In this document: positions 1 to 64,000 of the stretch, piece by piece | How positions within the stretch are numbered: the stretch's first letter is position 1 | Layout of the letters: every line of letters starts with the position of its first letter | Source of the DNA: Scatophagus argus | Lineage: Eukaryota; Chordata; Actinopteri; Scatophagidae | Length of the DNA stretch: 64,000 bases | Direction of reading: 5' to 3' | Assembly: GCF_020382885.2 (NCBI RefSeq) | Contig: NC_058513.1 | Location: 18,439,641-18,503,640 of the forward strand | The notes under the pieces: generated by a model | What the model was told of the DNA's origin: nothing | What the model saw: the letters and a program-made list of their open reading frames with translations, nothing else | The model's database searches: none | Program-made: the position numbers and the translations under genes

Positions 1-400
1 TGCAAACAGGCTAATTCACTGCAAATAGCTGTGCTGTTAAGTGGTGCATGGCAACAGTACAAAATAAAGATGAAGCTAAGTTACAGTGACTTCTGACTAC
101 CAGCAAAAACTGATAATCAGAGGATAAAAAAGCTACATAATGCAGATTATAGTACTCATATCCAAGAAATTCCCTAATAGATGTTCCTTTAATTTAATTT
201 ATATGGCGTTCCTCCTCCTCCTCCTCCTCACTGTAACTCATAGCTTGATGTCATATTTATATGAGCTTTATTGAAAGACCACAACTGTATGTACACAACT
301 TCTGTTGCGTCTATTTGACATACAAGTGAAATACTGACACCTGCTGGACAGAGATTGAAAGTACATTTCATATTTTGGGAACCGCCCAGAAACTATTCTA
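1..400. other. Intergenic sequence before oxld1
   Basis: No gene is visible on either strand. It is AT-rich, with a short CCT triplet run at 211-229 and a fish-typical ACCTGCTGGA string near 342-351. In human the neighbour on this side is CCDC137, divergent from OXLD1, but I see no minus-strand coding exon here. Confidence 0.5.
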
Positions 401-404
401 GGAT

Positions 405-650
405 TTTCATTGGTTTAATTTAGAAAAACTGTTACGTGATTGGTCACATTTTGTACTGTCGGCCAATCAGTGTTTTTGTTTACAACCACACACAAAGGTC
501 GTAGTTCAGGAAAATGTGAAATGACGCAGCTAACTTGCTAAGGATGTAAAGCCGTGGCTGCAACGTCCGGGAGGAAGCAGTTATGACATGTACATTTCAG
601 AGAAAACGACTTATTCGGACACATAACCAGACTTTCTTCGTTCTCCGACG
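405..650 (+). promoter_or_regulatory. oxld1: Probable oxld1 promoter and 5' UTR
   Basis: There are three CCAAT-type motifs: CATTGG near 408, GATTGG at 438-443 and CCAAT at 463-467. No TATA box is visible. The start ATG follows at 651. Just downstream, in intron 1, several GCTAAC copies occur (about 712-770 and 919). This looks like a TATA-less housekeeping promoter; the start site itself cannot be placed from sequence alone. Confidence 0.45.
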
Positions 651-1559
651 ATGCTGGGTTTGAGTGTGAACGTGGCGAAGTCGTCAGTGTCTTTACAAAA
701 GGTTTGTGGCTAAGCTAACCGCACCGCAGAGCTAACGGTAGAGAAGCTAACGTTACCAAACTAGCATACGTCCAACCGGCGCATCTGACAGTTTGACTTT
801 GACCCAACCTTTCCTTGCCTTTATTCACGCCTGTTGGTAATGTCTACAGAAAGTTAGTTTCCACTATTTAACAGCGGGGTGTATCCATTATCTGTCATTT
901 TTAATGTGTAACATGTAAGCTAACGTACTTCCTCGCTGAAGTATGGCCAAGCTTTGAGCCAAACCCCTGAAGTTGTAGACTTACCGGCAACCGAGTTAAC
1001 TGAGTTACGTGTTAAATACGAGCAGATGTGGTAGTTATGTAAGAGAAGCACAGACTTGGACCGTGTTATGTCCTTAATGTTCGATAGGTAGAATACAAGA
1101 AGACGGAAGCAAATTGTTTGCAACATTTATGATTATTGATATATCCTACGTGTTTTGTTTCTTTATTTCCAGTTGTGCATCCTCTCCCTGCTACACGTGA
1201 GACATCGCTTCTGTCACTGCCCTCTGCAGCCGTGGAGGAGAAGTCTGCACAGCCGCTGGCTCTCCACTGGACCACAATCACCCGCTTCTTCCACATTGAC
1301 TCACTCCTCTGAGTGCACTGAACCAGATCCCAGCCGCACCACCTCTACCTGGTCCCCTGAGCAGGGTCCACCGCCTGCTCCCACCCACTGCTGCATGAGT
1401 GGCTGTCACAACTGTGTGTGGATCGAACACGCAGAAGAGCTGCTGGCGTACTACCACGACGGAGGCGACCGGGCGCTCGCAGCTATTGAGGAGAACGTCG
1501 TCGATGAGAACCTGAAATCCTACCTGAAGATGGAGATCAGACTCTTGAAAAAGACGTGA
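651..1559 (+). CDS. oxld1: Oxidoreductase-like domain-containing protein 1 (OXLD1)
   Basis: There are two coding exons, 651-701 and 1173-1559, with an AAAG/GTTTGT donor and a pyrimidine-rich CCAG acceptor. They join in phase 0 and give 145 residues, close to the roughly 147 of the human protein. The N-terminus ([17 protein letters not shown]) is basic and hydroxylated, compatible with a mitochondrial presequence. A Ser/Pro-rich linker follows. The conserved C-terminal oxidoreductase-like domain begins at the cysteine cluster [11 protein letters not shown] and continues to EIRLLKKT. The cysteines are C-C-x3-C-x2-C, typical of this small family. The biochemical role of OXLD1 is poorly defined; the name rests on the domain, not on shown activity. 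Its place just before pde6g matches human 17q25.3 gene order and supports the call. Confidence 0.93.
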
Positions 1560-2459
1560 CTGGTTTGGTTCTTGTGTTGACGTGGAATAAGTGTTATGAG
1601 CGTTCTTATGTAATAGCCTTTCGCTGACTGAGTGTAAGCACTTTATGACACACTGCAGTCGCTGATGTTATCTCCACATTGTCAGTTCTTCTTCCTCCTG
1701 TGCATCAGTTCATGTCTACAAAACATTTTGGAAAACTGACAACTAACAGGTCAGCAAGTAAAAGTAAGGACAGGAGTCCAGCAACACTGCCTGATCCAGA
1801 AAATGTCAGCTGTTAGAGGAGAATTCCAGTTTATTGCAATTTGTGTGAGAGCTTTGTCCATCATTTCTATCAGTTATGACACCCCACGGATTCAAGACAG
1901 TTTGACAGTGTTTAAAACAAACAAAAAAGTGCGATCATTTGCAAACACACTGTGTTTTTGCCCATGTAGTAATATGCTTTATACAGTCATGTGTTTCACG
2001 AATCCCAGCCCATCACTGCTTGTGAACAAGTGAACTCCACAGTTTGGTGCTCGTGAAACTCCACAATGTGATTATCACTGATAACAGAAACCAGACCTGC
2101 AGAAACTGGACTTGTTCTTTAAGTGTCAGCCTGAAACGTCTTGACTGAGTGTCGTCACAGTAGTGATTGAAGTGGTGTGTGTGAGATGTAATGCCTTTGG
2201 GCCTCTTTATGAGAGCCACGATTTCTTTTGACTTTTATTTTCTTCATGTTTTTACTACCTGATTCAATTAGCTGTATAATACACTGATTCACTGTCGTGT
2301 TTCTTTAGTCATCAAGCACATTTGCACATTTATGAGTTTGAAATTTGAACTGAAGTGTTAAAAGTATAGTCGTGTGAGTTTGCACGTCATTTGCTTGGTT
2401 ATATTTAAGTGCATATTTAAATTATGTATTTGGAACATAAGTTTAAAAGCTATTTGTTA
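1560..2459 (+). other. oxld1: oxld1 3' UTR, probable
   Basis: This is non-coding sequence between the oxld1 stop and the first good polyadenylation signal. Short open frames here (for example 1803-2033) have no recognisable protein features and are not supported as genes. Confidence 0.5.
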
Positions 2460-2465
2460 AATAAA
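2460..2465 (+). terminator. oxld1: Polyadenylation signal AATAAA, probably oxld1
   Basis: A canonical AATAAA hexamer about 900 bp downstream of the oxld1 stop codon, followed by T- and G-containing sequence. It is the first canonical signal after the gene. Confidence 0.5.
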
Positions 2466-2530
2466 TGCTCTTTCTAAGATGAACAAACTGAGTGCAGTTT
2501 TCCTCCACATCGCTTCAGTACAAGGAGAAG

Positions 2531-2545
2531 CCACGAGGGGGCGCC
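2531..2545 (+). promoter_or_regulatory. CTCF-like motif, forward orientation
   Basis: CCACGAGGGGGCGCC matches the vertebrate CTCF core consensus (CCASYAGRKGGCRSY) at 14 of 15 positions by hand comparison. It lies just past the oxld1 polyadenylation signal and upstream of pde6g, where an insulator between a housekeeping and a retinal gene would be sensible. Binding is inferred from sequence only. Confidence 0.4.
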
Positions 2546-5289
2546 AGACACACATACAAAACAGTCTATCTGCTCTCATGAGAATATATAAATAAATACC
2601 AGATATTTTGGCTGATTCTCTTAACTTTTTCATTTCATCATTGTGTACCAACATACTCGCTCTACCAACATGCTCGACCAGCTCCTCTTCAGGAACAGTT
2701 ACAAGTGTTGGAACAAAACAGGACTATATTCATGGTTGGCCTAAAGAAACCAATGTTTTCAACCTAAAAAACATGAACAAAAGTAATGTATGGAAACAAG
2801 TTCAGTATGGACTGTCTAAATGTAAGTTCCGTTAAATTTCCAGCTGCTTTTGATGAAAGACGGAGGCTGCGTGCAGTAATAATCCGATGGATCTCGTCAG
2901 AATAGAAGCAGAGCATGTTCAGGTGTTAACGTGACGTCTTTCAGTCAGCTGAGTCTGGTCCCTGTACATCCCACAGGTCCACTTTCTGAGGTGCCGCTGA
3001 CTGAGTCACCTGTAGTCTGGTAACAGTGATGCACATAGTCCTGATTACGGAGGTGCCAATGGGCAGCTCCAGTCTGCCGTTATTCTTTGATCTGGGTTAT
3101 GCAGGGGATTACAGCCCGATCATATACAGAACGCTGTACCCAATGACTCTGACGTGGTGGAAAGAACTGCAGACAGATTAGTGCAGAGGCCACCGCTGCC
3201 GTGTGTTACTTTGCGTCATGCCAGCAGGTAAGATTCTTCCAACATGAAGCTCCGTCTGATCACGAGTCAAGCGGTCAACCTCAGTGACCTGAGGCTGATC
3301 GTGTACCTGCAGTTAATCGAAATATTATCGAAATCACAGGAGCTACAGTTTTCTGATGATAGTTAACATGTCACATAGATGATGCCAAGGCCTTTAAACC
3401 ATTGATGTTCAATTGAGGGTTTTGACTAAATATCAGCCTAGGCAGCCATGGCGTAGAGGTTGGAGAAGCGGCTTGTGATCAGAAGGTTGATGGTTCGATT
3501 CCCCCATTGGACGGGCAGGAAAAACTTGAGTGTGGTGGAGTGATAATGCCCCCTCCATTAGCTGGCTGATGTGCCCTTGAGCAAGGAACTTAACCCCCAA
3601 TATAAGCTCCCCGAGTGCTTGATGCACTGCTCCTGCATGTTTCAATCAGTGATGGGTTAAATGCAGAGAAGTAATTTCCCAGCTCGGGATTAATAAAGTA
3701 AATTAAAAAAAATAAAATAAAAACCATCATTGATATCATTAAGTCCTTTCTGTTCCTTTCTGATTTGAAAGGTCTGTCGGTAAGCAGCCCAGCTGACACT
3801 TGTGAGCAATGATGATATTTTCGTACACTTCGTGTGTATCACATCAATGTTTCTACAGTACGCGTCATATTCACATTTCATATTGCATGCATGAGACCTC
3901 CTTGTTGGGAGGTGGAGGTGGTCGGTGCTGCTGTGACACACCGGGACCACGTCTGCCAAGCAGGAGACCACAGTTAGGCCAAACTGATACTTAACATGTC
4001 TGTGAGGGTCCACCAGAATCCGTGTGACGTATATGACGTTATCAGAGGACGGACACGTAGGCTTTGTGCGAGTGTCCACGTACCTCCAGTTTTTTGAGAC
4101 CCCCACGCCAGAACAAGCTAGGGGACATGTAGCTTGTCTTTCTTCAAGTGGACTCTGTAAAGTAGCATAAACTGAACCAGCATGTGTCCGTGGTGTCCAC
4201 ACAGAAGTGTTTTCTTTGCAGTCTAATAATCAGTTAAAACACCGGCCAGATGTTAAACCTTTGCCAGTCGAGTGCTCATTAGTGGTGTAAAGAGAGTTGG
4301 GCACGTGCACCCTCCTGCTGAGAGCTTATGGGTCATCAGGAGGCTGGATGGACACATGGTCTCAGGGCAGTGATGTCCAACAGTGAGCCACTCCCGCTGC
4401 ACATGTCCTAAAGAAGAGACACACAGAAACTGAAACAGAAACACATAAATGCCATCACTGCAGGTTTTCTCTACAAATGAAGGTGAAATTATTTGAAAAG
4501 TAGAATTCCATCAAAGTTAAGCATCAGACATCTCAGTCTTTGCCGAATTATTTTTTTTCCATAACCACTCCAACTTCAAGTGCAGCACTTAATCAAATCC
4601 CTTTGAGACACTGTTTTACTGTTTTATGTGTGTCTACATTAACCAGGAAGACATCCTGATTAGTTTAGTGATTGATTGTAGGTGTGGAGGCTGGGGTTGG
4701 ATTATTGTTCTGCCAAATGGGTGGCACTCTCACTGCCGGGATTTACACCAAAATGTGCATTGAGATGATCCAAGAGACTCCTGCAGGATGGAGGATGGAA
4801 GGGTTTTGCCTGAAGCAGACGGTGAGACGATTGCATAACAAAGGCGTCGGATACTCGGCCTTTCAGGAAGCTTCCTGCTGCATCCCTAATCTGCATCAAC
4901 ATATTCCAGGCTGCATTATCTCACATATCTTCAGGTCTCAGATCAGTGATTTCATCAGTGTTGCTTTGTGTTTTCTTGAAGTTTCTGAAACCAAACAGTA
5001 CAGTAGGATAAGATAAAGCTCAAAATGAGACACTTTTATCCTGTTTTTCTTTCTGTAGAGCCTTTGATCATGAAGGGTACATATTGGAAAGCTTGTAAAA
5101 TAAATTTTATTTACTGAAATAGCTTTCAGGCCATACATTTTTTTTAGAAATGGACTTTTATCTAAAATGATTCCACAGATCTAAACCACATAATGACGCA
5201 GACTACATCATTGCATCATCACGACTTCTTAAAAATGGAGTTTGGATGCTTAGATATGTGTAGATCATACATGTGAGGTGTTGGAGGCG
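2546..5289. other. Intergenic region between oxld1 and pde6g
   Basis: Apart from the SINE at 3440-3722 I see no supported gene. Open frames on the minus strand at 3433-4202 run through the SINE and unique sequence without any recognisable motif. The region could hold retinal enhancers for pde6g, but nothing in it is decisive. Confidence 0.5.
3440..3722 (+). mobile_element. tRNA-derived SINE
   Basis: The head carries RNA polymerase III promoter boxes: an A-box-like TGGCGTAGAGG at 3449-3459 and a perfect B box GGTTCGATTCC at 3492-3502. The body includes the strings 'CCCTTGAGCAAGGAACTTAACCCC' type (3571-3598) and 'TGATGGGTTAAATGCAGAG' (3650-3668), which I recognise as a common teleost SINE. The tail reads TCGGGATTAATAAAGTA and then becomes A-rich. 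Flanking target-site duplications were not clear. It appears nearly full length but diverged. Confidence 0.8.
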
Positions 5290-5345
5290 GTGCGTCCATA
5301 ATCTCCTGTGGGGCTCAGCATATAAGAGGGGCCCTAAGCACCGAC
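5290..5345 (+). promoter_or_regulatory. pde6g: pde6g promoter: CRX-like, NRL-like and TATA elements
   Basis: Within about 30 bp there is TAATCT (5299-5304, the OTX/CRX homeodomain core), TCAGCA (5315-5320, the complement of the NRL/MAF half-site TGCTGA) and a TATA-like TATAAG (5321-5326). CRX and NRL are the known drivers of rod photoreceptor genes, so this arrangement fits a rod-specific promoter. Transcription would start near 5350. Confidence 0.6.
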
Positions 5346-5447
5346 TGGCCCTCACAGCAAGCCCAGCATAGAACTCCTCTCATCTGCTGGACACACGGGG
5401 CTGCGCTCACACACACACTCGTCTGGCTGTCCTTCACCCAGCAGCCG
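5346..5447 (+). other. pde6g: pde6g non-coding first exon, probable
   Basis: The segment from about 25 bp after the TATA element to a strong donor (CAGCCG/GTGAGT, GT at 5448) fits a 5' UTR exon. It would splice to the acceptor TTCGCAG at 6869, placing 50 nt of 5' UTR before the pde6g ATG. The exact start is inferred. Confidence 0.5.
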
Positions 5448-5465
5448 GTGAGTAGACGCACCGCA

Positions 5466-5514
5466 TCACCACAGACAACCGCCACAGACAACCACCACAG
5501 ACAACCACCACGGA
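5466..5514. repeat. Short minisatellite, about 13-14 bp unit
   Basis: Three to four tandem copies of a unit like CCACAGACAACCA, with slight variation, lie just inside pde6g intron 1, immediately after the first-exon donor. Confidence 0.75.
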
Positions 5515-6117
5515 CGCTTTCATTCACTTACTTAGTGAAAGGTAGATGTGAACGACGGGGACGTTTCTACTCCGGAGCTGCGTGGAAGTCAGTGGATATC
5601 AGTTTCCTGTTGAGATGAAATGATCTGAACACGTGTAGATCAGGACAACAACGTTTGGTGCTACCATTCAGACCTAGCTTGAAAAGGAGATTTAGATCTC
5701 AAGAGGTCAAATAAACATCAGACAAATACAAGAACACACAAAACAAGACTTGTTCCTAAAATCTGAAAACAAATCTTGAAGGAAATAAGAAATCAGTTCT
5801 TGAACAAGAATAAACTTACAGTGTGATGTCAGCCTGTTTGGGACGATAAAAGGCCTGCAGTGTATTCGTTTGTTCTACAAAATGTTTTCATTTTGAAAGA
5901 AGAATTTTTGACACATTTTGGTTGGCACTAAAAACTGTCCCATTACTGAAGCTGATGCTGCTGGGTCAAAGACGGACAAGCAGGACTGGATGAGAAGGAC
6001 AAAGTCCAACATGGCAACATTTTTGACCAAATACCTTAATGTGATATTGTGACTGTATTGTACAAACAACTAGATTTTTGATTAATAATCATCAGTAATG
6101 TGGAAATATTGTCTCAT

Positions 6118-6137
6118 ACACACACACACACACACAA
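6118..6137. repeat. CA microsatellite
   Basis: About ten AC/CA dinucleotides in pde6g intron 1. Confidence 0.9.
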
Positions 6138-6919
6138 CTCTTTTTCAACATACAGAATCTTAATTCTAGAGCTTTGACAATATTTTTAGAGTGAATATGT
6201 ATCATGGTCATCAGATCAAACAGTTTACAGCGGGAAGTGGACAAACCAGCACGCGTAGACAACACATGTCAGTACTTTTGTAGTTATGTTTTGATATAAA
6301 ACTACTGTACGCTGCAGTATCTACAGTTTGTCTGTACAGTTTGGCTTTGTTAGACACTCACACACAACGTTACAGCAGTGTGAGCACATTGATGACTAAG
6401 ACGTGTTCAGGACTGTCATTGTCATCAGTACACAGTGAGCGGATTGATCATTTAGACCCTCAGTGCCTGCTCAGCATGTCTTCCGTGTTGTCCTTGCCCT
6501 AACGAGATTACATGTGGAGGGCTGTCTTGAAACGTGTGTGTGGGGGTTCTTATTAACTTGAGCCAGGGATTATGGGAAAATTGGGTCATCCTGGCAGGAC
6601 ATGCTGTAAGGTAGCATCTCAGACATTCAGTCTCTTAGAAATATGAGAGTAAATCCTGGCTGCTGCTTGTCAGATTGATAAGAAGATTAGAGCCTGTAAT
6701 GTCAGACAGAGGTGACGGAGGCTGCAGACCAACTGCTACACAAAACTCTGGGTTAAAGTGAGCATCTTGGATCACGACCCGACAGAGGAAAGTGGCTCAT
6801 TCCCTCCTCTTTCTGTCTTTCTCGTTTTGCTAAATGAAAAGACATCATCACGACGACTACACTTCGCAGAGGTGTCTCCAAAGCCAAGAGCCTGAACACA
6901 GCTAACATAACTGCTCAAA

Positions 6920-7351
6920 ATGAATCTTGAGCCCAAAGCTGAGATCAAGTCGGCCACCCGTGTCAGCGGAGGCCCCGCCACCCCACGCAAGGGACCACCC
7001 AAGTTCAAGCAGAGGCAGACCCGCCAGTTCAAGAGCAAGCCTCCAAAGAAGGGAATCCAGGGGTATGTCTCGAGCGACTTTTCTATAGAGGATTAGAAAT
7101 AATGCCGAATTATGGTTTGTAATTGCTATTTTCTTTGCAGATTTGGTGATGATATCCCTGGAATGGAGGGCTTAGGCACAGGTGAGTTGACTTCAGGTTT
7201 TAAAATGCATTTCAGGTCAGTCTGTACAACCTGAAGCAGCCCAAATCACCTCGTTTCTGTGTCTTTTGTGGCAGACATCACCGTCATCTGCCCCTGGGAG
7301 GCCTTCAATCACCTGGAGCTGCACGAGTTGGCCCAGTACGGCATCATCTGA
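6920..7351 (+). CDS. pde6g: Rod cGMP phosphodiesterase 6 inhibitory gamma subunit
   Basis: There are three coding exons, 6920-7062, 7141-7181 and 7275-7351, phases 2 and 1, giving 86 residues (87 in human; one residue is missing near position 6). The protein begins [15 protein letters not shown]. It has the Pro/Lys/Arg-rich central segment [19 protein letters not shown] that binds the PDE6 catalytic dimer and transducin, the Gly-rich hinge, and the C-terminus [14 protein letters not shown] that plugs the catalytic pocket. In rods this subunit holds PDE6 inactive until transducin-GTP displaces it. All known functional segments are intact. Teleosts usually have more than one PDE6 gamma gene, including the cone form pde6h. 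The sequence here looks like the rod G type; which teleost copy it is cannot be decided from the window. Confidence 0.96.
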
Positions 7352-8749
7352 GCCTTCCCTCGTCTCCCTGCAGTCCTCCGAGGATTACAGGCCACATCCA
7401 TGCACTTCAAACCATCTGCCTCAGGCTCCATCTTCTAGCTTTAAATGGAACTATTCCAAACAAACTGCAACCTGTAACAAACACAAAAAATGGAAAAAGT
7501 GAAAAACAGCTCACAAAAAAAACAAAAACAAAACAAAACCTCTGTCGTCTTTCACAGGATTCTTCTTCTGATTCTGCAGCTCTAACGCAACATCTGCTCA
7601 TGTTTTTAGGATCTTTTGATTTGAGTCTCACATCTTCACTAGATCAGCACTGTTACTCTGAGCTCCATTTTCTCTTTTCCTGCTTCTCTCCTTTTCTCTT
7701 CGTTTCTATTCTTCCCACCGACAACAAACCTGAAACTTACGCAAGCAAGGAAGCCTCAGATTGAGTTTAAGTGACAAACCCGTGAAGTGGCTGGGTTCCC
7801 ACTTCATGTGCTTCGGCGCCTCTTTTGCCATCTCAGAGGCTTGTCCATCCAAGCCGAACTTCTAAAATATAAAACCTGAATTCTGTAGAGACTGGACACC
7901 AGCTTGCCATTGCTGAGCGTAACATTTCAGTGGGATAAGGTTAATCAGCGGCCCTCTGTTCCCTCTGTTCTGACCAACCTTTAACTGCACCCAAATTTTC
8001 TACAATCACAATATGTGGAAGTCTGATGCATTTTAGGAAAACAAATCTTTAAAACCAAGTCAGCAGAGAATAAAGTCCAGGAAACCAGAATTCTTTCCTT
8101 GCAAAATACAACACTGACAGTTAATCTTAGATTGACAGCATCTCTGTCGATATTAGTTTCATATCTCTTCTTATTTGTACAATATTAATGTATATGAATA
8201 TATGTATTTTATGTGTGCGTGTTTATTTCTCATACTTTCACACAACCTGTGTGTTTATATTTGTGTTTTTAAGCTCAATATTTAGCTCTCTTTTGTTGTT
8301 ATCTTGTAGATTTCAAATTTTTTCCTCGTTGTCTTCACCTTTCATCCATAATTCATTCAGTTATTTGTTTGTGATTTCATCTTTGTTTCCTGTCCACTGT
8401 CCTCATCATTGATCTGCTCTTCTGTTCATGTTCAGACAGTGAAGAATTGCCCTCCTCAGCTCACATTAATCTGTTGTACACATGAGATCAATGTGTTTCA
8501 GATTATGATATAATTTCTGTAATCCTAATGTCGTCTTTTGAAACACCAACAAGATAATAACAAAGAAGTTGATACCTTCTCCCTGATGATAAAAAGCTGC
8601 TGATGGAAGAGTTGGTGGATTTGTCTCCAGATTGTGTTTACTGTGGCTGGACTGTGACAGAGTGGGATGAATGTTTTAGTGCACGCCCAGATGTGACCAG
8701 ATGTGTAATGGAGCTTTGACCTCTCTACAGGATGAGGGAAAAAAATAAA
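7352..8749 (+). other. pde6g: pde6g 3' UTR with polyadenylation signal
   Basis: Non-coding sequence runs to AATAAA at 8744-8749, the best signal after the stop. The T-rich stretch at 8160-8420 contains an open frame (8188-8412) with no protein-like features; I regard it as UTR. Confidence 0.55.
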
Positions 8750-9595
8750 ACATAAAAAGAGGAAAATACAAATTGAGACTTATTTATTGTCATCATAATT
8801 GCTCCTTCAGTGATGATGTAGTTTGATATTGATCACTTACAGCATTTCATAAAAAGTAGGGTTAGCTCTGCAATATGACATGACATGAAGTGCAATTTGG
8901 TTACAACGTAAACAGCATCAAACACTTTCCATCTTTTAAAGTTTGAATGCAAGAGAGCTAACTTTTTTCCTTTATGTTAACTTAAATCTGTAAGTTAATG
9001 CTAAGCATGTAGCAGCAGTAAGTGCAGTCCTTCACCTGCTAACATACTGTACTTACTGTACGTGTGCCCTGTGTATGCACCCCGTCACTCCGAGGTCTTA
9101 TTAAACAGAGTGTAAACCTAAATGCTGCATGCAGTCGGTTATGTACTATTGGAGTACCTGCCACGTTTCTGTTTCTTTTGGTTTGTGATTTTTTGGTTAA
9201 GCCTTAATTACAAATATGCACAAGCTGAAACGACCTCGAAGTGAATTTAATTACGTGAAACTGACTGATATGCAGTGAATATGGGACTCTTGATTCAGCC
9301 TTGTTTCTGTTCTGAATTTTACAAATTTATTGGCCTTTTGTTGCGCAGTCTTTTCTACATTACAAGAGAAGTGAAATGCGGAACGTTGCGTCCTCGGCTA
9401 AAAAAAGCGTGTTTCGACCGTGGTCGCTTCAGTGTGGGACCAGTGGGACCGGTCGGTCACTAATGTCTGCGGCACCCGGTGTTTGAGTTGTGTGATGGAG
9501 TTTCGTTGACGGACAGTAACACTACGTGAATTTTGTATTCAGTGTGTTTGTCTACCAACGCAGTGATATCTATCGGGGGCGCTCACCCGAGCAAC
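8750..9595 (+). promoter_or_regulatory. nploc4: Intergenic gap and nploc4 promoter region
   Basis: Fewer than 850 bp separate the pde6g polyadenylation signal from the nploc4 start codon, and no gene lies in it; in particular no TSPAN10 exon. The G/C-richer stretch at about 9385-9480, with repeated GGGACCAG/GGGACCGG, probably belongs to the nploc4 promoter. No TATA box was seen. Confidence 0.45.
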
Positions 9596-12500
9596 ATGGC
9601 AGATAATATTGTAAGTATAACGGCAGGTTGTCCTGAAGGCAGTGAGCGGTCGACTCGGCTAACGTTAGATAGCTTGTTAGCCGAAGTCCGGAGTGATGAG
9701 GCAGCAGAATTAGCTTGGTAGCTAGCGTTTACTCTCTATTAGCAAAGAGTGACTGAGGCCTGTTTGGCTAACCGGCTAATCTTAGCCTTTTGGCTAGCAT
9801 CCTAATGAAAAGACTCATCGATAGCTAACAAGAAAGATACATAAGCGGCACCAATTCGGGGATAAGAATATCTGGAACGTTATTTAGCGGGCTTGTTTCA
9901 TTAGCCAAACATTAGCTAGACTGTGCTTGATGGATGTAATTGAAGCCAAGATGTTGTCGATTCACTTAAAGTAATGTTTGTTGACTGTGAATAAGCCCCC
10001 ACACTGTGACCGCTTTGGTTGACGTTGTTTGGTTTAAAATCAGTATCTTAATGGCCCAGTCCTATAGCTCTTTGTTGTTATGCACACACTCGTAAGCTAA
10101 CGTTAATCTTACTTTTCTGCACTGTCATCGTTGTCAAGCCACTGACACCGCTGTAAAGAGGGGGAGTAAGGGGGAGTAGTACTCCTGTTATGACTGACAG
10201 GTGTTTGGAAGGCATATTAAAGATGTATGAAGTCCACGTTATTTTTGTCTGCAAGTGGCTAACAATGGAGCTCACCATCCCAGCCATTTATGTTTTATGT
10301 CCTTTTTTCAGATCATCAGGGTACAATCCCCCGATGGGATGAAGAAAATTCCTTCTACTAAGAGGGAGACAGCTGCTGCTTTTTTAAAGAAGGTACCTTG
10401 TGTAAAACACTTTTAAAGTCATGGGTCATACTGTTAAATTCATGTATTTCTTTATCTTTTTAAACAACATAGGTAATAACACTGTTAAAACATCACAACT
10501 CTTAAGTGAGTTTTTATCACGCAAGTGCCAAAGAGATCAGTCCGTTGCTGTCACAAAGCACACTTGCGTTTCCCTGGGCTTTGGCTGTGTGACTCATTGT
10601 TCGTTTGTGTATGAAGCTGTGCAGAAAGCACCAGAGCAGGTCAGCCATGTGCTGTTCCCGTGGAGGTGTAGTGGATTCTTTACTTTGCTCGCTTGTCATC
10701 ACAGCTGCTTACCAGGTTGCAGTTTAGGAAATGTAAAATAAATAGACATTTACATTTGGACCCGAATTTGGATATGTTTGCCAGAAACTGACCTATTTTA
10801 GTTTTGCCTCATGTGACATCTGTTCAAGTGCATACAAAAATAATAATGTGTGGCTTTCAATCAGTGGATTTGAAAAACCTAAAATAGGATCATATTCCAG
10901 CAGGCCGTTAGCAGCAGAGCATTGCAGCAGCAGCTCATTAAAAATGTATGTATCCATGTTAAGGCAGGATTTTGGAGCCTGCAGATCAATCAGAGTATTT
11001 TTTTACTCCCTGCTGATTTGCAGCCAGCAATGAGTGGAATAGAAAACCACAATGCAGACGAGGCAGAGACAGTCTGCACCCCGCAGGTTGTGTTTCTGCA
11101 GCTGAGACAGAATAAAAGGAGCTCAAAGTCTGTCTTGTACAGTAGACAGTTCCACCCAGCATAGAGAAATACTGTCCATCTTGTTATGTGTAGCTTTAGA
11201 AAGATAATGATTTTATGCTTAGAGAACCTCATCGTAATATTACCAACATTGACTTAAATAAAAAACATGCAGTGCTAACCGTGAAGCCACTGCTGGATAT
11301 TTGATGACGGTCTGTTAGTTTGATGTCGCAGGGTCAGTGGAGCTGTCTTTTATTCCAAGATAATCACTCTTTTCTTATGTTAAAAGTTCACTAATGGCTT
11401 TTGAATTAAATGATGAAATACGCGCGTGTGACCAGCATCACACCGATTGTCTGTCTGATATGTGATGTGATGATAAAATGCTGTGGGGTTCTCTGTTGGC
11501 CAGAGTGCTCTTAATAGCTTAGTCTATCTCGCTGTGCGATGACCTTAAGAATCTTTGTGTTAATCTGCTTTACCCTTTACACATGCACCCTTTTCACTGG
11601 CACACGTTGGTCTAAAGTGTTTCCTGTGGATTCATCTTCTGAGACATCATGCACATGATTAGCTCAGACACATTGAAAACATTGTGTGCATTGATCATCT
11701 CAACAGCAGAAGCATTTCATGGTGTTGATAGTTAATTCTGATCACCACTCTGCATTATTTCTGTCTCAGGTAGCCAAAGAGTTTGGGTTCAATTCCAATG
11801 GCTTTTCTGTTTACCTGAACCGCAACAAGACCGGAGAGATCCTTTCCCAGAACAAAACTCTGAGCCTGCTTAAGATCAAGTGAGTAAAAGCAAACGACGT
11901 TGAGTTCTGTTACATCTGGATTTTACAACTCAGCCCTCATTCAAGTTGTGCTCCGTGAGCCCTTGAAAAAACAAGCCCGTAGTAACTTGAAAAATTTACT
12001 TAAATATTGAGATTAAGTGTGGCTGTTAGAGCATTTTGGAGTTACTTGGTGTAGTTCACAAAAAGAGCCAAAAGAAAACGTGTGTTTTTCAGAGAAAGCA
12101 GACTTGATGTAAACATGTTTAATTTTGTATAATTTAATCAGTTCAGTAGCAGTCACATGTCCATGTTTTGTCTGATCTCCCTTGCAGGCATGGCGACATG
12201 CTGTTTCTGTTCCCTTCTGGATCTTCTTCCTCCTCTGGGGAGGTGATGGACACAGCCACCCCACACTCGTCTTCATCACTACCATCCATCTCATCTTCGT
12301 CGTCCTCTTCTTCGTCCTCTATGATTCCGCGGTCCCTCTCAGCACCCCAGGTCCAGGAGGATGAGATCGATCAGTATCTGGCCAAGCAAGACGGCAAGAT
12401 CTACAGGAACAAAGATCCTCAGCTGTAAGAAACAGACCTACTGCAAACATCCAAATTAAATACAAATATCAGCTATGTGATGACTCTTCTCTTGACACAG

Positions 12501-15500
12501 ATGTCGCCATGGTGCCCTTGGAAAATGTGTGCACTGTGTACCATTAGAGGTAAAAGAGTTCATTCTTGCTTTTCCTTTAAACTAGGGAAGCTGTGATGTT
12601 TGCACCACTACTGTTGGACACGTGTATCCATTACTTATTGAAACTTTGGCTTCTTTTATTTTTGTCAGCCTTTTGATGAAGACTACCTGAATCACCTTGA
12701 CCCACCAGTGAAGCACATGTCATTCCACGCGTACCTTCGCAAGCTGACCGGTGGAGCTGATAAGTGAGAAGTTGTTTTTGGTTTTTCAGCTGGAAATCCA
12801 CTATTTCTGGTCACATTCTCACACTCTTTTGATGTCCTGCAGAGGGAAGTTTGCAGCTCTGGAGAACATAAGCTGTAAGATCAAGTCGGGCTGTGAGGGC
12901 CACCCTCCCTGGCCGGACGGGATCTGCACCAAGTGCCAGCCGAGTGCCATCACGCTCAGCAGACAGGTATGTGGCCTGTATGCTTTCAGGGTGCAGTGTT
13001 GCAGGTGATGACCATAATTACAAACAAGAATCAGCCAGGAGTCTGGGTTTCTGGTGCAGGATTATGTTAAATATTCCTGTGAGTTTGTAATTATTCAGCA
13101 GGCGACAATAGCTAACAGCAATGTTGTTTTCTTTAGTTACTGTGGAGGGTTAAAACCAAAGGAAATGTTTGAATGAGGCACAGTTGTCTTGTAGACGTTC
13201 ACCTGGTGTGTGTTACTGGTCTTCATTGCTTTCAAACCACTGGCCAACAGTACTGGTGTGAATATGTGTTGTACAATTGATCAAAGGTTTGTGTGCGTGT
13301 GTGAAAACACTAATTTTTCTCCCTACCAAATGATTGGAATTGCTCTGTTTATCAAGGACTTTAATCCAAAGCTCTTTACTGTCTGCCTTTCAGTCACACA
13401 CACACCCCACACACACCGATGGTAGTGAGCTACCATACAAGGAATAATCCCCCAGACAGGACAAGCAGAGGATCGAGCTGCCAACCTTTTGACAAACCTC
13501 AACTTGTGTCTGAAAACACTCGTTCTTCTCTTAGAAATACAGACACGTGGACAACATCATGTTTGAGAACCACACCATTGCTGACCGCTTCCTGGACTTC
13601 TGGAGGAAGACGGGCAGTCAGAGGATGGGATACTTGTATGGCAGGTTCACTGAGCACAAAGACATCCCGCTGGGCATCAGAGCTGAGGTGGCTGCCATCT
13701 ACGAGCCGCCGCAGGTGAGCAAGTCCTTCTGAAGTGCCTGCTGCAGCTGCTCCAGCAAACATGTTTGATCGATTTCCTTGCTACAGTGTGTTTACTACAC
13801 TGTAATTTGTCTGTCTATCAGTGAGTCATGCTGCCCATTAACTTTATAGTAGCTCTTTGTTTTAATTTAATCGAGACTCTTGTGTTTCAGAATGCCACTC
13901 AGAACAGCCTGGAACTGATGGACGATCCTAAAGCTGCAGCTGTGGACGAAATTGCTGCTAAACTGGGCCTCTGCAAGGTTGGCCTTCATGTCTTGCTTGC
14001 TCTGGGTGACACTCCCACTTAGTTTCACACAAAGTGTATGCAGCAGCGCAACAAGTTTTGTAAAGTGAATCCGTGCTTCTTTGTCAAGGTGTTCCTGCAG
14101 TCTCGTCATTAAAGCGTTTGGCTCCTGAGTCGATTTCTGTTCATCAAACTGAGCTTTTTATCAAAACAAACTGCTTCACATTGGCCTGTTAAACATGACA
14201 AACTTGTTTCCCTTGATGAACCAGGTTTAAATTTGTTTATTGCACAAGTCTATCACTTGCTGCCAGTATCATTTGTTTGGCCGTTTTAAAATATATTAAG
14301 CTTTGTTTTCATTGTGTGGGGTACAGGTACAAAGCCAGTGAAATTAAGTTAGAAGCAGCAGTTCAGTAAAATGCTTTGAAAATGATTTAAACAACATATT
14401 GATAATCAAAATAGTTGCAGACTGATAAACAGAATGTCTGGTTCCCCAGGTGGGCTGGATCTTCACTGACCTGGTCTCTGAGGATACGAGGATAGGCACT
14501 GTCCGCTACACGAGGAACAAGGTGAGGACGCAGCTCACGCGCACATGACCTCTTCATCATTTTAACCTGCTGCTTTCAGCCAAGATTTCTCATTGTCCTC
14601 ACTTCTGTTAGGACTCGTACTACCTGAGCGCAGAGGAGTGCATCACAGCGGGATACTTCCAGAACCTTCACTCAAACCCCTGCAGACTCTCTCGAGACGG
14701 ACATTTTGGCTCTAAATTTGTGACCGTGGTGGCAACAGGTGTGTTTTCAGACTGTACAGAGAGCCAGTAGAGCTGAGAAACTTCCTGGTGAGAGGTGAAA
14801 ATTACACCATGAATTTCTGTGAAGTGTGTCTAAGCATTGTCTGTTTTATTACTTTTATCCCTTTAATGTACGTACGTGGTAGATGTGGTCATTTTGAGGC
14901 TGGTGTAGTCCAAGCCACATGCTCTGAGGCTCTGACTGGTCTGTGGGATGGAGGCCAACTGTTTTCCCTTCCTTCTGTGGCAACCACATAAGACCTCTGA
15001 ATAATATTTGTTCCAGATAAGCACAATACAAAGCAGCGACCTCATCCCTGTCACTTACTTTGATGAGGCACTGGAGGCCAAAGCTGAGCTCATGGCCACA
15101 CATCTGACGCCAGCTGGGGCGAAGTCCATCTGTTTTACTTTCACTTGAGTAAAGATGTCGTCTGTTTGCAAATGACTTGCATGTGTAAAGCTGGAGAGCC
15201 TTGGGACATAATAACACGCTGACATAATAATAGCTTAATAAGTGGAGATGTACTCTCACATGTTCTCTTTAACAAGAAGCAGAGGTTGGACTCTGTTAGT
15301 TAAGCAGCCCCTCAGTATTTTTAAAAAATAAAGTAACAAAGCTTTTAGTAAGAGTAAGTAAGTAACAGAGTTACTGGAAGTACTGTGAAAGTCACATTGA
15401 CATGTTTGTCCATCTGTGTCCTCTGTATGCAGGTGGTCCAGATAACCAGGTGCACTTTGAAGGATATCAGGTGTCCAATCAGTGCATGGCTTTGGTGAGA

Positions 15501-17330
15501 GACGAGTGCCTCCTGCCCTGCAAAGATGCTCCCGAGCTGGGATTCGCTAAGGAGTCGAGCCCTGAGCAGTACGTACCTGATGTCTTCTATAAGGTGAGAC
15601 TCCGTACGTGTCGCAGTAACACATGTTGAACTGGAGCGATCCATCATATACAGAGGTTTTCAGGTTTCAGTCACTGAGCAGAATAATGACATGCAGAGCT
15701 ACAATGAGTTGGCTCATCCAGGTTTTAGTTTGGTTCTGATCCTGCTGTTTTTTCCTCTTTTCATCCATAAGGACAAAGACAAATTTGGAAATGATGTCAC
15801 GTTCCTGGCCCGGCCTCTCCCTGTGGAGTACCTCATCATAGATGTGAGTTAGACGTGTCATTACAGATCTTCTGAACGCAGCATCAAGTCTTAATAAAAC
15901 GCTGTCCTGCTGCTGCCTTTGTGTATGATGTTCCTGTGTTTTTTTCTTACTGCAGATAACTACCACTTTTCCAAAAGACCCTCAGTACACCTTCTGCTCC
16001 ACACAACGTTTCCCCATTGAGAACCGTGATATTCTGGGAGAGACACAAGTAAGTAGTTTCCACATAAACTTTGATTTTTCCAAGGGGAAGTGATTTCATA
16101 CAGTTTCTTCTTAAATATACCTGCTTCCATTCCTACAGTACAGAGTTGTTCTGTTTACTGTGAGTAACGTGTTCACTTCATGTTTTGGAGAAAGGTGGTG
16201 GTGTTTTGCTCGTCAGACCACTTGAACCTTTACCTCGGCCTGTATTTCACCTCGACATGAGCAGTCACTGTCAGTGCCGGACAGAATTATTGGGACCTTT
16301 GGATTCCATGACCACCAGAGGTCAGAAGAACGTTGACGTCTTGTTTTTTTGTTGTTTGCAGAATTTCCACAGTTTAGCGACGTATTTGTCCCAGTGCACC
16401 TCCACGGCATTCCTGGACATCGTGTCAGACTTCCATCTGCTCCTCTTCCTCGTCACCAACGACGTCATGCCTCTGAGAGTAAGACAGCTCCTCAAATCTT
16501 TCTCTATTCCAGCTTCCCGATTGTTTCCCAGCTGTGCTGCAGAATAGAATTTTCCAGTCTGGAAGTGGTTACTGGTGTGAGGATGTTTTCACTCAGAGCT
16601 TTTATTCATGCTGACAGATTTTTTTAACTGGCCTGTGGCCCAGCATGACGATCAAAGCAAAAATGTTTTTCTGTGTTGGGATAATAATGAACTGCTTGAT
16701 CAGATTTGTCTTTGATAAAATCCAGACTTTGAAAACCACGAGCCACGAGGGGTCAGTTTCCTCAATCTGTCCGTGTCTCGAGGATGGATCAGAGTGTGTG
16801 TTTGTTTCTGCAGGACAGCATCGGCTTGCTACTCGATGCGGTGAGGACTTCTAATGAGGATCTGGCGCAGACCTGGAAGAAGTCGGAGCAGTGGGCCACC
16901 ATCGAGCAGCTGTGCAGTAAGTCGCAGCTGATCACAGTGGGCACGATGGCGCACTCTGACTCGGTTTTGCCTGCCTGCTCTCAGTTTGTCTTGTGCACTA
17001 GAGTTGGAATGATTGGTTGATAAATTGATTGACAGAAAGTAATTTGATAATTTCACTGATGTGAAATGTGTTTAAAGGCATAATATGCTGCAGTTTTTAG
17101 TTGGTGTTTTAAGCAATTCACCATCACCAAACCAGCTCATATCCCGTCATCTGTTTCCTGTCCTTCCAGGTACCGTTGGCGGGCAGCCCTCCAGCTCTCT
17201 GGGTTATGGGGCGATGGGTGGCCCCTCAGTCCCCGCCTCCTCCTCAGCCATGTGGTCCTGCCTTCACTGCACCTTCATGAACCAGCCCGGCACAGAGCAC
17301 TGTGAAATGTGCAGCCTGCCCCGTAGTTAA
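9596..17330 (+). CDS. nploc4: NPL4 homolog, ubiquitin-recognition factor of p97/VCP
   Basis: There are 17 exons: 9596-9610, 10312-10392, 11770-11879, 12188-12424, 12501-12549, 12669-12763, 12843-12966, 13535-13714, 13891-13977, 14450-14521, 14612-14738, 15433-15593, 15772-15843, 15956-16048, 16362-16478, 16814-16916 and 17170-17330. All phases agree and give 627 residues (human 608). In order the protein has an N-terminal ubiquitin-like domain (about 1-80), a Ser-rich linker, the NPL4 zinc-finger region (Cys/His residues in [12 protein letters not shown] and [16 protein letters not shown]), the MPN-like central domain, and a C-terminal NZF finger ([10 protein letters not shown]...CEMCSLPRS) that binds ubiquitin. 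With UFD1 it recruits p97 to ubiquitylated substrates in ER-associated degradation and chromatin extraction. The first exon codes only MADNI. The linker in exon 4 is longer than in mammals because of a serine tract. No lesion was seen. Confidence 0.96.
9655..9925. other. nploc4: Cluster of GCTAAC/GTTAGC-type motifs in nploc4 intron 1
   Basis: About ten copies of TTAGC, GCTAAC or GCTAGC lie in 270 bp directly after the nploc4 first exon. Similar but smaller clusters occur at the starts of oxld1 and cep131. Confidence 0.7.
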
Positions 17331-20157
17331 ACCCCCCACCCCCCCATGGCCCTGATCTTATCCCGCCCAGCCAATGACATCACTGCACCAGGACCAGCTG
17401 CGAGATTTTGGATGCCCTTTTGGTTTTCTTTCGCCTCTGTCCTCTCATCTCACAGTGTGAAAGAGATGCACTCGTTTACATCAGATTTAAAGAGTAAATA
17501 AAATGAATCCAGACTGTTTTTTTCTCTCCCTCCTCACGGCAGCTCTCGTGAGTGTCGGGCTTCGTTTAGCACTTTTGGCTGAGGCCCTTTTCCCTCGACC
17601 CACAGAGTAATGGCCCCTCAGATAAATCCTGCTGTGACTCAGGACGACAGCAAAGACTCTCACATCAGTGCCCCTCTCACTCTCACAACGTCTTCTGGAA
17701 AATCTCGCTGTGTATGACACTGTTATTTAAGTCTTTTTGTTTCTTTTTTTTTTAAATCTGATTGTAGCGGTAAAATTTGAATCTTCAGCATGGATTCTTC
17801 GCAGTCAGGTGTTAAAAGGTCTGTTTGACAAGGCCCTTAAAGTACAATCATCGGTCAAAGCTCAGACCTGAAAACTCTTTAGAGCTGTAGAGTAATTCCA
17901 GTTCAGTAGAGAGTTTATATTTTCAGTATTAAATTACTTTAAAAATAAGCCCTGAAAAGACATACACAAAAAGCTGTTCACGCCCAACGTTTTGTGTGCT
18001 GATGGTGATTTCTAGCATCTGGACTGATGTCATACCAACTTCTCGTGGTTCCTAAAGATCTTTTTGCTGGTTTGTTGTAGCCTCTGGATTTGGTGGATTG
18101 AAGACAAGAAGGCATAATATGTAGCTTATTTTATCAGCTGTATATTCTGTTTCTGATAAAACGCCATCCATCGCCCTGATTGTCGTTACTGACTCGCACT
18201 GTATTAGCCGTGAGGTGCTTCTAGAAACAACTGGTGCTCTGTCACTCCCTACCTGTGCTTCTTTTCAGACCATGTGCTTCTCTGCTGATGGGGCCCCTCT
18301 CGGTTTTTTCCATCGCTCAGCCTTCAAAAGACTTTGCAGGGGTCGCAGGTCAGCAGGGGAGTAAAAGATGCCTTGTCCCATCTGATGTCTGTGCTGGAGG
18401 TCGAGCAGTGTTTAAGAAAACCTCGTCTGTGTTTGCACATTCTCTGTGCTTTCAAGCAAAAGGCCTGAGCTTCTTCCTGCTTGAGGCGAGGAAGATGTTC
18501 AGCACACAAGTTCAGACTGATGTTTTCTGCTTTCTCGGCCTGCAGTTCTCAGCAGTGTAGCAGGTTGGGCTGCAACTAACGATTCATTATCAGTGAATCT
18601 GATGATTATTTTCTTGATTAATTGTTTCATCTGTAACATGTCACAGATTTCTCATCACAGTTTCCCAGGGCCCAAATTGCCTCCTTGGTCAAACTAATAG
18701 TCCAAAACCTGAAGGCTCTTCACAGATGACAAAGAAGCCAGCAAATGTTTCAAATTTGTGCTTTAAAAACAACTGAAATGATTACTCCATTATCAAAATA
18801 TTTGGCAGCTGATTTTATTTCAATCCGACTAATCATTGCTGCTCCAGCAGCTGTGCTCCAAAGCAACGTGAAAAGCACTTAAGTCCCCTTATGGCACTAA
18901 AAAGAGAAACATCTTCTTGTTTCCCTCCAGTTGTATTCGGCTTACAAACAGTTCATGCTTCTCTGCAGAGGTGGATGAAATTCAGTTTGTGGTGCTAAGA
19001 GCATTAAAATGCGAGATTTTAAAATTCAACAGTCAGTAGTTTTCAGTTAATCTCAGAAACATCTTAAACCTGTACAAACAAAAACACTAAACCTCCATAT
19101 ACAGACAGCGCAGTGCTACATGAGGAAATCATTTTATTTCCAGTAACTTCAGTGGATTAACCCTTTAGCACATTAGTCAGCAATGGACATACTGGGGTCG
19201 TTGGTTAAAATTCTCTTTTTTGTTTGTTTCAGCCATGTGACTAACAACGGGACCAAATCTTCACTGAAGTCATGAAGGATCAGTTGTGGTTGCGCGTCGT
19301 TAACATGTCGACATGTGGCAGCAAAATGTTACTCTGAGCTGCTCCACCCAACATGCTGCTAACAGTGTTAACACGCAGCCATTCAGCTAAATACACCATC
19401 ACCTGTAGTCCAGATGGAGGGCGTCTCACTCATGGTACGAAACGGCCAGTGCAGCACTGAAGCTAACAGACGCACCACAGTTGACGTGTGCAACCAAAAT
19501 GGTCTTTCATGACTTGAATTCATTTTTCATATAAAATTGGGGAATTGGCTTCAACTAATTTGAAAATGAGTGTTACAAAAGGAAGTGACTGATGCTAACA
19601 AAAAAGCTAACAATTCCTCCTAATCCTGATTTATTGTTATTATTTTTTTTTTTTTTTAGTTTTTTCATCCTAAATTTGTGCACTGTTACATGAAAAGGGT
19701 TTTCCAGCTGGTGGTCAAACTGAATCCCGTTGCTTTCGTGGGGAAACGGGCCTCTTCAGAGGGCGGGTCGCGGGTGGTGGGCTGCAGATTTGCTATTTAT
19801 GAGACGTGTGCTTCTTCCTAAGAGCTTGACTGTAATTCCATTCATGAAGTGAGAATATATTTTTAGTTGTAGATGAATTTAAAAATGCTTGAAAAAAAAA
19901 ATAATTTTTTGTTTTCTTTTTGCCTGGTGATATCACTTCCCCCCCCCAACCCGACCCTCGTGTGGATCCTCAAGAGCGATTTATCTGATGTCATGCTAAG
20001 GGACGGCAGTGACCTTTTCCTTTTGTATTGATCCAAGGGCCGTTTGCTGAGCAAGCATGCTCTTGGAGTTACAGCCGGCCCTCACTTTCCACTGAACTGA
20101 CTGAGGGCCCTGAAAGTTGTATGCTGTTGATCTGGATTTGAAACAAAACAAAATAAA
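17331..20157 (+). other. nploc4: nploc4 3' UTR and downstream, alternative poly(A) signals
   Basis: AATAAA at 17497-17502 could give a short 3' UTR of about 170 nt, and AATAAA at 20152-20157 a long one of about 2.8 kb. The interval contains a MITE (18566-18848) and no supported coding sequence; the open frame at 18234-18560 has no recognisable features. Confidence 0.5.
18566..18848. mobile_element. Diverged non-autonomous hAT-like MITE
   Basis: The left end GGGCTGCAACTAACGATT and right end ACTAATCATTGCTGCTCC are imperfect terminal inverted repeats. The interior ('TTTCCCAGGGCCC', 'AATAGTCCAAAACC', 'GCCAGCAAATGTTT') matches a very common fish element as I remember it. No transposase is present. 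It sits in the long nploc4 3' UTR. Confidence 0.75.
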
Positions 20158-20284
20158 AAACAAACAAAAAAACCAAAGAATTTCTGTTGCAGATGTTGAT
20201 GTCTTTGTTTGATGACTGTCTGCTTAGATTAAATCAGAAAGGTCCTGACTGATGACACGAGAGCTTCTCAGAAGTGAAGCCAAA

Positions 20285-20425
20285 ACATCTGGACGCCCCC
20301 TGGTGGCTGGCTGCAGTACAGAAACTCCTCCCCGTCCATGTTAGCAGATGGGACGCTGACACTCACAGTACACGTCACTCCACTTCCTCCCACTGACTTG
20401 TGTGGTGGGAGGAAGTGGAGCCCAG
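20285..20425. repeat. Interspersed repeat fragment with CTCF-like site and hairpin
   Basis: 'CCCCTGGTGGCTGGCTGCAG' (20297-20316) and 'CCATGTTAGCAGATGGGAC' (20336-20354) are strings I associate with a widespread fish repeat. On the minus strand 20292-20306 reads CCACCAGGGGGCGTC, 14 of 15 positions of the CTCF core consensus. Confidence 0.5.
20378..20420. repeat. Perfect 16-bp inverted repeat with 11-nt loop
   Basis: The left arm CTCCACTTCCTCCCAC (20378-20393) is the exact reverse complement of the right arm GTGGGAGGAAGTGGAG (20405-20420). It lies downstream of the distal nploc4 polyadenylation signal, inside or at the edge of a repeat. Confidence 0.9.
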
Positions 20426-20558
20426 TCGTCCATCTTTACATGTCAGTGGTTCAGATATTCAAATCATTTTGAGTTCTCATTTGTTGTACATTTATTTACA
20501 ATGAGCACGGACAACTTAAAAATTATAGAATTCTCTATTTTAGTTCTAACCACTGCTG

Positions 20559-20740
20559 GACTATATGACCAAAAGTATTTGGACACTTGTTTTAGAGCTG
20601 TTTTTCATTAACAATTCATAGTTTCATAGTATTCATAGTTTTCAAAAGGGGAAAACTTCAGTGGTATTTCAGACAAAAGTGTGTTTTGAGGAGTTTGGCG
20701 AGGGCCCTTCTCAACATGACAGTTACCACCTGTCCAATAT
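20559..20740. mobile_element. Tc1/mariner-like remnant, tentative
   Basis: 'TATATGACCAAAAGTATTTG' (20562-20581) resembles the 'TATATGGACAAAAGTATTGG' string common in fish Tc1-type elements. A later 'TTCTCAACATGACAG' resembles part of the transposase region. It is heavily decayed and has no open frame. Identification is from memory of the repeat type. Confidence 0.4.
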
Positions 20741-21172
20741 CAAATTTTTGAGGCTGATACTCATTGACATCTCCCTGGTTTTCGCCATCCCGTCCACTTC
20801 AGTCAAAATATGCTTAAGTGCAAGTGTCCATGTAGTTCAACATTGTTAACATCGTCTGCACTTCATATGCATTTTCATTTTCTTTGCTCGTTCTGTCTCG
20901 TTAAATGTTGGTTATAAACTGCCAGCTGGGAATTAAGGAAGACCTTGATGGAAAACAGCAACTGCAGGTCGGCCCTCGGCAGGGCTTGACTTTGAAGTGA
21001 AATCCTGATATATGATGCTCAGATGGGAGTGGGAGCTCGGGACCCTCCCTCCTCTGCACATGAAGACAGTTTTTGTCCTCACCACATTGCTTGACTGTCA
21101 CCGCAGGTACGTTTCCTACTTTAACTCTTGAGTTGGGGCTTTATACTTCATTTTGGGTGCAGTTCACAGCAA

Positions 21173-21178
<6 letters not shown>

Positions 21179-21206
<28 letters not shown>
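21179..21206 (+). repeat. (GT)14 microsatellite
   Basis: Fourteen uninterrupted GT units end 11 nt before a putative 3' splice site (AG at 21216-21217) and 13 nt before the start codon of the next gene. Confidence 0.95.
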
Positions 21207-21209
<3 letters not shown>

Positions 21210-21218
21210 AGGTTAAGG

Positions 21219-22722
21219 ATGTTACAGATGAAGCCTGCTGGAGTTCTGTTCATCTTATCAGTGACTCTGAGTGCTGCTCAGAAACTGAAAACAACCCCGA
21301 GAGCAGAGTGGGAGTACAGGAATGAAGGTGAGCAGTACAGTCAATACTTTTACCCTCTCTTGTACTAAAGAACTTAGAGTTTTGGGTACCTCACTTGTTG
21401 TGTTTCCTCAGCCACATTTCAGTGGGAAATATTCATTTCTCAGAACTTTTACTGATTTGCAGGTGAAATTTCTGGAGTAAATTTGTTGTTCTAACAGCAT
21501 TTCAGAGTGAGGCAGGTCCTAAACACACCTTAATGTACAATTTCAAGTTACTGGTATTTACTTGGGTATTACAACGTACTGCTACTTCGTAGTTCTACTC
21601 TATTACATTTATTTGATAACTGTGCAGATTCAGATGAATATTACAAAATATAATCAGTAAATTCTGATTTCATATGATGAATCATGTGAGAGTCACAAGC
21701 TGCCCAGCAGTTTGAACAGCACACAGGACTCGTAGCCTCCGCTGGCTAACAGGTTTATGTGGGTTTTACTTTTTAAACAAAGTGATTTTATCTTTACTTT
21801 TAAACTGAAATGTAACTTGTTCTTTATCTTGTTTCTCATTATTGTGTTGCATGTGAAAATGTTTCACTTTTGAACTAAATTCAGACCGGTTTTGTCCCAG
21901 ATGTCTTTGACCAGCAAATCATCAAATCTGACTGACTTACAGAGTAGATATTATTATTCAGTATAAACTCTGTATTGTTACTAATATCTTTTTAAAGTAC
22001 TTTTTTCCTTTTTGTTTTTCACTCCAGCGTTCCTTCTTTGCTTCTTTCTTTCTCCTCCTTTTCATCCCTCCATCTTCCCCCTTTCATTCCATATTGCGAC
22101 CTTGTTCCTCCACTGGAGATCCTTCAGTGTCCGTTAGCCGTTTGATTCATCACGTCCTTGTTGAGCTGCTGTGTTTTACTTGTCTGTAGCAGAGAGGGTG
22201 AACACCAGAGGCTGTGCAAACCTCACGCTGGTTTTAGACAACTGGAAATACGCCATCATGACGCAGGTCAAGGATCTGCTGCTGCATGACCACAGCACCG
22301 TGCTGCCGGACTACGGGAGGTGGGGACCTCCTGGGAGGTTTTATTGGTTTAATGAAGACTGTTTTCCTGTTTTCACATCATCATCATCATTGCTGATGTG
22401 CTGTTACTGAGAGGGGTAAATTGTCTTTGGTCTCAGGATCCAGCCGCTGTCAGACGCCCTGGGAGATCTCTACAAGGAGTTCAACGCCCTGAAGGAGCGC
22501 CTCGCTGAGCTCACGGCCAAGTTTGACGGAGTCGAGGCCTTCGTGGACAACATGCGATCAGGAAGGAAGCCTGTCCCGCTCCGAGGTGAACCCCGACCCC
22601 TGGGGTTGCTGCCAGGAGGGGAGACCGAGACCACGGCCACTGATCCTGGAGCTCGACAGCAAAGAAAGAGAAGCAGGATTGTAGTGCGGAGGATCAAGAA
22701 ACCTGCAGGTCCACAGGACTGA
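21219..22722 (+). CDS. Unrecognised small secreted coiled-coil protein
   Basis: I do not recognise this family. There are three coding exons, 21219-21327, 22190-22319 and 22437-22722, phases 1 and 2, giving 174 residues. The start may be at 21219 or at a second in-frame ATG at 21228. The N-terminus is a convincing signal peptide (MKPAGVLFILSVTLSAA, cleavage near residue 20). Residue 45 is the only cysteine and is followed at once by an N-glycosylation sequon NLT (47-49). Residues about 84-116 form an amphipathic helix with hydrophobic heptad spacing (L84, L88, L91, F95, L98, L102, L105, F109, V112), likely a coiled coil. The tail is Pro/Gly-rich and ends strongly basic (RQQRKRSRIVVRRIKK). The lone cysteine could give a disulfide dimer. 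A non-coding first exon ending CCGCAG/GTACGT (GT at 21107) is possible. Clean splice phases and the signal peptide argue for a real gene; its function is unknown. Confidence 0.75.
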
Positions 22723-22954
22723 AACATGGACTGGACGAACTGTGAGCCACAGCATCATATTCCTGTTTAAATCTTACTGTGGTCTCAACTGAGTTCAGTT
22801 CACGAATTGTTTTTCTGTCCATCACCACCTCCATGATTTACCAAAGTAGAAGCTGTTTGGAAGGCCTCTCATGCTGGGTAACTGCAGCCGTACCTGCAGA
22901 GCAGTCGACATGACAAGCAGTCTGAAAACAAGTGAGAACCAGTAGAATAATAAA
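22723..22954 (+). other. 3' UTR and polyadenylation signal of the secreted gene
   Basis: AATAAA at 22949-22954 lies 227 nt after the stop codon. A second AATAAA at 23383-23388 could be an alternative end. Confidence 0.5.
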
Positions 22955-23869
22955 TATTAAAATATGTCATCGTTGTGCTGAAGCTGACTGTAACTTTTCT
23001 CACTGGACTCCTTCTGCTCACCCGCATATCAGGAGAAACAGTGCACACCTTTGCCTGATCTCATGTACTCAACAGTATACAGCTATACTCTACTCTGCCA
23101 CTAGGTGGCTCCACACCATCAGGAAGATGTCGATCCTTATGTGTTTAGTTCATAGACGAGAAAATATGAATTGTGAAATTTGGGGTTTTGGGAGGCTGCT
23201 GTTATACTTAAGCTATAAAACTTTGATTATTCTTCTTAGTACCAGAGGCTGATATTTTATTTTAGAGTCAATGATATCAACACATCATCAGCTGATGATA
23301 TTACTGTGCATCCCTGCTGAACTAACATTAAAGTCCGGTCTGTTGCACATTGTGACGTTGACAATAACTGCCAGATTTAAACAATAAAACGCTGACATAC
23401 ACACATAATGCGCATGTGCTGAAACGGCCCGTGGGTCTCCTGTTCACCGGTTCACCTGGTTGCCTCCTCGCTGTTCAGTGTTGTTCTTACTGTTACAGAA
23501 AGTTACAGACTTTCTACACTCAGATTTTCAGTGAAATTCATATGCCAGGAAAAGAGACAAAACACACAATACACAAAGTCAAACATGAATTCGACTCGTA
23601 GCATTTTACCTTACGTACCTTTTGTTGATAACAGGCTAGTTTTATACTTTAAATTCAGTAACGCAGGACTTTTACTTGTGGTGGAGTATTTTCAGTGTGT
23701 TAATGTAGGACCTCAGCTTGTACTTTGGTAAGAGTAATTGTACTCAACACTGTTAAGAAACACACAATCACACCAAAGTGTTGTGATGAAACCCGCCTGA
23801 GAGCCGCTCTGAGTTTCCGTTCTGCACAAACTGAACAGGCTGAGTTTCTTGTTTGGTGAGACTCGGACA
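22955..23869. other. Intergenic region before rnf213, with CTCF-like site
   Basis: No supported gene. A forward CTCF-like core CCACTAGGTGGCTCC lies at 23098-23112 (14 of 15 consensus positions). Open frames such as 22932-23252 show no protein-like character. Confidence 0.4.
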
Positions 23870-23885
23870 GAAATGAAACTGAAAG
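23870..23885 (+). promoter_or_regulatory. rnf213: ISRE/IRF-like element of the rnf213 promoter
   Basis: GAAATGAAACTGAAAG contains GAAACTGAAA (23875-23884), an exact fit to the IRF/ISRE core GAAANNGAAA, preceded by a further GAAA one base upstream. An AGTTTCTT half-site in inverse orientation lies at 23843-23850. RNF213 is interferon-inducible in mammals, so the site fits the gene. Location relative to the true start site is inferred. Confidence 0.65.
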
Positions 23886-23929
23886 GACTTGCTGCGGCTT
23901 AGGGACAGTCGAGAAACGAGCTGCTAAAT

Positions 23930-24178
23930 CAAGACGTAGAAAACTTTTACGCCGTTTATTATCTGACCTGAACCGCCTTAAAGACGACTACTGAGCCGAG
24001 TGTGTTTGCCCACGTAGTTCAGATAGAAAGCCTGGAGCTCGTGTTGGGAGACAAGCGCCAGCTGTGGGGCGGCTGACGAACTGCCGGACGGTCCCTTACA
24101 GGAGGTCTCAGCAGGTCTCATCGGCACTGCGGTAGTTCTGATCTGACGGTCTGATCGCCTGAGCTCCCAGCTGAAAAG
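23930..24178 (+). other. rnf213: rnf213 non-coding first exon, probable
   Basis: A good donor CTGAAAAG/GTACGT lies at 24178/24179, with no suitable long reading frame before it. It would splice to an acceptor TTAACAG at 24507, after which the first in-frame ATG that joins the downstream coding exons is at 24578. The 5' boundary is a guess. Confidence 0.45.
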
Positions 24179-24577
24179 GTACGTAAACAAACCATAAAAC
24201 CTAAATGTTTCCGTTCAGTAGAGATCAGCACGGCTGAGCTGCACCGTCAGCCTGCCACCGTTTAAAGGATTTGAATTTCATTTTTACAGGATTTGTTTTG
24301 AACTCTTAAACTCGAACTTGAAGTGTTGTGAACAAGCAATTTTAAGACGTCTCACTGCACTCACTTTTGATTGTTTTCTGAAAGTTAATCGACAAAGTGA
24401 TTCCTGGGGCAGGATATTCTTATTATGTGCACAAATTCCCTCAGGAGGATGAAACCAGATGTGGCAGCATTTCTCACTTGTTTCCTGCCTTTAATCCAAC
24501 TTAACAGGACATCTCACACATGTGGGATGTGATTGTGTGGGACTTTTTATACTCAAAGACAGATAAGAGGGGGGCAG

Positions 24578-26092
24578 ATGGAGCAGGGAGCAGGAGGCCT
24601 CCACAGCCCCTCTGGGTCACAGGCGAGAAAGGAGGATGTTCCAACCAAAAGATCCTGCAAAGGAAATAAGGTAGACATATAATCGTGAGCGCAGATATCA
24701 GGGGTTTAATATAAAACCAGATATGTGATAAGGTCAATGTGTATTCCAGGACCGAGGACGAGCAGGTCTCAGCAGGAAAGCTCAAGACAGAGAGAGAAGG
24801 AAAAAGAGAAATAAAAGAAGAAAAAACAGCAGCTTAAATGTAAAAGGAGACGATAAAAGTGAAGAATCCAAGACAGAAGTTGTGGAGACTACAGGCACCC
24901 AAACTCAGGAGAGTGTGCCTGTAGAAACACGACCTGACACACATCCAGAAGTGGAAGACAAGTTGCAAACTGTGCAAAAAAGTGGAGACCTGCGACACAA
25001 AGATGCTAAAGTGGTGCAAGCTGGGACTCAAACATTAAAATGTAAAAGCAGAAACAAATTCACACAAACTCCGGTTGTTCGTCAGAGCAACCAGGAAACA
25101 CAGACGGACTTCCCTGTGCCAACACAAGACGGCACCAATGCTGCTGAGTCAGGGCTAAAACAAGGTGAGCACACACCTCACGACAACACTGTTCAGACTC
25201 GATCGAGGCCAAATGAAAAGCCAGACAGTCACCAAGCATCACCAGCCAAAGAGCAAAACCCTGAGAAAGACGCAAAGTCTGAGGAGGGGAATCCGCCTGC
25301 AGGACCGGCTGACCTAACCGAGTCCCAAGCTGAAAAAGGTGCCAAACCAAAGTCTTACGCCAAAGCTGTGTCTGAAGGGGGCAGCAGTGAGCAACAGGCC
25401 ACTAAGGAAGCCAAAGCAGCAGATAAAAGCCTGAAACCGTCCCAAAGCACGCGGTGAGAGTAAACTCCACATTGACAGCTACACCACATACTGTGGTTGA
25501 ACATGTGATCATAAACTTGTTTTTCTTTTTGTCTCCACAGCGATCGGAGCCCCATCAGACCTCCACCTGCTGCTCCCATGTTCACCTTTCACATCTATGC
25601 TGTGTTGGACAGAAAGTTCAGATTCAACGAAGTGCATGACACACTTGTGTTGTTCTGTGGAAATCAGTGTTTTCCCCTGAAAGTGACGTATTTTGTGTGA
25701 GTATAAATGTTTATAAGCTTTCATATACGGTACATTTCGCTGCAGTGACTCTGCACTTTGTCCTGAATCTGTACAAGAAAGGACTACAATCCCTTCAATG
25801 TGCTGAAGTACACATGTGAAACTATAAAAGTCATACCACTTTCCTCATATTTTCAGAGTTCAGTTATATTTTCAGCTTCAGTGAAAGTATCATCATCACA
25901 AACAACCATATTTTATGTTTAGTGGTCAAAAACAAGGTGGATATCTGGTAGAAGCCAACCTTCCCATTGCAGAAAGCCATCTGGAGGGAGGCGTCTTGTT
26001 GTTTTATCAGTACGGTGTAAAGCAACGACAGAAGCAGATCATAGAAGTTGCCAGAAGGTGTGTCCGAATTCCCCTGGACTCAAACATTAAAG
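24578..26092 (+). other. rnf213: RNF213 N-terminal region: disordered arm and CBM20-like domain
   Basis: The first four coding exons. Residues 1-75 are basic ([10 protein letters not shown] type, as in human RNF213). Residues 76-265 are hydrophilic and carry TQT motifs at 81-83, 124-126, 136-138 and 148-150 plus VQT at 179-181, then a Lys/Glu/Pro-rich stretch. From about residue 276 ([16 protein letters not shown]) to about 375 the sequence corresponds to the carbohydrate-binding CBM20-type module of RNF213. The zinc-ribbon-like start of the human protein (CPSC...CSQC) is absent here. The ATG at 24578 was chosen because it is the one that joins the next exon in frame with a proper donor. Confidence 0.75.
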
Positions 26093-29000
26093 GTGAGGCA
26101 AGCAAACCATTCAGGTTCAGCATGTCAGCGTGGTGCTGTGGGTTTGTGCCTCTGACAGACTGATTATGTGTGTTTCTTCTAGAGCTGCACCTTTACGAAG
26201 GCTTCATCGCTCGTCAGGAGAGTCAGGGCTTTTTCCAAAGTGGCCTTCACTTGATTGGCTGGAGCAGATCAAAAGGTGTAGAGCTATCAGAAGCCTGGCA
26301 GGCCTCAGCGAGACTGCTGCTGAGCAGAATCTTCCAGAAATGGTCGCCATCAGACAAACAGAGCACGCAGAGCTTGCGTGACAACTTGAAGCATTTCGTG
26401 ACGAGTGTCGGCCCAGCACATGCAAGGGTGATATTCCCAGACGACTCAAGACCTCCCGTGGTCACGGTTGGTGCAACAAAAAGAGCAGAATTCAGAGCAT
26501 TCGCGATGTGTCACATTATTCTGACAGTAACAACATGTGCTTTTTATCTGCAGACATCAGAGCTCATTTCAGAGAATTTAGTTTGCATCTTAAAAGGAGA
26601 GCCAAAGGAGAAATTCCCCGGCAGTTTGAGGAGCACCAGTCCTCTTCTTCTGGGCCTGTCTGTTTTCGTGGTGACCAGATGGTATAACATCAACCTCGGA
26701 GTGAAAAGCTGGGCTGAGCTGTGTCTCCTGGTGTCCTCAGAGACTGCAATGGACAAGAAGAACCTGGACGGGTTGCACAGTGTTTTCGAGCATTCGCAGC
26801 AGTGAGTTCAGCGAAAACCTCAAGGTTCTCTTTGTGGGTTTTCCAAAAGCTTTCAACTGCATTTCATGGTCTTCCTCAGGGATCACATGACCTACGTAGA
26901 GAGCCATCAGATGTGTTAGCCTGTACAGTCCCTCATAGTGGTGATAGTTGGGTGTAGTTAGCTGCTGATGTGCTACATTTTAGTTAATAACACAACACAG
27001 CACACTGAAAGTTGCTGAGTAGTAGAAGTTTTTATAGCCGAGACAGGAGTATTCGTCTGAGGTACTGATGTATGTGTGTTTCCTCCTGCCAGTGTCGTGC
27101 TGGCTCTGATAAACCTCTGTGTGCGGCAGAAGGTGTCGGAGCTCGTCCTGCTCCTTCCTCTTCTCTTCAGACTCAGACAACCAGGAGCTCACGCCACCAA
27201 AGTGGGTCCAGCTGTGGAGGAGGAGAACTGGTCCGGACTTGAAAATGTCCATTTCTGCAGCTTCAGGGAGAATATTCAGCACCACCCTGACAAAAGGAAG
27301 TGAGTTTGTCTCAAAGCAACCTTGTTCTCCTCACACGGTGACCAAATTTAACATTTTCCTTCTTCACAGGATAATGTTGACTTTGATCGAGAGTCGCTTG
27401 TCCATGGCTGAAGAGAAGCCACTGCTCTTGATGAGCTGGTTGTCTCTGGTTGCATTTGAGGATCTTCCTGAATTTTCAGGCCTGACAGGAATACCTGCAG
27501 AACACCTGATCCAGAGTCTGTTATACAGACTGCAAAGATGTGGAGAGGAACGGGACAACAACAGAGCACAGGAGAACGTGAAGGTGGAAAAAATCTACTA
27601 ATGGCAATATTTAACATTTGAAATTACCCTTTGTGATCATCTTTATCTTTCTGCATGCAGCATACCCAGAAAACCTTGACCCATATACTGCTGAAGGTCG
27701 CCAAAGACAGGGACAGGTGAGGACATCTGAAATAAGATCCACTGATGAGCTGTGGTGTTCTGCTTCCTGTAACTTTTGCTTTGCATCTGTAGAATGATTG
27801 GATCTGGAAACACCAAGTCAGCCCTCATGAGCAGCATCAGTGTGGCGAGGAAGACGTGTGCGATTGTGCGACTCGTCCCAGACTACCAGGCCGCAGTCCT
27901 GTCCTACCAGCTGGTGGTGACCATGACAGAGATTTTGCTTGCTAAACTGAAGGAAGAGGTAATGATTTGCTGATTATGTGCTCTGACTGCCTCGTTACGG
28001 AACAGTAACTTTAATTCACTGTATTCCTTTTTCTGGTTTTCAGTCTTCAGGAGACGAGTATGAGACCTTGAAGAAAAACGTCTTGGATGAGTTTCAGGAC
28101 GTGCAGCAGCGAATCAGTGAGTGGAGAGATAAACTGCTGCACAAACCCATTGTGACAGCATCAAAATCACTCACCTACCCAAAGGAAATTGAGGTACACA
28201 CTTCAGCAGAATATTTACCACAAGCTTATGTCAGCTTATTATTCAGTTCCCTCTCTTGTGTTGTTCAGCTCGAGCAATGAAAGACGAAGGTAAACAAGGT
28301 GTTACATGTTATAATGCCTCGTAAACTGATATCTGATGTGAATTCCCAGCTGTGGGATGCCCTGCTGAAGGTGGAGTGCTCGCTTGAAGAAGTTTCATCC
28401 TGCTGGAGGATGAGCCTGAGAAAAGACCTGATGAAGAGGATTTCCCAGGTTAGTGGATTCTTATTGGTCAGTGTAAAACGGACGTGATTCGTCTAGTGTT
28501 AGAGACAGCAGATACATGCTTTTCACCTGGTTTCTTTGCAGGCAAGTGAGGAGGACAGAATTGCGGTCTGCTGCCTTGAGACATCATTGGCAGCTATAAG
28601 GAGGAGCCATGATGTGGTGCAGACCTGTTTTGATGAGCTGTGTCAGGCTGCTGTCAAGACAATCTGCCAGGTGTGTTCTGTGACCAGAGGAACTTCTGTC
28701 TTCATTCTCTACAGCTGCTGCCAGGATGGGAATCTACTTTGGTTTACATTTTTGTATCACACCTTGACTGATGAACTTCTTTTGTGATACTGTGTTGATT
28801 CTCCAAAAATATGGTGACTGATGATGTGTTCATGTTTTCAGAGAGGGCTGGAGGGAGACCTGATGCGGAGTCTCAGCTCGAGGGTGAAGGACCTCCCTGA
28901 TGTTGTCACGTCTGCTGTTGTGGTCGCGTCAGCTGCGCGATTCAGAGACGACCCTGTAGCCCAGCTGCTCGACCCACAGTCTGCCATGAACCACCTCCTG

Positions 29001-32000
29001 TCTCAAGGTACTTTGTTTCATTCATTCATTCATTCCATTCATTTTTATTTGCAAATATTTTTTCTTAAAGCTGAAGGTTATTTAGTCAGTGCTGTACAAA
29101 CGGTCGTTGTTTTGTCTCAGGTGACTGGAAGTCGATCCATGTGGACGACACAGCAGGACACATTGTCCACAGCTCTCTGACTGCGCTGCACTCGCTGGTG
29201 GAGTCTCTGCTTCTGGGACACATCCCCCTGGGACACCTACAGACCTGCATGAAACATAAAGAACAGTTTAAGAGACTTTACCAGCAGTGTACGAACCTTT
29301 ACACGATAAAAATCTCCCATGGTTACAGCGTTAAATTTCACCTGATTGGACCGTGTTCATTGGTTATAACTGCATTATGTTTTCAACAGACAAGAAAAAC
29401 ACCAAATCTGAGGTAGTTTCTGTTGATGCAGAGGTTGTTTTGGCCCAGAGAGAGAAGGATTTGAACTCTTTCATACTGCGGAAACAGCACATGGACACAC
29501 TGATAAAGATGATAGCAAAGGTTACAGAAAGCATCACGGGTAAGTTTAACTAGAAAATAACTGCATACCCCACAACTTGTTTAAATATGTAATTTTCTTT
29601 AGTAACCTGGTCTTATTTAAACAGTTCCTGAGATGGCGACTCTCGAGGTGCAACACAGTGCAGACCTGACAAATGTGAACCTCAACAAACTGGTCCTGAT
29701 CCAGTCCTTTGATTCTGAGGGGAATCTGGGGAAAAGGGGCCCTCCCCAGATCTTCTGGTGTAACACCAGTGTGAACGTCTTGAAAATGGCCAGTGAGATG
29801 CACCACCTGCATCACAGTAACCTGGTTCTGTCCTTCTGGGTGAAGGGAGCTGCATCTTTGGCATCAACAAGGCAAACCTGCTCAGCTCCTGTTTCAGTCA
29901 CTCTAACACAGGTCTGCGAAAACATCTGGGAGCCACTGCTGGCTGAGTTCCTCCAGCTCGGTGTTGGCATCGCAAAAGCAGACATCACTTTTGAGCAGCT
30001 CGATCAGGTGTTGATGACATCTGGCGACCAGGGAGATGGCAAAGTGATGCAGAAGGAGCTGACTCTGATGTCAGAGGCTCTTGCTAAGTTAGGAGGGTCC
30101 AAACATGGGGAGACCTGGGTGGACCTGAGACTTGAACAAGTCCAGGAGTACAGACAGCTCCATGAGGCAGCGGCTGCAGCCAGTGCCATGCTGAGGATCT
30201 CTGAAAAACTGAAGCTTTCTGGGAAATTCACAGAAATCGAAACTCTCAGCCAGCTGGTAACAGTCTTTTGATGTGATGTTGCATTTTACTTATAGTTTTT
30301 ACAAAACACATTAGGCTCACCGAAAGAAAACATACTCTTGTTAGTCCTGTTTTGTTTACAATTCTTATTCAGGATAAGAGATAAAGAGGTAAAAGACACT
30401 TCAGATTATACACAGCGGTGTAACTATTGACTGTTTAAATCAGTTTAGCAGACACAGTCACACTATCTTCTGTTAAATGTATTCTTCCTTTTAAGAAAAT
30501 GAACAATTTTTGAATTCTGTGTGGCTCTTTAACAGGATGAAGACGCCTTTAAGAAGAGGGCCTTGGGGTCCCTCAGTAATGAGCTTTTACATGCCAAACA
30601 GCAGCTCGCCACAGTCACCAAGCAGCACACTGCCTGTCTGGAAGACTTTCTAGAAAGCCAAACTCTGGTCTCCTGGGTCAAAGAGAACCTTAAAAGTAAA
30701 GGGTCTTCCACAGCTTCATGAAAAAACAGATTGTCTTTAGTTTTGCAGACAACTCACCTGCTCACTTTTGTGTCCCCTCAACAGACATGAGCGATGTGAA
30801 GGTCTATGTTGAACTGGCTTCCATATCAGCTGGAGAGAATGACACAGAGATCGACCAGGTGGCCTGTTTCCATGATGCAGTGATGGGCTACGCCCCTCTG
30901 CTCTACTCCCTGTCCCCTCAAGCTGGTTTTAAGGAGTTCATGAAATGTGCCCAGCAGGTGTGGGACACCCAAGACAGAGACAAGAAGCTGCCAGCTAAAC
31001 TGGTATTACTTCTCCCTTGTTCGTAGGCAAAACATAAAACCCTTTTAGTGCTGAAAAGTGACAGTGACGCCACTGGGTTTGTTTTCCAGAGAGAGTCGAC
31101 TCGATTGCTGAGCTGGCTGAAAGCACTGAAGGAGACTCATGGCTCTGTGGAGCAATCCTCTCTCTCCCTGGCTTCTTCTATTAATGCTCACGGAGTTTAT
31201 CACATAGGATGGTCTGATGACAAGACAGACAAGGTAAGTGGACTGTCATCCATTAAAAGATATGTCAAAGATAAGTCAGAGATATTAAGATGTAGGATAT
31301 GTATGATTTTCATTTGTTTGCAGAGATGTCTACAGAACATGGTACATGTCACGGTGAAAAGGAGCAGAGAGGAGAAGAGCTACAAGCTTGAAGACCTTCT
31401 GGAGCTACAGAACAAACTCATGCTCATGTCCTCCAAAGGGGAGCATGGCAGAGAGCAAGTCAACAGGTTCACAGAGGTCAGGGCGTTTGTAAAAGACAGT
31501 TTTAAATCTGAATGTGTACAATGCACAGAGTGAAGAGGCAATTTAGGTGATGTTTGTGCTACTGCAAAAAGGACAGAGCATGTAGAGTGTTCTTATGCTG
31601 TTCTATGCAGAAAGCTTTCAAGCCAGCTTGATAGAACTGTTGTTATGTGTCAGATGATTTTAAACTTCTACATGTAATCACTTGATCCATTATTATTATA
31701 GTACATTTGTTCAGCTTCAACCCAGGAAGGTAAGGATTTCAGCATTAAGTTGTATGTGGGTCTAATCAGTCTGTTGAGATTAACTCTATAAATCCCGATG
31801 TTCCTGTCCACATGTACTGTAGGTGTTCGAAGGAGTTCAGAGACTTGCCACTATCCTTCTTCAGATGGTAACCTCTGGCAACATGCTCTTCAGGGAATGG
31901 CATGCTGAGATCCAATGCTGCCCACAACAGCAACCGTGCATCAAAGTTACCTTCTTATCCCTGATGAACAAAGAGATGGTGTACCATGGTGAGGTGATTA

Positions 32001-35000
32001 AACTGCTGCAAAAGCTGGCTCAGTCTATGGATACCTGCAAAAATGAATGGTATTCCCTCATCAGTGGGATGCGCGCTAACTTCAGCCTGCTGAACCACTA
32101 CACCTCAGAGCAGATGGTATACCTGTGTCACTGGATTCACAAAGTGTGTCAGCGACAGGCATCAGTTCCTCCACAGATGTGGCATTTACTTTTTCCCATA
32201 AAGCCTCAGTGCACTCTAACTGATGTCAGAGATGCTTACGCTAAGGCAGCAAGAATGACCTCAATGCACGACTTGGACGATGCTGAGTCTGGCAATGAAG
32301 ATTGTGAATCACCAGATTCATCAGGACACACTGAGGTGGACATGGAAGAAGTTCATGATTTGATGCAGTTTTCTTCAGAGGATGAAGATGATGAGGTCAT
32401 GAAATGTGATTTTGTGGGCATCAGGAAGCACGATGAGGACAATCTTGAAAACCTCTGGCGTAAATTCAAGGAGGACATGCCCCAGTACCTCAGTGAGTCC
32501 TTGGACATTTCGTCTTTGGCACACTTCCTTTCATGTCTCTCTGAAATGAACCAGCAACACGTAATAAGGAACCTTCCACCGCTTTTCCAGGAGGGAAAGC
32601 CCAATCTTGTTCTTTGTCACAATGAAGAAGTTTTTACCACCATCCTGTCACTTTACATGCAGAGTCCAGAGCAGCCTCTGCCATCTACTGATGAGGTTCT
32701 AGTCTGCAGAGAGGAAACCACAGAAGAGGAGGTGGAGATCTTTCTCCGCCGAGCTCTTGGCCAAGGCTCTGGAAGAAACTGGCAGAAGATTTACTCTCTT
32801 GTCAATCCAGGACTGCTGGGGTATGATGTTAGTGTGGCCTTGGAGGAGCTCTTTAAAGATCTTGAGAGAAGTGCTAACCCGCATTATCGTTTCATAATAG
32901 TCAGTCCAGTTGTGCATCAGCACAGATATGTGCCGTCTTTCTTCAGCAACAACAAAGTACAGGCTGGCGTTAGGCTAACAGAAAAGACTGCCAAGAAATA
33001 TCTACATCACCACTTCACACAGAACATGCTGTCACAAAACCCTGCCACACTGGTTTCTCCAGATCGCCTCTCAGTCTGGATGGTGTCATCTGTACGCCCT
33101 GCAGTTGGTAAGTCCTGTGGCAAGAAGAGGGTTTCTTTGTTATGTGAAAACTGTGTTGTGTTTTGTGTGTATGCAATTATAGAAAATCACATCAGCATTT
33201 TACACACAGAGGCTTCCAGTTACAATATTTAAATTAATTGATACAATATTTTTCTTTACATACATCTCTTTTTGACAATAGGAAAATCCCTTTATGTGGA
33301 TCGATTGTTCGAGAAGTTCCAGCAGAAATCTCCCAGAGCAGAACACATTAGGATCAGACTGATTGAGCCATGTACTGATATAGACTCTTTGATAAAGGGT
33401 TTGTCAGAGAAACTGGCTCCCTTGCGAGAGCAGGACCCTGTTCTTCTACACATTGACACTGCTGGAGTAAGTATGCAAGCGTTTATCTGTGCAAACAACT
33501 TGTTTTGTTGTTCAATGTACTTAAGAGTCTGTCTTCTTTTTCACTTTTATCACATGCCAGGTTCGTTCAGGTCTGGAGGAGCTCCTGTTCCATCTGTTAA
33601 TCCTGGGCTGTCTGAGTGACAGTCATGGCATGCTGTGGAGAAGGAATGTAGCTCAACTGATCACTGTTGAGGTCCTAAGAACATACACATCTCCTCAAAA
33701 CCAGCCAAAGCAGGTAGCAATGTGTTTTCTACATTCTGACTTATTTTTGAATGTGCATGTTGACTGTCAGAAAATGACATATTGCTAGATGTATTTTCAC
33801 TTATTAAACAGACTCACAACTTATAACTTTTTACCTCAGTGAAGTCACAGATTTGGATAACAGCATATTCTCATCTTTTCTGTATCTTACCTGTCAGCCC
33901 TTTAAGTGGAAGAAGTCTGCCAGAAGTGCAGTGTACGTTAGTGAGCATGCATTTGTAATAAAAACTGTTGACAAATGACAAATCAAACACAAACAGAAGG
34001 ACAGTCATTGAAAACCATAAAAAGCCTCTATTTTCCATAGTCTGTACTCACCAGGTTGTATAAACTTGGGATTGCATTGGTTGACTCAATTAAATTCTTT
34101 AACTTTTCCTGAATTTTCAAGCACTGCTTAAATCATTAAAACAGTTTATGCATTTGGTCTATAATCTTGACGAGCTTTAAAAGCTTTGCATTAAGTGATT
34201 GTACACCTTTTTGAATGTTAAGAGAACTTACAAAAATGACATCAGGCTGCAGCTGAATTAATTACTTTAATTTGCTCATACAGGTGAGACTTGGTCTTCT
34301 TGATATCCTACCTACCATCCATTGCAGACCTCCAAAAGACGTGAAGCAGATGTTGGCCGGGAGAGGGGTGTTGACAAAATTTGATCCTCTCATGGACGAA
34401 CAGGAGTTTTGCAGTGAGGGGATTCAAAGGCCATATCAGTACTTGAAGCTCTACAGCATGAATCAGAATTTGGATCATTTTAAGTACCAGGAAGGATCCA
34501 GAATGGGGGATCCCAGTGATTGTATCTATCACTTTCTGTCATACTGTGGAATGCAAGATCCATCTTGGGCAGAGTTGAAGAATTTCTCCTGGTTCCTTAA
34601 TGTGCAGCTGAGAGACTGTGAGAACTCAATTTTCTGTGATCCAGATTTCCTGGCTGACCACCTGCCTGGTTTCAAGGGTTTCATTGTGAAGTTCATGATT
34701 CTAATGGCAAGAGATTTTGCCTCACCATCTCTGAACACATCTGATGAAAGTCCCATGCGACACACTGACAGCAGTCAAGAGGATGATCTTCTAGCCCGTC
34801 TAACTATTCGGAAGCATTGGGAAAATGAGTCCCATCCATACATTTTCTTTAATGCAGACCGATCCTCGATGTCTTTCCTTGGCTTCAATGTGAAGATGTG
34901 TAAGAGGCAAAACACGCTCAATGCAGTTGATCCTCAGAGCCTCAAGGTCCTGATAGAAGATGTGATGTCAGAAAAACTTTTTCAAGGTCTGGAACGGCAA

Positions 35001-38000
35001 CAGATCTCACTCACTGAAGACTTTGACATGTTGCCCCGGCCAGACAAAATCAAAAGGATTTCATGCATTGTTGGTGCAAAGAAAGGAATGAGGGACAGAG
35101 AATTTGATCCAGACCCGACATATGAGCTCACTGCTGACAATGTGACGAAGATGTTGGCCATACACATGAGATTCCGGTGTGGAATTCCAGTTGTCATCAT
35201 GGGAGAGACTGGCTGTGGAAAAACCAGACTGGTCCGTTTCCTTTGTACTCTGCAGAGGGAGGAAAATCCAGCAGAGAACATGGTACTTGTCAAGGTACAT
35301 GGTGGAACTACAGCAGAGATGATCTACAGAAAGGTGAGGGAGGCAGAGATACTTGCTGAGAAGAACCAAAGGATGCACAAACTGGACACTATTTTGTTCT
35401 TTGATGAAGCCAACACCACAGAGGCCATTTTTGCCATCAAGGAAATCCTGTGTGACCAGTCAGTGAAAGGTAAACCTCTGAAGGCAGGCAGTGGCTTGAA
35501 AATAATAGCTGCTTGCAATCCTTACAGGAAGCACTCACCTGAAATGGTGGAGCGTTTGGAACGTGCGGGTTTAGGATACAGGGTGAAGGCAGATCAAACA
35601 CAAGACCGCCTTGGCAAAGTCCCTCTGAGGCAGCTGGTGTACAGAGTCCATCCTCTACCTCCAAGCATGGCTTCTTTGGTGTGGGATTTTGGTCAATTGA
35701 GTGATTCAACTGAGCTTTCTTACATCAAACAAATTGTCCAGAAGAAAGTTCAGGACCATCATTTGCCAGTGGACTGCAAGAGCATAATTTCACAGGTGTT
35801 GGGAGCCTCCCAAAAATACATGCGCAGTCGGAAAAATGAGTGCAGTTTTGTGAGTCTCAGAGATGTGGAGAGGTCTATGAAAGTGCTAGTTTGGTTTTAC
35901 CAGCATAGCGAGGTTCTTTTCAACAACTGCTCTCAGCTCACCGATGTTCATAAAACACTGAAGTGTCTGATTCTTTCTGTTGGAGTCTGCTACTCTGCAT
36001 CTCTGGTGGACAAAGAAGAGTACCTCACTGTGATTTGTAGGTACTTTCCAGGCTATCTCAGCTCTTCAGCAGCATTGCAAGAAGAGATTTCATCCTGTCA
36101 AGACTTCTTCCTTCAGAATATACACACAAGGGAGACAATTGCCAAAAATATTGCGCTCAAAGAGAACGTGTTTCTCATGGTGGTTTGCATTGAGCTCAGG
36201 ATCCCACTCTTTCTGGTTGGCAAGCCAGGCAGCTCCAAGTCTCTTGCTAAAACAGTGGTTGCTGATGCCATGCAGGGCCAGAACTCCCACTGTGGACTAT
36301 TCAAGAGACTCAAGCAAGTTCATATGGTGTCCTTCCAGTGCAGTCCTCATTCAAGTCCTGAAGGCATTATAGGGACATTCAGGAACTGTGCCCGCTTCCA
36401 GAAGGATAAAAACATGGATGAGTATGTATCAGTGGTGGTCCTTGATGAAATAGGTCTAGCAGAAGATTCTCCTCAGATGCCCCTGAAAACCCTACATCCT
36501 CTCTTGGAGGATGGTTGTATTGACAATGATAAGCCAGATCCACACATGAAGGTTGGCTTTGTGGGCATTTCCAACTGGGCTCTTGATCCGGCAAAAATGA
36601 ACAGAGGAATATTTGTCTCAAGATGGGATCCAAGTGAAGATGAACTTGTGGAAACTGCCAAGGGAATTTGTTCATCGTCCAACCAAATTCTTCTGAAAAT
36701 CAAACACCTCTTCCCATCTTTGGCAAAGGCCTTCTTGAGCATCTGTAAAGAGACCTCAAAAAATCAGTTCTTTGGTCTAAGGGATTATTATAGCCTGGTC
36801 AAAATGCTCTTTGCCACTGTCAAATCCACACAACAAGAACCCAGTGGCAGACAGTTGGTAGAGGCTATCTTGCGTAACTTCAGTGGACAGCCGGAGGGTT
36901 TTGACCCTGTCCTATTTTTCCAAGAGGTTCTCCAAAACATCATGGAAATTCCCAGACCAAGCACCTTGCAAATGGTGAAAAAGAATCTTGATCATGACAG
37001 CAGCCAGGAGAGTCGCTACCTCCTTTTGCTCACCACCAATAATGCAGCTCTCCATATTCTTCAGCAACAGATTTTTGCCAAAGGAGACTCTCGACCACCT
37101 GAAATCGTCTTTGGCTCTGGATTCCCAAAAGACCAGGAATATGCCCAAATCTGCCGTAATGTTAACCGGGTAAAAACTTGCATGGAAACCGGACGTACTG
37201 TCATCCTCCTCAACATGCAAAATCTTTATGAAAGCCTGTACGATGCTTTGAACCAGTACTATGTGTACCTCAGTATGCAGCAGTATGTCGATCTTGGTCT
37301 CGGCTCCCACAGAGTCAAATGTCGTGTCCATACAAACTTCAGGCTGGTGGTAGTGGAAGACCAGAAGAAGGTCTATGAGCACTTTCCTGTGCCACTCATC
37401 AACAGACTTGAAAAACACAGAGTGGATAGGGGTACTGATCTGAAACCATGGCAGCACAGGGTTCTTGACCAGCTGAAAGAGTGGATCAAAGAATTCTCAG
37501 GTGAGGCCTCAGAGGATTTCAAGCTGTCGGATGTTTTTATTGGCTACCACGGTGATGCCTGTGCCAGTGCTCTTTTGCAAGCACTAGAAAGGAGAGCACG
37601 AAAGGCTGGAGACAGTGCAGAAGAACAGAATCAACAGACTGAAAGAAATGACTCACTGGAAGAAGATGAACCAAATGAAACACAACAGAAAAAGATAACT
37701 GATAGAGAGTATGATCAGTTGGGTGACGCAGTGGACATTGAGACTGCTGGAGAAGAGCAAGAAATTCTGTCAGTCGAAAAGAGTGATAATGAGTCGACTG
37801 AGATGTGTAATGATGAGAAGAAAATAGTGTTGGAAAGGGTAGACATGATGGAGACAGAAAACCACGTTGAGTCTGCTGGAGAAAACGAGGAAGAAGAAGT
37901 CTTCAATTTAGCTAAAGGTCTCTTGCTGAATTGTGCCACCCCTGATGCCGTGCTCAGGCTCAAGTATTCACATTTAGCAAACCAGGAAAAGGAGAAGCTC

Positions 38001-41000
38001 CAAAGAATGTACTTCCAGCAACAGCATCACCATTCCCTACGAGATTTCCTGGAAGATTGCCTGAACAAACATCACGGTTCCAGCACGTTTCTAGAAGTAA
38101 GCCATAAGCCTTTGCTCTGACTTTGTTTTAATCATTTCTTTGCAATCTTTACAAATTGTTGTCATCCCCAATCCCTTTTGTGGTTTTGCACAGATAACTA
38201 CATTCTCCAGCTTGTTAACCAGATCAGATGTCAGAGTTGTAGCCCATGCCCTTGGACTCCATATGGACAGGATCCTCCTGCTCTCGCTCCACCAGTTTGA
38301 CACTGAAGTCTCCTTCTGCAACAAAATACGGTACTAACTGTTCCGATAACAGCAGCGTGGTTTGTTTGTTATATTTTGTCTTTTAATCTTTCACTTACTT
38401 GCCTCTCTGTGTCAGGGGCTTCCTTCAAGATGCTGGCCACTCTCTTCACATCCTGTTAATCCAGATGGACCTTGAGGAATCCCACTGCAGTGATGAGCTT
38501 ATAGCATCAGCAAAGTAAGGTTCAATGTAAAGATCCTGAAGAGACTGTAATGTGATTTTAAGCGTGCTCAGTGGAAAAAGGGACATTGCAATTCAGATGT
38601 CTTTGTGCTCCTGTCTGTTTCCAGATATTGCACAATGAATTACTTGATGTCACTGGAGGATCCGAACTGTTGTGTAATATTCATTGTGAAGGTTTCTAGG
38701 ATCCCAAGTCAATCTCAGTACATCGGTTTCCAAGGAGGTGAGTAGTGATATCAATTTTTGAAATCCAGTTATTTGCTGACTGAATTGCATGTGATGTATT
38801 GCAATATTAAAGCCATGTTTTGTTTTTTTGCATCCAAGGAGTCTGGCACTCAGTGCATATTGATGACCTGAGGGATTCAGAGGACATGAGTCTGAACCTG
38901 TTGGGTTTCTGTGGAACCCTCATTAGCAGCCTTCTCAACCCTGCACTGTCAGGTAGAAAAGCCCAGAATCTTCTGGGCTTTAAAAAGTGTGTTGTGTTAC
39001 AAATTAGAAAGTGGTTTCATTGTTCTCTTGGGTAATTTTTACATGTAAAATAAGCAAAATTATTGATCTTTAATAGAACACAATGAAGAAGGCGAAACAG
39101 TGAGGGAGAGAAAAGACTTCCAGGTAGATGCAAATGTGAATTTACAAGTAAAGAAACCATTGTACCTTTGTATGTGTTATTTCCTAGTTTTTAATGTTAA
39201 TTATATTTAGCATACTTGTGTACATACAGGCAGACAGAGCCCAGCTCCACACCCTGTCCTTAGTGAGATCATGCATCCAAAAAGCTGTGGGTTTGCTCAG
39301 GGACACCAACGGCGTGATGTCACGAAGCATGCAGCGTATACACATCCTTCTGAGTCTTCTCCAAACTGGTCAAGGGCATATAGGAGGTAAAATTTTACAT
39401 TTATTCACATTGAGGAGAATGTATTTGTTGGGGTGCCACAGGGTTTGCCGATCAATATCAATCACCTTCTTTATTAAGTATGATGTTATTCTTTTTGTCT
39501 GTATGAAGCCAACATCAGATTCTGATGCAGGAAATAAAATGAAATGCAGTACATTTTTCAGTGAAATACATTTTCAGTCTTGTTACATGTCTGACTGGTT
39601 TCTGATAAATGTGAATTAAATTCTTTATTCAAGCTCGCTTTCAAGAGGTGTTGTTAAGCAGACTGGCAGAGGCTTTGGCGCTGAAAGAAGAAATGATGGG
39701 CTCTCCTAAGGAGTGGGTGAGCAGAGAAGCCAAGAAACGCCAGGCTCTGCAGGAGGGGGGCACTCTGAGGTAAAGTTACTAAGCAGAAAAAGTTGAAACT
39801 GTTCAAATAAATTCTTTGAAACATTAGGAAATTGGACAAGGAACAAGTTTGAATTTGCCTCTAGTTTTAGATTTTAAAATTTTACAGAATAGATTTTCGT
39901 TCAGAACCAGATCCAGATCCTCTTTAAACTGTTTTAAAATATTTGTCACAGTTTAAGTGTGGCTTTCTTTTGTGTCTTTAATGGACAGACGCACCCTATG
40001 GCGCTGTCTTCAGTCCACTGTGACTCCAACCTTGGCCAACATGTTGGAAGTTATGGACAGGTATGCAAATCTGGACCTGCTGTCTGATGGCAGGCTCAGC
40101 CAGGGTCTGGGAAAGCTGTGGTTGGACATCCTGGAAGATTCACAGATTTTAAACCTAACACCTCTCCAAAGGCCAAGGTATTGTGGACTGTTTCTTCTGT
40201 ATGATACCCACAGTCAGTTCAGTCAACAAAGGGCATCATCTTTCTTTATTATAATTTCTAGTGAGTCAGACCAGGAGGTGCTTGTGCAGCACTACTTCAT
40301 GTTGGATGGTGAAGAGCAACCGTGTGTTGCTGCGTTCAGCTGGCTCATCAGGATGCACCTTGAAAGCCTATGGGAAGAATCAGAATTTATACCAGGTTTG
40401 TTCTTAATTAGTTTTTTTTTAATGACTCCATATATGAACACGTGGAGGGATCATTAAGTGTGTATCTTACAATATAGTATATAGTTTCAGATAGTTTATA
40501 GTTTTTTTATTGTTATTATTCTAACTGATCCTCAGTAACAAGAGCAGATGGCACAGAGAGGATTCTCCAGTTTGTGAGCACTTTCAACAACAGCAGACTG
40601 GGAAGTCACTTGCAGACGCTTTCAGCCGAGGACAGGCTGGAGTATGGCCACCACTTCCTACAAGACTTTCTGCTGCTTTCTTTGAAGATCAAGTCAAAGG
40701 ACGAGCTTAGGGTACAGACGCTACAATACCACACGTTTTAAACATATTTTGGGAAAAACCAGTAAGTCTCAGCTTTTAACACGTGTCATATGCAGGTGTT
40801 TACCCGGGCCATGCTGGGCTGTGTGTCTGAGCTCCAGACGTTAATGGGTGCTGTCGCTGAGCTCTCTCCTGCTTGGGTCATGGCTGCTGCAAAACATTTT
40901 GCCCCCAGACTGGACACTCTGTGTCACATATTCCTGCTGCAGCCCCAGCTAGCCACTGATGTCCTTCAGCAGGGGTCAAAGAGGGAGCACCAAGAAATGG

Positions 41001-44000
41001 TGAGGACAGCATTTTGGTTCCATTTAAAACTTTATTTTCATTACCTTTCTGTCAGAAAGGCTTTCCTAGAACTTTTGCTTTTAGTTTCTCACTTGATTTA
41101 CACTGTTCTTTATTTGTGACACTGTTTTTGCACTGCTTTATTTTAATTCTTCCATTGATTTTACATTTTATGTTTTTTTTTTAACAGTTTTAATCATCCA
41201 TTGTTTTAGGGTTTATTCCTTTTTTACTCCTTATGCCAGGCTGTTCTATTCAAACATTGGCATGGTTTTTATTTGTGTTTGTCGTAAGCCTGGTTTTGGT
41301 AAGTGCAAGGTTTATTATAATTATGTCACTCTTTGCTGTATTGGTGATAGTGACACTAGAGATAATGTAGAATGCTAACATGCTAAACTTTACATGCCAT
41401 GCAACATGCTATAGTTGTTAGACAGCTAACTATGATCATGCTAACTTGGTAGGAGTTTACTGTGATGTCTCTTTTTTGGGGCAGGTGGAGGACATTTTAG
41501 CTCTTGGTATCTGCACCGAGCAGACCAAACTATTGACTGTGACATCCCTGCAAGAGTGCGAGTCCTTTGTGAGCAGAGTGCAGTTTCTCCAGCCATGTCT
41601 GGACAGAGCGTTTGGTCAGAAGTACAGTGCCCTCTGTAGCCCCAGCTGTCTGCAACATCTGGACTCCATCAGGTGAGTCTGGAGAGATGTGAGTAAAAAA
41701 GCTTGTTTGTGTGTGTTTCAAGGTTTATTTATAATCAATTTGCCGTTTCAGGTCTTTGTGGCATGGGATGCTGATTGTAGCATCTTTCATCCAGCACATC
41801 GTTTTTAAAGTTAAACAGAATGATTCAAAATTGAGCGAAGTGGCCCTCAGACACTGCAACCTCCACCTGAATGTAAGTAAAATAGTCTTAAGGTTTGTGA
41901 CTTCGCTGAGGTGATAAGCCTCTCGGATCATGCCTGAAAAGTAAAATTGTTGGGAGATGGATGGAAAAAAAGCAGTTTTGTCCTCATTTTCTAACAGCTG
42001 ATGCAGGAGTCACCAGATCTGAGGAGTGTGGACACACTGAAGCTGCTGATCCGGATCCTCAATTCTCTTCACGATGAGTGTATCAGCAGGGATCTGAGGT
42101 CAGGTCAATTTGTATTCTGCCTTTCAGTTCCAAGGGACATCCTGACCTATTCCAATAAGCTTTAGTTTGAATAGTACATCAGGAAGAAGAAGAAACATTT
42201 CCAATTCAGTACAAGACTCAACCAAGTGTGATGTGATGTGCGATGTTTCTCTTACAGTGCAGTAATTGTAATCTCTCATGATATTTTGTTCTGTAAAGGT
42301 TTGGCATTTCTTGCCCAATCTGCCTTATGGAGTTCAGAGAGCCGTCCATCCTGCCCTGCCATCACGTCTTCTGCTTGCCGTGTCTCCAGCTCTGCATTCA
42401 GCCCCACAGACATTCCTGCCCTAAATGCAGGGCAGACCTGCCACCCGACTTCAAGCCGACTTTTTCTCACACAATCAAGTGAGTTCAGAAAAATCCCTCA
42501 TCGAAATTACAGCTCTGTTTAGCAAGGTGATAAATAATCGGTCGACAGGTAGCAATAGAGAAATGATTGGCCTTTGTGACTTAATTAACACTAAACCTTG
42601 TGGCTGTACCAGGTTAGAGCATGTAGTCAGTGCCAGTGGTTGCTTAAGCCAGAGAAAGGATGCAGGTCTTACCTGAACCCTGTGAAGCTGGACTAGATCC
42701 ATTGCTGTGAGCTCTGTGGTTGGAGCTGTCAGAGTGTCCTCTTCTGTCACCTTTCAGGCTCTTATGGCTCGCAGCTCTGCATTGGTTTCAGTTTATATAA
42801 ATTAGCGTCTAAGCACAGAAACAAAGTACTGAGTAAACTGAGGAGTCTGGTGGCCTGATGCTGTTGTCTGATAAGCCATCCTCTCAATAAAGTTTTTGTT
42901 GTCTTGGTTCAGGGCAGCACTTGAGCAGCAGGCAGCGATCAGGGACTGCTGTAACTCCTTCTTCCTGGAGGTGGTGTCCAGGTTCTGTCTGTCAGAGGGG
43001 CAGAGACCCGGAGATGAAGTGGTGGAGCTCCTATTCTCCTTACTTGTCTCTGCTAATGGTCAGTGACCCAATAAGTCAGTGATAATAACTGGAAAACTGA
43101 AACAAAAATGAAGGATTCACCTCTTTTATTTGACGTGGATTGTTTTGTGTGATGCAGGAGATGTATACAGGACCAGAGAACTCACTCCCTTCATGGAGTG
43201 TGTGGATAACAGTCCAGTGGTGCGATCGGTGCTGCCGAAACTGCTGCTGCAGCACAGGTGAGCGTGTGAATCCAGTGAGCACAGGAAGGAAAGTAAGTCA
43301 CTCACAGTGTTGTCAAAAGCATCCAGACAGAAGAGACGTCACTGTTACCAATTCAGAAGAAAGCCGCATCCTGGTGTGGATGAGCTCATAGCCTTTGTGC
43401 ATCAGGAGCAAACGCTGGACGGATGCCGCTGGTTACGGCGAGTTCCCTCAGAGTCCTGATGCTTATGCTAATAGTTGTGGGCTAATATCACAAGCATTTT
43501 GTTGCTAAATGTGGTAGCAGAGTTTAATTTGATAAGTTCATCCTCGATGGAAATGATAAAAGGCAAGCGGCAGCAGTTTAAACTGTTGAACAGCTTCATC
43601 CACCAGGCTGTCAGGATGCTAAACTCTGTCCACTGCCTCCCCCTCTGCCTCCGGACTGGAGCACATCCATTTACACAAGGACTTTGCCTTAGCTGTTTTG
43701 CACATAAAGACTCGTTCACTGTGTGTGACTGTATTTCCACTACTGCGTTATTGTACATAGGTTGGACTTTTATATTGTTATTTATTTATATTTTTATACT
43801 GCTATATTTTTATCCTTTTCTCTTTTTTTATTTAATTGCATGGCATTAGTACTAAGGTGAGAGAGAAAGTTTCGATTCTCCTGTATGTCCTGTAGTGAAT
43901 TGACAATAAAAATCTGTGAATCTTTGGATCTTTGATATTGGGAAAGTATTTTTTCTCTCCTTAAGCTTTATTTTTTTAACCTGCAGTGGCCATGATAGGC

Positions 44001-47000
44001 CATCATCTATACTCAACAAAAATATGTGACATTTGCACTCACTGCATGTTTGTCTGTCAGTTTCGACCAGGTGAAGGCTCACATTCAGTCCTACCTGAAG
44101 AATGTGGAGGAGAATCTTCTGAGCAGGGAAGATCGGACTGAACTCTACCTGCTGTTTGTCAACTGCTTCCAGGTAAAAGACTCAAACTCCACCGTGTTTG
44201 TGCTTCTCGCATGAGCAGCACGTTCAGAGTGACGATAATCACGATCCTCGTTGTTTCTGTCGTTTTGGCCTCATGTTTGCAGGTAAGAATTGCTCGTCCC
44301 GTCTCACTGTTGACATTTTCTTCCGTGATAGATCGATAGATACTTTATTGATCCCGAGGGAAATTCAAGATTAACTACCATGGATTCTGTGCAAAAGTTG
44401 GATGTGTACGGTCCAGCGGAATGCCACGACTTGTTATTGATAATTTATTTTGTTATTTTTCTCAGGACTCTCTGTTGTGCTCTAAAGCTAAACAGAGTAC
44501 AGAACAGCAAGGACAAGCAGAGACCAGATTCCTGAGCCGGATTGCCAGGAAACAGACTCCAGACAGACAAGAGGACCCAGCAGAGTTCCTGCTCAACATA
44601 GCCAGGCTGAGAATATGCCTGAGCAGCGCTGCACGGCTGCTGGAGAAAGCTGCAGCTCAAGGTGTTTGTTTCACTTAAATCACAGCAACGTCGTCATTTA
44701 GATTGTGCAACACTGTTTAATTGCACACTGCCTGCGATGATATTTGATGCATCAGTACAAGGATTGAAATGTATTTTATTGGACCATTCACAAATGTGTA
44801 CCATGAGCCACGAAGATTTCTCTTCGGGAGTTTTCCATGCGTGTTGTGTGAAGTCATGTTCACAGAGAGGTTAGCAAATATGAATAACTTACACTATCAA
44901 TATGTATTTTAATTTCATATTACGATGATGTAGGTTTTACAAATGTAAATGGTTTCCCCCCAAAAATGCATGTAAAGTCATATTTCTACAGGAATGTTGC
45001 CACCTGCTGGTTAAACCAGCTAAATGCTTGTAAAGCCTACACCATTTAATGTGGAATTAAAATGTGTATTTAAAGAGTCATTAAAGTTATGCACATATGC
45101 AAATTACCCAGTGTATTTTTGTGCATATCACTTTGTGAACAGGAAAATGTTGGTGTATTATGGTACTCATTTGTCCTCAGTAGGTGACAGCTGTTGTAAA
45201 GGTTGTAAAGGACACTGTCACCTTCTTGTGTTTCCTAATGAAATGCAGGCAGACAGTCGGTGGACACTCAGTTCCTGATGCAGGTGAGGGCGGTGTGTGA
45301 ATACTCCAGGAACGACTGGCACAGGGTTTACCTGCTTCGAGTCCTGCACAGACTCTCGGGGTTGGACTGCATACTGTCCCTGATGAACACCCCGGACTGG
45401 AGATGGGTCTTCCCTCCAGACCTGCTTCGACTTCAGGTATCTTAGAACAACTCAGAGCTGCTCTTTCAATAACAAGAAAGTTTTTCTTTGTCGTCATGAT
45501 ACTTTGACGTTATATACAGTCACAATAGTTAACGTGACGTATATTGTGACATGCTCATTTTGATCATTTGATTATTTTCTGGGTTAGTTGTTTGGTTCAG
45601 AAAAGAAAACAGACAAATACTGAGACTCCCAAAAAGAAAAACTAAAAAAACACCTCAGGGATTATCAAAAGTAGCTGCCAGTTAATATTCTGTTGATCAT
45701 CCAGCAGATAAACTGGACAGGGAACTGAGGCTTCTACCTCACACTAGCACACACCTGTACATGCATATTTATGCTCACATGCTAAACTGGCTTCTTATTT
45801 ATTTATGTCCTTTCTAAGAATGTTTAGTTTTTTTATATTGTATTTGTCTTAGCCTATATATTCTACTCTTAGCCTATATATTATTTTTACTTAGCTTATA
45901 TTTGTATTTTTTTATTCAACTTTTCATTTCATATTATTTTTTTAGAAAATGCCCTACCTATTGCTTCCGGGACCTGAGTCCTAATTTCTTACCATAAGCA
46001 TGTAAATGTGAGCTGGTATGACAATAAAAGTTCCAACTACGTCACTCTGTTAACTACAACAATCTTTTCATTTGTCATTTACAAGGAAAAAACAAACAGT
46101 TAAACTTTCCTCTTTTCTTAAAGCGAATGATTCCAACTAACGTGGACCAGTTCCTCTGCTGTGGGACGCCTTACCGAGCCCTGAGAGACGCTGTGGCCCA
46201 GGTTCTGCTGGAAAACAGATCGGACACCTTCGTGACAGAAATCCAGGTCAGAGAGACTCGAGAGCTAACAGGAAGGCTGAGGACAACGTTAGTGTGGGTT
46301 TAAAAGGAGAACCGATGATCCTGCTTCACTGCTGTCCACAGACTCTGTCATGTCTCCATTTTCTAAATGTTTATATGCTTCTCATCAGGTCGGCTGGGTA
46401 ATAAAAAGGCTGTCAGAAAGCTTGAAACTGATCGTTGAGTTTTTGGAAACGTGCTCGGATCGCAGTGCCAAAGCAACATTTTGTCTTTCCTTCTTTGTGT
46501 GTCATTTTTGATCACGTCCGTATTCTTCTGTTCCGTCTGTGTTGTTTCATCTTCTCTGTAGAAGCTGCGAGGTTCTCAGATCAGCCTCTTGGCCTTGGCT
46601 GTGTTCAGACAGGTCACCTGCCGCTACCGATCGTCTGACTTCAGTATTCATCCCTCTCCACAGGTCGCTACATGTTATGTCTTACGTGAAGTTTGTCTAT
46701 TGCAGATTTTCTTCCTGTGTTTAACTTGTGGATCGACATAAATGTACAGGAGACGGCGAGACTGGAGGAGCTTCTGAAGAACGTCAGGTCAGAGCAGTTG
46801 AGGGATTTCTGCCGTGGACTCCTGTCGAATCAGATCGGCGGGGCGGATTCAGGCCTGAACATCAGCGGGGACCTTTTGGCTGACAAACAAACACTCCTGG
46901 AGCTGCTGGTCCATCTGGACTCTGTGCTCCTCAGTGGAAACCCTCTGCTGGCTCCTCTCTACCAGATAGCCTTCCAGCCTCAGAATGTGACCGTAAGATG

Positions 47001-50000
47001 CGGCTTATCTCCTTCTTAAAGGGGCACTCCACCAGTTTTACAAATGAGATTTCTTCTGTGGTGTCATATTGATATCATTGGGATTATCTCAGGTTGACCT
47101 TGGAGACATTTTTAGAAATGTTTAACTGCATAAACAGGATAAAAATTAGGAAGATGTTGATTATGTACATAAAAATTACATAAAATTATATTATAGAATT
47201 ACAAAAGTTAAAATTACAAATTCATATTTTCTTCCATTTTCCTACAAGGACTCCTTCCTGCCCACCATGCCTGATGATCACACGACTGAAGCCAGTCAGT
47301 GGATGCGTAGAGAGGGGAACGCACAGCTGTACTGTAAGTATTTTGCATGATATCATCAACACTTCTGTACAAGCAGACCATCAGGATTTATATAATATCT
47401 TTATTTATCATTCACAGATTGTGCCAACGGTCATGCATGCTTTGTGGGAATGGTACGAGCTTTTATTGTGTTCCTCTTACCATTCATTAAGCAAAGTGAA
47501 ATTCAATAAATAATGCATTATCTGCTTCTGTATTGCCCCATAGTGTGGTAAACCGATGGTTATATCAAAGTGTGTAGACTGTGGACTTCCCATTGGTGGA
47601 CAAAATCATTCCCCAATCCCTGGATTTACTAAACACACAGGACAAAGGTATTCGTCTCTTCAGTCGTCCAATTTTGTGACAGAATTTTCAGTCAAATATT
47701 TGTGTTAAATTTGTGTTCCTCCTCATGTGTTTAAAGCGTCAGAGATCAAACTCGGACGGGACACGTATTAGGGAAGGCTCATCGGAGGTCTGAAGCCCCT
47801 GAGAGACAGATGACTTACGCTCAGTCGTGCATCCTGCGGTTGTTGACGCACCTCGCCATGCTTCAGGGCGCCATAACAAATCAAAGAGTGAGACTTCAGT
47901 TAGATTTGCACCAGATTTGACATGTCACAGGAACTATGTGATAATACTGTGGTGTTTTCTGTTGTAGGGAGTTGGTGACATGATCCAGCCGAGGCCCTGT
48001 GATGTTTTCAACTTCCTGTGGAGCCATCTTGAAAAAGACTTGCGCGTATTGGGGCAGACACTGGATCAGAACATGGACAACACGGCGGTTACACTTCATT
48101 TGATTCTCCATACCTGCACAGGATTCACTACAGGTGATACAGCCTTTCCTACAATTTTCAGCTGTTTCTATTGGCCCTTTCACACATGCAGTCTGTCGCT
48201 GAAATGTACAGGAACGTTTCCTGCACGTTGTCCTGTGTGAATGGTAGCAGGGAAGTCGTAACATCTGCTCAGACAGAAATGATCCTGAATGTAGCTGCAT
48301 GTGTACAAAATGAAAATCACTAGTGGTACCTGAGAGGTTCTCCTCAGTAATTTATCAGGAACCGCATGTTGAGATGTGCCATATCTGTGCTGAATGTTAT
48401 CAAAGGGTCCCGCGGCGCAGGACCGGATCTGTCCTCCAGACGAGGACGGCAAGAGTGGGAGAAGCTCTTCTGTGACTCTGCCATCAACCCAGTACTTCAA
48501 GTAGGGAATACAGTGTTTTTAAAAGCAGTGAATTCATTGATGTAACTGCAATCAATACTAGATACATTTTCATAAGGAAGACACAAAGACCTTTTGTGCT
48601 ACAGGATGATAAGTCTTTGTCCCTCCTGCTTGTTTTTAGGATTTGCAGAAGAATTTGGCTGAAGCTCAGGACAAAATCGGTGAGGACGAAGGACTTGCCG
48701 GAAGCCCCCTGATGAAACTCCTGTTTGGGGATCCTGCAGACATGTTGTCCCTCCCCTCTGAGTGCCCAACACATCGCTCCTCTTTCTGGACTCTACCCGA
48801 GACGATGACAGTGGAGCGCTTCTCTCAGCTGGTGGGAGAACCACAGGGACGCAGCTCCTTACGTCTGCTCATCACGTTCCTCCAGAAGGTACCAATCTTC
48901 ATCAGTGACATGAGATAATCAGACGGGTGTGCGCTTGTTCCGTGACTTCCCAAACTCAGGTCTCGTGTTAATGCATGTAACATGTTAGTTGCGGTCCTGA
49001 CATCGGTGACATATTCCATCCATCCATCCATCCATCCATTTTCTATATCGCTTATCCGTCAGGGTCGGGGGGGGGGGCTGGAGCCTCTCCCAGCTGACTA
49101 CGGGCGAGAGGTGGGGTTCAGCCAAACTCCAGTTCAGAGTGCTTGACATGTACTGACTCTGTTTGTGTGTGCTGGCCTCAGATTCACTGTGTGCGGCAGC
49201 TGCATCACCTGCCTGAGCTGGCTGCTCTGCAGTCAGACCTGCTGAGGGTGTTTCCTCTGACAGCACACTCGTCACCGCAGAGCATTGCTCAGCTGTTACA
49301 GCAGATACCCACAGGTGCATCAACATTTCATTCTGAAGTCAACCACAATGAAAGCGTGAACACACGCACTGACACAGACAGGCCTTTCTTATTGTCCGTG
49401 TTAGGATACCAGAAGAAGATGCTGCTTGAAAGAGTGGAAAGATTCATCAAGGTGTGGAACAGCCTCAGAGCAGAGGTGGCAAACAACTGTAAGCAAGTTC
49501 ACATTATCGTGCGCACTTATTTATTAACACAGTGTTAATTGATTGGTATTGAATCAAATCAGACTGAAATGAGAAAGAATAATAATCATAATAATCATTC
49601 TTGGACTGAACCACATTCAGTGGATTTGGTGTGAAGCCAGAGCTGTGATTAGTTACTTCCTTCACTGCAGGACTTCATGTACTTTCTCCCGTGCCTGTTT
49701 GTACATTTAGCAGCAGACTTGGGTGTGGATGTGAACTTGTGTGAGAAGGAGGTGACGACTGAGAGCTCTGGGGAGTTTCTGACACTGAGTCGACATGGTC
49801 CGGGATCATGTCTTCGGACTCTGGTCGACCTCCTGTTGAAGACTCACAACAGCCTGGTGAGAGAGGCAAGGAGAGTGAGCGGTGAAGACAGGTCAGTCCC
49901 CCGTGTCCAGAGTCAAGTACTCCACATCCAGAGTCAAATGCAAAGGCTCTTGGCTGTTAGCACTGAATGAAAACATGATTGTAGGTTTCATCAAGAAAAA

Positions 50001-53000
50001 CTTGCTTCCATCTGGAACATTATTGCCACCAGCCGTGACTCTGCACTGTTCTCACTGCTTTCTTATGTCCTGTAAAGTTATAAAAATATTTCATCAGTTA
50101 TGTCAGAAATCATGTCATGAACTCATCTCATGAGCCTTCAGACTCATGTATATCATAGAAAGTGGACTTTGAAGATACTGCAGTATGTCCTCTTCTCACC
50201 CGCACCTGTAAATCCCTGTCATCTCAAGTGTATCCTCATGTGTTTCCAAATCTGTGATGAATACAGCAGATGGTAGATGTGCTCCTGTTTTATTTCTGCA
50301 GTGAATACAGTGTTCCTTTAGAGAGGATATCAGAAACCCAGCTGACCCTGTGCCACCCAGAAAGGGAGCTGCTGCCTCTGGTTTTAGTCCACTGCCACTA
50401 TACCTTGAAGAAAGGAGGTGAGACAGACAGCAGCTACGATCTGCCAGGCATCCAAAACCAGCTGGCCCGTCGTTTCCTGGCTGGAAAACCACTCATCCAG
50501 GCGGTAAAAAATCCAAACTAATCATGTGCATGTGTCACGTAATAGCACACATTCTGCTCACCGGCACTGTTGTCCTCTCTGATCAGGACACGTCGCGGTA
50601 CCTGATCCGACACCTGCAGGATTTCTCTGTGATTCTGGCTGAGGTCAGAGGCAAGATTCCCCAGGTAAGAATTTTAGGGTTTTATAGTACCAACGTCTGT
50701 ATCTGGAACTGACTAATGCCAGCCCAGGAATGTTCATGGTACTTTCCCCTGTTGGATTTTGTGAGGCCACTTTGTTAGAGGTCAAATTCCTTCCCTCACA
50801 CTCGTCTCGCTGGCCTGCTGACAGTTTCTCTGTCTGTACTGCAGGCACCGCTGAAAGGTTCAGTGTGCAGCACCATGAGAACTGTGCTGCGTTCATACAC
50901 TGATGTCTGTGATGCTGTGTTTGTGCTGGAGATTGGCCTTCGCTTTCTTGGCAAGACCGGTGGGGATCCTCAGGGTCAGCTTTTGTCCTACCTCACTGAC
51001 TCACTGCAGATGAACCAACAGATTTCCAGCTCTGTAGCCAAGGTAGAAACCTCCAAGCCCACAGCTATTTTCATTACAACACTGTTATGCAAAGAATGTG
51101 ATTATGCTGATCTCCTTTTGTAAGCTGTTACAACAACCCAATCTATAAACCTCCCATTAAAAGATCACTTTTGTGTGTGAAAATATGTAAAATAAAAAAG
51201 TTAATGTTCAATCCATTAACGATGAATCGGTTTACATTGTAACTTACATAACAGCTAAAAACTTTATTCATTTCTGTAATACATGAGAATCTATTAGCAG
51301 ACTACTGAAACCTGATCTAAGCAGTCACATTGGACGGGTTATTGATGTGAAGCACTGCAGTGCAGATGTTTGAATTCATTCCAGACTTCATCTGCATTTC
51401 TGTGCAACAGTAGTGTGACACTGACTGTGCAGATCTCGTGATGTTCACAGTGATGGATTACACAAGTCAAGCAAGTCGCACAGGTTTTCTGTACAGAAAT
51501 GACTGAAAAATGACTGGCTGCAGCAAAAGAAAAAATACATGAAAACACTTAAAACTGTGCAGATCACATTCAGAAACAGTCAACTAAAATGTGAGCTAAA
51601 GAGGCCTTTTGAATCATCAAATCTCTCTTTTTTCTTTTTCATTTTAGAGTCTTGGAGAGATCAGACTGGAGCACAGCATATTCACCTGGCAGCTCCTGAC
51701 GTGTTGGAAGTCTGAGCTTATGCTGAGCAGAGAGCAAGTTAGTGTTAATGAAACGCACAGAAGAATGACTCTCTTGTTCTCAGTATATATCAGAGTCAAC
51801 CACAAGTCCACTCATTCCTGTCATTCAACTCAGTTGCTTGACTATGTACTTAATAATATTGTGTAATTGTGTGATTAAGTTTGACAGTATATTTGGCTGA
51901 CATTAGAAACATACTGGCTGTGTATGCATAGTGGTTTTGTACATCTTACAAAATGCTTCACAAAACTGGCTGCACAAATGGCAAGTTAACCTCGTCACTT
52001 ATTTGTTCCCATCCGTAATTGGTTCTGTTTTTGTCTCAGTAAAAAATACAAAATTAGTTTCTCTCCCAGTTCTGTGGTGGCTTTTACATCTGTCCATTAG
52101 AATTTGCATTTTCTCACGCTGAACATTACTTCATATATTATATGGAATCAAGGATACAAAACAAAACTGTGTGGAAATTAGTCATCAGGATTCCTAGGAA
52201 GTATGGATTTTGATTTTAGTAATTTCCAGGCAGTTATCTTGTCAGTTATTTGACATAATAGTCATAACAAACATAATAGTGGCTGACCCCAAACCCCATC
52301 AGTTTTCTGTGCTGTAATTTGTTAAACTGCACGTGCCCAGAGTTTGACCCCAATAAAAACTGAATTTGAAGAACTGCACTGCAGTTTCTGCTTCAAAGCT
52401 GCGTGTTGTTGTCATCACCTTAAACTCTGATTACACTTAACTGATGATCTTGTTTCAGGATCCGTTTCAGAGGCTTCCCTCAAAGTTCCAGCAGAAGCTG
52501 TCTGACGAGAAGAGGAAAGGGCTGAAGGGTTTCTTCGCTGTCACAGATGTTGATGCTTTTTCTTTGGAGCTGCATGAAATTCTGCTGCTGAAGACGAGTG
52601 ATGCAGTGCCTGGCGAGGCTTACCAGCCACAGTGGGAGTAAGCACAAGCCATTTGTAACCCCCCTCCTCCTTACCATTTGTAAGGTTAGAGTCTTTAAGA
52701 GGCAATGCACCAAATGGTCAAAAAAACCCAAAACGTTTGCATTATTGACATTTATTCCCCAGTATACCCAAGAAGTGTTTTCTTTACAGAAGAATTCATG
52801 GTAAGCTCGTGAATGTAAGAAGTGTGCCTATTGTCAGTTCAAAGATTACCACCCCAGTCTGAAGGAATCCATTGATCCTAGACAGCTTTAATCAGAGTAA
52901 AGTGTGGAGGTCTCACCCGGGCCTCTCCCTTGGGATTTGGAGCCTATTGACATCCAGGACCAGAGCGTGACCCCTCCAGGCAGCCATCTGTCAGGAGAAG

Positions 53001-53287
53001 GGAGCTTAAGTAGTATCTCCTCAGCTGCAGGTCATTTCTGTTGAAGCAGCTGCTGGGCAGGGAAGTGAATAGGAATGCCTGTGGAGAAAACAATGGATGC
53101 AGTGCTAACAGTTGTTTTCTTCATGCCCTCCCTCCCTGCTGTCTGCAGCATCAGGTACACCATAGAGAGCCATTTGGAGCAGAAGGACCTTCCACCTCTG
53201 CTGGGGCTGGAGTCTTTATCAGAAGATATCACCCTCGGACAAGCGGCTGACGTGTGGAGGGCGGCTGTAGAGTTTAAGAGAAGATAA
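24578..53287 (+). CDS. rnf213: RNF213-type giant E3 ubiquitin ligase (AAA+, RING, RZ finger)
   Basis: 64 coding exons keep phase throughout and give about 5,125 residues (human about 5,207). Exons: 24578-24670, 24750-25453, 25541-25696, 25923-26092, 26183-26466, 26554-26801, 27093-27299, 27370-27583, 27661-27716, 27793-27958, 28044-28193, 28350-28448, 28542-28670, 28842-29007, 29121-29288, 29390-29539, 29625-30256, 30536-30695, 30785-31002, 31090-31233, 31324-31476, 31823-33107, 33282-33466, 33561-33713, 34284-38096, 38194-38330, 38416-38514, 38625-38737, 38839-38952, 39077-39123, 39230-39386, 39634-39769, 39989-40177, 40262-40395, 40536-40711, 40796-40999, 41485-41672, 41752-41872, 41998-42098, 42299-42478, 42913-43058, 43158-43257, 44061-44172, 44466-44661, 45249-45436, 46124-46246, 46562-46663, 46750-46992, 47249-47333, 47418-47452, 47544-47647, 47737-47887, 47968-48133, 48406-48500, 48640-48888, 49182-49314, 49405-49488, 49711-49891, 50302-50503, 50587-50664, 50845-51042, 51648-51737, 52459-52637, 53149-53287. 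Order: disordered N-terminus, CBM20-like domain, helical arm, dynein-like AAA+ core, RING, RZ finger, C-terminal shell. In mammals it ubiquitylates proteins and bacterial lipid A, acts on lipid droplets and is a moyamoya risk gene. Teleosts have more than one rnf213; which copy this is I cannot tell. Looks intact. Confidence 0.94.
34284..38096 (+). other. rnf213: RNF213 giant exon coding the catalytic AAA+ modules
   Basis: One uninterrupted exon of 3,813 nt encodes about residues 2031-3301, as in the mammalian gene, which also has one giant exon here. It holds the AAA3 Walker [10 protein letters not shown] (about residue 2337, 35202-35228) with Walker [12 protein letters not shown], and the AAA4 Walker A GKPGSSKS (about residue 2676, 36219-36242) with Walker [13 protein letters not shown]. 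Conserved blocks such as [31 protein letters not shown] and [18 protein letters not shown] are intact. Near its end, before [11 protein letters not shown]-type sequence, there is a roughly 100-residue acidic stretch (37590-37910) that the human protein lacks. Confidence 0.92.
41320..41455. repeat. Degenerate 'ATGCTAAC' tract in an rnf213 intron
   Basis: Repeated ATGCTAAC, ATGCTAAA, CATGCTATAG and CATGCTAACTT strings within about 110 bp, a low-grade tandem repeat of the sort common in teleost introns. Confidence 0.5.
42299..42478 (+). other. rnf213: RNF213 RING finger exon
   Basis: A single exon carries the C3HC4 RING: CPIC, then [10 protein letters not shown], then CPKC, preceded by RFGIS (human RFGIQ). 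All eight zinc ligands are present. It has no usable internal start codon and is easily missed by open-frame searches. In RNF213 the RING is not needed for all ligase activity; the RZ finger also contributes. Confidence 0.93.
43540..43925 (+). mobile_element. 5'-truncated L2-like LINE remnant
   Basis: The open frame around 43560-43760 contains [13 protein letters not shown], resembling the C-terminal end of L2/Rex-type ORF2. It is followed by an AT-rich 3' region and the tail TTGACAATAAAAATC (43900-43914). It lies in the rnf213 intron between exons 43158-43257 and 44061-44172, same strand as the gene. Confidence 0.55.
44327..44372 (-). mobile_element. SINE/LINE tail fragment, antisense
   Basis: 'GATACTTTATTGATCCCGAG' (44338-44357) is a near reverse complement of the tail of the SINE at 3676-3701 (CTCGGGATTAATAAAGTA). 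It is a short fragment in an rnf213 intron. Confidence 0.6.
45780..46035 (+). mobile_element. L2-like LINE 3' end, tentative
   Basis: AT-rich sequence with a local direct repeat of CTTAGCCTATATATT (45850-45881) ends in ATGACAATAAAAGTTCC (46019-46035), similar to the tails at 43900 and 58797. Confidence 0.45.
47249..47647 (+). other. rnf213: RNF213 RZ-type zinc finger, split over three exons
   Basis: Exons 47249-47333, 47418-47452 (35 nt only) and 47544-47647 join to give [17 protein letters not shown], then [17 protein letters not shown]. The Cys and His of C-x3-H and the following C, C-x2-C pattern match the RNF213/ZNFX1 RZ finger, whose His and Cys are reported to be needed for ubiquitin transfer to lipid A. 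All ligands are conserved, so the ligase should be competent. Confidence 0.92.
49012..49125. mobile_element. Interspersed repeat fragment with CCAT tandem
   Basis: (TCCA)n followed by TTTTCTATATCGCTTATCCG, a G-run, then GCTGGAGCCTCTCCCAGCTG and GGGCGAGAGGTGGGG. I recognise this as a very common teleost dispersed repeat. It lies in an rnf213 intron. Confidence 0.75.
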
Positions 53288-53699
53288 ATTATGTCTTCAG
53301 ACAGCTAAGGGGACTTGCTGACTGACTGTACTTAATGCATTTCATATGTTCGAACATGTTCATTTAAATATGCCTTTCTGTGGTGTAAATATTGTCAATG
53401 TTGAAATTTTGAGATGTCTGAAAGGTTCAAATGAGAGAGAAAGTTGCTTAAAATTGAAACAGGGCCATTTATATTCCATTATATCACGTTCAATTTGTTA
53501 ATGACGTTCCAGGGAACAATTAATAAATTAACTATGAATGAACTACTACTACTTTGTTTTCCGTCAAAGTGTTTCCCAACACAGAGCTAAAGATGTCATT
53601 TTGCCATCACACCTCCTTTGCAAAGTCAACCAAACCGTCGCTTGGGCCACGCCCCATGGAAGCCACACAGTTGACGGACAGCTCCATCCAGCCTATCAG
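53288..53699 (+). other. rnf213: rnf213 3' UTR with polyadenylation signal
   Basis: AATAAA at 53522-53527, about 235 nt after the stop codon, is the likely end signal. A second AATAAA at 53707-53712 already lies in the cep131 promoter region. The genes are therefore only a few hundred bases apart. Confidence 0.55.
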
Positions 53700-53927
53700 T
53701 TGTGCAAATAAAGGGACAATGTTCTGTCTCCACCAATCACAGACTTCGAGAGCCCGAGATTATCTTGTTACCACAGAGATGATGTTACGCGTTATGTGGT
53801 TCCCCGTATTTGTCTACTGAGTCAACGGAGTACTTTCGCTGGGTGTCAGAGGATTGTGTTGGGAATTAAAACACAACAGCGAAAGCCAACTGTAGCTTGT
53901 CAGCAATGGTGCCATCCAGCTTCTAAA
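53700..53927 (+). promoter_or_regulatory. cep131: cep131 promoter and non-coding first exon
   Basis: A CCAAT box (ACCAATCAC, 53732-53740) lies roughly 130 bp before a probable first exon ending GCTTCTAAA/GTGAGT (GT at 53928). That exon contains a complete seven-codon upstream reading frame, 53906-53926 (MVPSSF and stop, ending at the splice site). No TATA box. I found no convincing RFX X-box palindrome although the gene is ciliary. Confidence 0.5.
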
Positions 53928-54911
53928 GTGAGTAGTTTGCACTAAAATGCTGGTGCAGCGACCAGCGTTTATGGGGTTGATGGGAAGATCGTTAAAGACA
54001 GTAACTGTTAGCTAGAAACGCTTGCTTTTGACAAGACTTCACCTGAAAACCAACCGTTTTTATTTTCCTTCAACAATAACTTATTAACGTTTGAAATACT
54101 GTGGTTAACGTTAGCTTAGTGTTGCGGCTGGAAAACGGCTATGATTTAACAAATCAGTGTAAATTGTGTTACTTTGGAAAACATCCCGATTTGCATCACT
54201 TGGGAATAATCTGTCCTAGTCAGCAGGGTCCACACTTAACGTTTCTAACGGTTTAATGACTGTGTTAGCTTACTGAAAGGTTGATGTTACCAGTAGCTAG
54301 ATAAGGAGAAAATATGTGTTAGCATAACGACATTTACTAAGGACAGCTGTATTTTTGCTCCAGTTTTATACGTAATATAACAACATCTATCATACCTGTC
54401 AGGTACGCAATGTTATTTTTGTTAGCTAGCTATCGGAGCTATCGTACGCCTCTACAGTAAAGCAGCAATTTTGAAATATTATGAGGAGCAAGCAAATGTA
54501 TCCGGAGAGCCGCTCTGAAAGGCGTTAACGTTATGTTTGGCTGCCAGGATAATACAGCCTCGTAGCCTGAGCCATAGTGTATTTTAATTAAGGCTTTATT
54601 TTAATCAGTGAACCAGTTGGTTTTGTAGCTAACATTCATTTGTTCAGGTACGCTTAACAACTGTAAGTACTAAATAGTACTGTACTACTCGTTTGCACTT
54701 TGATTTCTTGTTCTGAGGCTACTCCAGCTGAAGTAAAAATAGTGAGAGGTTTTGTTGTTGGTTACCCCGGGAGACAAAACAGTGAGGGGAAAGTGGCTGT
54801 TACTTCCTCTGTTGTTGTGATTGTGCCTGCTGAGTCCCAAGGCGCATTGCATGTGTGACCTATTGTGTCACTTATATAAGCCTGTTTCACTGTCTTCCAG
54901 CTTTGCAGAGG
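53928..54911 (+). other. cep131: cep131 intron 1 with GTTAGC-rich sequence
   Basis: Non-coding. GTTAGC, GCTAGC and TTAACG motifs recur between 54007 and 54440, as in the starts of oxld1 and nploc4. The acceptor CTTCCAG at 54900 begins the first coding exon, 11 nt before the ATG. Confidence 0.55.
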
Positions 54912-57900
54912 ATGCATACAGCACGCAGCCCTTCCTCCATCCCGACAGGTGTCTCAGGAGATGCCTTGGACCTCAGCTTGTCAGGCTCCCAGCTCTCTAT
55001 GTCCAAAAGACCCAGCAGTGCCTCACCTGGGAAGTATTTCTCTCGGTCCGTGTCGGTCTCAGTGGCAAGTGACAGCAGAGGAAAACGCAACACCCTGGTG
55101 AGTAACTGTTCACTGTGCACTGCCTTTTGTGTGCTTTATCTCAGGCATATAAGATAATACATTAAAGATGCAGTGATGACAAACACAGTGGTTTGTCTCT
55201 GAGGTTGCTTGTCTCAGAATTCTCATCAATAACTAGTGTGCCATGTTTGCATACAAATCTTTTAATTCAGTAACAAACCTGTTTAATCCTCAGAGCGATG
55301 CTAGTGTTGGAAGCTCCCGCTCCATCAAGAACCTGAGAAGGTCCAACAGCACCACTCAGGTTAATCAGCAGGCCAACATCAGTTTAAGGTACACACACAC
55401 ACACACCTGCTGATGTAATAACAATTGAACTATTTATGCTTGTACACATTTACAAGTTGACAGGAAAAGTTTTCGTGAGAATCAGTCTTCCCCTCTGATG
55501 TCTCTGAGTCCTTATTCCTTATCACTGACATTGACACACTAAACTGCACATAGTACAGTATGTGCTGTTACGTGTGCTCTACAAAGCCTCAGGGCAAACG
55601 TGCTCTTAAGATTCAGTTAGTTCATCAAGTGACCTTAGTAGCGACCTACATGCTGCTGTTATGTTTTTGGAAATGAAAAAGAAATAAGACTGTGTGTCTT
55701 TTAGATAATGTGTGTCAGACAGTCTTGTATAACCAGCCAACATCTCTGTAGTTTAGCTGGCTGCATGTCTTTGCTCTTAAAACCAGAGTGCTTCTCTTCA
55801 GTGAGCAACAGCTGGCAGCCCTGAAGCTTCAGCAGTTTGGACAATGGGAATTGTGGCGCGCCGGCTCCTGCATGATAAAGAGTCGAGCGGCTGTTGTTGG
55901 GGTCGCGGGGTGCAGCGACTTGCTTTGTCCCAGGTTAGAGGGGGAGGGCCAGGACTTCGAGGTCAGGTTACCCCCTCCACTGGGAGCCTGTGAAAGGACG
56001 AGTGTGTGTGCACACTCTGGTTCTTTTGTCCGGCAGCTGCCGCCATCCCCCCCTCACTGCCTCTGAGGGTGCAGAGTAGAGGGGCTTTAAATTTGAAGAC
56101 ATTCTAAATACCCCCTACACGCCTCTGAGTCTTTCAAGGCAGTCAGGGGGTCACTTGCCATCCCTCTCCCTCTCCCTCTCCACTGCTTCCTCCCCTCCAT
56201 CACTCCCTTGCAAAGCAGAAAGTAAAGGAATGTGCTGCCTGAATAATGTTGTCAGATTGCTTTTCATTGGACCAGCTGGCTTCACCCCCCCGAAGATACA
56301 CATGCTCATTTATATACTTCCTCAGACAGAAACGCACTGCACAACACAGGCAGACTGCAGCACTGATACCAGTGGAGGCCACGCCAGACAGGAGGTCACC
56401 ATACATCTGCGCCTCTGATGGAGGTGCTGGTGTGTAGGGCTATTTGAAGGATGAATGACAGGCCATCAGGATCAACATGTGCACACACATATTTACATGG
56501 TTCCCCCTGACAGACGGTCAGCTGCTGTGCACTGAATGCCACTAGTTGGGCTGTAGAAGAGAAGGATGAGTCCTGTTTCTGCAGCTGTCATTGCAACATT
56601 TAATTACAAAAGCCGCCGCTAAAAGCATTGCTCAGTGTGCCTGCTCTGTATCGAGTAGTTGAATTGTGTGCCGTGCACTGCTAAGCTCTTCTTCCATGAA
56701 AAGAGTGTGCTTTTTAACCCACTCATGAGGATAAATTTGAAATAATTTTCTTGGCTCACAGCTACCATGTTCATGTCAGCCTTTCAAAGAGTAACTCCAC
56801 CCAAAATGCAGTTAATGTGTTTTTTTCACAAATAGTTTTTTTATTTATTTTGCTAGGTTTTGAGATAACAGTCTGTGATTTTTGGTTTCCACCAGTGACC
56901 ACTTTGTTAAAGGTACAGTTTTACTGCCATAATTTTGGTTTAAAACATTCATAAAAGTAAACAAACATTATCAACAAAATGTGAAGAAACAACAACAGTC
57001 CTGACTCTGGTCAGCTGACTTGGTCATTAGCTCAGTGCCTGGCTGATCTAATGGTAGCTATAAGTACAGCAGCTGTGGGCAGCAGTTCGCGGTCTGATGA
57101 TATGCTGCCCTTTGTATTTTTGGAGTTATTCTTGAATTCTGGGCATATCTTACATGTTGCTAGTACAGGTTTGTTCTGGCTGAAAACATGAGCCTTTGGT
57201 TGCTTTGTATGTATTTCCCAGTCAGGACCAGAGTGAGGACTACCTGTCCCTGTTTGACAGCAGCTCAGATGGACGCAAGAAACTGGCCAGTCTTAGCAAA
57301 GCCTCGCCGGACAGAACCACGTGGAACATCCTGGTATTTGTCATCAGTCACATGTAGACATTTCTTTTGTTTTGTTTTACTAAAGTTGACCAAGCTTCCT
57401 TTCCAAACAGTAAAAAATCTTAACTGGTTTTAAAGGTGCCACATTTCACGGTAGCTCAGCTTCTAACAAGTGTGTGTTTCCTTTCTTTTAGGACGATCAG
57501 CCCAGAGCTTTCCCACTACACTCGAGCTCCCGCAGCACTGGCAGCGTGGACTCTCCCACCAGCCAGAACAAAAGAGACTCGGGCATCGCTCTGGCTGCCT
57601 CTTTCACCGCCAACAACAGGTGGGCAGCGTCTATGACACACAGACACTCACACACACACACACACACACACAGTGGTCCATGCAGGGCAGGAACAAGCCT
57701 AACACTGGCCTGGTGACTACTTGCACTGCAGCATTCTGGATTTCTACCCGCTTCTCATGTTTCATACCTGTTGATCACAGCAGCTGATACTGCCTTCAGG
57801 AATTCTGCCCACACGCTGCAATTTTTCTTCCAACAAAGCTGTCAGAGAAACTATGTGGGCAGAGTTTGAGATGTACAGTATCAGTTACTGTAATGCCTCA

Positions 57901-60900
57901 AAGGGAGGGTGAAGGAAAAAATGGCAGCAGTGCCATTCTGAATATTTCACACAAATACCAGGACATTTGCTGCAGTAGAGTGTCATTGTGCCTTTTTGTT
58001 TTTCCCAGGAGCAACAAAGGAGCTGTGGGGAATTCTGTCACCACCATCTTACACAACAACTACTCCGAAAAGCCACTCACACCTAAGAGCTCCAACCAGA
58101 AGCCGTCATTCAAGTATGTCCTGAAAATAACTGCTTCACTGGTGTGTCTGTGGAGATTTTAATCAGCCTCAGCCAACAAATAAGGCTGATATCAGTATCC
58201 AAAATAACCGCCATTGTGTGGTTTGTGAAGTGTATATGCTTTCATACATACGCAATGTTTACGGTTTCTCTGAATTCCCCATTATATTTTCTTATGTTTT
58301 TCAGCAACATCCTGAAAGCCACAGCAAACGACGAGGTGTCACTCGAGAACGGCTCAGTGACAAAATCCCAGAAGAATTTCTCTTCAGTTTCCTCAAACAA
58401 CAGGTCTCCAGCGTCAGCCCAGCACAGCAGCCCTGTCCTGCCTCGAAGGAGGGAGGTCACTGAGGAGGAGGCCGAGAGGTCAGAGCTGTTGGGCTGCTTT
58501 CACAGACATTGTACTGTGTGTGTGTGTGTGTGTGTGTACTCTTCTGTTGGTGTCTTTGCACAGAACTATGCACACTTGTCTCATTTGCACTATTCCTCAT
58601 TTGCACAATTCTGCAATACTGATGTAAATATTGTTGCCATCTGGTCCCTGTTCACTGGTTATATTTTTTCTTCTGGTTGTTTTTATATTTATATAGTGTT
58701 GTTTTTATATTTATAGCGTCAGTATTTAGGTTATTAGGCTTATACTGGGACCAGGGAAACTAATTTCGTTCCACCTCATGTTTCTACATGTGTGAAATGA
58801 CAATAAAGCTCCTTGAGTCCTTATGTTCCTCTTTCACTCATAGGAGGTCTTGTGTGTATCTGAAGGTTTATTCAGCAGGTGAACCAAGCCGCGGTCACTA
58901 TCCAGCGCTGGTACAGACGCCATGCCAAGAAACAACACACTAACCAGGCAGCGCTCAAACGCCTTTTTGCCAGCAAAAGAAAGGTATCCATCTGCCCCCG
59001 GGCTGCCTCACTCCTGCTCTTACCTGGTTAGTTCTCTTTCTGTTGCTACTGCATTACGAGTCTGTGTCTGTTCCTCGTAGGAGTGGGAGGAGAGAACAGA
59101 AGAGGACAGCTGCCGGGATCTGCAGCAGAAAAAGGACGAGGACAGGAAGCGGATTCGCGAAGAGAAAGCACGTCTGGCCCGCCTCGCTGCCATCCAGGTG
59201 CCCACAGCTCATACAGTGTCTTTAGTATTTCACTCCTTTAAAGCTGAGAGACCTGCAAGAGGCATGTTTTAAAAATGATGGTTAAGACTGAAGCAGCAGA
59301 GACTGAGATAATCTGACTTCTAGCTCAGAAGCATCAGACACATCCTAGGTTAGGTGAGCATCCATATCTTCATGCCATGTCCTCAACATATTGCAAAGGC
59401 TTTGTTTTTCTTTCCCTGCATTCTGGTGGCTGATAGCATTGTGCTGAGTCTCCCTCTGGTGTTGTGTTACAGGAGCTGCAGCAGAAAAGAGCACAGCGGA
59501 TTGCAGAGGTGCAGCATGCAGCTGAGGTGGAGCTGGAAAGCCTGAGGCAGGTCGGTGTGGTTGGACGCAAGAAGCCTCCCAAGATTTCTCCCACCAACAG
59601 AAGTCCATCCTCACCGAGCAACAACAGCCCGATGTCTCCCACAGACATGAAGGCTAAGAACACAGGTCTGTATGTCTCTGGGTTCCTTTAACTTCGGATA
59701 CATCAGCTTTCATTTGGGATCGTCCTTGTTAAAAGATGCTTTCCTGCTGGAGAAAATAAACAAAATTATAGAAAATGTTTTTTAATTATGTTCTTTGAAA
59801 AGTCTGGATATCATCCAAAACTATTTCTGGTAAACATAGAAAGAAACAGTGCAGTAGAAAATACATTGTGCCCAGAGTTCCTGTAATGTTTTTGTTGTAT
59901 GGAATAGCTGTCATATCAGACCGCTGTTTCAAACACAGATAATGTTATATAATTGTGTTGTTATAATAGTATTTATTAGTTATGTGTTTCCACAGATTCC
60001 AATTTGAATGTTGTGGCTGACTTGGGTGAGCTGAGCTTCCGTGCCATTTCCCCAGCTTTGTCCAATAACAGAGGCTCTCAGTGTTCCCAGGTGAATAACT
60101 CTGTTGCTTCACAGCTTAGCTCTTCACTTTCCTCACTCTCTATTTGTCATTCTCCTCTTCTAATATTTCACCAAATCCTTTCTGTTTTTCCCTCGTAGGA
60201 TCAGGAGGACAGAACACAGGTGGACATTTGCCTGGAGCAGCAGCATCCACAGAACGACAGGAAGTTGATTAGAAAAGACAAAGCTCGTCTGGCCCGTCAC
60301 GCTACTGCCCAGGTGAACACATCTGATGTACGTGTTTTGTCATAAAACCCGTGATTGATGGTTGAAGCGCATTTTTTAAAGTGAGCAACCAGTCACATCA
60401 CTGAGTCACAAGGCTTGATTGTCCCTCTGGTGATGCAGGAGCAGCAAAGAGCCCAACGAGTTGCAGAGGCACAGCATGTAGCTGAGGGGGAGCTGGAAAA
60501 TGTGAGACAGACTGGCCTGGTTGGACGCAAGAAACCACCCAAGTTTTCTCCCATCAATAAAAGTCCAGCCTCACCAAGCAATAACAGCCCAATGTCACCG
60601 ACAGACATGAAAGCTAAAAACACAGGTCTGTGTGTTTCTGTAGCTTCCTCCTGCAGTGCACTAAGAACATAGAGTGTATGAGGGAACTCTGTAATAACTG
60701 TGCTGGTTAAATGTTTCCACAGACTCCAACTTGAATATCGTGGCTGAGTTAGGTGAGCTCTCCAGCTTCAGAGCTGTTTCTCCTGCATTGTCCAATTGCA
60801 GAGGTTCCCAGTGTTCTCAGGTAAGTAACTGAAAACTCTCAGCTGCATTTCAAAGTTACCGAGTATGAATCCATCTGCCAGTGGAAGATGCAGTTAAGCA

Positions 60901-63323
60901 GCTATTTGGTCCCATTGTGAGCATGTTTGTTTTCTCAGGAGATCCTGCAGAGATCTGTGAGTGTAGAGGACCAGCGACAGGGAGCTTTGTCCAGCAGGGC
61001 TCAGTCCAAAACCACTCTGAACGAGCTGCTCGATACCCTCAAGTTGTTGGAGGAGGAGCCAGAGAGGCTGACTGAGCCCAAGTGTTACCGCAAAGAGAAA
61101 TACGCCTGGATAGATGAAGTGAGACTTCCTCATTGCCGTGTTTACCCGCGACAGTATGAATTTCCTGGTTGTGGAAGGAGCACAGCACAGTGGGGTGGGG
61201 TTCAACATCAGACGTTCAGTCCTGCCCACTGTAGTTTGATGGGATGATTGCTGAGTGTCTTTTTCTTTTTATGAACAAATTATGTTGTTAAACTCTGTCC
61301 AAATTCGACATTTAAAACCCTCAAACCGCAGCAGGTGGAATTAAACTTTCAAGCCCATCCTCGTTCTGTAGGCTGCAGCCAGGAATCCTCTAGTTGTGTG
61401 ACATTTTTGTCCAGAGTGATTTTCTTTTGTGTTTCCTCTGCCCAGAAAGAAACCGTACGAAAGAAATTATGTTGTGGCTGTTATCTGCATGTCCGCTGTG
61501 TCTCTGATTAAAGGACGGAGACTCCAACTCTCTTACCACCGACAACTTGGAGCGTCATGGCCAGCTGAGTCACCACCCTGCACTGCCAGATGGGGGCGCC
61601 CTGCTCTCCGAAGCCAAGCTGCAGAGCATCATGAGCTTCCTGGATGAGATGGAGAAGTCTGAGCAGGAGAGACCTCGCTCAGTTACTTCAGGGTCACACC
61701 GAGAGGTCAGCATCTGGAGCACTAGCAGGCTGTCATGCTGCAAATGTTGCAATAATAACACAAAGTTAATGACCAGTGTAGAGTCCAGCAATCATACATG
61801 TTTATATTTGATTCACATAGCCTTGACAAGTGTTTAAGATTATGATCCCATAAATACTGAGGCTCATTTAGCTAAACCAGGCGGTTTGTACATTTAAGTT
61901 GGGGGTAACTAACCCAGTCTAATCAAATTATGTTAATCCTGTTGTCATGTGGACTAACTGTTGAACGTTTCCTGTGTGAGCTCAGGCTGTGTTGTCAGAG
62001 GAGGATCTGGTTGGTGTCGAGCAGGCGTCCGCCACCGCCGCCGACGTCAGCGGATCCATGATGAGAATCAGGCTGGAGCTGGAGGAGAAGAAACGCACGG
62101 TTAACATGCTGCAGACTGCACTGGTGGGGGAAATGCACTCACATTAGAGTACAGGTTAATGTGGAGTGAAGGTTTTGATCCTGTTAGCTGCTACAGACAT
62201 CAGATATGTTCTTTATGTCCTCCCCTGTCCTCCAGGCCCAGCAGAGGGAGCTGACATTGAGACATGTGAAGGAGACGGAGAAGGAGCTGAACAGGACGTT
62301 CCAGCTCCAGAAGGAACAATATGAAGCCACCATCCAGAGACACCTCACATTCATTGATCAGGTGGGTACACCTTCTAATGCCAGCTGCAGTACACGCTCT
62401 GCCTCCCCTGTGCTCTGAACTATGTTCCGTCTGTCTTCAGCTGATCAGTGACAAAAAGGCCTTGAGTGAGCGCTGCGAAGGAGTGGTGGGCGAGCTGAAG
62501 CAGGTGGACCAAAAGTACACCAAGAAGATTGCACAAATGCAGGAGCAACATGAAATGGTGAGATGGACAAACTCTTCCCAGCAGCAGAAAACCCAGTGTT
62601 TCCACGAAGATTTAAGAATTTGCACATGCATCACTTGCAGATTTTCACTGCAAGTAAATTTCTGCTTAGCATCTTGTGTGATCACCTTTTGCCATCTTGC
62701 AGTGCTGCTTTTGTTAAACTGTCTTGTCTTTGTTTTTCCCTCTCTTCTTCTTCTTCTTTTTCTGTGTATCTGTCTTTGTCTGTGTATCTGTTTTCCTGGC
62801 TTGTAGGTGTGGCAAATTCTGGGTCCCTTGTGCGAGGTAACTTTTTTCTCCTCTAACCCCAGACATCCTCAGCACTATCATCTCTCTCATTCTGCCATTC
62901 CTGTTTCCTTTCATTTGTCTGTCCGTCACAACTTCAGTTGGACAGTCTGTCTGCATGTGAGTCTCCTCAGTCTTTTCTCATTCATCTTGAGATATAAGTT
63001 GCTTCATGTTATTGTGTCAGTTGTCTTGCCAAGAATTCTTCTTGATTCCTTATGAATTTGTCACTCTTGCTGTGTAAAAACTGGACCTGGTGCCCACAAA
63101 GTGCCACCTTTGCGGCTGCTAGTCTATCAGTGGTCTTCATCCCCTCAGTGCCACTTCACTGTGACACTACACCAACTCCATAATTTACCCTCTGCCCTCC
63201 TCCGCCTCCTCCCTCCGCAGGAGATCAAGAAGTTAAAAGAGCTGATGAGTGCCACGGAGAAGATGCGCCGGGAGAAATGGATTGACGAGAAGACCAAGAA
63301 GATTAAAGAGATCACCGTCAAAG
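54912..63323 (+). CDS. cep131: Centrosomal protein CEP131/AZI1, 5' part
   Basis: 19 coding exons are visible: 54912-55097, 55294-55388, 57222-57333, 57492-57619, 58009-58113, 58305-58478, 58866-58983, 59081-59197, 59473-59665, 59996-60090, 60199-60312, 60439-60625, 60723-60820, 60939-61118, 61514-61705, 61986-62123, 62236-62361, 62441-62557 and 63221-63323. They are in phase and give about 859 residues; the frame continues beyond the window. Conserved blocks: RSVSVSV and LRRSNSTTQV (matching the mammalian MK2/14-3-3 phosphosites), WNILDDQPR, SFTANNRSNKGAVGN, an IQ motif AVTIQRWYRRH, SEAKLQSIMSFLDEMEKS, then the start of the long coiled coil (KETEKELNR..., KKLKELMSATEKMRREKW). CEP131 is a centriolar satellite and basal body protein needed for cilium formation and BBSome traffic. 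Exons 59081-60090 are duplicated in tandem at 60199-60820, which the human protein lacks. Confidence 0.95.
55391..55406. repeat. AC microsatellite
   Basis: Eight AC units right after the donor of the second cep131 coding exon. Confidence 0.85.
57649..57672. repeat. CA microsatellite
   Basis: Twelve CA units in a cep131 intron, 30 bp after a donor. Confidence 0.9.
58515..58537. repeat. TG microsatellite
   Basis: About eleven TG units in a cep131 intron, immediately before an L2-like remnant. Confidence 0.9.
58545..58820 (+). mobile_element. L2-like LINE 3' end
   Basis: The sequence contains TTTGCACTATTCC / TTTGCACAATTC repeats, an AT-rich stretch and the end AATTTCGTTCCACCTCATG (58762-58780) followed by ATGACAATAAAGCTCC (58797-58812). 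The 'ATTTCGTT...ATGACAATAAAG' ending is characteristic of fish L2/Rex-type LINEs. Confidence 0.6.
59081..60090 (+). repeat. cep131: cep131 tandem exon duplication, copy A
   Basis: Three exons (117, 193 and 95 nt; 405 nt together). They run from EWEERTEED through KARLARLAAIQ, the block GRKKPPKISPTNRSPSSPSN and NNSPMSPTDMKAKNT, to NVVADLGEL...RGSQCSQ. Compare with copy B. Confidence 0.9.
60199..60820 (+). repeat. cep131: cep131 tandem exon duplication, copy B
   Basis: Three exons (114, 187 and 98 nt; 399 nt together) in the same order, lengths and phases as copy A. By hand, the middle exons share 49 of 62 aligned residues and the third exons 28 of 32; the first exons are more diverged but share KARLAR. 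Donors (CACAG/GTCTGT) and acceptors are also alike, so the introns were duplicated too. Confidence 0.9.
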
Positions 63324-64000
63324 GTGGTGTAAACAGAGCTTTAGCTCCGAGCGGAAATCTGAGATTAAAACACCTTTAGCAAAGCTCTGTTAAGATCAGG
63401 GCATAAACAAGCAATTCTGTGTAATGTAATCTTGAGTAATTCTACCTTGCTTGGGGGTAACTTTTCCTGTGTGCTCTCGTGAAGTACACTGTTTTTATTT
63501 GCATCAGAATCCTGCACTGTGCAGGTGTCACACATCGTTTAGCAGTAATGACACGGCATAGCGTCACCCACTGGTGGCTTCTCCCCACTGCTTTACTGTT
63601 TGATCACACACAATGTAAACGAAATGTGTTGAAGAGTCTCAACCCTGAATGCCCCTATGTGGGGCAGCTAAGGGTTAAAGGAATAGTTCACCAAAAATGA
63701 AAATTAAACAGTATTGAAAAATTACAAACTGTTCCTTTATCTGGGCTGTATCTGGTCATATCATGATTTTTGCATGTGTGGCTTCATTAAATAGTCTTGT
63801 TAAACGTTTGAAGTGTTGACATTCAAAGACTGCTTTCAGGGAACTCTGACTGCTGTCAGCTTGCAGTTTACTGCTGCATATGTGAAAAAAGTTGTTGGGG
63901 AAAAGAAACAAATCTGTTGTTGTGGAATTCGAAGAGATGTTGGCTCGGGTTGCTGATTGGGATGCAAGTGGTGCATAGCAAGCAAAGACGAAAGATTTAA
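63324..64000 (+). other. cep131: cep131 intron, running off the window
   Basis: After the donor AAAG/GTGGTG at 63323 no further coding exon that continues the CEP131 coiled coil was found before the window ends. Confidence 0.6.

Follow-up and report, generated by a model that had tools for sequence, protein, structure and literature searches.

In many of its clients LC8 works as a clamp rather than as an adaptor to a motor, and LC8 clients usually carry their sites in disordered tails of the kind found at the N-terminus of RNF213. Mammalian RNF213 contains a 'dynein-like core', a name unrelated to LC8 binding, and its self-association has been linked to the binding of ATP and, on lipid droplets, to ISG15. 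How RNF213 self-associates is unsettled: cells are reported to contain oligomers, which the purified protein did not show (PMC12075652, as excerpted). The N-terminal arm of mouse RNF213 opens with about 340 residues that are disordered by cryo-EM and continues as a long helical stalk (PMC7311170, PMC12075652).

The rules for LC8 motifs excerpted from PMC6607443 favour a T-Q-T anchor with Pro, Asp or Glu at +2. Position −3 should be large or basic and position −4 polar, and bulky aromatics are disfavoured at −2. In the published table for fly ASCIZ, six of seven peptides bind LC8 at 7–20 µM and binding of the seventh was undetected; weakly binding sites include Tyr at −2 and Arg at +2, and multi-site constructs bind at 1–4 µM, that is, weak sites cooperate in arrays (PMC5963919). 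ASCIZ linkers of 3 residues go off-register at high LC8, linkers of 6 and 9 residues are homogeneous, and those of 30 and 41 residues are heterogeneous (PMC10046861, as excerpted).

We analysed a stretch of 64,000 nucleotides from contig NC_058513.1 of the fish Scatophagus argus (the window), in which the first exons of an RNF213 relative encode four TQT tripeptides and one VQT. The TQT array is a real feature and is non-random for its exon. Whether the disordered N-terminal tail of this diverged paralogue harbours a small group of recognition motifs for LC8 (DYNLL) is, in our judgement, evenly balanced. In a literature search judged from titles and abstracts, we found no report joining RNF213 with LC8, DYNLL1 or dynein light chain.

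A diverged RNF213 paralogue

The open frame of the AAA core matches the solved chains of human and mouse RNF213, and a RING pattern lies downstream of it (Table 1). A one-frame pattern for the RZ finger gave no match; by eye, matching pieces are split over two neighbouring frames, and we take these pieces to resemble the RZ domain of RNF213.

Table 1. Positions in the window of the RNF213 relative, its N-terminal motifs and its neighbours
Feature	Position	Strand	Remarks
OXLD1-like gene	1140-1559		Pfam Oxidored-like; upstream of the RNF213 relative
Coding exon 1 (31 aa, MEQGAGG...)	24578..24670	+	ATG; GT donor; in frame with exon 2
Coding exon 2 (hydrophilic; basic patch, then T/Q-rich array)	24750..25453	+	AG acceptor; GT donor; 235 open codons
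Lysine/arginine-rich patch	24795-24824 (residues 47-56)		Ahead of the disordered tail
TQT site 1, ETTG-TQT-Q	24897-24905 (residues 81-83)	+	Weak LC8-like; unremarkable flanks
TQT site 2, VQAG-TQT-L	25026-25034 (residues 124-126)	+	Weak; small residue at −3, hydrophobic at +2
TQT site 3, RNKF-TQT-P	25062-25070 (residues 136-138)	+	Good except for an aromatic (F) at −2
TQT site 4, SNQE-TQT-D	25098-25106 (residues 148-150)	+	Good
VQT site 5, HDNT-VQT-R	25191-25199 (residues 179-181)	+	Intermediate; D at −4, R at +2
Next three model exons	25541-25696, 25923-26092, 26183-26466	+	In-frame splicing
AAA core, open frame of RNF213 relative	34257..38120	+	phmmer to solved human/mouse RNF213, 1425-1443 bits; Pfam AAA
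RING finger (CPIC...CPKC)	42312..42428	+	Pattern in a single open frame
RZ-finger-like pieces (10 + 19 residues)	47420..47600	+	Two neighbouring open frames; by eye
Open frames, presumably CEP131	~54800-63400		Downstream of the RNF213 relative

At least two further RNF213 copies, here C16 and C6, are present in the same genome (570 Mb, 48 contigs). A genome search gave 59% (C16) and 57% (C6) identity to the window AAA frame; by BLASTP, C16 and C6 are 68% identical to each other and 57% and 55% identical, respectively, to the window copy. Against mammalian RNF213, C16 scores 1763–1776 bits and C6 1665–1681 bits, compared with 1425–1443 bits for the window copy. The lower identity and the lower scores make the window copy the most diverged of the three copies found. 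A zinc ribbon lies upstream in C16 and C6 (Zn_Ribbon_1, E 3.7e-8 and 1.4e-8), and by eye one is present at the N-terminus of human and mouse RNF213; the pattern CxxC(6-16)CxxC is absent from the three plus-strand frames of window positions 20000–24750. The first-pass annotation had called the gene simply RNF213. The AAA core and the RING pattern uphold the family assignment, but the gene is an additional, diverged copy, and the interval searched showed no zinc ribbon.

Upstream of the C16 copy are two similar sets of open frames, immunoglobulin-like by eye (reverse-complement positions 3169–4244 and 8277–9415 of the joined stretch), with identical stretches in common, as if recently duplicated.

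The window copy is flanked by the OXLD1-like gene and by the open frames that we presume to be CEP131. OXLD1 and CEP131 lie near RNF213 at human 17q25.3, so the locus looks syntenic with the human one even though this copy is the most diverged. Zebrafish RNF213 forms two clades, RNF213a and RNF213b; in salmon, five genes cluster with RNF213a and one RNF213b has 49–52% nucleotide identity to them, and Table 3 of the same source gives positive fold values for the six salmon genes following virus or interferon gamma (PMC12234341, as excerpted). Two closer copies and one distant copy, as found here, represent the same form of split, and the window copy may be of the RNF213b type.

A T/Q-rich N-terminal tail

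The ATG at 24578 is likely the true start of the window copy, and a stop codon lies 16 codons before it in the unspliced upstream frame. The 235 open codons of exon 2, which have a chance of about 3e-5 at the exon's base composition, and in-frame splicing on both sides in the predicted gene model make it unlikely that this exon is untranslated in the frame used here. With the next three exons, the folded portion of the N-terminal arm begins.

By composition, residues 1–265 class as disordered by the charge-hydropathy boundary, and residues 75–185, which include two aromatics, have a charge-hydropathy value of −0.143; the initial description of a hydrophilic, disordered stretch is thus borne out. 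Residues 1–469 gave no phmmer match to the human and mouse RNF213 chains at E ≤ 10. Relatives among solved structures were at chance level for both the array exon and residues 1–469 (best E 0.51 and 0.44, respectively), and Pfam gave no match to the array exon at E ≤ 0.01. By eye, the lysine/arginine-rich patch has counterparts in human and mouse RNF213 and in C16, in surroundings that are not alignable.

Translation of the spliced exons 1 and 2 places TQT at residues 81, 124, 136 and 148 and VQT at residue 179, exactly as the first-pass annotation had numbered them. The five sites start 43, 12, 12 and 31 residues apart, confirming the two successive 12-residue intervals among TQTs 124, 136 and 148, and the linkers between the 8-residue motifs measure 35, 4, 4 and 23 residues. 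The accompanying statement that natural LC8 hubs have such spacing holds only roughly: the 4-residue linkers fall between the ASCIZ linkers of 3 residues (off-register) and of 6 or 9 residues (homogeneous) in the excerpted data. A DNA repeat or microsatellite origin was considered and rejected. Each of the four TQTs is encoded by a different codon triplet, and none lies within any tandem or direct repeat that we found, so they probably arose separately.

In composition shuffles, exon 2 reached at least four TQT once in 100,000 and at least five [TVI]Q[TV] seven times in 100,000; with the composition taken without the TQTs, none of 200,000 random sequences reached four. Across the six frames of the window (121,965 aa, 26 TQT in total), no other stop-to-stop frame holds two or more TQT. 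Two further counts are less impressive than the plain shuffle. If any tripeptide is allowed, as for a motif picked post hoc, four copies occur in 273 of 20,000 shuffles, and a first-order Markov null, whose TQ and QT pairs come from the very array under test, yields at least four TQT in 2,643 of 20,000. Random placement produces two equal successive gaps, of whatever length, 1.7% of the time, and the 12/12 spacing by itself therefore carries little weight.

The view taken in the first-pass annotation that human RNF213 lacks such an array proved right, as by eye neither the human (391 residues) nor the mouse (360 residues) N-terminus contains TQT. In C16, the corresponding hydrophilic exon (259-aa frame) lacks TQT and carries DQT, AQT, GQT and PQT instead; the zinc-ribbon frame of C16 has one VQT. 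Two TQT occur in the matching exon of C6 (484-aa frame), both from one duplicated motif (HTFATQTARK), a number within chance (1,327 of 20,000 shuffles). As far as could be tested, the array appears to be specific to one copy when the three copies found in this genome are compared with one another and with human and mouse RNF213. The C6 exon (about 8095190–8096640, minus strand) has an internal tandem duplication with a period of 203 residues, 187 of 203 being identical. Relatives sought, on the slim chance of stray fish DNA, in bacterial/archaeal and viral contig collections gave 20 and 13 pattern matches, respectively, none of which was confirmed.

These comparisons bring in the main rival explanation, drift in a fast-changing disordered tail. 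Here the TQTs would be coincidences of neutral change in a T/Q-rich sequence, would bind nothing in the cell and would be missing from orthologues, which we regard as possible if somewhat doubtful. The corresponding hydrophilic exon is wholly different among the three RNF213 copies and mammals and the flanks of the four TQTs are dissimilar, as drift predicts, and the equal spacing and the any-tripeptide count are modest enough to suit it. The shuffles that preserve composition, with or without the TQTs, argue against drift, as does the fact that TQT was known beforehand and was not picked from all tripeptides.

Possible LC8 binding and its alternatives

We scored the sites with a log-odds model built from 26 published binders and 28 non-binders; the model is small, is not LC8Pred and has a leave-one-out AUC of 0.75. 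From Tables 1 and 2 of PMC6607443 we took 16 of the 19 rows for binders, all 4 for weak binders and 28 of the 43 for non-binders. The binder rows dropped were two viral peptides and one duplicate. The non-binder rows dropped were one viral, one phage, one duplicate and one shifted peptide, together with 11 more dropped by choice for having no TQT-like anchor or too few preceding residues. Table 2 of PMC5963919 supplied six of seven ASCIZ rows, the TMT site being dropped.

Ranked against the 28 measured non-binders, site 136 lies above 100%, site 148 above 93% and site 179 above 89%, whereas sites 124 and 81 each lie above 21%. Judged by the published flank rules, site 148 fits, but site 136 breaks them with an aromatic Phe at −2 and site 124 with a hydrophobic residue at +2; Val at −5 and Gly at −2 of site 124 agree with the phage-selected consensus (PMC3078936, as excerpted). 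The earlier description of the anchors as being of the LC8 type is supported. In the small model, three of five sites (136, 148 and 179) are binder-like; sites 81 and 124 resemble non-binders, and two sites break the flank rules.

Among the TQT-anchored peptides that we used from the published tables, 15 of 32 bind, weak binders included; the fraction would rise slightly if the two dropped viral binders, both TQT-anchored, were counted. A TQT anchor alone is thus close to a coin toss. LC8 binding of the tail in vitro could go either way, and a biological role is less likely than binding in vitro, given that the array is not conserved in the paralogues and mammals compared. LC8-family genes are present in the genome, with seven exon matches to Pfam Dynein_light (PF01221) on four contigs. 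The array is a plausible candidate for a weak multivalent LC8 client.

If LC8 binds, residues 124, 136 and 148 with their 4-residue linkers would form a compact core accompanied by two outliers. Of the five sites, two or three (136, 148 and perhaps 179) would each fill one groove of an LC8 dimer with micromolar affinity, and neighbouring weak sites would help by avidity. With the two symmetrical grooves of its dimer, LC8 could staple two RNF213 tails side by side; its part here would be that of a dimerisation clamp rather than a connection to the dynein motor. LC8 binding, a paired enzyme as its result and an effect of pairing on activity or placement are all inferred.

Two other readings of the tail deserve mention. 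The tail may rely on short motifs of other kinds or simply be a charged, flexible spacer, with the TQTs riding along. The basic patch at residues 47–56 and the mixed acidic and basic stretch after it would suit such a role, and by eye the patch is common to the window copy, human, mouse and C16, which the TQT array is not; the spacer reading leaves the TQT excess unaccounted for, and we consider it decidedly unlikely. SQ/TQ cluster domains have at least three SQ/TQ per 100 residues, and a TQ cluster for ATM/ATR-type DNA-damage or stress kinases, in which TQ is the phosphorylation site and the next Thr incidental, agrees with this usual definition by its six TQ at residues 81–157 but is highly improbable, since there is no SQ in that interval and the excess of Thr after TQ (4 of 6 cases versus a base rate of 9.4%, binomial P 0.001) goes unexplained.

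The reading of the array as a cluster of LC8 motifs draws on the exact motifs and frame, their rarity in composition shuffles and their occurrence in the only frame of the window with at least two TQT. It is further favoured by the lack of a copied DNA unit, the Thr that follows four of six TQ and the disordered composition, and also by the scores of sites 136, 148 and 179, the disorder of the mouse N-terminus, the cooperativity published for ASCIZ and the LC8-family exons. The scores of sites 81 and 124, the departures from the flank rules, the small model and the 15 binders among 32 peptides weaken it, as do the absence of the array from both paralogues, human and mouse and the less striking Markov and any-tripeptide counts. 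In addition, a proteome has thousands of disordered exons, and a 1-in-100,000 event somewhere among them is unremarkable.

Significance and relation to known systems

In its boldest form, the argument would be that an LC8 docking ladder has replaced the zinc ribbon in one copy-specific RNF213 paralogue of fish, and that a general dimerisation hub of the cell thereby holds this giant antimicrobial AAA ubiquitin ligase constitutively in pairs or clusters. We think this unlikely; if true, it would constitute a new control of RNF213 self-association. A paralogue with a docking array for a dimer hub would offer a clean handle on whether enzyme pairing matters for antimicrobial activity. If LC8 does not bind, the tail is a useful example of TQT clusters arising in fast-evolving disordered tails.

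Among solved structures, the closest relatives are mouse (6TAX, 7OIK) and human (8S24) RNF213, whose AAA core is homologous to that of the window copy by sequence. Mouse RNF213 also shares a disordered N-terminus (about 340 residues in mouse) and the basic patch. In contrast to the window copy, the mammalian N-terminus begins with a zinc ribbon and, by eye, contains no TQT. Among LC8 clients, Bassoon and CIZ1 provide peptides with the same TQT anchor that bind LC8 (PMC6607443, PMC12057147); in the tables of these sources, their sites were measured by calorimetry, with one peptide each. CIZ1 has many predicted LC8 sites with varied linkers, most of which are predictions in the excerpted text (PMC12057147). 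ASCIZ/ATMIN has seven (fly) to 11 (human) verified sites with measured binding, whereas the four TQT and one VQT of the window copy are read from sequence alone. Like the tail of the window copy, however, the LC8-binding domain of ASCIZ/ATMIN is disordered, contains several TQT anchors that differ in strength, of which some have disfavoured flanks, and mixes long with short linkers (PMC5963919, PMC10046861, as excerpted).
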